Shown piece by piece: positions 1 through 44,591 of a stretch of 44,591 bases of DNA; the stretch's first letter is position 1; each line of letters opens with the position of its first letter. The stretch comes from a virus. The stretch lies in IMG/VR virus record IMGVR_UViG_3300037189_015495, positions 1-44,591 of that record; one strand, written 5' to 3'. The notes under the pieces were generated by a model. The model ran no database searches, was not told the DNA's origin, and saw only the letters and a program-made list of their open reading frames with translations. Both the position numbers and the translations under genes were made by a program.

Positions 1-87
1 CCGACGGTTAACAGGGGCGGATACGAAGAAAAAAGAAAGGTTATTGTCTTCATTGCCTCGGCCTCTCCAAATTTAAGAGGCACAGTC
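1..87. repeat. Assembly overlap of a circular genome (left copy)
   Basis: Bases 1-87 are identical to 44505-44591. The overlap lies inside one reading frame that stays open and in phase across the join, and its odd length is typical of an assembler k-mer. It is therefore best read as an overlap from a circular or circularly permuted molecule, not a biological terminal repeat. The true unit is 44,504 bp. Confidence 0.9.
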
Positions 88-1334
88 AACGCTCCCGCCG
101 GAACTGTATTAATAAAGAACGCGAGCGTAGTGAGGGTTGCTTCTGCTATTGGAAACTCGCCATTTAAAGGAACATTGTTCCCCGTCTCGCCGAAAATAAC
201 TATAGTTTGCCCAATGCTCAGCCCGTGGTTAGATGCGGTAGTAAGGGTTATTTTTTTCGTGGCCGCATCGTATGTGGCGGCTGTTGCAGAGAGCTGGGGA
301 AATGTGAAGCCAGCATTAACAAACTTAGCAAAAGAAGCGGTGTATCCGGATGTTTCGGTGTTTTGGGTTGAGGATAGAATTGCGGACACCACGCCCGTGG
401 ACGGGTCGTACTTCTTTAAATTTGATGATGGAAGCCCATCGGTATAGTAGATGTAATTAGAAAGATTGCATTGGTATATAACCTTGCCCGCCGCATAAGA
501 GTTAGTTGCAATTTTCTTCCAGCCGCTGTTCCACCCGTTAAATTGATATATGTTTCCGCTCCTAAACACATGGAGTGCCTCGTCATTTTTGCTTGGAACA
601 AAAACGGAGAACATGCCGTCGACAGTTGTGGGGGGCGGCACTTGATAGGAAATTGAAGCGATTCCAGCGGGAAGAGTATTATATGTAGTCCATCCGGTTT
701 TGGGTATTGTTGTGGCGTTTCCCTCTGCATATGCCACAAGAGTTCGATAGCTTGCGTTAATCGAAATAGCTCTAGTATATTCCCACCTACTAAAGTTAAG
801 AGAAGGGGGCGCATACGCCGTTAGGCTGTACTGCTTGGTAAGCTGCGTTGTCGCTGCGGGTATTACGGACGAAGTTAGGTCACCCCAGTCAAGAGAACCC
901 GTTCCTGTTGTTAATTTAATTGAAATTTTTACGGTATTCCCTCGATCCACCTGCAATATGAAATTATCGTTGTTTGAGGCCGTGGAATCCTGTGCAATAT
1001 ACCTCACAAAGTGATTCTGGCCTGCGGAAGCAAATCCACCGCCAAAATACGAGGAGGTATACGACAGGGGAACCGCAGTTGATAACTGCCCGTCCGTTAC
1101 GGTGGCGACTACGCCCAAGAGTTCGGTCTGGGGATCAAACACATCGGGCAGCCTCACGACCCCCTGTCTTGTTGATACTCGGCCGTAGTTATCTAGCTCT
1201 ACATTTAAAAGATCGGAGCACTGGTTTTCCTTTAAAAGCCGAGGCTGGGACAGCTTATCAACGCCGCCCTCAAAAGAGGCCTGCCTATCAAACGATAGAT
1301 CCGAATTTAAAGCTGTATCTGAAATTAGGGGCAT
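1..1334 (-). CDS. Tail tube / stabilisation protein, N-terminal part (gene crosses the contig join)
   Basis: This is the first part of a 967-residue minus-strand gene. It begins at the ATG at 1332-1334 (MPLISDTALNSD), runs off the left edge and continues at 44504 down to 42935. I checked this frame codon by codon from 1334 to 1 and found no stop; the combined length of 2904 nt is divisible by three. The protein looks like a podovirus tail tubular B / stabilisation protein, judged from its size, its place next to the adaptor, and its opening with an RQASFEGGVDKL-type stretch and a later RQGVVRLPDVF segment, as in phage tail tube proteins. Near the join the first of three related beta-rich modules begins (pattern HGL..GQTI.I.G....LNG). 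Family assignment is by pattern only. It lies 13 nt downstream of the 56-residue gene and probably shares its transcript. Confidence 0.7.
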   Translation of the reverse strand, partial: MPLISDTALNSDLSFDRQASFEGGVDKLSQPRLLKENQCSDLLNVELDNYGRVSTRQGVVRLPDVFDPQTELLGVVATVTDGQLSTAVPLSYTSSYFGGGFASAGQNHFVRYIAQDSTASNNDNFILQVDRGNTVKISIKLTTGTGSLDWGDLTSSVIPAATTQLTKQYSLTAYAPPSLNFSRWEYTRAISINASYRTLVAYAEGNATTIPKTGWTTYNTLPAGIASISYQVPPPTTVDGMFSVFVPSKNDEALHVFRSGNIYQFNGWNSGWKKIATNSYAAGKVIYQCNLSNYIYYTDGLPSSNLKKYDPSTGVVSAILSSTQNTETSGYTASFAKFVNAGFTFPQLSATAATYDAATKKITLTTASNHGLSIGQTIVIFGETGNNVPLNGEFPIAEATLTTLAFFINTVPAGALTVPLKFGEAEAMKTITFLFSSYPPLLTV

Positions 1335-1347
1335 AGGCTCTCACAAA

Positions 1348-1518
1348 TCATTTAAGCATTCTCGCCGCATAGGCTTTTCTTATGTCTCTCTGACTAAACC
1401 CGCCGCTCTTCTCTTTCATTTTGCGATATGTGCTTGGGTCAATTGTGCTTTCGCTCTTTGGCCTGCTAGTCCCAGCCATCTTCCTTGCATTCATATTTGC
1501 ATACAGTCCCTGCTTCAT
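1348..1518 (-). CDS. Small basic phage protein (56 aa)
   Basis: A 56-residue basic protein beginning MKQGLYANMNARKMAG. The start is well supported by an AAAGGAGG Shine-Dalgarno sequence six bases before the ATG. Short lysine/arginine-rich proteins starting MKxGLYAN are common in podoviruses next to the head-tail adaptor; their job is unknown. Here it sits between the adaptor gene (15 nt upstream) and the 967-residue tail gene (13 nt downstream), which points to a virion or assembly role by position only. No transmembrane segment or cysteine is present. Confidence 0.75.
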   Translation of the reverse strand: MKQGLYANMNARKMAGTSRPKSESTIDPSTYRKMKEKSGGFSQRDIRKAYAARMLK

Positions 1519-1533
1519 ATTGCCTCCTTTTCC

Positions 1534-2232
1534 CTAGATCCCGCCTGCGGAATCCCAATCATCTCTAGTCCATTCCCCAAGACTTTCTGCGGATATCTCA
1601 AATCTTGATGCGGCCTGTGATCGCTCAGAGTTTCTTGCAACCCCAAGCAATGTCAGGGCTTCGCTCTGCTTGGCCTGCGCCTTGGCATATGCCTGCTTAT
1701 ATTCGAGCATATCCGCCTCAACCAGTGCGGTAAGAGCCAAGTCTGCGGCCGGTATTACGCTTTCATCGCCGTCATCAGTAAGAGTGGAAAAAACGCTCTG
1801 CCCCTGCCTAATAACCCGTATCTTTGATTTATAAAGAACATGCAGCGTAGTTGATGCAGAAGGCGGGCTCAAGAGTCGCAACCTTGAAAGACCGGAGTTG
1901 GTTCTGGAAACGGCTACAAACGCAACCGTTTGGCCGGAAACATTGAACGCCTCTCTAGCAGAAATGAATGTAGTTTCAAAATTTGCCGGCGTTATTCCTT
2001 GGTCGCCAATCGCCACCGCCACTATTAAGTCAACCGTGGGCTCCTGCAAGGTGACAACATCAGTGCCCGCTGGCACGGCCTGAGATGTCATTGCCAATGA
2101 GTCCCTCCATAGCTGGGTGTCCCAAACCATTTTATAGCGCAATGCAGCAAAAGTTTTTGCAGCAGCGGCAGCCCCCGAACTGGTGTCGTGGATCTTGGTT
2201 TTAACCGTATTAACAATTTCGTCTAAGTTCAT
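1534..2232 (-). CDS. Head-tail adaptor / tail tubular A-like protein
   Basis: The 232-residue product has the features of a podovirus adaptor (T7 gp11-like): a helical N-terminus (MNLDEIVNTVKTKI), a beta-rich middle, and a helical C-terminal half in which a VEADMLEYKQAYAKAQAKQ stretch is typical of such adaptors. These proteins form the ring that joins portal to tail tube. Its position next to the tail tube gene agrees. The ATG overlaps the stop of the glycine-rich gene upstream (2229-2232), so translation is probably coupled. Assigned by pattern and context, not by a search. Confidence 0.65.
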   Translation of the reverse strand: MNLDEIVNTVKTKIHDTSSGAAAAAKTFAALRYKMVWDTQLWRDSLAMTSQAVPAGTDVVTLQEPTVDLIVAVAIGDQGITPANFETTFISAREAFNVSGQTVAFVAVSRTNSGLSRLRLLSPPSASTTLHVLYKSKIRVIRQGQSVFSTLTDDGDESVIPAADLALTALVEADMLEYKQAYAKAQAKQSEALTLLGVARNSERSQAASRFEISAESLGEWTRDDWDSAGGI

Positions 2233-3170
2233 GTAAGTGGTAGATATCTAATCACAACGATCCCGCTTGTGCCGGCACCTCCGGCACTTACGCTGCCCTT
2301 GCCGCCGCCACCATACCCACCAGCAGAAGCCCCCTCTGCATTATCAACACCGCCATAACCGTAGGCATATGCTTTGCATGTACCGCTTTTACACCCGCTA
2401 CCATATTGAACACACGATGTGCCAACACCGCCGTATCCCGATCTTGCCCCACTGCCGCCGGCAGCGTGAGAAGTGGTCGAGAATATTTCAACTGGGCTAA
2501 GCACCGTTCCGCCGCCCCCGCCGCCCACGGTCTGGTTAGGCGCGTTGGCAGCACCGCCGGCACCGGAGGAACCAGATCCACCGCCACCAACATAACCATA
2601 CTGCCCGCTATCCCCATTACTTCTTGAAACATACCAAGCCTGCCCCAGTCCGCCTGCGCGAGAATTGCTAGCACCTCCATCACCACCGTTACTGGCTCCA
2701 ACGCCTGAGCCGCCCGCACCACCTCCGGTCACAGTTTTTATGACTTGGCTGTTAAGGACAATGCTTGATATGCCTCCCGCAACTTGCGCCGCGCCGCCTG
2801 CTCCGACTGTTATGTTGTATGTTCCGGTATAAAGGTCGACGCTGGTGTAATCCTGCAAACCGCCCGCACCGCCACCTCCTCCGCCAGCAGAATTGCCCCC
2901 ACCGCCACCACCTCCAATTAAAAGTAGTTCGCAATTCCTAAAGCCGGCAGCCGTAAAAGTGCCACTGCCCGTGAATATGTGATATTTATAGCCATTATAT
3001 GTGGCCTCCGTGCCCCCGCTTGCGACCCAAGCTACATAAGATCGCTTCCAAGCGTTTCCAGTCCTAATGTGTATCTGATTTACCAGCTTCCAGACATTGT
3101 TTTGCTTGATGTGGACAAACTTTACCTCTTTAAAAGCACCGCTCTTGTATGCGTAAATTTTTTCGGGCAT
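2229..3170 (-). CDS. Glycine-rich virion protein, likely adhesin or tail tip
   Basis: A 313-residue protein. Residues 1-50 are a lysine-rich beta segment. From about residue 50 a glycine-rich domain begins (YNGYKYHIFTGSGTFT, then LLLIGGGGGGGNSAGG) and runs to the end as long Gly/Ala/Ser loops separated by short beta strands, closing with GTSGIVVIRYLP. Such domains are common in phage receptor-binding proteins and appendages, where a stack of polyglycine helices carries variable loops. The terminal GIVVIRY motif is the usual closing strand of the family. It lies directly after the tail fibre gene and four bases overlap the adaptor gene. Host-range function is inferred. Confidence 0.6.
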   Translation of the reverse strand: MPEKIYAYKSGAFKEVKFVHIKQNNVWKLVNQIHIRTGNAWKRSYVAWVASGGTEATYNGYKYHIFTGSGTFTAAGFRNCELLLIGGGGGGGNSAGGGGGGAGGLQDYTSVDLYTGTYNITVGAGGAAQVAGGISSIVLNSQVIKTVTGGGAGGSGVGASNGGDGGASNSRAGGLGQAWYVSRSNGDSGQYGYVGGGGSGSSGAGGAANAPNQTVGGGGGGTVLSPVEIFSTTSHAAGGSGARSGYGGVGTSCVQYGSGCKSGTCKAYAYGYGGVDNAEGASAGGYGGGGKGSVSAGGAGTSGIVVIRYLPLT

Positions 3171-3185
3171 ATGCCAGACGGGAAA

Positions 3186-3905
3186 CTAGCTGGCAACCTG
3201 ATACCAAATGTCTCCTTCAGCCCCTCCGTTTGGATTTGCGGTCGATATGGTTCGATTTCCGGCACCATTGCCAGAAAGATTTGTAATACCGCTGCCGTTA
3301 CCAACGAGGGTTCCTGCTGAAAACTGTCCGGATATGGTCAGGCTTGTTGCTAGATTTTCGCTGGTAACACAGTTTAGCTGAAGCTCCGGAGTTCCAACAG
3401 AGGCAGCCCCCAGCTTGCCAGCCACAACAGCACCAGCAGCAATCTTGCCGGCCACGACACTGTTATCAGCCAAATGTACTTGATTGATCAGGTTTTCTTT
3501 GACCAAAGCAAAAGCACCGCCAACAACCTTTAAAACCTGTTCGTTATTTTCCGGAGTTACATTAGGCAAATTACCGGCCGCAATGGATGCCTCATCGACA
3601 TAGCCCTTGCTGGCTGCATCGTTTGCAGCAAGTGGGGCTGCAAGGTTTTTAATGGTAAGCCCCTGACAATTGAATTTGTTGTCAGCACCCTTAGAAATAA
3701 ACTGGCCGGCGTTAACCTTCCTGATTGATTCAACGCTAACATCAACAATTGGAATCTGATCGCCAGTCGCAATTTCATCTGACATTGCGGTAAGATCCGT
3801 GATTGCCTGCGCATTAATTGACGCATCATCCACAAGCTGGTGGAGCTTTGCGTTTGTTACTTCTTCAGTTGCTGTAAACGACTTGCCTCTTGTAAACCTT
3901 GACAT
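3186..3905 (-). CDS. Tail fibre-like protein
   Basis: A 239-residue protein. I take the ATG at 3903-3905 (MSRFTRGKSFTATEEVTNAK) as the start; the upstream in-frame ATG at 3983 would overlap the nuclease gene by 40 bases and adds an unrelated tail. The middle has the tail-fibre signature NLAAPLAANDAASKGYVDE, followed by repeats of VVAGKIAAGAVVAGKLG type and an IGNGSGITNL-like segment (LVGNGSGITNLSG), both common in phage fibre shafts. The C-terminus GGAEGDIWYQV is the typical end strand. It is followed 15 nt later by the glycine-rich gene, so the two probably build one appendage. Confidence 0.65.
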   Translation of the reverse strand: MSRFTRGKSFTATEEVTNAKLHQLVDDASINAQAITDLTAMSDEIATGDQIPIVDVSVESIRKVNAGQFISKGADNKFNCQGLTIKNLAAPLAANDAASKGYVDEASIAAGNLPNVTPENNEQVLKVVGGAFALVKENLINQVHLADNSVVAGKIAAGAVVAGKLGAASVGTPELQLNCVTSENLATSLTISGQFSAGTLVGNGSGITNLSGNGAGNRTISTANPNGGAEGDIWYQVAS

Positions 3906-3925
3906 ATGCGTACTTCTATATTCGC

Positions 3926-3936
3926 CTGCTAAGCAG
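3926..3936. repeat. CTGCTWAGCAG palindrome, copy 1
   Basis: CTGCTAAGCAG lies between the nuclease stop (3944) and the tail fibre start (3905). On the minus strand it is joined to TTGACT, which could be a -35 box, but the nearest TATAGA is only 14 bases on, so a promoter here is doubtful. Confidence 0.6.
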
Positions 3937-3943
3937 TCAAGTA

Positions 3944-4345
3944 TTAAGCGAGTCCAAGAAGCGACCAGCTTGGCTGCTCGCAATCAGACCGCCCTATAAA
4001 GACAGTCTTTCTACCCTTTATTTCATGTGATGGGATTATTATCCAAGAGGAAAACGGGTCTACATAGATGGCCACAAAGTCGATGGTTTGCTTTGTGTAC
4101 ACAGTCTTAGCCCATCGCCCTGCCGAAATTGTTACTCTGCATTTACTTGCAGATCTTTTGCCCTGCCTCATAACGCAGTGCCAAGTGCTTTTTACCTGAA
4201 CTCGCCAGATATTCTTGCCGACATGAACAAGCCAGTCATACGGCGTGCTGTCGCCAAGTGGCTTACTAGGGACTCCCCCTCTTCGCATTATCTCCGCAGC
4301 AAATAATGTTTCAGCAAGCTCGCCACACTTTTTTGCGTTTTTCAC
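3944..4345 (-). CDS. PD-(D/E)XK nuclease, intron-endonuclease / resolvase-like
   Basis: A 133-residue protein with a compact PD-(D/E)XK core: helix with GELAETLFAAEIMRRGG (Glu9/Glu12), Asp37 in TPYDWLV, and the QVK motif at 50-52 (WRVQVKS). This arrangement matches the small nucleases once called group I intron-associated endonucleases (PDDEXK_5 type) and archaeal-type resolvases. The start is a GTG at 4343-4345 preceded by GGAAG. A free-standing nuclease between a short unknown gene and the tail fibre gene is out of place in a structural operon; it may be a homing-type passenger or may act in packaging or repair. The nuclease fold is likely; the role is unknown. Confidence 0.65.
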   Translation of the reverse strand: MKNAKKCGELAETLFAAEIMRRGGVPSKPLGDSTPYDWLVHVGKNIWRVQVKSTWHCVMRQGKRSASKCRVTISAGRWAKTVYTKQTIDFVAIYVDPFSSWIIIPSHEIKGRKTVFIGRSDCEQPSWSLLGLA

Positions 4346-4372
4346 TCGGCACTTCCGGCGGCCTGCAAATTG

Positions 4373-4660
4373 CTAGGTAACATTGACGGCTTTCCCGCCC
4401 CTGAATGCCGACTTGGTGTCGTGAGATCCCCACGCCCTGTCGAAATCCCGCTTGCTGGTCTTCACCTTCACGCCGCGCTCTTCAAGTTTTCTGTAGCCCT
4501 CCCGTATTCGATTGGCCGATATGGTGGGATCTTGGGTAGACCCTACAAAAACAATGCTTCTTGGGACGGTGACCCTATTTGGGTAAGTGTCTCTCTCTTC
4601 GACCGGAAGAACTCTTGTGGTAATCGAGCCGTTTGCCTCGAGATATTCATATACGGGCAT
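4373..4660 (-). CDS. Short protein with an FmdB-like N-terminus (95 aa)
   Basis: A 95-residue protein beginning MPVYEYLEANGSITTRVLPV, which recalls the start of phage FmdB-type proteins (MPxYEY...), but the cysteines of a zinc ribbon are absent. The rest is basic (KLEERGVKVKTSKRDFDRAWG). No function is assigned. It is the first gene after the terminator that follows the capsid gene. Its ATG at 4658-4660 lies four bases from a CTGCTAAGCAG palindrome and has no recognisable Shine-Dalgarno sequence, so initiation is unusual or the true start is elsewhere. Confidence 0.55.
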   Translation of the reverse strand: MPVYEYLEANGSITTRVLPVEERDTYPNRVTVPRSIVFVGSTQDPTISANRIREGYRKLEERGVKVKTSKRDFDRAWGSHDTKSAFRGGKAVNVT

Positions 4661-4664
4661 GCAT

Positions 4665-4675
4665 CTGCTTAGCAG
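4665..4675. repeat. CTGCTWAGCAG palindrome, copy 2
   Basis: CTGCTTAGCAG stands between the terminator behind the capsid gene and the ATG at 4660 of the 95-residue gene, four bases upstream of that ATG on the minus strand. Confidence 0.6.
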
Positions 4676-4700
4676 TTACTACCTGTATTGCAATAAAATA

Positions 4701-4730
4701 GAAAACCCCAGCTTTTGGCTGGGGTTTTCC
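4701..4730 (-). terminator. Rho-independent terminator after the capsid gene
   Basis: AACCCCAGC and GCTGGGGTT form a stable stem around a short loop. On the minus strand the stem is followed by TTTTCTATTTTATT. It lies about 30 bases past the capsid stop (4762), where strong capsid transcription would be expected to be trimmed. The flanking A-tract on the other side could make it work in both directions. Confidence 0.8.
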
Positions 4731-4761
4731 TTCAGTAGGGGGACATACCCCTCTGAACAAA

Positions 4762-5817
4762 CTATGAGTTTGATGTGCGGGACTTGCTGCAAAGAATACG
4801 AGCCTTCTTTGCATTGAGAACCTGAACAGCCCAGTGTGCTTTCCATCCAGCGTAGATATTTTGATTGAGGATGTCGCTCTTGTCGGGCTTGTCCACAATA
4901 ACTACGGAAGGGGCATACGGAGATTGTCCAGAATAGTTCACAGTTCCAAACGCGCCGCTCGTCATAACATAAGTCGAGTACACCAGCACTTCGCCCGAAG
5001 CGGCCGAAGTTGCATATGTGTTCTCGCTGCCAGACGAGGCCTTGAAGGCGTTGGTGTGTTGCGAAACGCTCACACCATACAGGTCGCCAATTTGGCCTTT
5101 CGCAATGTCAGAGACTTTGGTCGCGACATTACGATAAGCGATATTGAGAACTGTTTGATCCTTCAAGAGATCCGCTGCAACGGAAGGGTCAACGATTGCT
5201 GTGAAAGTTTCATTCAAGCTCACATTCTTTTCGTTTCGGATTGCCGTAGCGGCATCCAAAAGATCAGAAGGAGCAAGGAAACCATCAGCAGCAGCCACTA
5301 AGCCTGCCGCAGTCGTGGAAGCACCGGCATAGATTTTCGGGATTGTAGTCCCGTGAATGCCGGTTCCGCGAGCGGAGCTAACGGTTACACCCTGAGCGGT
5401 CGAGCCGCCATGCAGGGCGTTACGGACAACGGTGTCCAAATGCTGCGCAGCGTCCAAAGTTAAAGCGCGAATCCCTTCCTGCAACGCATTGAAAAGCTGC
5501 GTGTAGTTCAGGATGTCGCTTAATTTTAGAGCCTCGCCCACTTGTGAAAGAGGAACATTGATCTTGCGGAGCCCGATATCACGATAAGTGCTAATCGGGG
5601 TTCCTTCAGTCAAGCTCTGCACATTGGCTGCATCGGCCTCGGTGTCCCATTGGAACATGGTGATAGAATTGTTACCCGTGTTTGTCGGAAGATCGTACTT
5701 CTGTCCATAGGTGTTAAGAACCAGAGTGTCTTTCACCCCGTCCAACAACTTTTTCGAGAATACGGCCTGAAACTGATCCGCCATTGAAGCGGGTACATTT
5801 GTTTTCATCATTGCCAT
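4762..5817 (-). CDS. Major capsid protein, N4-gp56 family type
   Basis: A 351-residue protein with the hallmarks of the N4-gp56 major capsid family: an N-terminus with a VFSKKLLDGVKDTLVLNTYG helix, then MFQWDTEADAANVQSLTEGT, a GEALKLSDIL segment, and a C-terminal VVIVDKPDKSDILNQNIYAGWK motif. HK97-fold subunits of this kind build the icosahedral shell. The start ATG follows GAGGT. It sits directly after the scaffold gene (12 nt) and before a strong terminator, the usual order for capsid genes. This gene is the best marker linking the phage to podoviruses with N4-type capsids, though the genome is much smaller than N4. Confidence 0.88.
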   Translation of the reverse strand: MAMMKTNVPASMADQFQAVFSKKLLDGVKDTLVLNTYGQKYDLPTNTGNNSITMFQWDTEADAANVQSLTEGTPISTYRDIGLRKINVPLSQVGEALKLSDILNYTQLFNALQEGIRALTLDAAQHLDTVVRNALHGGSTAQGVTVSSARGTGIHGTTIPKIYAGASTTAAGLVAAADGFLAPSDLLDAATAIRNEKNVSLNETFTAIVDPSVAADLLKDQTVLNIAYRNVATKVSDIAKGQIGDLYGVSVSQHTNAFKASSGSENTYATSAASGEVLVYSTYVMTSGAFGTVNYSGQSPYAPSVVIVDKPDKSDILNQNIYAGWKAHWAVQVLNAKKARILCSKSRTSNS

Positions 5818-5828
5818 TGTTATTACCT

Positions 5829-6773
5829 CTAAGACAGGTTGCCGTCAGTGGCCGCCACTAGGTTTTTGAGATAGTTCTCGGCTTCCGCCGTGTTCATATC
5901 AGAAACGCTTCTGTCACCTGTAGGCGACATTGGAGTGGAAGATCCCAACGAAAACTTCTGTCTTAATTTTTGATTTTCAGCTTTTAACCGCTCAACTTCT
6001 TTAACGGCATCCGCAGCGGACTCCCCAGCGAGTTGTAACTTGGCAAGGGCTGTTGCCAAGACCAAGCCATCGGGGTGACGATTCAGGAAGTCCTTTACCA
6101 GCGGATCTCCGTGCGCCATGAAGCCTTGGGTTGTCTGATAGAGGTCGGAACCCTGATCCTTTAGATCTGGATTCTCCTTTGTCAGATTGTCCCAATTTGA
6201 CCTCACCCGAGACAGAAACTCTGCCTCGCGCTCTTTGGCTTTGACGGATCGACTGGCTTCGGTTTCCTCAATTTCGATTGCCTTTTTTCGAGCAGATTCG
6301 GCAAGGTCATCCCTTCCCTCCTCCTCCCATTCCTTGGCAAACTCTCTGAGTTCTTTTGGCGTATAGCCCTCGTTCCGGCTGGAACGAGCTTGCTCTGCTT
6401 CGCGCTCAAATTGAGCTCTCTGCTCGCCAAACTCCCGTTGCTTTTGATTGAACTGCTCCCACAACTGACCAAGCCGATTGCGGCTTTTTTCACGATCTTC
6501 ACCAACATCGAGGGATTTAATCTCCTTCGTTACTGGATCTTCGCTTTCAGAGTTCGGTGTGGATGCCGTTTGTTGATCGGCTTTATCAGCCGACTGATTC
6601 TTGCTCGCGGACGGGATTCCGTCCGTATTACGAGGGGACTGAGCCTTGACATCAGGAGCGGAGAAACCATCGACCTGACCGGCTAGTCTCCCAAGCTCCT
6701 GCAACTCGGCTTCGATTCCCTGACCCTCTCCAGAGGCTTGCGCCACCGGTTCGGCTATTTGTTCATTGGACAT
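5829..6773 (-). CDS. Capsid scaffolding protein
   Basis: A 314-residue, strongly charged protein. Residues 1-90 are low-complexity and rich in Gln, Ser and Asp. A long helical or coiled-coil region rich in Glu, Lys and Arg follows (about 95-210, around FEREAEQARSSRNEGYTPKE), then another helix (AADAVKEVERLKAENQKLRQ) and a short C-terminal helical tail, which in scaffolds often binds the shell protein. No enzyme motif is seen. Its composition and its place just before the capsid gene support the scaffold role. Confidence 0.75.
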   Translation of the reverse strand: MSNEQIAEPVAQASGEGQGIEAELQELGRLAGQVDGFSAPDVKAQSPRNTDGIPSASKNQSADKADQQTASTPNSESEDPVTKEIKSLDVGEDREKSRNRLGQLWEQFNQKQREFGEQRAQFEREAEQARSSRNEGYTPKELREFAKEWEEEGRDDLAESARKKAIEIEETEASRSVKAKEREAEFLSRVRSNWDNLTKENPDLKDQGSDLYQTTQGFMAHGDPLVKDFLNRHPDGLVLATALAKLQLAGESAADAVKEVERLKAENQKLRQKFSLGSSTPMSPTGDRSVSDMNTAEAENYLKNLVAATDGNLS

Positions 6774-6797
6774 ATCGGAGTCCTTTCTTCCCGAAGT

Positions 6798-7043
6798 TTA
6801 GGGGACTAAATGACCGAGTTCCGCCAAGTCCCCTTCTTCGGCGGATTCGGAATCTTCTTCTGCGGCCGAGCCGCCCAAGAAAGCTAAATAAGCAACCATT
6901 TCCCTACAGCCAACGGCCTTGCCGGCCTCAAACCTGTCTCCGCCAGCAAGCACTGCCTTGGCATCCCGCAAAGAACAGAAAGCAAGCAAAAGCCGAAGAA
7001 AGCTCTTGCCACTATCGGACTTTAAAAACTGCTGGGTCGCCAT
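6798..7043 (-). CDS. Unknown acidic small protein before the scaffold gene (81 aa)
   Basis: I do not recognise this protein. The ATG at 7041-7043 (MATQQFLKSDSGKSFLRLLL) gives 81 residues. A longer frame opens with a GTG at 7142, but that codon would fall at the probable transcription start, so the shorter form is preferred. The N-terminal half is helical; the C-terminus is very acidic (GGSAAEEDSESAEEGDLAE). It lies 24 nt before scaffold and is the first gene after the promoter near 7150-7178, so it is probably co-expressed with scaffold and capsid. Confidence 0.55.
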   Translation of the reverse strand: MATQQFLKSDSGKSFLRLLLAFCSLRDAKAVLAGGDRFEAGKAVGCREMVAYLAFLGGSAAEEDSESAEEGDLAELGHLVP

Positions 7044-7149
7044 CCTGTCATCATTGCCATATTTAAAATTGGCGTAACTAGAGTACCGAAAAATACTTAG
7101 GGCTGTAGCAAACGCCCGAGCATAAATCCTTAGTTTTGTCACTCGCGCC

Positions 7150-7178
7150 TGTCTACAGGTAGTGGTTCAGCATGTCAA
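7150..7178 (-). promoter_or_regulatory. Promoter with conserved AAAGTAGTTG element (copy 1)
   Basis: On the minus strand, AATAAAGTAG is followed at once by TTGACA (7173-7178), a 17-base gap and TAGACA (7150-7155). It starts at the endolysin stop codon and would drive the scaffold-capsid genes. The AAAGTAGTTG element is shared with sites at 8229-8244 and 17481-17496. Confidence 0.6.
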
Positions 7179-7712
7179 CTACTTTATTCTGCGTATCACT
7201 ACTTTGCGACTTTTAGCAGTCTTTTTCTCTGGGATCTCCCTGAATGTAACTGGCTCCTCTGATTGAGATATTGCCATATTTGCAGCCAGATCCCTCCAGT
7301 CTTTGTAGTGTCCATCCTGAAGGTGGGGTCTTTCCCACGACAGGGCGACCAGTGAGTATAATTTGCCGTTTTCTATGCCAACCCCATACGACTGCACATT
7401 CACCCAATCTGCTTCATATGAATCATTTGCGATCTTCTTTGCGGGCACCCAGTCTATCGCCCTGCCATAGCAATGGAATGATTGAGGGATGGGGTACCCC
7501 CTCGCGTTAGTTACAATCTTCCCAGACTTCGTCCTCCCCTGACGATACAACTCCTCCTGTTCCGCCGGCGTTCTCGCTCCGCAGTAAATGTACGGAATCA
7601 CACCTGACGCAATAACCGCATCCCTCCACGCAGCCACCCGAGCGGCGAAGGAAGGATCTAAACCCTTCAGGATATTGCTGTAGATCTCGTCTATTTTCTT
7701 GCGAGTAATCAC
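7179..7712 (-). CDS. Endolysin, M15-family L-alanyl-D-glutamate-type peptidase
   Basis: A 177-residue peptidase of the M15 (VanY/endolysin) type that would cut the peptide stems of murein at lysis. The fold markers are in order: YCGARTPAEQEELYRQG (residues 43-59), the zinc motif SFHCYGRAID (His80 and Asp87), and WERPHLQDG (His130). It has a lysine/arginine-rich C-terminus and no signal peptide, so release probably needs the holin. It starts with GTG at 7712, which overlaps the lipoprotein stop (GTGA), and is last in the lysis cassette. Confidence 0.85.
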   Translation of the reverse strand: MITRKKIDEIYSNILKGLDPSFAARVAAWRDAVIASGVIPYIYCGARTPAEQEELYRQGRTKSGKIVTNARGYPIPQSFHCYGRAIDWVPAKKIANDSYEADWVNVQSYGVGIENGKLYSLVALSWERPHLQDGHYKDWRDLAANMAISQSEEPVTFREIPEKKTAKSRKVVIRRIK

Positions 7713-7942
7713 CTGTTGCGCTCGATCTCAAGCCTGTACTGAAGTTCATTAATTATCTCGAGCGTATCCCTCGCCCACCCCTTAACATCCTCATTGGACT
7801 GCATAACAGATTTAAATCTGTAGTCATTAGTCAAAAAGGTGACCGAGTCCGCCGGAGGCGTGAATCCCCTTGTGCTAGCGCAGCCACCAAGGAATGCCGC
7901 TACGACCACTAAAAGTGCGGTCAATGCGTTCTTTGCGTTCAT
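7709..7942 (-). CDS. Lipoprotein, outer-spanin-like (77 aa)
   Basis: A 77-residue lipoprotein: positive N-terminus, hydrophobic stretch and lipobox LGGC with Cys at residue 21 (LTALLVVVAAFLGGCASTRG). The rest is hydrophilic and ends in a helix (DTLEIINELQYRLEIERNR). Such a lipoprotein just before the endolysin fits an outer-membrane spanin subunit, which would imply a Gram-negative host. It is longer than a typical Rz1 and not proline-rich, so an unrelated lipoprotein is possible. Its 5' end overlaps the 53-residue gene in another frame. Confidence 0.65.
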   Translation of the reverse strand: MNAKNALTALLVVVAAFLGGCASTRGFTPPADSVTFLTNDYRFKSVMQSNEDVKGWARDTLEIINELQYRLEIERNR

Positions 7943-8036
7943 CGCGCCTTTCCCCCGACTCCCTATCCCTGCTATCTTTGGGTGTCGGCATCAACCTGAT
8001 AATCAGGTCAACGACCGCACCCAAAAGACGAATCAT
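7875..8036 (-). CDS. Possible small inner-membrane lysis protein (53 aa)
   Basis: A 53-residue reading frame beginning MIRLLGAVVDLIIRLM, a short hydrophobic or amphipathic segment, followed by a very charged tail (DRESGERRDERKERIDR). Its ATG shares one base with the stop of the holin-like gene (TAATG), and its 3' part overlaps the lipoprotein gene out of frame. A short membrane protein overlapping a lipoprotein gene is the layout of inner and outer spanin pairs, but this one is much shorter than known inner spanins. The tight start-stop overlap is the main support. Confidence 0.45.
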   Translation of the reverse strand: MIRLLGAVVDLIIRLMPTPKDSRDRESGERRDERKERIDRTFSGRSGIPWWLR

Positions 8037-8200
8037 TAGTCTTTAATATGAAGTCCGATTGTCTTTAAGACTGAGATTACTTTTTCGACAATCGAATCGT
8101 CGCGAGGTGTCGGGGTTAATTTAACTATGATTCTGGCCAATACAACTACAGCACCAACAATGGCCATGATGTTGGGGAGGTTTTGAGTGATCGATTCCAT
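8036..8200 (-). CDS. Holin-like small membrane protein (54 aa)
   Basis: A 54-residue protein, MESITQNLPNIMAIVGAVVV onward, with one transmembrane segment at about residues 11-27 and a charged C-terminus (PTPRDDSIVEKVISVLKTIG). It is first in the cassette holin candidate - small protein - lipoprotein - endolysin and follows a promoter. One membrane span with a soluble tail is within the range of class III holins. No closer family was recognised. Confidence 0.6.
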   Translation of the reverse strand: MESITQNLPNIMAIVGAVVVLARIIVKLTPTPRDDSIVEKVISVLKTIGLHIKD

Positions 8201-8228
8201 CCCGATAGTTTGACATGCGACCGAATGC

Positions 8229-8244
8229 TGTCAACTACTTTGTA
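8229..8244 (-). promoter_or_regulatory. Promoter -35 region with conserved AAAGTAGTTG element (copy 2)
   Basis: On the minus strand TACAAAGTAGTTGACA includes a perfect TTGACA (8229-8234). No good -10 box is seen (AACTAT at an 18-base gap is the best), so activity may depend on an activator. It lies about 30 bases before the holin-like gene and about 30 bases after the end of the appendage gene. Confidence 0.5.
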
Positions 8245-8273
8245 GTTAATTAAGGAGGCTTGGGTGCGTGTGT

Positions 8274-9419
8274 TTAGTACAACCTAGCGAAGGTCAGGTA
8301 TATATTTGCCCTAATTCCTCCGCCATTTTCAACGCCAATATTAGCCGTTGCGACTGCACCAGAAAGATGCGGTGCTGGGGTTGTCCCCAATTGCCCTCGA
8401 AGCACTTGGGGTGAAGTGCCGTTGCCAGTCCCCCAAGAGGTAATTAGCACAACCTCGTTGTCTATCCGAAAATAAGTACCTTCAAATGAGTTTGCGCTTG
8501 AGTAAGCTCCTTGCGTAAAGGTGTTTTGGGTCGCGTCCATATTTGCGGTAAGCGTCAAGGCTTGGTAATTCACAGTTGCTGTGCCAGAGTTGATCCACAA
8601 CTCTCCCCCGCTATAGGCACTCTTTCCATAACTTCCCGCAGATGTAGTTAATTGTATTCTCTGAGTATTGCCTACCCACGGCCTAGAGCCAATGTTTACA
8701 CTGGAACCAATATTATCGATATTATAGCTGCTGACACCATTAACTGGGGTGAGAGTCCCCAGTAGGTTTTGAGAACCAATCCGAATTGAGGGGGTAAATG
8801 AAACGCTTGAGAAAAGCTGGCCTGTTCCAAGTCTATTCGTGAATTGCCATGCAATGCTGTCAAGAACATAGGGCGCGCTGGCGGCCAGTGCGGCTATATT
8901 GGTCGGCACCGTGACCTGCTGTGACCAACCATTCGGATTGCTGGTCGGGGTTCTCCCTAGATCCAAATTTTCTTGGACTACGGTGAAGAATCTATCAAGC
9001 CTAACATCATTCCCTTGGCAGTGCGATCCCGCCGTAGTCCCAAAAGAACCGGCAGTAATCGCCCCTCCGGTTGTAGTGATAACCGGAAGATTGGCAGGAG
9101 CGTTTTGAGTGGATTGAGTTACTAGGACAAATCTGCTGCCGCCGCCAGTACTGGCGTAAGTGCTTGTATCTACAGTATTGACATATCCAGTGCCAGCACT
9201 TGTAACTGATATTACTCCATTGAGTACCGTAATAACGCCACCAGATGCACCGCCTTGAAATAGCGGAAATGTGCCATTTGAAAGAGCGTCTACATTAGTT
9301 GCAGAAAGAATTCCCCCAAACGGAACCGAAATTGCTCCATTATTTTTAATGTTCCCGTGCGCGTGGGAGGCGACCCCACCGCCGCCTGAAGATGAGGAGC
9401 CGGCTCTATAGAGGGGCAT
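8274..9419 (-). CDS. Virion appendage / fibre-like protein
   Basis: A 381-residue protein rich in Gly, Ser, Thr and Asn, in the style of beta-structured fibre proteins. The N-terminus is MPLYRAGSSSSGGGGVASH. A fibre-type motif TTAGSHCQGNDVRL lies near residues 130-143, close to the TTAGxxxxGNDxRL motif of many phage fibres. The C-terminal half (LWINSGTATVNYQALTL and further beta stretches) probably forms a head domain. It is one base from the 99-residue gene upstream, so the two are co-translated and may form one structure. Receptor binding is inferred. Confidence 0.55.
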   Translation of the reverse strand: MPLYRAGSSSSGGGGVASHAHGNIKNNGAISVPFGGILSATNVDALSNGTFPLFQGGASGGVITVLNGVISVTSAGTGYVNTVDTSTYASTGGGSRFVLVTQSTQNAPANLPVITTTGGAITAGSFGTTAGSHCQGNDVRLDRFFTVVQENLDLGRTPTSNPNGWSQQVTVPTNIAALAASAPYVLDSIAWQFTNRLGTGQLFSSVSFTPSIRIGSQNLLGTLTPVNGVSSYNIDNIGSSVNIGSRPWVGNTQRIQLTTSAGSYGKSAYSGGELWINSGTATVNYQALTLTANMDATQNTFTQGAYSSANSFEGTYFRIDNEVVLITSWGTGNGTSPQVLRGQLGTTPAPHLSGAVATANIGVENGGGIRANIYLTFARLY

Positions 9420-9420
9420 C

Positions 9421-9720
9421 TTAGTCTCCCAGACTTGTCACTTTTGCGCTTGATTCGAGATCACAACGGACATGGACAACGCCTGAATACATCATTAATT
9501 CATAAACATCGGCTTCACTAAGTTTGGATGCGTAATTGCTGGAGCTCAGGTCGGATCCATTGCCACCAAACTGGACATAACAAGTTCCGGAAGTGCATGT
9601 GACTATCACTCCCCTTCTGTTTGCATCTGCCGGAATGGTTGTTAAGCCGACCGGACAGTTAGTGATTGATGCAGTAGTTGCCTGATCAAGTCTTGCAAGT
9701 GCTTCTGATTGGCTGGGCAT
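9421..9720 (-). CDS. Small virion-associated protein (99 aa)
   Basis: A 99-residue protein of unknown family. It starts MPSQSEALARLDQATTASIT, has a beta-rich middle with two cysteines close together (VTCTSGTCYVQF) and ends VRCDLESSAKVTSLGD. Size and position between two appendage-type genes suggest a fibre base or decoration protein. The ATG has no Shine-Dalgarno sequence and directly follows GCTAAGC, with a -10 box only a few bases upstream, so the message may be nearly leaderless. Confidence 0.55.
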   Translation of the reverse strand: MPSQSEALARLDQATTASITNCPVGLTTIPADANRRGVIVTCTSGTCYVQFGGNGSDLSSSNYASKLSEADVYELMMYSGVVHVRCDLESSAKVTSLGD

Positions 9721-9726
9721 GCTTAG

Positions 9727-9754
9727 CTAATAAAATTGTGTGCTAACCCGTCAA
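9727..9754 (-). promoter_or_regulatory. Sigma70-type promoter before the 99-aa gene
   Basis: On the minus strand TTGACG (9749-9754) and TATTAG (9727-9732) are 16 bases apart, at the end of the LRR gene. The predicted transcript would start at or next to the ATG at 9720. Confidence 0.5.
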
Positions 9755-11406
9755 GCAGAAATTACATTCCAGCCCCTATTAATAAGCGTCTGCTTATTTA
9801 CGAGGCCGGCGGCGGATGGCTGTGCGTTTCCAGAAATGTCCAAAACTCTTGAAGCCCCGCTTCCGCCGGCGAATACCAACGCCGCAAGGACTTGGTCAAC
9901 AGCCGAAACCGTAAGCTGATTATTCTGAAGATAGAGTTTTAATAAAGTTGAGAAAACCGCAAAATCGGGGCTAACCCCAGTCAAGAGGTTGTTTGAATAG
10001 TCAACCTTCTCTAATTTCGGCGCAAAAAGAAGTGACGGCACATTTCCGGTAAGCCGGTTGGTATTGTAGTCCACCACCTTGAGCTCTGTATTTGGGGTAA
10101 TGCGCAAAAGATCTATCCTTGGCACTCCACTCACTCTGACAAGTCTTACATGCGTAACGGTTTCGTCATTTACCGTAAAGATCTGCCTTGTGGGTGTTAG
10201 CCCAAGGCTTATCTGCACGCCGGTCTGCGCAAAGGTTACGCCACCGTTTGTAGATATATCGACCCTCATCGAGGCAGCCGAAGATGAGGCAGCATAAAAC
10301 TCAATAACCCCAACGCCATCCGGCAAGGCTGGCGACTGGAAGTAAGCCGCAGGGTCTGACTTGAGTTGAAGCGAAAAGGTTCCCGAAACTGCGCTAGCGT
10401 TTTGAGATCGAATCATCAAGGCCGGAGCCGTCCATGTCCCCGAGGGCAAAACAAACGAAGTGGCGGAACTATAGTCTGTCGGCAATCCTGTTTCAAAACT
10501 TTCCACAATTGTGTCCGAGTTAAGTGAAACAGGAGATCCGGAAAACAAATTATTGGAAAAGTTAACCATTTGGATCAACTCGCTTCTCGGAAGGGTTGGC
10601 AGTGCTCCGGTAAACTTGTTGAAAGATACATTGATTTCTTGCAACGCCGTAAGCTGGGATATCGCCGGAAACTCGCCCGAGAACCCGTTGTTGGATATGT
10701 TGAGATTTATGAGTGCTGTATTTGTCGTGAGCGACGGGAAAGAGCCGCCAAGCTGATTGTCACTAACATTAATGTCCGTAAGCAGCGTGCAGCCACTTAC
10801 GCTTGGAAAGCTGCCTCGAAATGCGTTTGATGGCATCTCGATTTTGCGAATGTTCGTGTATTGCGAAAAATTACCCAAAGTTCCGCTGACTCTTGCCTGT
10901 GGGTAGGTTGCCGTAATTTGCATATTTAGCGGATTGACGGAACCAAGAAAGTTATTGTTGCTGCCATCCGGAGAGGCAACAGACCATCCGCTTGTGGGAA
11001 AGCTGTTTGGGTCTGTTCCCAAGGTATTCTGTAGATAATTAACTCTCGGGTCAGACGCAAACGCAAGAGTCCACATGGTCTTTGGGGATTCCGTTCCTGC
11101 AATACTCAGGTTTAGCGGGGCACAAAAGTAAAAGGCACCATCTGGAATTGCTCCAGTCCCAACCCTGTAGTAGTTGAATGTCCCAGCCTGAGCAGCCCCA
11201 ACGCTCCCAATCGATACGGCTGTCTTGATGTATGTGCCATTAATGTCTGCTGCACTTATTGCGCCGAGACGAGGATCTATCGAAGAGCCGTTAACTCGGG
11301 TTACAACAATACTGTCTGGCAGCGCGGTCGTCTGGATTCCGGATGGAATTTCGATCCGCTCGACATTCGCGACCGTGGTTCCAGTAATGTTCACATAATA
11401 GCTCAT
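9751..11406 (-). CDS. Leucine-rich-repeat virion protein
   Basis: A 551-residue protein. The start is the ATG at 11404-11406 (MSYYVNITGTTVANVERIEI), which overlaps the previous stop as ATGA and follows GGAAGGAG eight bases earlier. After an N-terminal beta domain, residues about 180-300 hold at least four LRR units of the SxNxFxGxFP kind (NAFRGSFP, NQLGGSFP, NGFSGEFP, NKFTGALP), then a jelly-roll-like insert, then more LRR units (NRLTGNVP, NNLLTGVSP, NNQLTVSAVDQ). This N-G-x-P consensus is best known from plant receptor-type LRRs and some bacterial surface proteins. The LRR surface is a likely ligand-binding face; presence in the virion is inferred from position only. Confidence 0.65.
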   Translation of the reverse strand: MSYYVNITGTTVANVERIEIPSGIQTTALPDSIVVTRVNGSSIDPRLGAISAADINGTYIKTAVSIGSVGAAQAGTFNYYRVGTGAIPDGAFYFCAPLNLSIAGTESPKTMWTLAFASDPRVNYLQNTLGTDPNSFPTSGWSVASPDGSNNNFLGSVNPLNMQITATYPQARVSGTLGNFSQYTNIRKIEMPSNAFRGSFPSVSGCTLLTDINVSDNQLGGSFPSLTTNTALINLNISNNGFSGEFPAISQLTALQEINVSFNKFTGALPTLPRSELIQMVNFSNNLFSGSPVSLNSDTIVESFETGLPTDYSSATSFVLPSGTWTAPALMIRSQNASAVSGTFSLQLKSDPAAYFQSPALPDGVGVIEFYAASSSAASMRVDISTNGGVTFAQTGVQISLGLTPTRQIFTVNDETVTHVRLVRVSGVPRIDLLRITPNTELKVVDYNTNRLTGNVPSLLFAPKLEKVDYSNNLLTGVSPDFAVFSTLLKLYLQNNQLTVSAVDQVLAALVFAGGSGASRVLDISGNAQPSAAGLVNKQTLINRGWNVISA

Positions 11407-11609
11407 GTCTGACACTCCTTCCACCAGTCAGCCCCGCTCGCCTTCCTTTTGCCCTCTCTCGTTGCCATTGCTCTTAGGGTCTTATGGACTTCCGATAGAT
11501 CTGTGGTGAGAAACAGCGCGGGCTCCCCGTCCAGCTTGCCGCAAGTAATAAACCCTTCGTCCAAAAGGTACTGAAGCGCAACGATTACCTGATCATCCTT
11601 GGACTTCAT
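11403..11609 (-). CDS. Unknown small protein (68 aa)
   Basis: A 68-residue protein, MKSKDDQVIVALQYLLDEGF onward. It looks like one small winged-helix-type fold (helix, then short strands around ITCGKLDGEPALFLT), but no family was recognised. It overlaps its neighbours by four bases at both ends (ATGA), so it is clearly translated as part of the portal-to-LRR cluster. Confidence 0.6.
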   Translation of the reverse strand: MKSKDDQVIVALQYLLDEGFITCGKLDGEPALFLTTDLSEVHKTLRAMATREGKRKASGADWWKECQT

Positions 11610-11857
11610 TTTGCAATAAGATGATGTTTAACGATCTCCCAAGCGGCCGAGAAAACTATCCCGCCAATAGCCGCGAATAAAAAGAAGTGGGATTTTAACC
11701 GCTCCAAACTACTAATTCTTGCCGCATCGTTTGAGTGCAACAAACAAATGCCCTCTAAATTCCGATAAATTCCTATCTGCCTTTCTTCAATTCTTGCGAG
11801 CCTTTCCCCCTGCTCCACTAACCTCGCCCGTATTTCCCCGATATCCTGATCGCTCAT
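11606..11857 (-). CDS. Coiled-coil / single-membrane-span protein, XhlA-like (83 aa)
   Basis: An 83-residue protein with an N-terminal coiled coil (IGEIRARLVEQGERLARIEER) and a C-terminal transmembrane segment at about residues 57-74 (FFLFAAIGGIVFSAAWEIV). Coiled coil then membrane span matches XhlA-type holin-associated proteins, which assist lysis in some phages. Here it lies between the portal and the 68-residue gene, away from the lysis cassette. It shares one base with the portal stop. Confidence 0.55.
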   Translation of the reverse strand: MSDQDIGEIRARLVEQGERLARIEERQIGIYRNLEGICLLHSNDAARISSLERLKSHFFLFAAIGGIVFSAAWEIVKHHLIAK

Positions 11858-13716
11858 TACACTTCACCGCCACTAAAAAGAGTCTGCTCTGCTGCAGCAG
11901 TTTTCTCAGCCTCCTGTTTCATGGCCATTTGAAATTCGCTCGCTAGCTGCTTTGCAAGATTGGGGTTCGTCTGCCCAAGAAGCTGGATGTGGGCTTGCAT
12001 GTGCTGCGTGTAGGCATTGCCGGCGTTTTCATCGAGATTCTGCCTTGCGTTTGCCAATAGCTGTAACCTGTCCATGTGAATCTGGACATGCACCTCATGC
12101 TCGTCCGTCGGCTCTGCCACAACGCCACCAAAACCCTGATCCAACAAGAGGTTTTCAGCCGCAGCGGCTTCCGCCTCTGTTTGCCCCTTCATGTTTGGAT
12201 CAATCAACATTCTCGATACCAGTTGGGGGTCATCAATCTCAAGCAAGTCCTTGCGCAGTTCGGCCTGCTGTACGAATGGATCGCCTCGAAGATTCTGGAA
12301 TCGGACAAGTGCCTTCTGATATTGGGCTACCCTATTGATCCCGTCCGCGCTTCCCGAAGGACGAATCGCATAATCCATGACCAAGGCATCCATCGGCACT
12401 GCCTTAAACTGCTGTTGGTACTCATACATTAACTGGGAGTGCGCGTACTCGGTAAGGATCGACCATGCCTGCCGGTAAACTTCAGACATGCTGAGCCTAA
12501 AAATCTTTATTCTCAAATCCGTGTTTGTGCCCATCAATTGCCCGATATTTTGGATCTCTGTCGCCGTTCTAGGCTTCTGACTTCCCTGTGATCCGGCGCG
12601 CTGCGACAGGCCGTAGTCAGGCATCGATACCATGTACTCGGCAATCGCGCGCATGGTCGTAACTTCCTGATCAAAAGAGATGGGCGGCTGTGGCATGACT
12701 ACGGGCTTAACCCCCGTAGGCAAAAGCACGCCTGTTCCAAAACGAATATTGTTAATGTTTGGCATGTCCTGATCGGTGGCAAACATTGGTGCGTTATAAA
12801 GGCTCATGGCATCCGACTTGGCATTCATGGTCTTTGTGAGCGAGGCCTCAAAAGGCGCAACCATCTCGCAAATTCCCTTGTTTGCGTAAATTCCCTTGTC
12901 GGCCGAGAATTCCATCACACATGGAACGAATGGGAAGTTCCCGTGTGAGTATGGCAGCTTAAATCTAGGGCGAATCGGCTCATCAGGGCACTGCGGGCTG
13001 ATGGTATCAACCACAATTCCGTTGTTTCCGTCCCTGTGATAGCACTCCCAGACAATAATTGAGTCCTTCTTGGATGGCTCGGTAATGCCCTGCTTAGAAA
13101 GTTTGTGCTGATTGTAGGCCGTAACGCCCGCACCGGCTGAATTTCCAGTACCAATTAGTCTTTTTATAAAATCATCGCTCTGCTTGTACTCTTCGTGCCT
13201 TCGGTACTGCTCTTCACTCATCTCGAGTATATGGCAGCAGCGATCACAAGTGCCCATGTCCACCGTTGAGGGCGGAACCACCAAGTACATCGGATTAACC
13301 GAATCGAATTTTACAGCCTGAGTCGGTTCATCCCAATAAATTTTCATAAACGAAATTCCGCAACGAAGCATTGCCGCTATGTGGACTTGTATCTCAACCT
13401 CAAAATTGGATCTCTCTCGAAGCTGATAGCTAAACCAGCTTTCAGCAGCATACCTGTACTGCTGCAAGGAGGGGTTTCTGGGTACAAAACTGGCCAGATT
13501 TTCAGCGGTGTAGATCTGGTTAATGTAGAATGGAACAAATTTTGATATAACGCTGTTTGCCAGAGGATAGTGAAGATCGGCCGCCCCAGCCCAAGGCTTC
13601 TTTTTGCGCCTTAGCCCGCCGTTGGTCATGGTGTACCAGACTTTTTGTCTCTCCTCCCATGAGGATCTGGCCTTTAGATCCTCGCAAATGGCCTCAAACA
13701 GCTTCTCTGTTGTCAA
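11857..13716 (-). CDS. Portal protein
   Basis: A 619-residue protein. It begins MTTEKLFEAICEDLKARSSW and continues with the stretch around residues 30-70 (KKPWAGAADLHYPLANSVIS) typical of podovirus portals, then YWDEPTQAVKFDSVNPMYLV and a long helical C-terminus rich in Gln and Ala (EAEAAAAENLLLDQ). Twelve copies form the ring at one vertex through which DNA is packed and to which the adaptor binds. It directly follows the large terminase gene (stop and start adjacent at 13717/13716), which supports the call strongly. Confidence 0.85.
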   Translation of the reverse strand: MTTEKLFEAICEDLKARSSWEERQKVWYTMTNGGLRRKKKPWAGAADLHYPLANSVISKFVPFYINQIYTAENLASFVPRNPSLQQYRYAAESWFSYQLRERSNFEVEIQVHIAAMLRCGISFMKIYWDEPTQAVKFDSVNPMYLVVPPSTVDMGTCDRCCHILEMSEEQYRRHEEYKQSDDFIKRLIGTGNSAGAGVTAYNQHKLSKQGITEPSKKDSIIVWECYHRDGNNGIVVDTISPQCPDEPIRPRFKLPYSHGNFPFVPCVMEFSADKGIYANKGICEMVAPFEASLTKTMNAKSDAMSLYNAPMFATDQDMPNINNIRFGTGVLLPTGVKPVVMPQPPISFDQEVTTMRAIAEYMVSMPDYGLSQRAGSQGSQKPRTATEIQNIGQLMGTNTDLRIKIFRLSMSEVYRQAWSILTEYAHSQLMYEYQQQFKAVPMDALVMDYAIRPSGSADGINRVAQYQKALVRFQNLRGDPFVQQAELRKDLLEIDDPQLVSRMLIDPNMKGQTEAEAAAAENLLLDQGFGGVVAEPTDEHEVHVQIHMDRLQLLANARQNLDENAGNAYTQHMQAHIQLLGQTNPNLAKQLASEFQMAMKQEAEKTAAAEQTLFSGGEV

Positions 13717-15129
13717 TTAATCGCCGGCATCGTAGCCGCCTCTATCGTTTGCGTATGATTGCGTCTCATTACCAAATACATCCGTATGCATCCGACTACC
13801 ATCCAGTGACTGCTTGGTCAAGCTCGGCCTATTCCGGAGCCATGCCCATATTGCCCCAGCCGCAGCGTCCGCCCTGTCTGGACTCGCTCCGGCAGTTCTC
13901 TTCTTATAGTCCGCCTTACTCTCCAGCTTTATGTCTCCACTGGAATTGCACGCAAATTTTCTGGTGCACAGTTGGCCGTCCAGAATGTCATCCTTGGGCA
14001 GGATGACTCCGCGATCCTCAATCAGCTTTGCGGCCATAAACAGCATTTCGGCGGCTTTTGTCGCATAGCCATGTCCGCCACTTGATCCAAAGTTAACCCT
14101 GTTTACCGAATACCCCTGCTCGTCCATGCGCCTGATCATAGGAGATCCGATTCCGCCGTTATCCGCATAGACAAGTTTGCTGCTTATTCCGAGCCCGCGA
14201 AGCTCCCGAATGACCCTGCCAACCGTCCTCATCTCGTCCCTATCCTTTATGACGATAAGGGGCATCAGCCTGTTCCCATCCATAATTGCCACAACTGTTT
14301 CATCAACACCCGCTCCACCCCAATCAATAAACGCAACCTGTTGTGTTTTGATGTGCTCTGGCGGGGTGGCTCTGCATTCGCTCAGCTTGGTTTCCGTGAT
14401 GACCGTTTCGTTATCTGATTCGTCTACAAACTCATTATACACCATGCTCCGAATCAGGGGATGGTCTTTCCCGTAAAGCTCTTCGAGCCTAGCTATCGAA
14501 TCCTTTGTAATATGGGGGCACTGTGTTACAGGAATTGTAAAGGTCTTCCAAAACTTGGCGTGCTCCCTAAAGCACTTTGCAAAGAAACTATTGGCGGAGC
14601 CTGTGCTTGAAATAGCGAGCCAGCGGTTGGGCTGAGTCCTCTCCCCCGCATGCCAAATCTCGGCCGGAATCGACTTGGCCTCGTCATACACAAGCATGAG
14701 ATTGCCCTCGCCCGATGTGGTGCTGCCCTTGGGATGCCAACCCTCCATCCTCTGAGGCTCGTCCGTAGTGAAGGCTACCGCCCTTCCGTTAATGGGGCTG
14801 ATAAGCTCGTTAGAGTTAACCGTCCAGCCCTTCAGCTTGGAGGCGTACTGGTGGACAGTCGCAAACAGTCCCGACTTGATCTGCCGGCCAACATTTGATG
14901 TGACGATTACATAGCTGTTTGGAAATACGGCGCAGTGCCAAATAATCGCCGGAACAACAAGAAAACTGGATTTTCCCGAGCCGTTAGGTGCCCTAACCGC
15001 AACCCTGCCACCCGCATCAAGCGCATCCATGCACTGGATCTGCCAAGGGTAAAGACTGCCAAGCTCAAGACACTGGCTGGAAAAGCCGGCCAGTGAGGAA
15101 AGTATTTTTAGTTTTTGCGAATCATCCAC
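13717..15129 (-). CDS. Terminase large subunit
   Basis: A 470-residue packaging motor. The ATPase half has Walker A APNGSGKS (residues 47-54) and Walker B LMLVYDEA (Asp148, Glu149). The nuclease half has the RNase-H-like acidic residues: Asp268 in FIDWGGAG, Asp322 in YADNGG, and Asp417/Asp420 in SPDRADA. It cuts concatemeric or circular DNA and drives it through the portal. It is two bases from the 181-residue gene upstream and adjacent to portal. The small subunit lies about 1.3 kb upstream on the same strand. Confidence 0.92.
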   Translation of the reverse strand: MDDSQKLKILSSLAGFSSQCLELGSLYPWQIQCMDALDAGGRVAVRAPNGSGKSSFLVVPAIIWHCAVFPNSYVIVTSNVGRQIKSGLFATVHQYASKLKGWTVNSNELISPINGRAVAFTTDEPQRMEGWHPKGSTTSGEGNLMLVYDEAKSIPAEIWHAGERTQPNRWLAISSTGSANSFFAKCFREHAKFWKTFTIPVTQCPHITKDSIARLEELYGKDHPLIRSMVYNEFVDESDNETVITETKLSECRATPPEHIKTQQVAFIDWGGAGVDETVVAIMDGNRLMPLIVIKDRDEMRTVGRVIRELRGLGISSKLVYADNGGIGSPMIRRMDEQGYSVNRVNFGSSGGHGYATKAAEMLFMAAKLIEDRGVILPKDDILDGQLCTRKFACNSSGDIKLESKADYKKRTAGASPDRADAAAGAIWAWLRNRPSLTKQSLDGSRMHTDVFGNETQSYANDRGGYDAGD

Positions 15130-15131
15130 GG

Positions 15132-15677
15132 CTACCGCCCGAAGATGTCGGCAAGTAAAGGAGAGCTACGCTTGAGCTTTAGGGTGCATCCGCCGGATTT
15201 AGGCCTGAACGAAATAACTCTATCTGCGTGCTCCCACCCCTCAAGAGATTTTAGCTCTTCCTGCGCCTCGGGAAGGCTTAGGTCATAACAAGTCTCGGTG
15301 GTTCCGTCGGCGTATGTAATTAGGTTTGTGAGATCTGATGCACTTTCGTATTTAAAGATAAACTGTGTTCTTTCAAAATCCGAGTAAGCCGTATAGCTCT
15401 TATTGTGCTCGCCCGAAGTCGCATGCCAGATGTCTCCATTCAAATGAAGGCAATAAATAGAGTTGCACGAAGTCGATCTAAAGCAATGGTATATAAATTT
15501 TCGCGTTTTTGTGTCTGCCTGAGTAAGCCAATACAGCGGAAGATCGCCCCTCGAAATACTTCCGGACTTTAGCTGCGCGTAGAAGCTGTCGATATCGCCA
15601 ATAGGCTGAAAGCCCATCGTCTTGGCATGCAGCTTATAGAGATCGTAGTATTGCTGTTTTATTGGAGCATCCCTCAA
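15132..15677 (-). CDS. Unknown protein before the large terminase (181 aa)
   Basis: I do not recognise this 181-residue protein. It begins MRDAPIKQQYYDLYKLHAKT; residues 60-130 are rich in aromatic and polar residues with short beta strands (CLHLNGDIWHATSGEH), and the C-terminus is basic (GGCTLKLKRSSPLLADIF). No enzyme motif stands out. It overlaps the previous gene by four bases and is two bases from terminase, so it is translated with them. Position suggests packaging, but this is not shown by sequence. Confidence 0.6.
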   Translation of the reverse strand: MRDAPIKQQYYDLYKLHAKTMGFQPIGDIDSFYAQLKSGSISRGDLPLYWLTQADTKTRKFIYHCFRSTSCNSIYCLHLNGDIWHATSGEHNKSYTAYSDFERTQFIFKYESASDLTNLITYADGTTETCYDLSLPEAQEELKSLEGWEHADRVISFRPKSGGCTLKLKRSSPLLADIFGR

Positions 15678-16021
15678 TAAAGAAGTGATGAGTTGAAAAA
15701 CTGCGCCAAAAGTTGCTCCGAAGTTTTGGTGCTGGTGTAGGATTTTGCAGCCATACCCTGCCAGTACGAGATGTCCTCCCCGTTAACATCTTCCATCCCC
15801 TGTTCGGCCATAAGCACGCCCACGCCGAAATGCGAAAGCCATTCTTTGGCATCTTCTTTGTTCTTCGGCATATCGCCAATAGGAATCGCAATTGGCGGCT
15901 TTGATCCGGCCGACTGCTTTGACTTTTCGCTAGAGAAAGATGCGAATAAAGTTTTCGAGTCTGGGTCAACTCGATGGATGTAGGTAGTTACGCTGTTAAA
16001 TTGTGGGAATCTTGCTGCCAT
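15674..16021 (-). CDS. Unknown protein (115 aa)
   Basis: A 115-residue protein beginning MAARFPQFNSVTTYIHRVDP. The middle is lysine- and proline-rich (KSKQSAGSKPPIAIPIGDMP); the C-terminal half is helical (EDAKEWLSHFGVGVLMAEQG). No family recognised. Its 3' end overlaps the 181-residue gene by four bases and its 5' end overlaps the 92-residue gene by 34 bases. A competing frame at 15634-15969 has no such neat junctions. Confidence 0.55.
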   Translation of the reverse strand: MAARFPQFNSVTTYIHRVDPDSKTLFASFSSEKSKQSAGSKPPIAIPIGDMPKNKEDAKEWLSHFGVGVLMAEQGMEDVNGEDISYWQGMAAKSYTSTKTSEQLLAQFFNSSLLY

Positions 16022-16266
16022 ACGCCCACGCTATCGGAATTGATTTTGCGGTCAAGCTGTTTTCGACTGTTATGCAGTTGCATTTGCTTTTGACGCTTCC
16101 TCCTTTTTCGAGCCTGTATCCTGCGCTTGATCCGAAACTTCAGTGCGTAGACATCGTCGTTTGCTAACTTCTTTTTTAGCCATTTTCTGCATAGCCCATA
16201 AAAGCGGGTTTTGTACACCTCGTCGGCGTGCAGCCTAGACTTGTGTTCCGCATAGTCCCAAGGCAT
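15988..16266 (-). CDS. Very basic small protein (92 aa)
   Basis: A 92-residue protein, MPWDYAEHKSRLHADEVYKT onward, with a central patch of Lys and Arg (RRIQARKRRKRQKQMQ). The composition suggests nucleic-acid binding. No known family or HTH is clear. It is the first gene after the G-rich gap that follows the small terminase; no good Shine-Dalgarno sequence is seen before its ATG. Confidence 0.5.
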   Translation of the reverse strand: MPWDYAEHKSRLHADEVYKTRFYGLCRKWLKKKLANDDVYALKFRIKRRIQARKRRKRQKQMQLHNSRKQLDRKINSDSVGVWQQDSHNLTA

Positions 16267-16445
16267 GGATTTTAGCCCACCCCGTGTAGCCCATAATGCG
16301 TATGGGGTGTGTGTTGCTTGAGTGTATTATATAAGTGTAGGGGTGCGGGGGGTGCCGGCGGGCGGGTGGTGGGCTTGCGCCGAGAACGAGGAAGGTGGCC
16401 AAGGCCTTGGGGCTCAGCAATAAAAAGCATATAGGATTTCATGTG
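16267..16445. other. G-rich gap after small terminase, with G-quadruplex-type run
   Basis: This gap holds no convincing gene. Bases 16340-16373 on the plus strand carry five G-runs separated by 3, 7, 1 and 4 bases (GGGGTGCGGGGGG, then GGG, GGG, GGG), a canonical quadruplex pattern. Next to it is an AT block with TATAAT on the minus strand (16326-16331) but no -35 box. A position beside the small terminase gene is where phage packaging sites often lie, so a pac/cos role is possible but unproven. Confidence 0.5.
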
Positions 16446-17027
16446 CTAATCTGGGGAGGTCTTAGCAAGTGACTCATCATCAGCGGGTAAGTCACCGCTA
16501 ATCTTTTCGGAGGATAACACTGTGCATGGTATCGGCTGAGATCGCGCCTCGCTTAGCCTCTCGCATAATCCCTTCCCAAGCTCGACGGCAAGTGTGGATG
16601 TCACTCCACCCGAGACTCTTAGCTCTGCCTTCGCAGAGAAGTCTTCCGGCCTTATCCTCTCGAGTAGCCACATCGCGGACTGCGGTGATGTATTGGCATG
16701 CTGGCGGAGCTTCTGGAGATTGTCAGACACAAAACTCTCCCGCTCTCTTTCGATGGCATTCTGGAATTCCGGATTCTCATCGCGCAATTCGATCAACTTA
16801 CCGACCGACATGCCGATTGCTCCGGCGATCATTTTATAGCTCATGCCGAGGCGGGCGAGTTTCAATATCTCATCGCGCCGGCGTTGCGAGAGCGCGTCTA
16901 AAGTTATGCGAGGCCTGCCCATTCTTCGCGGTCGTGGTCGCGTGGCTTCCATGGTCGGAGTGACTTCGCCGTTTTCAATGGCGATGCTCAGGCCTTCCAC
17001 CGGTTGCGTGCTTTTTCTTTTGGGCAC
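16446..17027 (-). CDS. Terminase small subunit
   Basis: A 193-residue protein with a basic N-terminus (ATRPRPRRMGRPRITLDALS) and a helix-turn-helix at about residues 50-80 (ILKLARLGMSYKMIAGAIG, then VGKLIELRDENPEF), followed by a helical oligomerisation segment and WLLERIRPEDFSAKAELRVS, a sequence typical of phage small terminases. It recognises the packaging site and recruits the large subunit. The frame starts with GTG at 17027, with no clear Shine-Dalgarno sequence; an ATG 27 codons in is an alternative. First gene of the late minus-strand block. Confidence 0.75.
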   Translation of the reverse strand: MPKRKSTQPVEGLSIAIENGEVTPTMEATRPRPRRMGRPRITLDALSQRRRDEILKLARLGMSYKMIAGAIGMSVGKLIELRDENPEFQNAIERERESFVSDNLQKLRQHANTSPQSAMWLLERIRPEDFSAKAELRVSGGVTSTLAVELGKGLCERLSEARSQPIPCTVLSSEKISGDLPADDESLAKTSPD

Positions 17028-17278
17028 CGCACGATTTATGTTGCCGTGAAGCTACAGGGCAATCTTATAAAGCGATTGCTGATTGTGTCCTCTCGGCGGA
17101 AGACAGACTGAACAAGGCCGTGCGAGAGCGTATTCCCCGACGAGCGGAGACTAGTGAACTCCATCCGCTCTTAAAAAGATAGGCGAGATATCCGAGACAA
17201 TCGGACGCGAATGCTGGTAAGCACGGGCGCGAAAAGATTCTCACTGCGAGGGCGCATCCCAATGATGACCACCTCGAG

Positions 17279-17303
17279 GCCTTCCCGCATTTAGCGGGGA
17301 GGC
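17279..17303. other. Ten-base-pair hairpin in the control region
   Basis: GCCTTCCCGC and GCGGGGAGGC pair over ten positions (one G-T) around the loop ATTTA. It is not followed by a T-run on either strand, so it is not a standard terminator. Confidence 0.6.
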
Positions 17304-17480
17304 TTCTGCTCAGATCACAAACCCAATAAATGAAAGTTTCTCAATGACCACTTCGAGTCTGCTTATTGAGTAAAGTCACCCGCTGTCACCATACTATCCA
17401 ACAAAACAAAACCCTTTATAGGCCATCCTAGAGCGTTTTTTAGGCATAACTATGTTGTGTCATAAAGAATCTATACCATA

Positions 17481-17518
17481 TACAAAGTAGTTGCACGCCC
17501 ACCGTTCCGGTGTATTCT
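17481..17518 (+). promoter_or_regulatory. Promoter of the plus-strand operon with AAAGTAGTTG element (copy 3)
   Basis: TACAAAGTAG is followed by TTGCAC (17491-17496), a 16-base gap and TATTCT (17513-17518). The transcript would begin near 17525, about 20 bases before the first ATG (17545), which has AGAAAGGA ten bases upstream. The upstream element matches the ones at 7173-7185 and 8229-8244. Confidence 0.65.
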
Positions 17519-17544
17519 GGTGTTACAGAAAGGACACATAGCAC

Positions 17545-17904
17545 ATGAACAAAAAAACAAAAACGGTGGTTAAATTGCGCGCTTGGCGCGTATTACCTCG
17601 CAGTCGTTACATCGTCGTCTCCGAGGACGGCAAGCGCAACATCTGCAAGGTATACAACGCGCGAGGCGGAAGACTCGAATCAGAGGCTCGCGGGAATGCT
17701 TTGCTGATTGCAAATGCACCCAGAGCCTACAACGCACTCCTACTTCTTCTCAGTGCGCTCAAGCCGACCCTTCGCGGATCAATCGGCTCGCTCGCGTTGG
17801 AGAATGAGGAGTGGCGTGCGCTTAGGCTCGCATGGGTCGACGCGCTGAAATTAGTTAGCGAAACACAAACCGACCCAGTGGGTCAAAAGGAGCAGACAAA
17901 ATGA
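17545..17904 (+). CDS. Unknown protein, first gene of the MoxR-VWA operon (119 aa)
   Basis: A 119-residue protein. The N-terminus is basic (MNKKTKTVVKLRAWRVLPRS) with a beta-rich segment (YIVVSEDGKRNICKVYN). Then comes ARGNALLIANAPRAYNALLL, which resembles the ARLIAxAPELLxAL motif of a widespread family of small phage proteins of unknown function. It ends in a charged helix. It overlaps the next gene by four bases (ATGA). Function is unknown. Confidence 0.65.
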   Translation: MNKKTKTVVKLRAWRVLPRSRYIVVSEDGKRNICKVYNARGGRLESEARGNALLIANAPRAYNALLLLLSALKPTLRGSIGSLALENEEWRALRLAWVDALKLVSETQTDPVGQKEQTK

Positions 17905-18770
17905 ACATCCAGATTAGCGCAGAAAAGCTGAGCCAGTTTGCTCGGCTTGCAGACCTTAGCATCTCCCGCCTCATAGGTGGCCGGCGAGATGATAAGGCGA
18001 CCGAAGAGGTCGAGCGGAAGCATCACATCGAATCTGGCACCGGTGGCAGATTCGTAAAGGCACTGATCAATCCGGTCTATCTCAAGGCCATCAACAAGGC
18101 CTCGAGCCGGATTCGCGAGAACTTCTACAAGTTCACGCTCCCTTGGCACGGGGAACAGCGCGTGCTTCCGGTGTCGGTCTATGACCGGTTCACTGAGATA
18201 CACAACAAGCTGGTCATCGAGTTTGACAAACTCGCGGACGAGTTGGCGGAGAAGTACCAAGAGATCAAGGACGAGGCCAAAGAGAGACTCAACGGTCTTT
18301 ATAGGCCGGACGAATACCCCGAGACATCGAACATCTTTCGGGACAAGTTCGCCGTCAACCTCGACCAGTTCTCATTCCCCCGCGAAACAGACCTCCGTGA
18401 TCCAGTGCTACAGGCTCGGGCGTTGCAGGCTGTGAGTGGAAGGCTCGCCGTTTGCCATGCCAAGCTACTGGATCGCGTGATTGAAAGCCTCCAGAGATTC
18501 TGGGTCACGCTGGACAGGTCGGACGCGATATTCCGCGACTCGCTCGTCGGCAATATCCGCGAGGCACTCGACGAGGCTGATGCCCTCAACTTCACCGGCG
18601 ACAGCCGGATAGCCGAGGCCATCGCGACTGTGCGTGCGGGGCTCAGTGGGCACTTGGATGCCGATCTGCTCCGCGAGAATAAATTTGCCCGCACTGATGC
18701 GGTCAAAAAAAGCAAGGAGGTGCTCGAAACGATCTACTCGTTAAAAAGCACGCTTGGCGTATCTGCTTAG
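17901..18770 (+). CDS. DUF3150-like helical protein, partner of the AAA+ ATPase (289 aa)
   Basis: A 289-residue, mostly helical protein with charged coiled-coil stretches (VIEFDKLADELAEKYQEIKD; VRAGLSGHLDADLLRENKF). DUF3150 proteins encoded beside CobS/MoxR-type ATPases and VWA proteins in phages and plasmids have this size, helical content and gene order, so I suggest that family, but no diagnostic motif is visible and the match is mainly contextual. No catalytic residues or membrane segments are seen. Its stop codon lies inside a CTGCTTAGCAG palindrome and is followed by a folded RNA element before the ATPase gene. Confidence 0.55.
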   Translation: MNIQISAEKLSQFARLADLSISRLIGGRRDDKATEEVERKHHIESGTGGRFVKALINPVYLKAINKASSRIRENFYKFTLPWHGEQRVLPVSVYDRFTEIHNKLVIEFDKLADELAEKYQEIKDEAKERLNGLYRPDEYPETSNIFRDKFAVNLDQFSFPRETDLRDPVLQARALQAVSGRLAVCHAKLLDRVIESLQRFWVTLDRSDAIFRDSLVGNIREALDEADALNFTGDSRIAEAIATVRAGLSGHLDADLLRENKFARTDAVKKSKEVLETIYSLKSTLGVSA

Positions 18771-18773
18771 CAG
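18763..18773. repeat. CTGCTWAGCAG palindrome, copy 3
   Basis: CTGCTTAGCAG contains the TAG stop codon (18768-18770) of the 289-residue gene. Confidence 0.6.
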
Positions 18774-18774
18774 A

Positions 18775-18832
18775 GGATCACAGTCAGCCTCACGGCGACC
18801 CCGTGAGGTTGAAGTGATCCCCGACTACGGGG
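18775..18832 (+). ncRNA. Folded intergenic RNA element between the DUF3150-like and MoxR genes
   Basis: Two perfect nested stems are present: outer GGATCAC (18775-18781) with GTGATCC (18814-18820), inner CCTCACGG (18788-18795) with CCGTGAGG (18801-18808), loop CGACC. A third stem CCCCG/CGGGG (18819-18832, loop ACTA) shares two bases with the outer stem, so the two may exclude each other. No T-run follows, so it is not a standard terminator. The AAGGAGG ribosome site of the ATPase gene lies 20 bases downstream. A role in transcript processing, stability or translation control is possible. Confidence 0.55.
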
Positions 18833-18868
18833 TGCACTAACAAAACAAAAAAAAGGAGGACAGACAAC

Positions 18869-19933
18869 ATGAACAAAATCAGCAACACAACCAACAGCGT
18901 GAAGGTGGGCAAACTCGCGGAGGACTTGTACCTCGCGTTTAAATCCCGCATCTCAACGCTACTCATCGGACGGGCTGGAGTCGGCAAAACCGCTCTGGTT
19001 CAAAGCGCGTGGAAAAAACTCTGCTCAGAGGTCGGTGGCGATCCCATCGTGGTGGTCGACACTCCGGCCTGTAGCGATCCCACAGACTACAAGGGGCTCC
19101 CCGTGGTGCTCGAGGGCAAGGCAACCTTCGACCCCATCGGACTGCTCCGCCGGCTACTCAACGCAACCCAACCCACACTGTGCTTTCTCGATGATCTCGG
19201 GCAGGCCAGTGAGGCCGTGCAAAAGGGGCTCCAGCATATTATCTGGGCTCGCGAGGTAGAGGGCAGGCGCATCCCAGATTGCGTGCAGTTTGTCGGCGCG
19301 ACCAACGCGCGCACAGACCGCGCCGGTGTGGGCTGGCTCATCTCCCCTCTCATCGGGCGGTTTGATGCGACGATTGAAGTACTCCCAGACCTCGAGCACT
19401 GGAGCCAGTGGGCAGTCGAGGCCGGCATCTCCCCACAGGTGCTCTCGTTCCTGCAATTCAGGCCGGACAGGTTCGCGGAAGAACCGACCGCTGAGTTTGC
19501 CAAGAAAGTCGCGTGCCCCCGCTCATGGGAGGCCGTGGACAAGGTGGTCAAGGCCGGACTGGTGTCGCCGGCATGGCTCGCCGGAGCGATTGGGCAGAGC
19601 GCGGGGCTCGACCTGTTCGGGTTCCTCAATGTCTACGATGGGCTCGCTGATCTACCGCATCGCGTGCTCAACGATGGCGAGAAGGCTCCCCTGCCCCAGA
19701 AGCCGGAGGTTCGCTGGGCTTTGACTGGCGCGCTCGTCGCCAAGTTAAACGCGCTGAAACTGCACGGGCACGAGGATGTCGCGAAGAACTTCTTTGCCTA
19801 CATCCCTCGGCTCGGTGGTGAGTTTGAGGCGTTTGCAGTTAAGAGCGCGACCAAGGCCGTGGAGAACTTCACGACTTGGGAAACCTATGGCGACTGGGTC
19901 GAGGAGCGCGGGCAAGTGCTCGTACTCAAATAA
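18869..19933 (+). CDS. MoxR/CobS-type AAA+ ATPase
   Basis: A 354-residue AAA+ ATPase. Walker A is GRAGVGKT (residues 34-41), Walker B CFLDDL (Asp108-Asp109), sensor 1 is in FVGATNARTD (Asn146), and a likely arginine finger is in LIGRFDATIE. Proteins of the MoxR/CobS branch remodel client complexes together with a VWA-domain partner through the metal site of that domain. The partner gene follows after six bases. The ATG is preceded by an AGGAGG site. The client is unknown. Related CobS-like ATPases are known in cyanophages, but no cobalt-chelatase gene is present here. Confidence 0.85.
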   Translation: MNKISNTTNSVKVGKLAEDLYLAFKSRISTLLIGRAGVGKTALVQSAWKKLCSEVGGDPIVVVDTPACSDPTDYKGLPVVLEGKATFDPIGLLRRLLNATQPTLCFLDDLGQASEAVQKGLQHIIWAREVEGRRIPDCVQFVGATNARTDRAGVGWLISPLIGRFDATIEVLPDLEHWSQWAVEAGISPQVLSFLQFRPDRFAEEPTAEFAKKVACPRSWEAVDKVVKAGLVSPAWLAGAIGQSAGLDLFGFLNVYDGLADLPHRVLNDGEKAPLPQKPEVRWALTGALVAKLNALKLHGHEDVAKNFFAYIPRLGGEFEAFAVKSATKAVENFTTWETYGDWVEERGQVLVLK

Positions 19934-19939
19934 GGAAAG

Positions 19940-21241
19940 GTGGTGACCAAAGTGAAGACTAAAAAGAAATCACCCACGCTTGGCCTGACCCCCGCCGAGG
20001 AGAAGCTGTCCAAGGCAAGGATCCACCTAGTGTGCACTGCCCCGTTTTTCGGGTCGGTGGCACTGGGGGTTCCCTGCATCTTAGATGAGCGGGCGAGGAC
20101 TGCATGCACTGACGGCCGTCAAATCCGGTTCGCGCCCAGCTTCCTCGCCAAGCTGGATACGCGACAGGTTGTCGGGCTCATCGTTCACGAGGTGCTCCAC
20201 ATCATCCTGAAGCATTCACTGTTCCGCGAGGATCGTGATCCAAAGCTCTGGAACATCGCGTGCGACTACGCGATCAATCTGATCATAAAGGACGGCGGGT
20301 ACTACCTTCCTACCAACGGATTGATCGACGAGCAGTACCGAGGCCTTTCGGCGTTTCAAATCTACGACCTGTTGGCACAGGACGCTGGCAACACGACGAG
20401 GCCGGACGAGGACGAAGGAGATGAGGGCGAGGGAGATGAGGAGGGCGAAGAGTCAGACGGTGCCGGAGACGGCGAAGAGGAGGGTGAGTCCGATTCGTCC
20501 GCAGCGGGCGGTAAAGGCTCCGGCAAATCTCCGACAGGTTGGGGAGATGTTGAAGACCCAACCGACGAGCAAGGGAATCCCCTTAGCGAGTCCGCCCTTC
20601 AGGAGGTGGCCGATAAGATTGACGGGTCGGTGGCAGTGGCCGAGTCCACAGCGCGCATCGCCGGAAATCTGCCGGCCGAACTTGACCGGATTCTCGGCGA
20701 AGCCAAGAAGCCACTGGTCAACTGGCGCGATGCTCTCAGGAGGCACCTCACTGAGGTCAGTCGCGACGACTGGTCGTGGCGCAGGCCTTCTCGCAGGCAC
20801 CGCAATTTTGTGTTGCCTAGCCTCCACTCCGAGGGGCTGGCGACCATCTTGGTGACGGTCGACACCTCCGGCTCAATTGACAGGGATCAGTTCGAGCAGG
20901 CACTGGGTGAGGTCTGCGAGGTAGCCCAGTCGATCAAGGGAAAAGTTTTCCTCGGATCGTGCGACACTCAGCACTACGGGTTCGAGGAATACAACTACGG
21001 CGATCCCTTGCCGGAACTAAAGGGAGGCGGGGGCACCGACTTCAGAGATTCAGACCGCGCGGTTGAGGACATCATCGCAACCGGTGAGGAGGTGAAGGTT
21101 CACCTGTTTATCACAGACGGGCTGACATCATCTTGGGGGAGCGAGATCGTGCCGACAGTCTGGGCGATCCACAGCGACCCAACTCAAAGCATCGAGCCAC
21201 CGTTTGGTGAGAGGCTCGACATCCCCAGAGGTTCGCCATGA
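19940..21241 (+). CDS. Zincin-VWA fusion, partner of the MoxR ATPase
   Basis: A 433-residue protein with two domains. Residues about 20-145 are a putative metallopeptidase domain (DUF2201 N-terminal type) with HEVLH (His83-Glu84, His87) and the downstream WNIACDYAINLII. Residues 155-185 are a nearly all-acidic linker (DEDEGDEGEGDEEGEESDG). The C-terminal VWA-like domain has a complete metal site: DTSGS (308-312), Thr366 in GGTDF and Asp393 in ITDG. Start codons are a GTG at 19940 or 19943 after AAGGAAAGG; the first is used here. The 3' end overlaps the next gene as ATGA. The pair with the ATPase is a MoxR-VWA system; the substrate is unknown. Confidence 0.82.
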   Translation: MVTKVKTKKKSPTLGLTPAEEKLSKARIHLVCTAPFFGSVALGVPCILDERARTACTDGRQIRFAPSFLAKLDTRQVVGLIVHEVLHIILKHSLFREDRDPKLWNIACDYAINLIIKDGGYYLPTNGLIDEQYRGLSAFQIYDLLAQDAGNTTRPDEDEGDEGEGDEEGEESDGAGDGEEEGESDSSAAGGKGSGKSPTGWGDVEDPTDEQGNPLSESALQEVADKIDGSVAVAESTARIAGNLPAELDRILGEAKKPLVNWRDALRRHLTEVSRDDWSWRRPSRRHRNFVLPSLHSEGLATILVTVDTSGSIDRDQFEQALGEVCEVAQSIKGKVFLGSCDTQHYGFEEYNYGDPLPELKGGGGTDFRDSDRAVEDIIATGEEVKVHLFITDGLTSSWGSEIVPTVWAIHSDPTQSIEPPFGERLDIPRGSP

Positions 21242-21552
21242 TCACCGACCAGAAAAGTCTTGGCCGGCGAGAGATTCGCGCGGGGGTTGCCTTGTTAAAG
21301 GCAATCCACCGCACGGCACCTGAGCGCAACGCCGACACGCTCAGACATCTCAAGTCGTTGAGCGATGCGAAGCTCATCAATTTCGCCACTGATCTACATA
21401 GGCAGTTCTATGTGGATCGTAGCGTACTCATCCCCCACGACACCCAGCACCGACTACAGTCCGCCAAGTCGGAGTTGGAATCGCGGGGGTACAGGCAAGT
21501 AAACACAATCCAGTTCATCTACGATGAACGGGCGGACGCAAGGAGCAAATAA
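21238..21552 (+). CDS. Unknown protein after the zincin-VWA gene (104 aa)
   Basis: A 104-residue helical protein, MITDQKSLGRREIRAGVALL onward, with many charged residues and no cysteine or membrane segment. It overlaps the VWA gene by four bases, so it is translationally coupled to it and could be a dedicated accessory. No family recognised. Confidence 0.6.
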   Translation: MITDQKSLGRREIRAGVALLKAIHRTAPERNADTLRHLKSLSDAKLINFATDLHRQFYVDRSVLIPHDTQHRLQSAKSELESRGYRQVNTIQFIYDERADARSK

Positions 21553-21553
21553 C

Positions 21554-22462
21554 ATGAACAGCACAGTCACAGCAAAAAGCAACGGCACGGCTGGCGTGGC
21601 GAGGGAGAAGAGATCCCCTCGCCCCGTTCCGGAATCCGTGTGGATCAACAAGGCAAACATACAAAAGTACCTACCGCCTGCGAGGGCGAAGCGAGTGCTA
21701 GTCGCGGGTGTGACCGGCACGCTCGTCGGAGACGCGCCACATATCACGGCGACCAGATCGCGCTGGGATCACACCGCCAACAGGCAGTGGGATATCTTTG
21801 AGGCGTGGGCTGAGAAGAAGTGCAACGCCTACCGAATTGAGCGCGGGGACAAATCATCGGCGGGCGATCCCGCCGGCACCGCCCATGTCGGAGACTCACT
21901 GCAACGCATTTTGAAACTGAACGGGGGGCATGGCTCGGCATTCTCCATCGAGCAGGAATCATGCGGACAGGTACTGCGCGAGCATCTGAGCATTCCAATA
22001 CGATGGAGGTTTAACAACGACTCGAGGGCACTGGTGCCCTACTTGATCGAAGAACTTCGGGGGCTTGTCCTCGAGGGCATTGCCGGACTGGAGCACACTG
22101 TGCACGGTTCCGAGAGGCGGAAGTCGCGCGCCACCGTTTTGGCGTTGCGCAAGCTCTTGGGGTTTGAGGACTCGCACAAGTACCCCGACAGCGTGCCCTT
22201 TCAGAAGGAGGCGAAAAGCTACGAGCAAACCCTGCAAGGCTCATGGAAGGACTATAAGGTCACGCGCCATGGGAGTGCCGGCAATTCCTGTGAGTTAATA
22301 TGCACTGGGAATAATAAGCAGGGATTCCGCGCCTCGATCAGCTTCTCATTCCGGCTGGATGACAAGAGGTATCGCGGGAAGAACTCCCACAAGCTGGTGC
22401 AACTATTAGAGCTCGTCGATTCGTTTGTCGGTCGCGGGAGAAAGGAGCTACCCAGTGAGTAA
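21554..22462 (+). CDS. Unknown protein in the MoxR-VWA operon (302 aa)
   Basis: A 302-residue protein of unknown family. The ATG at 21554 (MNSTVTAKSNGTAGVAREKR) has AGGAG eight bases upstream and follows the previous stop by one base; a longer frame from 21524 would overlap that gene. The N-terminal 25 residues are basic and probably disordered. The middle has RSRWDHTANRQWDIFEAWAE and a Gly/His-rich segment (LKLNGGHGSAFSIEQESCG); the C-terminal third is basic and beta-rich (ASISFSFRLDDKRYRGKNSH). No catalytic motif is clear. It could be a target or adaptor of the ATPase pair by position only. Confidence 0.6.
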   Translation: MNSTVTAKSNGTAGVAREKRSPRPVPESVWINKANIQKYLPPARAKRVLVAGVTGTLVGDAPHITATRSRWDHTANRQWDIFEAWAEKKCNAYRIERGDKSSAGDPAGTAHVGDSLQRILKLNGGHGSAFSIEQESCGQVLREHLSIPIRWRFNNDSRALVPYLIEELRGLVLEGIAGLEHTVHGSERRKSRATVLALRKLLGFEDSHKYPDSVPFQKEAKSYEQTLQGSWKDYKVTRHGSAGNSCELICTGNNKQGFRASISFSFRLDDKRYRGKNSHKLVQLLELVDSFVGRGRKELPSE

Positions 22463-22637
22463 GAAAGCACAAAGCGAGGCGAGGCTTTCCATTACCCTGC
22501 CAAAAGAAGTGCTCGGGCAACTCGAGGACATCTGCAATTTGCAGGGCGGTCGAAGCGTTGCCAGTTTAATCCGAGAATGGGTCGGTAGTCGTTGCGGGTT
22601 CGCTCTGGAAGAGCTCCGGAAGTTGGAGGCAAAATGA
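22455..22637 (+). CDS. Ribbon-helix-helix DNA-binding protein (60 aa)
   Basis: A 60-residue protein with a CopG/Arc-like ribbon-helix-helix pattern: beta strand ARLSITLPKEVLGQL, helix LEDICNLQGG, then RSVASLIREWV. Such dimers bind operators. The start is a GTG at 22455, eight bases after AAGGAG, overlapping the previous gene by eight bases. It may regulate its own operon. Arg/Ser at the start of the second helix and the short C-terminal tail are typical. Confidence 0.65.
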   Translation: MSKKAQSEARLSITLPKEVLGQLEDICNLQGGRSVASLIREWVGSRCGFALEELRKLEAK

Positions 22638-22903
22638 GCGTGGTAAACTCAGCCTTTAGCTCGCGAACCGTGAGAAGGAGAGCGAAGAAGACCTACCGAG
22701 AAAGCAACCGCGACTGCCCCTCTCTTGAGCAGTGGCAGTATCTACGGCACATGGTGAAGCGAGGGAGGGACGATGTCCTAGCCAAGTCGATCACCTCGCG
22801 GCACAAGCGCGATGCCCTAGAGGCCTTGGGATCGATTGATGCATGGCTTCAGTCGCGTTTCGGGGTGAGGTTTGAGAGCCGGCTCGACGAGGTGGGGCGA
22901 TGA
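22634..22903 (+). CDS. Unknown basic protein (89 aa)
   Basis: An 89-residue basic helical protein, MSVVNSAFSSRTVRRRAKKT onward. It overlaps the ribbon-helix-helix gene and the next gene as ATGA at both ends. Arg/Lys content (about a quarter) suggests nucleic-acid binding; no family recognised. Confidence 0.6.
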   Translation: MSVVNSAFSSRTVRRRAKKTYRESNRDCPSLEQWQYLRHMVKRGRDDVLAKSITSRHKRDALEALGSIDAWLQSRFGVRFESRLDEVGR

Positions 22904-23073
22904 AGCACTTGATCGATCTCGAAGAGGTAAGGACTCACACCCTTGTGGCGGTTGGGGTGGCCATTGGTCTGGCAATCTCGCTAGCCCTTGTGCTTATCTC
23001 ATCTGCTACGCAGTTGGCGGAGCGGTCTATCCTAGAATCGAAAATCAGAATCGGCGAATCGGCGAGACGCTAG
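22900..23073 (+). CDS. Small single-span membrane protein (57 aa)
   Basis: A 57-residue protein: charged N-terminus (MKHLIDLEEVRTHT), one transmembrane segment at about residues 15-35 (LVAVGVAIGLAISLALVLIS) and a charged C-terminal helix. Its start overlaps the previous stop (ATGA), which supports translation. It ends the plus-strand operon and overlaps the convergent minus gene by 29 bases. A membrane anchor or immunity-type role is possible; nothing in the sequence decides. Confidence 0.6.
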   Translation: MKHLIDLEEVRTHTLVAVGVAIGLAISLALVLISSATQLAERSILESKIRIGESARR

Positions 23074-23596
23074 GGGTCGGCGAGGGAGGTTCAATTCCTC
23101 CCCTGCCGTACTGTTTCTCGAGCAAAGCAAAATCCTGTAGCGCATTGTGGGGCACAAAATAGCAGGGCGGGGGCTCACCATAGTACCACTTGGACTGCTT
23201 AGCGTCCTCGGCCTTGATCCACCCAACAATCTTATACTCTGGGCACTGTCCAGTTACGCAAACAATAACGCCGGAATCATCCGGCCTTACCTTTAGATCA
23301 GCGCGGGAGCTCCATCTGACCTCTATGTCTGTCAGATGTATGTCCGGTACATGGAAGGTGTTGACCCCGCAACCCCAGTAAACCCCTAACGCCTTGCATA
23401 CAGATAGCTCGGCGCAAGCAGACTCGATATGATTGCCCCATAACTGGCCGGCGTATCTTTCGGGGAACCTGTTCTTGCGCTTCATCAGGACTGCCTCGGC
23501 GTTGCGCCTAAGACCCACATTTCCGGCAGTCAAAACTTCACTTGCAGTAAGAACTACAGTGATGGCTTTATGACACTCTCGCACAAGGTCTATCAT
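23045..23596 (-). CDS. Unknown protein, possible restriction-endonuclease-like fold (183 aa)
   Basis: A 183-residue protein. The middle has IESACAELSVCKALGVYWGC, then FHVPDIHLTDIEVRWSSRADL and a VTGQCPEYKIVGWIKAEDAK segment. The spacing of Glu, PD and EVR resembles PD-(D/E)XK-type phage proteins, but the lysine of the motif is replaced by Arg, so this is a weak suggestion. The last 20 residues (GRGGIEPPSPTPSVSPIRRF) read through a tRNA T-arm-like sequence at 23084-23102 on the other strand, so the C-terminus may be a later addition. It is last in the DNA-metabolism operon. Confidence 0.6.
   Translation of the reverse strand: MIDLVRECHKAITVVLTASEVLTAGNVGLRRNAEAVLMKRKNRFPERYAGQLWGNHIESACAELSVCKALGVYWGCGVNTFHVPDIHLTDIEVRWSSRADLKVRPDDSGVIVCVTGQCPEYKIVGWIKAEDAKQSKWYYGEPPPCYFVPHNALQDFALLEKQYGRGGIEPPSPTPSVSPIRRF
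23084..23102 (+). other. tRNA T-arm-like hairpin
   Basis: GGGAGG-TTCAATT-CCTCCC is a perfect 6-bp stem with a TTCAATT loop that matches tRNA and tmRNA T-arms. What follows (CCTGCCG) would be an acceptor strand, but no matching 5' strand, D-arm or anticodon arm is found, so this is at most a remnant. It lies at the convergent gene junction and has no T-run. Confidence 0.4.
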
Positions 23597-23599
23597 CTG

Positions 23600-23914
23600 T
23601 CAGACTCGTCGTTTGTTTGATCGTGCCGTTGCACGCGCGGCGGCCGTAATGGGCTTGGTCTTGAAAATGTCTGTGAATATCGGGGTAGACTCGCCAACAT
23701 AGGAGCCAAGGATATTGTAGTTAAAGTATTCCTCGGCTTCCTCGGGGTTCATCTGGTCATTCTCCATCAGCTTGGAAATTATTTTCGCCTTGTCGTAAAC
23801 CACCAAGGGAGGGAGCCCGATCCTGTGCCCAATTCCAATAATGCAATCGTCGTAGTTAGTAACGAGCATCGCCCCCTCGGCAAGCTCTTCGATCTGCTCG
23901 ACAATCGACCTCAC
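23600..23914 (-). CDS. Unknown phage protein (104 aa)
   Basis: A 104-residue protein with a first half that is beta-rich (EGAMLVTNYDDCIIGIGHRI) and a second half with a helical MNPEEAEEYFNYNILGSYVG segment, a pattern seen in small hypothetical proteins of many phages. The C-terminus is basic (ARATARSNKRRV). The start is a GTG at 23912-23914 that overlaps the oxygenase stop (GTGA). No function assigned. Confidence 0.6.
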   Translation of the reverse strand: MRSIVEQIEELAEGAMLVTNYDDCIIGIGHRIGLPPLVVYDKAKIISKLMENDQMNPEEAEEYFNYNILGSYVGESTPIFTDIFKTKPITAAARATARSNKRRV

Positions 23915-24630
23915 CGGAAGTCATCTCCCAGAATCCAAGCCACCGCAACCCAACGCTCGCCCCACCAAGGAGCCCTCGCCCTGTGCGTGAGGAAGCTGGG
24001 GAAAAACACGCCGGCACCCTGCTCCCGCATGTACTTTTTATTATAGATCTTGTCGTACATTTGAAAACCTCCTCCGATATAATCAGTCGGCTTGGACAGG
24101 TTAAAAACTGCGGTGATTTTCCTTTTGCTCCCAACGAATGTGTCCCAGTGCCACGCAAAACGCTGGAATGCCCTGTACCTTAGCACCTGTACCGACTGGA
24201 TATCGTTTAGGCTGAACCGGTAGTTGGCATCGTTAACATTAAACACAGCGGTCAGTATCTTCTGGTACATCCATTCAAGTCGCTCGGTTCTTGGGAGCCA
24301 GACAGCCGAGCATGTTCTCGATAGGCTTGTCTGGGACTTGCCATCCTTGAGCACCGTAGCTCGCTCAAGCTGGGCAACGGTCGCGTCCAGAATAATGGAC
24401 ATGCACTGATTGGGCGTGAAAACATTCGGGAGACAAGTTCCGGCTGTTATGTCCTGCTCAGCAGTTATGCTGGGCGTGAAATTAGTGAAGGCTGGGTGTT
24501 TCACATGGTCAGTTAGCACTGAGGAACAGACAGATCGACCCGTTTGCGGATCTCCCGCAACTCCATGCCCAGCCTTCAAATCGGAAAGTATTACCCGTTG
24601 TTTACTTTGCAAATTATTTTTTTCCTTCAT
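23911..24630 (-). CDS. 2-oxoglutarate/Fe(II) oxygenase, PKHD-type
   Basis: A 239-residue oxygenase. The start is the ATG at 24628-24630 (MKEKNNLQSKQRVILSD), which overlaps the upstream stop as ATGA and has CAGGAG before it; a longer frame from 24783 is ignored. The iron triad is visible: His161 and Asp163 in FAWHWDTF, and His216 in SFLTHRA. Arg226 (WWGERWVAVAW) would bind the 2-oxoglutarate carboxylate. GGGFQMYD and VFFPSFLTH are typical of the PiuC/prolyl-4-hydroxylase-like group common in phages. The target (protein, nucleobase or small molecule) is unknown. The N-terminal 60 residues are an unrecognised extension. Confidence 0.82.
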   Translation of the reverse strand: MKEKNNLQSKQRVILSDLKAGHGVAGDPQTGRSVCSSVLTDHVKHPAFTNFTPSITAEQDITAGTCLPNVFTPNQCMSIILDATVAQLERATVLKDGKSQTSLSRTCSAVWLPRTERLEWMYQKILTAVFNVNDANYRFSLNDIQSVQVLRYRAFQRFAWHWDTFVGSKRKITAVFNLSKPTDYIGGGFQMYDKIYNKKYMREQGAGVFFPSFLTHRARAPWWGERWVAVAWILGDDFR

Positions 24631-24950
24631 TTGTTTTCTCCTGTTATTTGGGCAAGGGCTAAGCAAGCCCGAGCCAATGCATTTCTTGCGTGTATGGCTA
24701 CTGACTCTTGATCCTTTAATTCCACCCCATCCAAAATCATTAATGCTTGGAGGGCGTGTCTGGCCACTCTGGCCAGATGCCATCGCGGGTCTGACTCAAC
24801 GCCCTGATTCCACGATCCGGAGCCGTGCTTCCCGCTGACAAGACTTTCGTCCATCACCTCGATCATTGTTGTGTACGCAATCTCCGCCAACTGCTCGGTG
24901 CTTGGAGTAGTCCTCTCTATGGGTGCGCGGATGCATGTGGTATGGGTCAC
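24627..24950 (-). CDS. Unknown protein, possibly dATP/dGTP-diphosphohydrolase-like (107 aa)
   Basis: A 107-residue helical protein. GKHGSGSWNQGVESDPRWHL, then RHALQALMILDG and HARNALARACLAL, recall the pattern of short phage proteins annotated as dATP/dGTP diphosphohydrolases (DUF5664 type: SW, H..R...H, then A..N.L). The match is loose. The start is a GTG at 24950 overlapping the previous stop (GTGA). If correct, it would lower host dNTP pools or shape nucleotide supply during replication. Confidence 0.5.
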   Translation of the reverse strand: MTHTTCIRAPIERTTPSTEQLAEIAYTTMIEVMDESLVSGKHGSGSWNQGVESDPRWHLARVARHALQALMILDGVELKDQESVAIHARNALARACLALAQITGENK

Positions 24951-25162
24951 ATCTTCCTCTCTGGCCGGCTTGGTCTTTCCAGCCCGTACATCGCGTTCTC
25001 GGTGCCCTTAACCTCGGACATGTCCACACAGATATGCTCTCCAGTGTTAAGCTCTATTAAGTAAACTGGGTTGTCTGTCTTCCCGTAATCAATCAGCGCA
25101 AGCCAAAGCCCCTCGCCTCTCGGTGTCTGCACCCACCTTTCGTTAGGAAGAAAGGCTATCAT
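24947..25162 (-). CDS. Unknown small protein (71 aa)
   Basis: A 71-residue protein, MIAFLPNERWVQTPRGEGLW onward, mainly beta-rich (PVYLIELNTGEHICVDMSEV) with a basic end. The fold may be a small SH3-like barrel, but this is a guess from the strand pattern. It starts directly after the helicase stop and overlaps the next gene by four bases. Confidence 0.55.
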   Translation of the reverse strand: MIAFLPNERWVQTPRGEGLWLALIDYGKTDNPVYLIELNTGEHICVDMSEVKGTENAMYGLERPSRPERKM

Positions 25163-26452
25163 CTACAAAGCCTCGGGCGGGTCGTAGTGAAAGGACTGGT
25201 GCTTGGGATTAAACTTAAAGGGAATGTCTGCGGAGTTTGATCCACGACGAGACTTCCTTATTTTAACATACAACTTGCAGTCATTTAGCTTGGCGTTTCT
25301 TCGGTCAAGAATAAGGACTTCGTCCGCATTCTCTGCCAGCCCGTTGCTGTCCTTGAGGTGATGCAGTTCCGCCTGCTGGTCGTACACGCTTTGGCGGTTT
25401 AGCTGTACGCATCCAAGTATTGGTATCTCAAGCTCCTTGGCTAAGGCCTTGGTGTGCGCGGCAACCATCTCAAGCTCCCTTGCTCGGGAGTCTTGCTTCT
25501 TGCTGTCCACATGAACCTTGCCGAGTAGGTCTATTACCAGAAGATTGCACCCCTTTCGCACAAGTCGCCTCGCCTCCGCCCTGACCTCATGCATCGACCA
25601 TGTTGGTCTATCCATTATGGTGAGTGGCAGGGTTGTCATTTTTTCGGCAACTTCCTCTAGTTCCTGCATCTTGTTACCGGTCAGACCGCCCATCGTGCGC
25701 AGATCGTCAGTGCTAATCACTCCGGACAGGGCGATCATCCTCTCGGCAATATCGCTAGCCGATAGCTCCATGCTGATGTAGCCACATTGTGCCCCATGCT
25801 TCAGCGCATTATTGCAAAGCTGAATTGCGAAAGCCGACTTGCCCATGTTGGTAAACCCAGCAAGCAAGATAAGATGCCCGTTGCACAAACCGCCGATATG
25901 GTGGTCAAGGTCTGGGTATCCGGTGGGAATGCCGGCAAATTTTAGGCCGGACTTCGCGAGGGTCTTTGCCCTCTCTGCGACTTTGACGGCAGCGTCACCC
26001 ACAGCTACCCCCTTCTGCCGGCTATAACCGCCATTTGAATACTGCTCGAGGGTCGCAGCAATCTCGTCCGACTTGTGTCCTGCCTTAATAAGGCGGAGCC
26101 CCTCCTCTGCTGACTGATACATCGCCCGTATCCTCGCAAGCTCAACAAGGCGATCCTCAAATCCGGCCATATTATTCCGGACTGAAACCAGTGGCTGGCT
26201 CATCACGACCGACAGGAAGGTTTGCACCAAGGGTCGGTCTGCGTGCTTAATCTCGCCCAAGACTAGCAGTGGGTCAGCGGGGGCATTGCGAATGCTTAGC
26301 TTTCTTAGCGCATCGTGCAGATACTTTGCCGCTGGGTTTCCGAATAGCTCAGAGCTCCAACCGCAAACCTCTTTATGCGCCTCTGGGTCTGACATTGCCG
26401 TGGCAAGCACGGACTTTTCCAAGTCAAAATCAAATAGGACGGTATCGCTCAT
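25163..26452 (-). CDS. dnaB: Replicative DNA helicase, DnaB-like
   Basis: A 429-residue DnaB-family helicase. The N-terminal helical domain (residues 1-105) is followed by a linker and a RecA-like motor with Walker A GFTNMGKS (199-206), Walker B LLVIDLLG (Asp308) and a QLNRQS motif near residue 350, then DNGL-type and LILDRRN segments. It unwinds DNA at the fork. No helicase loader or primase was recognised nearby, so host DnaG and loader are probably used. It overlaps the resolvase-like gene by four bases and sits in the middle of the DNA-metabolism operon. Confidence 0.9.
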   Translation of the reverse strand: MSDTVLFDFDLEKSVLATAMSDPEAHKEVCGWSSELFGNPAAKYLHDALRKLSIRNAPADPLLVLGEIKHADRPLVQTFLSVVMSQPLVSVRNNMAGFEDRLVELARIRAMYQSAEEGLRLIKAGHKSDEIAATLEQYSNGGYSRQKGVAVGDAAVKVAERAKTLAKSGLKFAGIPTGYPDLDHHIGGLCNGHLILLAGFTNMGKSAFAIQLCNNALKHGAQCGYISMELSASDIAERMIALSGVISTDDLRTMGGLTGNKMQELEEVAEKMTTLPLTIMDRPTWSMHEVRAEARRLVRKGCNLLVIDLLGKVHVDSKKQDSRARELEMVAAHTKALAKELEIPILGCVQLNRQSVYDQQAELHHLKDSNGLAENADEVLILDRRNAKLNDCKLYVKIRKSRRGSNSADIPFKFNPKHQSFHYDPPEAL

Positions 26453-26802
26453 ACGGCTGGGTTATTTTTCCACTCGAGCGATGCTCGCGGGGGCTGGAGA
26501 AGTATCTTGTGCAGATCCTCGGCTCGCATGGCCACCATCCATCCGGTCTTGTTGCGCTTGAATGCGACCGCCGGAGTCTTGTCCTTGCCGGCATCTCGAA
26601 CAGCCTGCTCGATTGCCTTCCAAATGTTCAAATTCTCAACCCACTTAACTTCCCAGTGGAATCCGTCATCGGAGACAACATCCGGAGAATCTGGGGAACC
26701 GGAGTATTGTCTTCCTCGGCGGGCTGAGATGCCGTAAGTGCGCAGGAAATCTCTCCACAGTCTTTCCCCGCGCTTGCCCTTCTGGCAACCATTGATCGGC
26801 AT
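26449..26802 (-). CDS. Holliday-junction-resolvase-like PD-(D/E)XK nuclease (117 aa)
   Basis: A 117-residue small nuclease. The active-site pattern is complete: Glu13 (GKRGERLWRDFL), Asp41 (SPDSPDVV) and Glu51-Val-Lys53 (FHWEVKWVE). Proteins of this size and motif spacing in phages are taken as Holliday junction resolvases or structure-specific nucleases (Hjc-like). It would resolve branched intermediates before packaging or after recombination. It lies between the 88-residue gene and the helicase. Confidence 0.7.
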   Translation of the reverse strand: MPINGCQKGKRGERLWRDFLRTYGISARRGRQYSGSPDSPDVVSDDGFHWEVKWVENLNIWKAIEQAVRDAGKDKTPAVAFKRNKTGWMVAMRAEDLHKILLQPPRASLEWKNNPAV

Positions 26803-26822
26803 CTCAACCCCCTCAGATCGTC

Positions 26823-27089
26823 TTAGAATATTTCCGAAGACGCGCCGGCTAGGCTAGATCCCTCGATCTCGGTGAGTGAGATCGAAAGCATCTTGTTGCC
26901 GTTCTTATCATCGCGAACCCAGCAAGCGGCTTTGTACTTGCCTGCCGGAATCTCGATACCCTCATCCACCCACTTGTCGCCGTCCTTCTTCCGTGGACTT
27001 GTGAACTTGGGTGCCTTGGGGTTTTCTTCAGCCCGTTTATTCCCAAACAGGTTGATCTTTACTGCTTTGCCTTGCGTTTCCGTGGCCAT
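26823..27089 (-). CDS. Unknown small protein, possibly ssDNA-binding (88 aa)
   Basis: An 88-residue basic protein, MATETQGKAVKINLFGNKRA onward, with KYKAACWVRDDKNGNKMLSI, a strand pattern like an OB fold with an acidic, Phe-terminated C-terminus (ASSEIF), as in SSB proteins. It overlaps the exonuclease gene by 31 bases. Proximity to exonuclease and annealing protein supports a single-strand-binding role, but the family is not certain. Confidence 0.5.
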   Translation of the reverse strand: MATETQGKAVKINLFGNKRAEENPKAPKFTSPRKKDGDKWVDEGIEIPAGKYKAACWVRDDKNGNKMLSISLTEIEGSSLAGASSEIF

Positions 27090-27796
27090 GTGTTTCCTTT
27101 CGTGCGATCCTCTAGTTTTTTGTATTCAGAATGAAGGCGTAGGATCGCGTTCCACACCTCAGTCTGATGGGTAAGGTCTTCTATTTTCCGCTCCTCGATA
27201 TCCCCGTCTTTGCCGATCCTCAAAAGGACTGCCGATTGCACGGATTCGTCAAACGGCAACTGGTCTTCATACAACATCTTGTAGGCAGCAATCTGTACGG
27301 AGTATTCGGCGTGTAGGCGCGAGCCCGTTTTGTAGTCGCAGATAAAGACCGTACCGTCCTGAGCCCTAGCAATTAGATCAACAGTTCCGCCGTACCCGAG
27401 GTTCTCGCTCGCGAATTGAACCTCAGAATAAATCTTTTCAAACTTCCCCTTAGACCACCATGACTTCCAAGTCTCAAATATGTTGGTGGCATCATTCACC
27501 TCGTCCTTGTTGCACTTTGAGAAGTCGCCCTGTTTCCCGTTAAGGAAGCAGTCAATCTGGAAGTGTACGATTGAGCCCACCCGCCTGCCCCTGCCCCCGT
27601 GCTCCTCAAGGCACTTTCCCTGCTTGCCGAGTCCGTGCGCCCAAGGCACTAGGGCTGGCTTGGATATGTGCTTGCCAAGTATGGCGGTTACGGAGGGCAG
27701 ATCGACCACCCTGCTTCCAATCTGAATCGAGTACTTCTGATGCGGGGCATCCAGATCGAGAACAACCTTATCGCTCACAAGGTAAGCCCTCCCCAT
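27059..27796 (-). CDS. RecB/Cas4-like PD-(D/E)XK exonuclease
   Basis: A 245-residue nuclease of the RecB/Cas4/YqaJ type. His78 (GSIVHFQID), Glu125 (SEVQF), Asp140 (GTVDLIA), Asp154-Tyr-Lys156 (CDYKTG) and the terminal QxxxY motif (QIAAYKM, Gln168 and Tyr172) are all in order. With the annealing-type protein upstream it forms a two-component recombination pair, as in lambda Red, and would trim ends to make single strands. The start is an ATG at 27794-27796, inside the end of the tiny membrane ORF. Confidence 0.82.
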   Translation of the reverse strand: MGRAYLVSDKVVLDLDAPHQKYSIQIGSRVVDLPSVTAILGKHISKPALVPWAHGLGKQGKCLEEHGGRGRRVGSIVHFQIDCFLNGKQGDFSKCNKDEVNDATNIFETWKSWWSKGKFEKIYSEVQFASENLGYGGTVDLIARAQDGTVFICDYKTGSRLHAEYSVQIAAYKMLYEDQLPFDESVQSAVLLRIGKDGDIEERKIEDLTHQTEVWNAILRLHSEYKKLEDRTKGNTWPRKRKAKQ

Positions 27797-27879
27797 TTTA
27801 AGCAGTAATAAACGCAGAAAAGCATAAGCATGATGCTGATAACCACGCCCAAGTTGTCTTCGTTATTTGGTCGTATCAT
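27775..27879 (-). CDS. Tiny membrane protein (34 aa)
   Basis: A 34-residue reading frame, MIRPNNEDNLGVVISIMLML onward, with one hydrophobic segment (residues 11-26). It overlaps both neighbours: its ATGA is shared with the stop of the 58-residue gene, and it ends inside the exonuclease gene. The tight overlaps suggest it is translated. Its start immediately follows a CTGCTAAGCAG palindrome; no Shine-Dalgarno sequence is visible. Confidence 0.45.
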   Translation of the reverse strand: MIRPNNEDNLGVVISIMLMLFCVYYCLKWGGLTL

Positions 27880-28052
27880 CTGCTTAGCAGACGCTTTGGG
27901 CGTTTAGATTTGCGCTTTGCAAGTTTCATATCCCTCTCCATCTCCCTAAGTATCTTGTGCCAAGCAATTTCCTCAACGATGACATCCCTCCAGCCATAGT
28001 CCTTGTGCTTGGACATGCGCCACTCGGTAAATTTCTTACTGCTGTAGCTCAC
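27876..28052 (-). CDS. Small basic protein (58 aa)
   Basis: A 58-residue frame starting with GTG at 28050-28052, nine bases after AAGGA; an internal ATG at 28016 gives 46 residues. The product is basic: SKHKDYGWRDVIVEEIAWHK, then RKSKRPKRLLSR at the end. It overlaps the annealing-type gene by 17 bases. The last codons and stop are formed by a CTGCTAAGCAG palindrome followed by ATGA. Probably nucleic-acid binding; family unknown. Confidence 0.5.
   Translation of the reverse strand: MSYSSKKFTEWRMSKHKDYGWRDVIVEEIAWHKILREMERDMKLAKRKSKRPKRLLSR
27880..27890. repeat. CTGCTWAGCAG palindrome, copy 4
   Basis: CTGCTTAGCAG (CTGCTAAGCAG on the minus strand) encodes the last residues of the 58-residue gene and directly precedes the ATG of the 34-residue gene. 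Confidence 0.6.
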
Positions 28053-28695
28053 AAAGTTTTTTCCTTACCGCAGTGGGGTGCCGGCCTATGACATCCAAAA
28101 GGCCACTGTCCGCCACATCCATGAAGGGCTTATCCACTCCGTTGGGGGGCGGGACTGCCGGAAACTTAACCCCAATCTTTTTGCAGCTAGCCTCGCTTAG
28201 CGAGCGAGAGAACGCATAAAGATCTTCTTCGGTCAAATTGTGCGCGCTGCATGCCGCGATGAACCGATCCGCCACATCCACTACGGAGTTACTCTTTAAA
28301 GGTATCTTAACCACATTTTCCGGCACCTCTATTTTAGCGGGGTTAGCCTTGTACACCTCATCGGCCGAGCACATTGCGTCCTCAATTCCGATGCCCAGCA
28401 TTCCCAGTGCCCTGCCAACCGCGCTTGTCTCGGCGTTTTCAAGTGCGCTCATTCCGTTAACCGTCCCCGTCCACTTGGCTTGGCTATGTCCGACAAAAAA
28501 CCGTTCCGGCGTTTCGCAGTCCGGAGTAACAGTTGCTTTAATAAAAACATGCTCGGCTGGATTCCCGAAAATTTCCGTTACTATCTTTCCGTTTTTGTAG
28601 ACCTTGTGAAACACTCCCACCCGAGTGTGAACCTGTACATATTGCGCCCCACCGCGAATGCTGATCGACTTCACTTCACCATGCGTTGTTTTCAT
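28036..28695 (-). CDS. Single-strand annealing-type recombination protein
   Basis: A 219-residue protein. The N-terminal domain contains ALENAETSAVGRALGMLGIG (near residues 84-104), a motif shared by Erf-type and related phage annealing proteins (ENxETSAVGRAL), preceded by a beta-rich part with SIRGGAQYVQVHTRVGVFH. The C-terminal third is helical with an HTH-like end (GLLDVIGRHPTAVRKKLCE). It would anneal complementary single strands made by the exonuclease two genes downstream. Subfamily is not settled. Confidence 0.65.
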   Translation of the reverse strand: MKTTHGEVKSISIRGGAQYVQVHTRVGVFHKVYKNGKIVTEIFGNPAEHVFIKATVTPDCETPERFFVGHSQAKWTGTVNGMSALENAETSAVGRALGMLGIGIEDAMCSADEVYKANPAKIEVPENVVKIPLKSNSVVDVADRFIAACSAHNLTEEDLYAFSRSLSEASCKKIGVKFPAVPPPNGVDKPFMDVADSGLLDVIGRHPTAVRKKLCELQQ

Positions 28696-28720
28696 TGACT
28701 GATATTCCTCCTATTTTGTT

Positions 28721-28933
28721 TTAGTTTTTCTTCATCAAGGCCGAGTCAACCCAGCACTTGTTTGTCAAACGGCGGTCATTGGGACATTTGCGCAGGCCGA
28801 CCTTGCTCGACCAGTTGCGCGCGCTCCCGTAAGTTCGGTTTAAATAAATTGCGACATCCCGTAAAGTCCACCAAGGCTTCGCCAGTACATCGGTAATTTC
28901 CTGCGAAGAATATTTCGTAAACTTTGAGGCCAT
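28721..28933 (-). CDS. HTH protein, excisionase- or repressor-like (70 aa)
   Basis: A 70-residue protein with a winged-helix/MerR-type HTH: WWTLRDVAIYLNRTYGSARN followed by WSSKVGLRKCPNDRRLTNKC. This is the form of small excisionases and AlpA-like regulators. It is first in the DNA-metabolism operon and diverges from the ribbon-helix-helix/integrase genes across a control region full of inverted repeats, so it may be a switch protein, an excisionase, or both. Confidence 0.6.
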   Translation of the reverse strand: MASKFTKYSSQEITDVLAKPWWTLRDVAIYLNRTYGSARNWSSKVGLRKCPNDRRLTNKCWVDSALMKKN

Positions 28934-29051
28934 GGAATGTAGTTACTTTCTGGATATTATCTGTCAACAGATATTTAATATTTGAATAAAATATTTAGTA
29001 TATGATAATATATACTTGACATCTGTCATTACCTGTCACAGATTGTCAGCA
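28934..29051. promoter_or_regulatory. Divergent AT-rich switch region with ATCTGT/ACAGAT operators
   Basis: The perfect inverted repeat ATCTGT-CA-ACAGAT is at 28959-28972, and a second pair of the same half-sites lies at 29021-29026 and 29038-29043 (11-base gap). TGTCA recurs four times. Plus-strand promoters: TTGAAT (28982-28987), 16 bases, GATAAT (29004-29009); and TTGACA (29016-29021) overlapping the second operator. A TTGACA also lies in the first operator on the minus strand. The layout is that of a repressor-controlled divergent promoter. Confidence 0.6.
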
Positions 29052-29321
29052 ATGAAAACAAAAATAACTAAGAACATATCGGGTCACTTGTCCGGTGGTG
29101 CGCTGGCGCACAACATTGGTTTGCGTTGCCCGAAAGACCTCAAGCTGGCCGTCGAGCGGATGGCCAGATTGTTGGACAGGTCGGAGAACTCGATCATATG
29201 TGAATGCGTCATGGCCATAGATGAGATGTCCCGCGCATTGACAGATAGAGATGCAGGGCACATGCCAAAGATGGTGTACTTACTGCGAAGCGCGACTCAG
29301 TACATGGCCTCAAAAGGATAG
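29052..29321 (+). CDS. Ribbon-helix-helix regulator upstream of integrase (89 aa)
   Basis: An 89-residue protein. The ATG at 29052 (MKTKITKNISGHLSGGALAH) is preferred over 29016, which lies within the promoter. Strand NIGLRCPKDLKLAVERMARL, then LDRSENSIICECVMAIDEM, is a ribbon-helix-helix domain. The C-terminal tail (MPKMVYLLRSATQYMASKG) is helical. It precedes integrase by five bases and faces the HTH gene, so it is the best candidate for a lysogeny regulator in the absence of a CI-type repressor. Leader is short and no Shine-Dalgarno sequence is clear. Confidence 0.6.
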   Translation: MKTKITKNISGHLSGGALAHNIGLRCPKDLKLAVERMARLLDRSENSIICECVMAIDEMSRALTDRDAGHMPKMVYLLRSATQYMASKG

Positions 29322-29325
29322 TCAT

Positions 29326-30363
29326 ATGGCGAGTCTTCATAAGGTAAGAGGCAAGTGGTATGTCTTTTACCGGCTATCCGGACAGCAAAAGTGTTTATCT
29401 ACAAAGCAGATAGGCAGAACCCCAAACGCCGTAGCCCGCTCCATTCTGGATAAGTACATCCAGATGGAGGGCGCGGCAAAGCACGGTGTGCCATGGGTAG
29501 ACTCTTCCCAGCCTGTGTCTGCATTGATTGATATGTATTGGCAATCAGCACCTTCCATGGCTCTTTGTACCCATACCAAGAAGGGCGCGCTATTAAATAA
29601 ATTACGAAGATTCATGGGAAAACAGAGCGCAAGTTCTGTAACGGTAATTGATGCCGAGCGGTTTATGAACTTAGGGCTAAATCCCTCATTGGGCGATAGC
29701 ACGAAAGATACATATAAAAACTTCATAGCTTCCCTGTGGGCTTGGGGGATTACCCGAAAGCTCGTTTGTGAGAATCCTTGGAAGGAATTAAAGTACCGTA
29801 GGACTCCAAAGGTTCCTCGCAGATGCTTAACCCAAGAGGAACTAGTAACCCTCTTGACCGGAACCAAGGGGTACATTTTGTTGGCAATATGCTTGGGCTT
29901 TTATCAAGGCGCGCGGATTGGCGACTGCATCGCGCTACATGCCGAGGACATTGATTTTAATAACCGGTTAATAACTTTTCGCCAGCGCAAGGGCAGCAGG
30001 GTCAATGCCCCAAAGTCCCAGACCATGCCGTTACATCCCAAGCTGCAAGAAATCTTGGGAGCGATTCCGCTGGTTTCCGGCAAGAGAGTAATTCCGCTCA
30101 CAGCGTCCGACCTTGGAACTAGGGTTTCCAATGCAATGAGGAAGGTCGGGATAAACGCAACGCATCATTATCTGCGCCACACCTTCATCACCTCGATCAT
30201 TAACAGGCGACAAGGGCTCGCGCAGGCATCAGAGCTTGCCGGACATTCAAGCTGGAACATTACGCGCAAGTACACCCACTTGGCGGTCGAGGAGCTAAGG
30301 CCTGCAATCGAGGCTCACAATAACAATAGCATAACAAGGCCGGTGCCAACCGCTGATCTATAG
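29326..30363 (+). CDS. int: Tyrosine-type site-specific integrase
   Basis: A 345-residue integrase. The ATG at 29326-29328 (MASLHKVRGKWYVFYRLSGQ) has AAGGA eight bases upstream; a longer frame from 29251 overlaps the previous gene. An N-terminal DNA-binding part and a SAM-like core domain (ending near 160) precede the catalytic domain with Arg197 (GARIGD), Lys222 (RQRKGS), His281-Arg284 (HYLRHTF), His307 (LAGHSSW) and Tyr316 (RKYTHLA). It would join attP and attB by strand exchange. The tRNA-end sequence 75 bases past its stop is the likely attP core. Confidence 0.9.
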   Translation: MASLHKVRGKWYVFYRLSGQQKCLSTKQIGRTPNAVARSILDKYIQMEGAAKHGVPWVDSSQPVSALIDMYWQSAPSMALCTHTKKGALLNKLRRFMGKQSASSVTVIDAERFMNLGLNPSLGDSTKDTYKNFIASLWAWGITRKLVCENPWKELKYRRTPKVPRRCLTQEELVTLLTGTKGYILLAICLGFYQGARIGDCIALHAEDIDFNNRLITFRQRKGSRVNAPKSQTMPLHPKLQEILGAIPLVSGKRVIPLTASDLGTRVSNAMRKVGINATHHYLRHTFITSIINRRQGLAQASELAGHSSWNITRKYTHLAVEELRPAIEAHNNNSITRPVPTADL

Positions 30364-30433
30364 TGACATTTATAGCTGAAAGCAGATACCGCAAGTGGCT
30401 GATGCGTCGAATGTTTGTTACCTACAGAGATAA

Positions 30434-30763
30434 CTACTGCGCCGTAGAGGATTTGAACCTCATACCTAGATCTATCGAGTCTTCAACAACTTGCACAAGA
30501 GTGCTTAACTTATCAATAACAAAGTATCCGTGTATAAAATCAAGGCCTATTCCCTTGCTTGTTAGACTGTCGTACAGCTTCTGGTTTATGTTGATTTCAC
30601 TCCTGCAATCACCGTCGGTTAGGAACAGGCCGAACATCCCACCGCCAAGTTTGGCAATTGGTATCTTGATGTCCTTGTCCTTCTTTATGACACAGTGCGA
30701 ATTGGCGATCTTTGCCAACTTAATGTAAATAGGATTTATGAAATATAAATTATTCTTAGCCAT
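30434..30763 (-). CDS. Unknown protein overlapping attP (109 aa)
   Basis: A 109-residue protein beginning MAKNNLYFINPIYIKLAKIA, with mixed helix and strand, ending KSSTAQ inside the tRNA-like sequence. GAGGGA lies nine bases before the ATG. Its 5' end overlaps the divergent 87-residue gene by 26 bases. No family recognised. Since integration at attP would split or replace its C-terminus, it may be lost or changed in the prophage; alternatively it is not a gene. Confidence 0.45.
   Translation of the reverse strand: MAKNNLYFINPIYIKLAKIANSHCVIKKDKDIKIPIAKLGGGMFGLFLTDGDCRSEININQKLYDSLTSKGIGLDFIHGYFVIDKLSTLVQVVEDSIDLGMRFKSSTAQ
30438..30462 (-). other. Probable attP core: tRNA 3' end
   Basis: On the minus strand GAGGTTCAAATCCTC followed by TACGGCGCA is the T-arm and acceptor 3' strand of a tRNA gene, ending without CCA. 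No 5' half (GCGCCGT...) is present. This is the usual form of an attP core for phages that integrate into tRNA genes and restore their 3' end. It lies 75 bases after integrase. The host tRNA would begin GCGCCGT. Confidence 0.65.
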
Positions 30764-31001
30764 TGCCGTTGCGTCCCTCTCTCCGTGCCTCGGGGAAGAG
30801 CTTATACCGGATAATCATCGTGGGTATCTTTCGATTGATGAAGACAGGTCAGTATTCATATCAAACCCAACGAACACATACATCGGCGAAGTTGACGATG
30901 ACGGCGACTTTATTGCGCTTGGTCGCAGGGGCGGCACATCGGCTTTCGGATCTACGATGGGCAGGAATTCCGTTATCGTGCTGGAATCGCCCGTCGAATA
31001 G
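30738..31001 (+). CDS. Small secreted protein with signal peptide (87 aa)
   Basis: An 87-residue protein. Residues 1-19 are a typical signal peptide (MKYKLFLAIAVASLSPCLG). The mature part is acidic with beta strands (GYLSIDEDRSVFISNPTNTY). The ATG has TAGGA five bases upstream. It lies beside attP and is on the opposite strand from the late genes, as lysogenic-conversion cargo often is. It overlaps the end of the 2990-residue gene by 29 bases. No family recognised. Confidence 0.5.
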   Translation: MKYKLFLAIAVASLSPCLGEELIPDNHRGYLSIDEDRSVFISNPTNTYIGEVDDDGDFIALGRRGGTSAFGSTMGRNSVIVLESPVE

Positions 31002-34000
31002 CTTCGACATCTGATCTTACCGCCCTGTCTCTGGGATTGTAGGGGGCTACTGTTCCGCTTACTAGAGCCAGCGCGCTTTGCTGGCTTACCCCTTGCTCGC
31101 GGAGGATCTTGAGCACCTCGCCCCTGCTTACGCCAAGTCGCATGGCAGCATTAACTATCCGGCCTGTCTCAAGGAAGATGTCCTTCCGAGAATCCATCAT
31201 GCCCTTGTAGGCATTCAATTTGCCCTCTTCAGTGATCTTGCTCCTGTCGTAGTAGGTCGCAGTAAATACTCCGGTAGCGTCATTGATCCGGTTGTTGAAT
31301 CGTCTGGCCGTGAAAGAGAGCCCCTGCCTTGGATCGAGCGTAACAACCCGCTGCCCCGTAACCACAGCAAGCGTTTCCAAGGCCGGATCATAGGCTCGTC
31401 CGGTCTGGGTAACCTCCCCGCGAAGCCCCTTGTAGATACGCAATCCGGAGGTAACTGTCCCGATGTTGAATGCGTCAAACATATGGGCGGAAATTGCTGC
31501 CGACCGATCAAACAGGCTACCCTCTGGGTTGTATACTCGCCCGCCCGTGGTGCCCTTCTTGTTTCTGGTGATGTCGAGTATCTTGCCGGTGAGAATTTGC
31601 TCTCCGTAAAGCGGCTCAAACCCTGTCTTAACAGCCTCAAGCAATCTCTGTTCCCAGCTACCGTCAGCCTTTGCCAGAGCAATTAACGGGTCGCGGAAGT
31701 AGTTGTATGGGTCGACATACGAAAGGTTGACCTGTTGCACATTGCCCTTGTCATCCCTGCCAAGATACAGCTTCGTCGAATACTTGTCCCATGGCGCATC
31801 TAGCTGCCGGATCGCTCTGTCCTCTTCATCGTCGATGCCCATTGCGGTAGCGATTGCAGAGGCCGCAGCAGTAAATCCTACTGTTGCGACAAGAGATCCA
31901 ACAAGCCTGTAGGCACCGGTCTTGCGGATCTCTGGGTTCTCAGATCTGAGCTCCTCGTTAATGGTGCCAATCAGATTATATCCGGTACGCACCACCTCCA
32001 AAGGGAAGCTGATAAACGACCCTAAGAAGGGTTGCGATCTGAGCGTATTGCCAAGTCTGGGGATGCGGCTGTATGTGGGAAGAAGGTTGAGAACTTTATC
32101 TGCGGCCATGACCTCGAGCCTTGAGGCCGGAGTGCTGGGGAAAGCCCTGCGCAATCTGGCGAGCTCCACCTCAAAGGCGATGACCTTTGGGATCTGATCA
32201 CCTAGCTGGTAGGCACTAGTCGCAACCTTGCCCACGGTTTTAACCGCTCGCATGAGGTAGTTGTCGTAGAAATTGATGGCCGTGTTGACATTCGCGTCCT
32301 TGAAGTAGGACTGCATTTCATTGGCAAAGAATCCCTGCCCAACGATCCCGAGCCTCGACAGCTTCGCGGCGTAGTCCCGCATGGCCTTGTCCCTGCTGAT
32401 GCCGAGCGTTGTGCCAGCCACAGGCAGGGCAAGCTCTCTGAGTTTTTGCAGGGCAATCGCCCCGTCCGGCGAGAAGATGTAGCCGTTTGCAACTAAGAAC
32501 TGCGCGTTGCCAAGGACATTACGCACCTGTGTTTGAACCGATAGCACGGTCTTGGCGAACTTGGATATGCCGTTGGCCTTTAGATAGAACTCGCCCAGCT
32601 TCTGGATGGCACTCTCGGGGCGCGATCTTCCGCCAAAGGTGTAGCGGAGAGCGTCAGCAATCTCCTCGCTTGTGTAGATTTCGTTGCGCATCCCCTCAAC
32701 AAACATGTTCAATGGGCTCGCTGTTCTGCTGCCATCTGTAACGATGCGGGTAGAGAAGCCCTGTCTTGGCGTGCTAAAGAAAATTTTATTCATGCCAGCG
32801 TCCTTCATGTCTCGCAGCATTTGGTGAGTCTCCAAGAATGCAGCCATCCTCTGAACCGAATTAAGGATGTTTACCCGTGGGTCTTTGATCTCGCCCCATA
32901 GTTGCCGGATCTCGGCGGGGATCTCTTTTCTCGGCGTAACTATAGACAGGTCTTTGGTCAGGCCACTTCCCAATAGCCCAAAAGGGCTATCTTCCGGAGA
33001 GGCCAGATAGTCTATGTACCCCCTGATCTCGCTCTTGGTTATACCGCTATTCTTGGCCTTGCTCAGGCCGGCCTGAAAGTCTGCCATAAACGCCGGCGAC
33101 TTGGGGTCGATCCCGCTCTCGCCTCTGGCTAGGCTCTGCTCTTTTGCGTATGCATTTGCGTACTTAGTCTCCATCCAGCTTTTGACGGTAGACTCAATCT
33201 TGTTCTTCACCTCCTTGGGCAGGGTGTCGAATGGGTTCTTATAGTTTGGGTTCTCCCACTTCTCATATGCGCGCGTAACATAGACCCCCTTGTTGGCCTC
33301 AAAAACTGGTATCAAATGTTCCGGCACTGCGCCGATCCTGACCATCTCGGATGTCAGGCTATCAATTAAATTCCTCGCGTTGCCCACGGCTGCCGCGATC
33401 TGTGGAGCCATCCGGACACGAACCGCAGGATTCGAGAGGGCTTCATTCAGCCTCTGAACCTCCTTGTCATCCAGCTTGGACATCGGCTTTCCGGTCGCTG
33501 CCTTCACAGCGGCCTCGAGATCTGTAACCGCATTGTTCGCCCTCATCATCTTCTCGTTAATTCTAAACCCACGCTGCTCTCCGATCCTAAAGATGTCGTT
33601 GGGGAGGGCTCCGCCAGTCCTCAGTTGCTGCCTGCCAAATGAAATTAAGGGCTCCAGAAGGCGTTGGGCTTGCTCGCCTCGAGTGGATGCAGCTACCGAT
33701 GGATCAAGATTTATTGAGCTCTCGCCCCGAGTTGAGGCCTGCACCTCTGGTGGGGCGCGAGAACCACCCTGCCCTGTCGCCTCGTCCATGCTTGGACGCT
33801 GGTCAGAAACATCCACGATGGTGGCAGCTTGCGGCTTGCTGAAGCCGGCCAAATCATACGAAGCATCCATAATGCTTTCGAGCATGTTGCTGTCTGTCGA
33901 AAGCCCAAGAAGCTCTCTGATGGCATCGACCAACGATTGCCATAAAGACTTATTCTGACCATCGCCCTTGAGGGTCTTTAGTACGGCCTGAGCGTTTGCG

Positions 34001-37000
34001 CTGCTAAACGCCGCAGCTATAAACTCATCCAGATTTCCAAGTCCGTAATCGCCACCACGAAACATTGTCGTGTCCGCATTGGAACTAGCCAAGGGCTTGT
34101 TCTTTGTAATCTTAGAAAAGTCTTCGGACTCATCAACAATCACAAGTCTTTGTGGCTCGTCGATGTCCTCCATGCTTTTTAGGTCAACTCTTGTTATTGA
34201 CCCGAAATCAACATCGCGGTTGGTGGCATAGCCAAGCAGGGTCTTTATATACTGAATTGGCTCAACGCCCTGCGGGATCATGGACTTTGGAACCACTGCG
34301 GAGGCTTGATCTCGCTGGTAAGAATTGGTTGCAAAAACAGTTCCGGTGACAGATCGAACAAAATTTGCCAAATCAGAAATTTTTGAGTTAATGCCTTCGA
34401 GGGCTCCACCCTTCTGCCGGCGACGATCCCCGATCCGCCTCCCGTCATCCCGATAGGATGGCCTGAATTCAATCCCCCGCATATCACGGAAGCTCTGCTC
34501 CGTAGGAAGATATGCCCTTGCCCTTACGGTGTATTTGCTGCCCTCATCCCTAATCTCAATTCCAAACTTGGGGTTGTTTTCACTTTTTGTCTGGAACCCC
34601 TTTAGGTAGAAGCCGTCAAGATTAAGCTGCTTTAGCGTGCTCTTATATAGCTCGATAAGTCTTACTATCTTGGGGTCTTTTTTGTCGCCCTTTAGGTATT
34701 TCTCCAATGCCTTATTGTACGGGATTGGTGTCATCCTATTGGATTTTTCGGTAGCGAAATCATACGCCCTTAAAAAACTTATCTTGTCGGTCGTGAGGCT
34801 GTGAGCCGTTTCGTGCACTACGGTTGTGAATTCTGCCCCTCTTGAAGAATACCCAATATAGCCAAGACTTGATCTGTATGCCCTACGCTTGTCGCTTATC
34901 TTTATGGCTTCCTTTGTCAGCTTATTAGTCGCCTCCGTATTGCTGGTGTATTTGTCGGCATCAATAATGCTTTGGGCGATAATCCTGCCATACTTCTCGT
35001 CAATCCTTGGTTTGTGAGCTCCGCTTGCTACGGCATTGTCATAGAACTCAACGGCGCGCTTCAAGCTGGCAAGCGCATTCAGTGGCGATGACTTGGGGTT
35101 CTCTCCGCCAAGCACGCTGGCCGGAATATTTAGATCGGGATTTTGGTCGACCGATTTATTAAACACCTGAAACGGGAGCGGGTAGAAGCTCTGCTCGCCT
35201 CTCCTGCTTAACTCAACGCCGCTCTCGGGGGCGGTGGAAGGACTTGCTACATCATCGGCTGTCGGAACTGAATCGGAAGGGACGCTTGGTACTCTGCGCT
35301 CAACTCGTCCTCCCGCTTCCTGTCCGGCCAATCCAGATCCAAATAGTTCTCCCGTGTTAGCGGAATTTTGTTGAGGATCATATACTCCAGAGTCGGAAAC
35401 TGCCCAGCTAGGCTTTTCAATTCCTCCAGCGATGCTGGAGATTCGCCGCCTTGTGTTGTCTGCGGTTGCTTCACCATTTGAATACTCCTTCCATGTGTCG
35501 TTTATTAAAGCCTTATTTTTCGCATTTTTAAATGTGGGCTTGAACAGACCCCTGACCGCTTCCCAAGTAATGCTCTGCATCTCTCGGGGTAAGACACCCC
35601 GCTCGGCAGCCGCATTCCTGTAGGCATCCGCATAAACTCCATACATACCAGACACCCCAGTCAGGCTTGAGGATGGAGCACCGACCCCAAGAGCCTGCCC
35701 AACCTCGAAGTCATTGCCGGAAAGGGGGCGCAATAAGCCTGCTGCTACTGCGTGCGTGTCAATTGTTACATCCCCGAAGTCAGATAGGTTAGGAAGAAGG
35801 ATGTTGTTGTAGAAATTTCTTACCTTGTGCTCACCACCAAGAATCTTACTGATGTTCTCTCTGCTCCCATTCTCGAGTACGCTCACCCCCTTGGCGATAA
35901 ATCCAAACGAAGTCCAAGCTGTCTTTGCGTCCTCTCCGGCTTTGGTCTTAAACTTTCCTAGCCTGCTGCCTTCCGGAGAGTAGGCGTAGTAGGATCTGTC
36001 ATTGTTGGTTTGGTCATAAACCCTGATGAAGATAGCTTTTTCAAAGTTGCTGGTTAGCTGCGCGTAGGTCTTGCCAAGAGAATTTTTTACAGTCCGATAC
36101 TGGAATGGCTTTAGGATTTTTCTGGCCTCCTTCATCATCGCCTCGGTAAACGGCTTGTCCTTGGCTTTGGTGTGTATGTCAATCAGACGCTCGGCCATTG
36201 TCAGATTAACAAACCAGTTGGCTCTTGGAGATAGGGACGCGATAACGGCCGCTACTTGCGGAGTCGTATAGCCATACTTAGAAGCCCACTCGTCGGCAAT
36301 CTTTCTGCCACCCTGATACCACTGCTTAGCCCGCTCCCTTAGATTAGGGTCGTAAGAATCATACAAGTACAGGAGGTTGGCCTTAATGTGATTCGAGAAG
36401 TCTTTAATTACATCCTCGTCTGTCTTGGCCTCCGTCTTCCAGCCTATGTATCTCCTAAAATAATCCGCCTGTTTTGCAGCTAGATTCTTGTCTGACAGGA
36501 TGGCATCCAAACCGATAACGAGATCAGAGCTAAGGCCGTCCTCAGATTTCTTTACGGCATTGGGAATTCGCTGACTTACCCAGAAGCCAAGATCCCCACG
36601 CTCTTTGGGGCTAAGATTGAGGGATCTGGAACCCCTCGCGGAAGCTGCTACTTCTGGCGACCCCTCTTGCGGTACGCTTTGCGCCCGATTGTCTTCTCCT
36701 GCTTGGTTGTTAGCTGGTCGGATGGTTCGTCCAATGCGGTCTGCCGCTGTCCGAAAACTCCCTTTTCGTCCAGCGATGTAATCAATTTGTCCACCCAACT
36801 CTTGTAGTCTTCCCCTGTCGTTGGGCGAGTAAACGCCACCGGCTCGTAGTTGGCTGATGCCTTCTGCTGTGTCGATTGCGACCCCAGCGGAGATGTCGAA
36901 AATTGCTTCCTGCTCTCCATTTTCAGCAAGGTACAAAGCGTCTTCTTTTTTGTCGAGAATAAAGGACATGTCTATGACAAGCGGCTGCTGGTCTTGCGGG

Positions 37001-39945
37001 ATGGCCACCCCATTGGCCTCGGTCTTTCTCCACCCACCAAAGAAGGCTCCACGGCCATCCACCCCCACAAGCTCTTTCCCAAAACCAAACCCCTTGATTA
37101 GATCCTCTTGAGACAGAAGATAGGAGCGAAGAGCCTTGATCATGCCTTCCCTGCCGAGTCCGGCCTCGATCTCGTATACAAGGCTATCCTCTGTTTTCTT
37201 GGACGGGGCTACAACAAATCCGCTTTGCGGCATTCTAAATTGCACTGGGTCTACGGTAAACCCGCCCTCGTTAGATTTTACGAAGTCATAGATCTTGCCG
37301 AAATCCAGCATCCCTCTGACCGAGGCAGAGACTTCCCGCTTGAGCCCTGTGTCAAATCCAGACTGAGCCCCCTCGGCCGCAAACGAAGCAACAGATCTAT
37401 CTCTTGATGCAGCAAACCTGTCTCCCTGATTTAAGAATGTCTTAAACTCAAGATTTAGTCGCTCTCCGTGGCCAGTGTATCTTAGGAATCTGTCCAGCAT
37501 GCTTCGGAAGCCGTTGCCGGTTTTCTGCATGATGCCACTTGCCTCAGTCCTGCCCTTCGCCCAGTTGTCGTTAGTCCACGACAACCTTTCAGAGAAAAAC
37601 TCTTGGGGGCTTGTCATAACATACGGGCTTACCTCTGGCTTGAGCGCGCCGCCCTCCTCAAACAAGACCCCAGTCCTCGATCCGGTTTCGGCCTTCCAAA
37701 GCTGGATAACCTTAGACTGGATGCCGGCAGGCAGCGTGTGCCAAAAGGAATGCCCAAGCTCATGCAGCATCTCTCTGGTGACTGTTTGATTTGTGGCCAA
37801 CTTGTCGGACAGGAAGATCATTTCCTTGCGCCCCTGAATAGCCTTCCGGTAGTAGGCGACTGCGCCCAAGGGCAGATTCATAGAGGCTGCGGCCTCATCA
37901 ATGTTGCCCACCTCCATATCAATCTGCTTTCTTAATTGAGGGGATGTGATGCTGTTCCAGAGCCTCTCATACCCCTGCACTAGAGCAGCCCTTTGCGAAT
38001 AGCTTGGGGGCTGATTCCTGACCGATGCATATATGTAGGATTCGGGTCTGGCCTTCAGGCCTCGCAACTCCCTTTCCCTAGCTGCTATCATGGTGTTTAG
38101 ACGAGAGACTAATTGAGTGGGCTTGGCTTTTGGCTGCACAACTCTGCCGTTGTTGTCGTATTTGATCACCTCGACGGCCGTGTTTGGATTGCCGTCTCCC
38201 ACAGATCCCGCATCGGGGCTTTGCCCTGTTAAAATTTGCTTAGCCAGCGAGGAGTCGCGCAGCCTGTACAGCCGGTCGATTTCCCGAACCAACTGCTCTT
38301 GTCTTGCAACGCCGGCATCGTCGCGCTCGGGCACTCTCGGTGTCTCAAGCTGATTGATTGGTGTCGCCTCCTTGCCGATCCCCTCTCTTCCTGATTGCAT
38401 CCGCCTTGTGGCCTCATCGATCAGTCGCCGATCCATCTCGCCCTCAGTCTCAAGTCCGAACTCCTCTTTTAGGCCACGGCCTAGAGCCCTAGCAGTAGCT
38501 GGGTCTTGGGGCTCCCCAAGTGGCTGTAGGGTTGGACTTGTATCAGTAACATCTCGAACCGCAATCGGCTGGCCGCTCTTAAACTCCGCCTCCCAAAGCA
38601 GCCCCATCGGAGTGTGGTAAGTGATCGTCTCGATATTCGTGCCGTCCTTGTCCTGTCTGATATCCCTGCCTATCGGCACGCTATTCAGGGCTGGGTTTTC
38701 TCCGATGTCCGGCACATCACCGCCAAGCCTGTCGCCAAACACTGTCTTTGATTTCTCCGTAGAAGTCTCCTCGCCGGTTTCTAGGTCGACCTTACTCTCG
38801 CTTGTCCGGTATGCATTTCTGGCTGCATATAAAATCTGCTCCCGCCTTTCATCGACGGCCGCACTTGCTAGCGCAGTCTTTTCTTCAATATCCTTGCCAA
38901 GCTCATCTGCGTAGAAGGACTCGTTGTCTCTGACAATCGCGTTGACTCCCCCGCCTATGGTTCCTCCAACAAGACCACCCAATGCCATTGCCGTCCCGAC
39001 ACCCTCAAGCGTGCCTCGGTTGGGGTCGTACAGATTCTGGGCAATGATGTTTCCGCCAAGCTGCTGAAAGCCTTCTTGCAATGACTCTTCCGCTGCGGTC
39101 TTAGCTACCCCTTGTAAAATTCCGTCCTTACCAAAGGTCTTAAACACAGATCGCAAAGCACCTCCGGAAAGACCCCCCGCAAATTTGCCTGCCAGCTTTA
39201 CGCCCTGAGAGGCAAATGGGATGGCCTCAGTCGCGCCAAGGGGCGCGTTAATAAGGGCGGACAGTCTGGCGGTTCGTTCGTCGGCTCCGTACTGCTTGGC
39301 CTCCTCGTACCCTTGCTGCCCCTGCTGCAATGTTCCGAGTGCTCCGGTGGCAAGACTCGCTGCTGCTGTTGCGCCGGTTAGGCCAAAGCCAATTGGGGCG
39401 GCTGCTGCCGCAGGCGCGGCCACAGCAAGTGTCCCTGCCGCAACGCCTCCAGCGGTGGCAAATCCGAGGGCAGTTCCGATTGCCTCGGGGAACAGCGTGT
39501 TTAGAAAATCGTTGCGAAGCCTTGGATCTTCCAAGCCAAACGCTGACTTGGCGAATTCGTCGAGATCTCGGCCAATCTGGTAGGCATCCCTTTCCGTGAC
39601 GGGATCATTGTCGGCATAAGCTCCCGTCCTCTCGCCAATCATTTGCTGGGCTAAAGCAACGCCCTTGATGCTGCTGCTGGCGGAATCAAACAGCCCCCTG
39701 CCGATGCCGGCAAAGAACTGGGCACCCCTCCGGACTGGATTTAAAGAGCCTAGCTCGTCATCCGAGTTTTTATAAATAAAGGAACTTGCCGCCTCGTCTA
39801 CGGCCTGAGCGTCTTGTGGCTCTACCTCTGTATAGTACTTCCGGAAATAGTCGGCATACTTATCCGAGGCAATCAGCCTGTCTTCAGTTGATAAATCTTC
39901 GTACCCAATCTGGGCTTTAATTTCATCCCAAGTGGCCAGAGCCAT
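30973..39945 (-). CDS. Polyvalent internal virion protein (2990 aa)
   Basis: A 2990-residue protein, a fifth of the genome. Residues about 130-330 are Ala/Gly-rich with hydrophobic segments that could act in membrane passage. A first zincin motif HELGH is at 728-732, followed by HTLP; a second, HETAH, at 1711-1715, with a LDEFIAAAF helix (Glu1974) as possible third ligand. The C-terminal 700 residues, including VIAFEVELARLRRAFPSTPA and RSQPFLGSFISFPLEVVRTG, match the large polyvalent protein-associated domain type LPD38. Five short linkers of V..S.RG type lie at 871, 1098, 1576, 2067 and 2084. Such proteins are packed in the virion and released into the host with the DNA. It is last in the late operon. 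Confidence 0.8.
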   Translation of the reverse strand: MALATWDEIKAQIGYEDLSTEDRLIASDKYADYFRKYYTEVEPQDAQAVDEAASSFIYKNSDDELGSLNPVRRGAQFFAGIGRGLFDSASSSIKGVALAQQMIGERTGAYADNDPVTERDAYQIGRDLDEFAKSAFGLEDPRLRNDFLNTLFPEAIGTALGFATAGGVAAGTLAVAAPAAAAAPIGFGLTGATAAASLATGALGTLQQGQQGYEEAKQYGADERTARLSALINAPLGATEAIPFASQGVKLAGKFAGGLSGGALRSVFKTFGKDGILQGVAKTAAEESLQEGFQQLGGNIIAQNLYDPNRGTLEGVGTAMALGGLVGGTIGGGVNAIVRDNESFYADELGKDIEEKTALASAAVDERREQILYAARNAYRTSESKVDLETGEETSTEKSKTVFGDRLGGDVPDIGENPALNSVPIGRDIRQDKDGTNIETITYHTPMGLLWEAEFKSGQPIAVRDVTDTSPTLQPLGEPQDPATARALGRGLKEEFGLETEGEMDRRLIDEATRRMQSGREGIGKEATPINQLETPRVPERDDAGVARQEQLVREIDRLYRLRDSSLAKQILTGQSPDAGSVGDGNPNTAVEVIKYDNNGRVVQPKAKPTQLVSRLNTMIAARERELRGLKARPESYIYASVRNQPPSYSQRAALVQGYERLWNSITSPQLRKQIDMEVGNIDEAAASMNLPLGAVAYYRKAIQGRKEMIFLSDKLATNQTVTREMLHELGHSFWHTLPAGIQSKVIQLWKAETGSRTGVLFEEGGALKPEVSPYVMTSPQEFFSERLSWTNDNWAKGRTEASGIMQKTGNGFRSMLDRFLRYTGHGERLNLEFKTFLNQGDRFAASRDRSVASFAAEGAQSGFDTGLKREVSASVRGMLDFGKIYDFVKSNEGGFTVDPVQFRMPQSGFVVAPSKKTEDSLVYEIEAGLGREGMIKALRSYLLSQEDLIKGFGFGKELVGVDGRGAFFGGWRKTEANGVAIPQDQQPLVIDMSFILDKKEDALYLAENGEQEAIFDISAGVAIDTAEGISQLRAGGVYSPNDRGRLQELGGQIDYIAGRKGSFRTAADRIGRTIRPANNQAGEDNRAQSVPQEGSPEVAASARGSRSLNLSPKERGDLGFWVSQRIPNAVKKSEDGLSSDLVIGLDAILSDKNLAAKQADYFRRYIGWKTEAKTDEDVIKDFSNHIKANLLYLYDSYDPNLRERAKQWYQGGRKIADEWASKYGYTTPQVAAVIASLSPRANWFVNLTMAERLIDIHTKAKDKPFTEAMMKEARKILKPFQYRTVKNSLGKTYAQLTSNFEKAIFIRVYDQTNNDRSYYAYSPEGSRLGKFKTKAGEDAKTAWTSFGFIAKGVSVLENGSRENISKILGGEHKVRNFYNNILLPNLSDFGDVTIDTHAVAAGLLRPLSGNDFEVGQALGVGAPSSSLTGVSGMYGVYADAYRNAAAERGVLPREMQSITWEAVRGLFKPTFKNAKNKALINDTWKEYSNGEATADNTRRRISSIAGGIEKPSWAVSDSGVYDPQQNSANTGELFGSGLAGQEAGGRVERRVPSVPSDSVPTADDVASPSTAPESGVELSRRGEQSFYPLPFQVFNKSVDQNPDLNIPASVLGGENPKSSPLNALASLKRAVEFYDNAVASGAHKPRIDEKYGRIIAQSIIDADKYTSNTEATNKLTKEAIKISDKRRAYRSSLGYIGYSSRGAEFTTVVHETAHSLTTDKISFLRAYDFATEKSNRMTPIPYNKALEKYLKGDKKDPKIVRLIELYKSTLKQLNLDGFYLKGFQTKSENNPKFGIEIRDEGSKYTVRARAYLPTEQSFRDMRGIEFRPSYRDDGRRIGDRRRQKGGALEGINSKISDLANFVRSVTGTVFATNSYQRDQASAVVPKSMIPQGVEPIQYIKTLLGYATNRDVDFGSITRVDLKSMEDIDEPQRLVIVDESEDFSKITKNKPLASSNADTTMFRGGDYGLGNLDEFIAAAFSSANAQAVLKTLKGDGQNKSLWQSLVDAIRELLGLSTDSNMLESIMDASYDLAGFSKPQAATIVDVSDQRPSMDEATGQGGSRAPPEVQASTRGESSINLDPSVAASTRGEQAQRLLEPLISFGRQQLRTGGALPNDIFRIGEQRGFRINEKMMRANNAVTDLEAAVKAATGKPMSKLDDKEVQRLNEALSNPAVRVRMAPQIAAAVGNARNLIDSLTSEMVRIGAVPEHLIPVFEANKGVYVTRAYEKWENPNYKNPFDTLPKEVKNKIESTVKSWMETKYANAYAKEQSLARGESGIDPKSPAFMADFQAGLSKAKNSGITKSEIRGYIDYLASPEDSPFGLLGSGLTKDLSIVTPRKEIPAEIRQLWGEIKDPRVNILNSVQRMAAFLETHQMLRDMKDAGMNKIFFSTPRQGFSTRIVTDGSRTASPLNMFVEGMRNEIYTSEEIADALRYTFGGRSRPESAIQKLGEFYLKANGISKFAKTVLSVQTQVRNVLGNAQFLVANGYIFSPDGAIALQKLRELALPVAGTTLGISRDKAMRDYAAKLSRLGIVGQGFFANEMQSYFKDANVNTAINFYDNYLMRAVKTVGKVATSAYQLGDQIPKVIAFEVELARLRRAFPSTPASRLEVMAADKVLNLLPTYSRIPRLGNTLRSQPFLGSFISFPLEVVRTGYNLIGTINEELRSENPEIRKTGAYRLVGSLVATVGFTAAASAIATAMGIDDEEDRAIRQLDAPWDKYSTKLYLGRDDKGNVQQVNLSYVDPYNYFRDPLIALAKADGSWEQRLLEAVKTGFEPLYGEQILTGKILDITRNKKGTTGGRVYNPEGSLFDRSAAISAHMFDAFNIGTVTSGLRIYKGLRGEVTQTGRAYDPALETLAVVTGQRVVTLDPRQGLSFTARRFNNRINDATGVFTATYYDRSKITEEGKLNAYKGMMDSRKDIFLETGRIVNAAMRLGVSRGEVLKILREQGVSQQSALALVSGTVAPYNPRDRAVRSDVEAIRRAIPAR

Positions 39946-39963
39946 ATTCCTAGCCCCTGCCTA

Positions 39964-41124
39964 TTACTCGGAAAGAATGGCCTCGAGCTCCGCCATCCGT
40001 CTTTGTTTTTCGGCTGCGGCTTTCTTACCCAACGCTGAATCTCTGCCGCCCACCTGATACCTTCCCGAAGACCTTAAATTCTCCAGATCTTTCTTGGCTT
40101 TCGCCTTTTTCATTGAACTGCTTGTTTTTTCTAAATTGCTTTGAATCGTTTCTCTTTTCCCTGCGCGAGTGTCTATTACTTCATCGACATCATCGGGGAC
40201 TTGGCTTCGGGGTGTCGCGGACTGCGATGATCCAGACTCTGTATCGAAACCAAAAGGATCGGCACCAGTTTTAGGCATGACGGATTGCGTGGGTGGCGGG
40301 GCTGTTTGATATGAAGAGCGAGGCGACTTCGGCATGGAGTCGTATGCGCTCTTGAGCAAATCCTGCGATGTGGCCTTTGGCTGAGCCTGAAAGCCTTCAG
40401 CCCCCCTGCCCAAGTGTGTCCGCATGGAAAGGATGTCATTCAGTGAAACCTGATCGGACACGATTTTTTCTGAGCCGGTGGCAGTATCCACCTCGAGCTT
40501 GTACTTCGCGCCAAATAGAGAGCCGCCCTTTCTCGACATATATGCGCCCAGAGCATCTTTTTGAGCCAACAAGCCAATCATGTACACGCTGTCTTGGGGT
40601 TCCCCTTGAGCCATCGCCTTGTTGATTGCAGCCTCATTGACCCGCATCTTTGTGGCTAGCTCAGTAAACGCGCCAATCGTGTAATCAGCGTCTGCCCTAA
40701 AGTTGGCCGGATCATCGCGCTGGAATCTTGCCGCCTCAATATCGACTCTTCGCTTGTCGGAGTTTGCCCTAACGCTGTCATTATCAATCTTCTGCTGGTC
40801 AAGGCCTCGCTCATTTGCAAGCTCCGTAGATTTAAAATCCCTGTCTTTCTGAGCCTCCGCACTCGCCGATTGCAGCTTGCGCTCAAGAAGCATTTTCTCT
40901 GCCTCGGACATGTCTGTGTTAAGGGCTCTCTTGCCCGCCCGATCTAATTCATTTTCGCGGGATGAGGCCTGTCTTGTTCTTTCGGCTTGGTCAGCCCTAA
41001 ATGCCCTGTCTCTCTCCTGCTCCTCTTGGTTGATCTGCATCTGCCTTCGCTGATTCATCGCGTCCAGCCCAGCGTTCATCATGTATGCCCCAGCTTGGGC
41101 TACGCTGCCGAATTGATCAGCCAT
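39964..41124 (-). CDS. Coiled-coil internal virion protein (386 aa)
   Basis: A 386-residue, highly charged helical protein. MADQFGSVAQAGAYMMNAGL starts an amphipathic segment; residues 25-145 are a nearly continuous coiled coil rich in Glu, Arg and Gln (MQINQEEQERDRAFRADQAE). Residues 250-330 are Pro/Ser-rich and disordered, and the C-terminus is a basic helix (KKAAAEKQRRMAELEAILSE). Proteins of this kind precede the large ejected protein in many podoviruses and form part of the internal core. Adjacent genes lie 4 and 18 bases away. Confidence 0.6.
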   Translation of the reverse strand: MADQFGSVAQAGAYMMNAGLDAMNQRRQMQINQEEQERDRAFRADQAERTRQASSRENELDRAGKRALNTDMSEAEKMLLERKLQSASAEAQKDRDFKSTELANERGLDQQKIDNDSVRANSDKRRVDIEAARFQRDDPANFRADADYTIGAFTELATKMRVNEAAINKAMAQGEPQDSVYMIGLLAQKDALGAYMSRKGGSLFGAKYKLEVDTATGSEKIVSDQVSLNDILSMRTHLGRGAEGFQAQPKATSQDLLKSAYDSMPKSPRSSYQTAPPPTQSVMPKTGADPFGFDTESGSSQSATPRSQVPDDVDEVIDTRAGKRETIQSNLEKTSSSMKKAKAKKDLENLRSSGRYQVGGRDSALGKKAAAEKQRRMAELEAILSE

Positions 41125-41128
41125 GTGA

Positions 41129-42181
41129 CTAAGCCTGTTGGGGCGTAAATCCGTAAGGGGCTAGCCGTAATTTCATCTCGCCAACCTTGATGTCCATAAA
41201 TTTACGGATAATGCCCTTCAGCATTGGCCTGCCCGACACAAACTCAGCCAGCCACATTCCGTGCTTGCAGTAGAGCTTGAACAGCCATTCAGGCGCAAAG
41301 CTCAGCATCCACTCGCGGAAATAGACCCAATTGTTGTCGCTCTCGCCGTAAACCTCGCGAGCCAACCAGCAAAGCAGTCCGCCAATACCCATGCCGATAC
41401 CAGCGATTCCCTGAGCCGCGCCAATTCCGGCAGCAAGGGGATTCTGGTATGTGGCTGCATTAGCTGCCGTTTGGGCACCATAAGTGCTGGATAGATAGTT
41501 AAGCTGCGAGCCGTAGTTCTGCGCGTTGATTCCTGCCCCCTGCAACATCTGCTGACCACCCATGAATGGCGAGTTTGCCATTGGCATCGGGATCGTTGGC
41601 TGGAAGGCCTGACCCGAAGGAGTGGCAGAAGGGATTTGACCGGCAATCGGAGCAAGCCCCAGATAGCTCTGGGCGTTAGCCAGACGCTGCTGGCGAAGCT
41701 GTTGGCCAACATTAAATTTTGCCAAGACCTCAGTGGCCGTAGGGGCATTCCCGTAAAGATTGCCGCGAGATGCTTGGGCAGAGCGAATGTCCTGCTCGGC
41801 AGCGCGCGCCTCGGACGGGCTGGCCTTAGAGCCTTGCGCAAGATCTGCATTGATGGCATCGCCGTATCTTTCGGCAGATTCAAACCTTTGCGGGTCTGAT
41901 CTCCGCATCAGCGTGCGAGACAGGTTGGCAGCATCGCCACCATAACGCCGTCCAAGCGTTAGCTGATTCTCGACCGATGCGTCGGATGTTTTACGATATA
42001 TATCAAGATCTGTCCCCAAGGAGGACATTTTACCCTGACGAAGTGCCTCTAAAATTAGGGGATATCCGGTAGTTGCGTAATACTCCATTGCCTCCTTGTT
42101 CGCGATTGAGATGTCCGCTCCGGTTGTCGACGGAGGCGCGGGGGGCGGTGGAGGGGCTGCCGGAATTGATGGTGATCCCAT
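41129..42181 (-). CDS. Internal virion protein with proline-rich N-terminus and Gly-rich segment (350 aa)
   Basis: A 350-residue protein. Residues 3-20 are proline-rich (IPAAPPPPPAPPSTTGA), the middle is Gln/Ala/Ser-rich and helical, and residues 248-272 form a glycine-zipper-like hydrophobic stretch (AAGIGAAQGIAGIGMGIGGL). This is followed by LLCWLAREVYGESDNNWVYF, a motif common at the end of podovirus internal virion proteins, and a basic C-terminus. Glycine zippers in such proteins may span a membrane during DNA entry. It precedes the coiled-coil gene by four bases. Confidence 0.6.
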   Translation of the reverse strand: MGSPSIPAAPPPPPAPPSTTGADISIANKEAMEYYATTGYPLILEALRQGKMSSLGTDLDIYRKTSDASVENQLTLGRRYGGDAANLSRTLMRRSDPQRFESAERYGDAINADLAQGSKASPSEARAAEQDIRSAQASRGNLYGNAPTATEVLAKFNVGQQLRQQRLANAQSYLGLAPIAGQIPSATPSGQAFQPTIPMPMANSPFMGGQQMLQGAGINAQNYGSQLNYLSSTYGAQTAANAATYQNPLAAGIGAAQGIAGIGMGIGGLLCWLAREVYGESDNNWVYFREWMLSFAPEWLFKLYCKHGMWLAEFVSGRPMLKGIIRKFMDIKVGEMKLRLAPYGFTPQQA

Positions 42182-42195
42182 ATGTTATATACCTT

Positions 42196-42630
42196 TTATA
42201 ACTGCTTAGCAGTTGGTTGCAGCATGGTCAAGCCCTTAAATGCTGCTCTAGCCATAAACTTAAACGGAAAGCTCGAGATCCTGCTGTGCTTCAAACCGCG
42301 ATGAAAGGCTACCCTCTCTCGCACGCCCCAAACACTTATCAGGAGCCCGATGAGGGCTGCCAATGACTTTGGGTCGCTCGTACAGGTCATCTCGACCCAG
42401 CAAATCTTGCCGTTAGGGTCTGTGTGGTATGCATCCCTGTCGAACTGCTCTTCATCGTCTCCGAACCTAACCATCGCGACCCCCGTTATTACCCCATCAA
42501 GCCTTATAATGCCCAACAGCTTTCGCTCGTAGTACCACTTGAGCCAAGGCTTCATATCCCCCCAGCCTATGGCCAGCGTGTACTTTTCTCGGATATAATC
42601 AGCGACAGACTCGTAGTCGCTGTCGGTCAT
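42196..42630 (-). CDS. GNAT-fold-like phage protein (144 aa)
   Basis: A 144-residue protein with alternating helix and strand: MTDSDYESVADYIREKYTLA, then LLGIIRLDGVITGVAMVRFG and a VEMTCTSDPKSLAALIGLL segment. This looks like a GNAT acetyltransferase fold without an obvious acetyl-CoA loop, as in small phage proteins next to internal virion genes. It ends in a CTGCTAAGCAG palindrome. It overlaps the proline-rich gene by one base. Enzyme activity is uncertain. Confidence 0.5.
   Translation of the reverse strand: MTDSDYESVADYIREKYTLAIGWGDMKPWLKWYYERKLLGIIRLDGVITGVAMVRFGDDEEQFDRDAYHTDPNGKICWVEMTCTSDPKSLAALIGLLISVWGVRERVAFHRGLKHSRISSFPFKFMARAAFKGLTMLQPTAKQL
42202..42212. repeat. CTGCTWAGCAG palindrome, copy 5 (extended)
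   Basis: The palindrome extends to AACTGCTTAGCAGTT (42200-42214). It encodes the last residues of the GNAT-like gene; on the minus strand TATAAA follows one base later, which could serve as a -10 box. Confidence 0.6.
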
Positions 42631-42887
42631 CAGGCTGCTGGTTTTTTAGTATACTCCGTTACCGGAGTGTTCCTGTATTGGTTTGTGTCCTTGTAGTACT
42701 GGTCAATCATACTATAGAAGTTATCTATCTCTGCATTCTTTTGGGCGAGCATTGCATTTGTCCTTGGAATGTAGATCTCTTGCCGCTCCTTCTCATATGC
42801 AGCCCTTGCGGCAGCCTGCTGCCTACGCTCTTCGGCGTAAGGATCAGGGGGAGGAGGAGGACTCCCGCCGCCACCACTACCACCCAT
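42630..42887 (-). CDS. Proline/glycine-rich small virion protein (85 aa)
   Basis: An 85-residue protein: MGGSGGGGSPPPPPDPYAEE, then a helical segment (RRQQAAARAAYEKERQEIYI) and NTPVTEYTKKPAA. Short proteins with a Gly/Pro-rich start followed by one coiled helix occur before internal virion genes in podoviruses. The ATG has GAGGT ten bases upstream, and the gene has its own promoter. Confidence 0.6.
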   Translation of the reverse strand: MGGSGGGGSPPPPPDPYAEERRQQAAARAAYEKERQEIYIPRTNAMLAQKNAEIDNFYSMIDQYYKDTNQYRNTPVTEYTKKPAA

Positions 42888-42909
42888 GCTATTTAGACCT
42901 CATTTGCAT

Positions 42910-42938
42910 ATCGTATGCTTAGCAGTTGCTTGTGTCAA
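42910..42938 (-). promoter_or_regulatory. Sigma70-type promoter before the internal virion genes
   Basis: On the minus strand TTGACA (42933-42938) and TACGAT (42910-42915) are 17 bases apart. The spacer holds CTGCTAAGCA, a short form of the repeated palindrome, immediately before the -10 box. The first gene starts about 15 bases after the predicted transcription start. Confidence 0.6.
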
Positions 42939-44591
42939 TTTGATATTGAGAAGTTGGTATTGTACGGCTGAACATAGCCAGTAACCGTAACGCCCTTTAT
43001 AGACATCTTCCCTGATGGAGCCGCACACTTGATAATTGCCTCCCTAAACCTTGGAGCGTCGATTATGCTAACAGTCTCAGTCGGAATTCCGGCACGACCA
43101 GAGATGACATTCGGGAGATTGGCGGGCAGCCTCAAGAAATTGTCTCCAGTGTCAATATCCACCAAGTTTATTTCCGCATCTTCAGTGTCGTACTTAGCAC
43201 TAACATTTATCTGGGCATCCTTAGAGCCCTCGAACTCTATCTCAACGGTGTTGCCTATTTTCTCGGAAACGGCCTCACCGAATGTGAACCCCCTGCTTGA
43301 ATAGCTAGTCTGGATGGGCTGCAACAAATCAAGCGGGTCTTCGACATCGTCGTTGTATGTGATCTTGTCTGAGGCATTAAACTTATGACCCTTCCTCCAT
43401 AGGAATATATGTCCAGCTTCCGAGCCAAATACAAAAGCCGCCTTTCTGTTTATCCTTCCGTTTAGAGTAAATGGAAGGACTGCATCGAGCCATGACGGCA
43501 GTGTAGCCGCATCAATGGCCATGCACCATGCTGTCGGATAGAATGAACCGGTGAACTCGCCGACCCAAACCCCGATAGCTGTATCAAAAACGATGGTCTG
43601 CCTAGTCTTGGTAGGGTCATCGGCCACAAGGCCTGAGACAAAAAGGGTGTTTTCGGCAAAAGCTGTTATGATCTTCTCCGGCTCAGACTTAACAAACTTG
43701 TCGAACAAGGAGTAAACCGGCCTACTGGCAGATATGGAGACAGCTTGTTCGCTGCCCTGAAGGGTTCTTGAAAGCGTCCTAATTCCGTCCGAAGCCACGA
43801 AGACAATGTCTGCCCCAACGCGAGAACAGCTTCTCTGGTTTATGGCACCCACAACACTATCAACAGCAGATATGGTAAAGCTGGCCGCATTCTTTTGGGT
43901 TATTCCGGTAACCACATAAACGCCAGTTTCCTTAAAAACAACAAGCCTGTCGCCAGTCCAAGGAACGATGGAGGTTATCCTTCCGCCATCCCCACCGACC
44001 CTGATTGTGTTGGTAATTAGATCAAAGTTTTCAGAAAGGAAGTCGCTGACAAGAAGCGTGTCGGCAGCCATTTCGCCACCAATCAGGCAGCTTGCAAACA
44101 TCCTACCATTAGCCACGCACAGATTCGTTATGCCCTTGGGGGCAGTCGGTATTTCCTTTGTAATCTTTATATCAGAATTTACAAATGCCTCTTTCGGGCA
44201 GACACTGAGCTCGATCATAAAGGAACTAGTGGTTAGCTGTGTTGACATAACCTCCCATGTCCCGTTGAGGGGCTCGTTCAGCCCCGTCTGCCCATCAATA
44301 GTTACTTTGTCACCAGCAATAAAACCGTGGTTTGTCTTCGAAATCTTGACCCTGTTTGTGTAAACCGTGTGATTGGTAAGCAAAGACCTTGGCGTTATGT
44401 TAATTCTAAATGTAACGGTCGAAGGTGTTGGGGTTGAGGCAACAGTCCATAATCCATTCAAAACCTCCTGATCGTCTTCTGCGCCCACAATAGCAATTGT
44501 TTGGCCGACGGTTAACAGGGGCGGATACGAAGAAAAAAGAAAGGTTATTGTCTTCATTGCCTCGGCCTCTCCAAATTTAAGAGGCACAGTC
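42935..44591 (-). CDS. Tail tube / stabilisation protein, C-terminal part (gene crosses the contig join)
   Basis: This is the rest of the 967-residue gene that starts at 1334. The duplicated bases 44505-44591 correspond to 1-87 and should be counted once. The segment carries the second and third copies of a beta-rich module (LLTVGQTIAIVG then LNGLWTV; HGFIAGDKVTIDG then LNGTWEV), followed by a beta-propeller-like part (NGRMFASC, WTGDRLVVFKETGVYVVTG, VASDGIRTLSR) and a C-terminal beta domain ending YVQPYNTNFSISN. The propeller-like region is typical of T7 gp12-type tail tube proteins. An apparent GTG start near 44587 is only a result of the cut. Confidence 0.7.
   Translation of the reverse strand, partial: TVPLKFGEAEAMKTITFLFSSYPPLLTVGQTIAIVGAEDDQEVLNGLWTVASTPTPSTVTFRINITPRSLLTNHTVYTNRVKISKTNHGFIAGDKVTIDGQTGLNEPLNGTWEVMSTQLTTSSFMIELSVCPKEAFVNSDIKITKEIPTAPKGITNLCVANGRMFASCLIGGEMAADTLLVSDFLSENFDLITNTIRVGGDGGRITSIVPWTGDRLVVFKETGVYVVTGITQKNAASFTISAVDSVVGAINQRSCSRVGADIVFVASDGIRTLSRTLQGSEQAVSISASRPVYSLFDKFVKSEPEKIITAFAENTLFVSGLVADDPTKTRQTIVFDTAIGVWVGEFTGSFYPTAWCMAIDAATLPSWLDAVLPFTLNGRINRKAAFVFGSEAGHIFLWRKGHKFNASDKITYNDDVEDPLDLLQPIQTSYSSRGFTFGEAVSEKIGNTVEIEFEGSKDAQINVSAKYDTEDAEINLVDIDTGDNFLRLPANLPNVISGRAGIPTETVSIIDAPRFREAIIKCAAPSGKMSIKGVTVTGYVQPYNTNFSISN
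44505..44591. repeat. Assembly overlap of a circular genome (right copy)
   Basis: Identical to bases 1-87. See the left copy; it should be removed when the genome is circularised. Confidence 0.9.

Follow-up and report, generated by a model that had tools for sequence, protein, structure and literature searches.

An AAA+ ATPase, a zincin-VWA protein and a DUF3150-like protein encoded together in a phage operon

The phage genome and its operon

The window analysed here is the whole 44,591-nucleotide stretch of IMG/VR virus record IMGVR_UViG_3300037189_015495. It is a complete phage genome (44.5-kb), the first 87 bases recurring as the last 87 to give an 87-bp end repeat. Genes for a small terminase, a weakly matched large terminase, a head-tail adaptor or portal-type protein, a capsid and an endolysin are present, together with those for a DnaB helicase, RusA, an exonuclease and an integrase. 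A further gene encodes a 2990-aa virion protein that weakly resembles the N4-type virion RNA polymerase family. Since this complete genome carries phage genes that include an integrase, the phage is most likely temperate.

Nine plus-strand genes occupy positions 17545-23073 (Table 1), and their open reading frames were confirmed where a previous reading, made from the sequence alone, had placed them. The same reading described most of them as joined by ATGA overlaps; such overlaps are indeed present, at four of the eight junctions (17901, 21238, 22634 and 22900), so that 'most' was slightly generous. The ATPase gene is preceded by a 98-nt gap and the VWA gene by one of 6 nt. A sigma-70 scan found no promoter upstream of the operon.

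Table 1. Genes and RNA element of the operon, with positions in the window
Feature	Position	Strand	Remarks
g1, 119 aa	17545..17904	+	Weak match to phrog_1273; only in the closest relatives (L003, L182)
DUF3150-related protein, 289 aa, third partner	17901..18770	+	Related by profile and fold
Hairpin leader element	18768..18827	+	GATCAC...GTGATC around a varying inner stem; precedes the ATPase gene
AAA+ ATPase, 354 aa	18869..19933	+	AAA_5/MoxR-like; phrog_1297; N4 gp24 homologue
Zincin-VWA protein, 433 aa	19940..21241	+	DUF2201_N with HEVLH, and VWA with MIDAS; phrog_1314; N4 gp25 homologue
g5, 104 aa	21238..21552	+	Homologues also in L004/L005
g6, 302 aa	21554..22462	+	ORF opens at 21524 (312 aa); conserved only in the window phage lineage
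Ribbon-helix-helix (RHH) protein, 70 aa	22425..22637	+	TTG start, uncertain
g8, 89 aa	22634..22903	+	Lineage-conserved; longer ORF form of 103 aa from 22592
g9, 57 aa	22900..23073	+	Single hydrophobic stretch; lineage-conserved

The operon runs on the strand opposite to the neighbouring late and structural genes and is separate from them. In related phages (L003, L004/L173, L006/L007, L008 and L178) it is flanked by the same phage genes as in the window, namely a small terminase gene at one end and, at the other, a 2OG-oxygenase gene together with DnaB where the contig reaches that far. The operon is therefore a fixed part of this phage lineage. Its GC content (57.9%, against 50.8% in the remaining window) raised the idea of a recently gained cassette, which the shared flanking genes rule out, and a chance cluster of reading frames is ruled out by conservation across the lineage and by purifying selection on all nine genes (dN/dS 0.06-0.25 in comparison with the relative L003).

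Across the lineage g6, g8 and g9 persist, while g1 and the 70-aa RHH gene are limited to the closest relatives. From this patchy or lineage-wide spread it follows that the ATPase, zincin-VWA and DUF3150-related genes (the trio) are the core of the operon and that the remaining genes are lineage-specific accessories. The RHH protein is likely to be a regulator; L006 carries a different RHH-like gene. The 89-aa start of g8 is backed by homologues, and the AlphaFold model of g6 is of low confidence (pLDDT 60). Two conserved RNA elements accompany the operon, and in relatives the hairpin leader element stands before the DUF3150-like gene instead. A candidate RNA lies at 17078-17330.

The ATPase and the zincin-VWA protein

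With matches to phrog_1297 (E 2e-47) and to Pfam AAA_5, the ATPase has a Walker A motif (GRAGVGKT), a Walker B motif (CFLDD) and a sensor-1 asparagine (N146). The intact Walker motifs noted previously are retained across 60 homologues, in which the Walker lysine K40 (59/60), the Walker B aspartate D108 (57/60), the sensor asparagine and R218 are nearly invariant. The designation 'MoxR-type' draws on the AAA_5 match and the annotation of relatives, and is used here as a probable assignment.

The 433-aa protein combines two Pfam domains: PF13203 (DUF2201_N, a putative metallopeptidase) at residues 20-294 (E 6e-52) and PF09967 (the DUF2201 VWA domain) at residues 304-428 (E 2e-10). Its zincin motif, of the form HExxHxxxxH, reads IVHEVLHIILKH, and its MIDAS motif reads DTSGS...GGGGT...TD. 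In all 70 VWA homologues compared, H83, E84, H87, H92, D308, S310, S312, T366 and D393 are invariant, which bears out the description of an HEVLH zincin fused to a VWA domain with an intact metal site. The same single fusion recurs throughout these homologues, with no swapping of effectors. The zinc site of the zincin domain could be structural rather than catalytic. An HNH endonuclease, as phrog_1314 is labelled in PHROGs, was rejected: Pfam gave no HNH match at E values up to 1.

A distant relative of DUF3150 as third partner

A Pfam search with the 289-aa window protein returned no family match. Its relatives, on the other hand, reach PF11348 (DUF3150) at E 1e-4 with 20-22 bits, below the gathering cut-off of 24.9, and hhalign aligned a profile of 18 relatives with nine Pfam-positive DUF3150 proteins over 147 columns (probability 97.2, E 3e-11). 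The AlphaFold model is confident (pLDDT 89), with a predicted alpha/beta N-terminal half and a C-terminal helical bundle, and Foldseek aligned it to a phage protein annotated as DUF3150 (TM 0.85). Judged by profile and modelled fold, the protein is therefore a distant relative of DUF3150 and not a formal member, in agreement with its earlier description as DUF3150-like. Searches of the PDB with the model gave generic helical-bundle matches only (VIA-align Z up to 10.7 over the C-terminal ~100-120 residues; Foldseek none at E <0.001), and sequence searches against solved structures found no convincing relative.

Pfam-positive DUF3150 proteins occur in 9 of 369 genomes, all of one class (Gammaproteobacteria in GTDB terms), and their genes adjoin an AAA_5 ATPase gene, a CobT-type VWA gene or both. 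Two kinds of MoxR-vWA pair therefore seem to have DUF3150 as a recurring companion.

Linkage, co-inheritance and spread

Linkage was surveyed at 80 viral loci found through the VWA protein, 80 bacterial loci and five plasmids. The ATPase and VWA genes are linked on the same strand at 77/80 viral and 75/80 bacterial loci; the three viral exceptions are cut at contig ends and the bacterial ones lie near contig ends. All five plasmids carry the pair and four of them the trio. A DUF3150-like gene was detected at 30/80 viral and 59/80 bacterial loci, leaving ~60% of viral pairs with no detectable copy. Gene order varies while linkage is kept (DUF-AAA-VWA, AAA-DUF-VWA and AAA-VWA-DUF). In L047 the DUF3150-like and VWA genes read as one fused gene, but the almost identical L056 keeps them apart; a frameshift or an error in sequencing is the likely cause, and no weight was placed on the fusion. 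Pairwise distances among the three proteins correlate at r 0.88-0.91, against permutation maxima of 0.16-0.18, a result that shows co-inheritance rather than contact because shared descent alone contributes to it. The sequence-only reading had proposed a true module, to be abandoned if homologues occurred without linkage to one another; strand linkage and the co-evolution of the three proteins uphold it, the only unlinked homologues lying at or near contig ends.

A tblastn search at E 1e-5 located the VWA protein in 500 phage records. In the VWA tree the window belongs to a phage clade of 7 rows that carries the trio (SH-aLRT 96). Viral and cellular rows are intermingled, a pattern that fits exchange between phages and elements of other kinds. 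Recurrent neighbours of the pair or trio include a Dda helicase with a DNA polymerase, a DNA polymerase, and an RNase H encoded between the AAA and VWA genes. In bacteria the conserved neighbours (RNase H, Gp157 and RadC) point to no single function. Some plasmid copies adjoin type IV secretion genes, which suggests a part in machine assembly there.

Relation to known MoxR-vWA systems

The two-gene pair is already known. Phage N4 has homologues of both proteins, gp24 (E 1.5e-89) and gp25 (E 1.5e-88), both of which count among the 14 genes that form the core set of N4-like phages and are transcribed as middle genes in N4 (PMC4193335). A MoxR/metallopeptidase-vWA chaperone/co-chaperone pair has also been described in group 2.2 jumbo phages (Iyer et al., 2021, PMC7824862). 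These N4 and jumbo-phage pairs share with the window homology of both proteins, the same fusion, linkage and the key residues. In N4 the region examined shows no detectable DUF3150-like gene, whereas the third gene of the window is fixed in its lineage and lies upstream of the ATPase gene. In Gammaproteobacteria, a DUF3150-family gene likewise lies beside AAA_5 and/or VWA genes, and here the relation is one of distant profiles: the DUF3150 sequences are only remotely related to the window protein, and the VWA partner is CobT-type and lacks the DUF2201 zincin.

The ternary MoxR-vWA systems, such as those with VMAP, also consist of a MoxR ATPase, a vWA protein and a third conserved gene, and in VMAP systems the order third-MoxR-vWA is that of the window (Kaur et al., 2020, PMC7159879). 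The window operon differs from these conflict systems in having no VMAP, iSTAND, FtsH or beta-propeller component by Pfam and no variable effector C-terminal to the vWA domain, which ends the protein (304-428 of 433). RavA-ViaA, CbbQO and CobST follow the same logic of MoxR motor and vWA adaptor, but with different partners. Their vWA proteins are not known to contain a zincin. In the literature searched we found no experimental study of a zincin-VWA/DUF3150 system and no mention of DUF3150, and the three-gene form appears, within that literature, to be an undescribed variant.

Proposed function and alternatives

We give a probability of about 0.5 to the reading that the trio is a three-protein machine, driven by ATP and carried by mobile elements, which remodels or cleaves proteins and acts before virion assembly. 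MoxR rings spend ATP to remodel a client held by a vWA partner (PMC7159879). By analogy with its family, the phage ATPase would form the motor ring. The VWA domain may bind a client, or the ring, through the metal site that its MIDAS motif predicts, and would present the client to the fused zincin, where it might be cut or trimmed. The DUF3150-related protein, given its linkage and co-evolution with the pair, would be a third subunit and would most likely serve as an adaptor for clients or as a scaffold. The machine would act in the early-to-middle phase, on a DNA replication, recombination or transcription complex or a host protein rather than on a part of the virion. Action before virion assembly is favoured by the position of the trio in an operon of its own, opposite to the late genes, by the middle expression of the N4 counterparts, and by the recurrent replication, recombination and RNase H neighbours, among them the DnaB, RusA and exonuclease cluster of the window phage itself. 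As a guide to the target, however, the neighbourhood has little force, since unrelated early genes are packed side by side in phages. The possibly structural zinc site, the viral pairs with no detectable DUF3150-like gene and the plasmid copies beside type IV secretion genes also count against this reading.

The main alternative is that the pair is a virion-assembly chaperone and processing protease, which folds, assembles or trims structural proteins, the client in this phage perhaps being the 2990-aa virion protein, itself weakly similar to the N4-type virion RNA polymerase family. For the jumbo-phage pair, a part in virion assembly and peptide processing has been proposed, with a precedent, lacking the peptidase domain, in the archaeal virus ATV (PMC7824862). 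Two further observations favour a link to the virion and count against action before assembly: the record for phage PA5oct carries an ESI-MS/MS flag on its ATPase, and in N4-like roseophages a second structural module lies beside the gp24/gp25 homologues (PMC4193335). Yet the N4 homologues are middle and not late genes, the window operon is apart from and opposite to the structural genes, and conjugative plasmids and bacterial genomes carry the trio too. The last point means that virion assembly cannot be the general role, although it could still be a role in phages; overall we consider this alternative unlikely.

It is more doubtful still that the trio serves counter-defence or host takeover, the zincin cleaving, or the ATPase dismantling, a host defence or regulatory protein. 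Such a function would suit an early or middle operon common to phages and plasmids, and conflict systems that include vWA-MoxR modules with peptidases are known (PMC7159879, PMC12839542). Against it, a PADLOC scan of eight operon genes gave no meaningful match, the architecture shows no diversification and the zincin is invariant in 70/70 homologues, dN/dS is low, unlike that of typical arms-race genes, and the place of the pair in the core of N4-like phages points to a general function. The early host-takeover, anti-defence or superinfection system suggested by the sequence-only reading thus found no support in any result, given the PADLOC null and the lack of effector swapping.

Maturation of a metal- or cofactor-containing enzyme, as by CbbQO or CobST, is very improbable: the tie through DUF3150 to AAA_5/CbbQ and CobT-type partners speaks for it, but no CobT, CobN or cofactor-synthesis gene was found among the scanned window proteins and the VWA protein matches DUF2201, not CobT. 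A cobalamin role, doubted from the outset, is likewise unlikely in the light of the operon, which has no CobT or CobN match; elsewhere, Pfam-positive DUF3150 proteins do adjoin CobT-type VWA proteins.

Implications

The pair is core to N4-like phages and widespread, yet its VWA protein is still labelled an HNH endonuclease in PHROGs. A DUF3150 partner makes the function of the pair testable: the recurrent third partner, common to plasmids and chromosomes, provides a defined complex for purification, and the pair could be knocked out in N4, a tractable phage of E. coli K-12. More tentatively, and with somewhat less confidence than we place in the machine itself, the DUF3150 family may be a general third subunit of MoxR-vWA machines on mobile DNA, of both zincin-vWA and CobT-vWA kinds. 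These would then constitute an undescribed AAA+ protease or remodeller that carries out, perhaps on a replication or recombination complex, a step which phages share with plasmids and integrative elements.

Gene content around the operon and its plasmid counterparts

The 2OG-Fe(II) oxygenase gene next to the operon is kept there in those relatives for which this flank was inspected. Elsewhere in the genome, part of the 2990-aa virion protein weakly resembles the virion RNA polymerase family of phage N4 (local match, E 1.5e-7); the genome encodes an integrase as well. On two plasmids that carry the trio (L085 and L086), PRTRC genes lie a few kilobases from it, and in L086 a type IV secretion operon is directly downstream of the trio.

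The PHROGs name for phrog_1314, the family of the zincin-VWA protein, is 'HNH endonuclease', a name also carried by many phage records; a search for an HNH domain in the protein of this phage detected none.

Candidate structured RNA elements

Features of the phage genome and copies of the hairpin in relatives
Feature	Position	Strand	Remarks
Candidate structured RNA	17078-17330	+	between small terminase gene and operon
Hairpin leader element	18768-18830	+	GATCAC-...-GTGATC
Hairpin copies in relatives	L004 3815; L178 6700
2OG-Fe(II) oxygenase gene	23911-24783	-	adjoins operon
Integrase gene	29251-30363	+
Virion protein	30973-39945	-	2990 aa

Upstream of the operon, a candidate structured RNA is kept in 11 related phage sequences, in whose alignment paired cells amount to 95.6% and compensatory changes are found in 27 cells, as against 8.1 in shuffles; the signal collapses in the sliding control. 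In the alignment, folding is better for the plus strand, at -49.3 kcal/mol against -34.1 kcal/mol for the opposite one. Comparison with Rfam returned no matching family. When viral contigs were scanned with a strict pattern, 13 stretches matched, mostly in contigs of this phage's own lineage.

Within the operon, the hairpin leader element, whose inner stem covaries, precedes the ATPase gene in this phage and the DUF3150-like gene in its relatives, and is possibly a cis-regulatory RNA.
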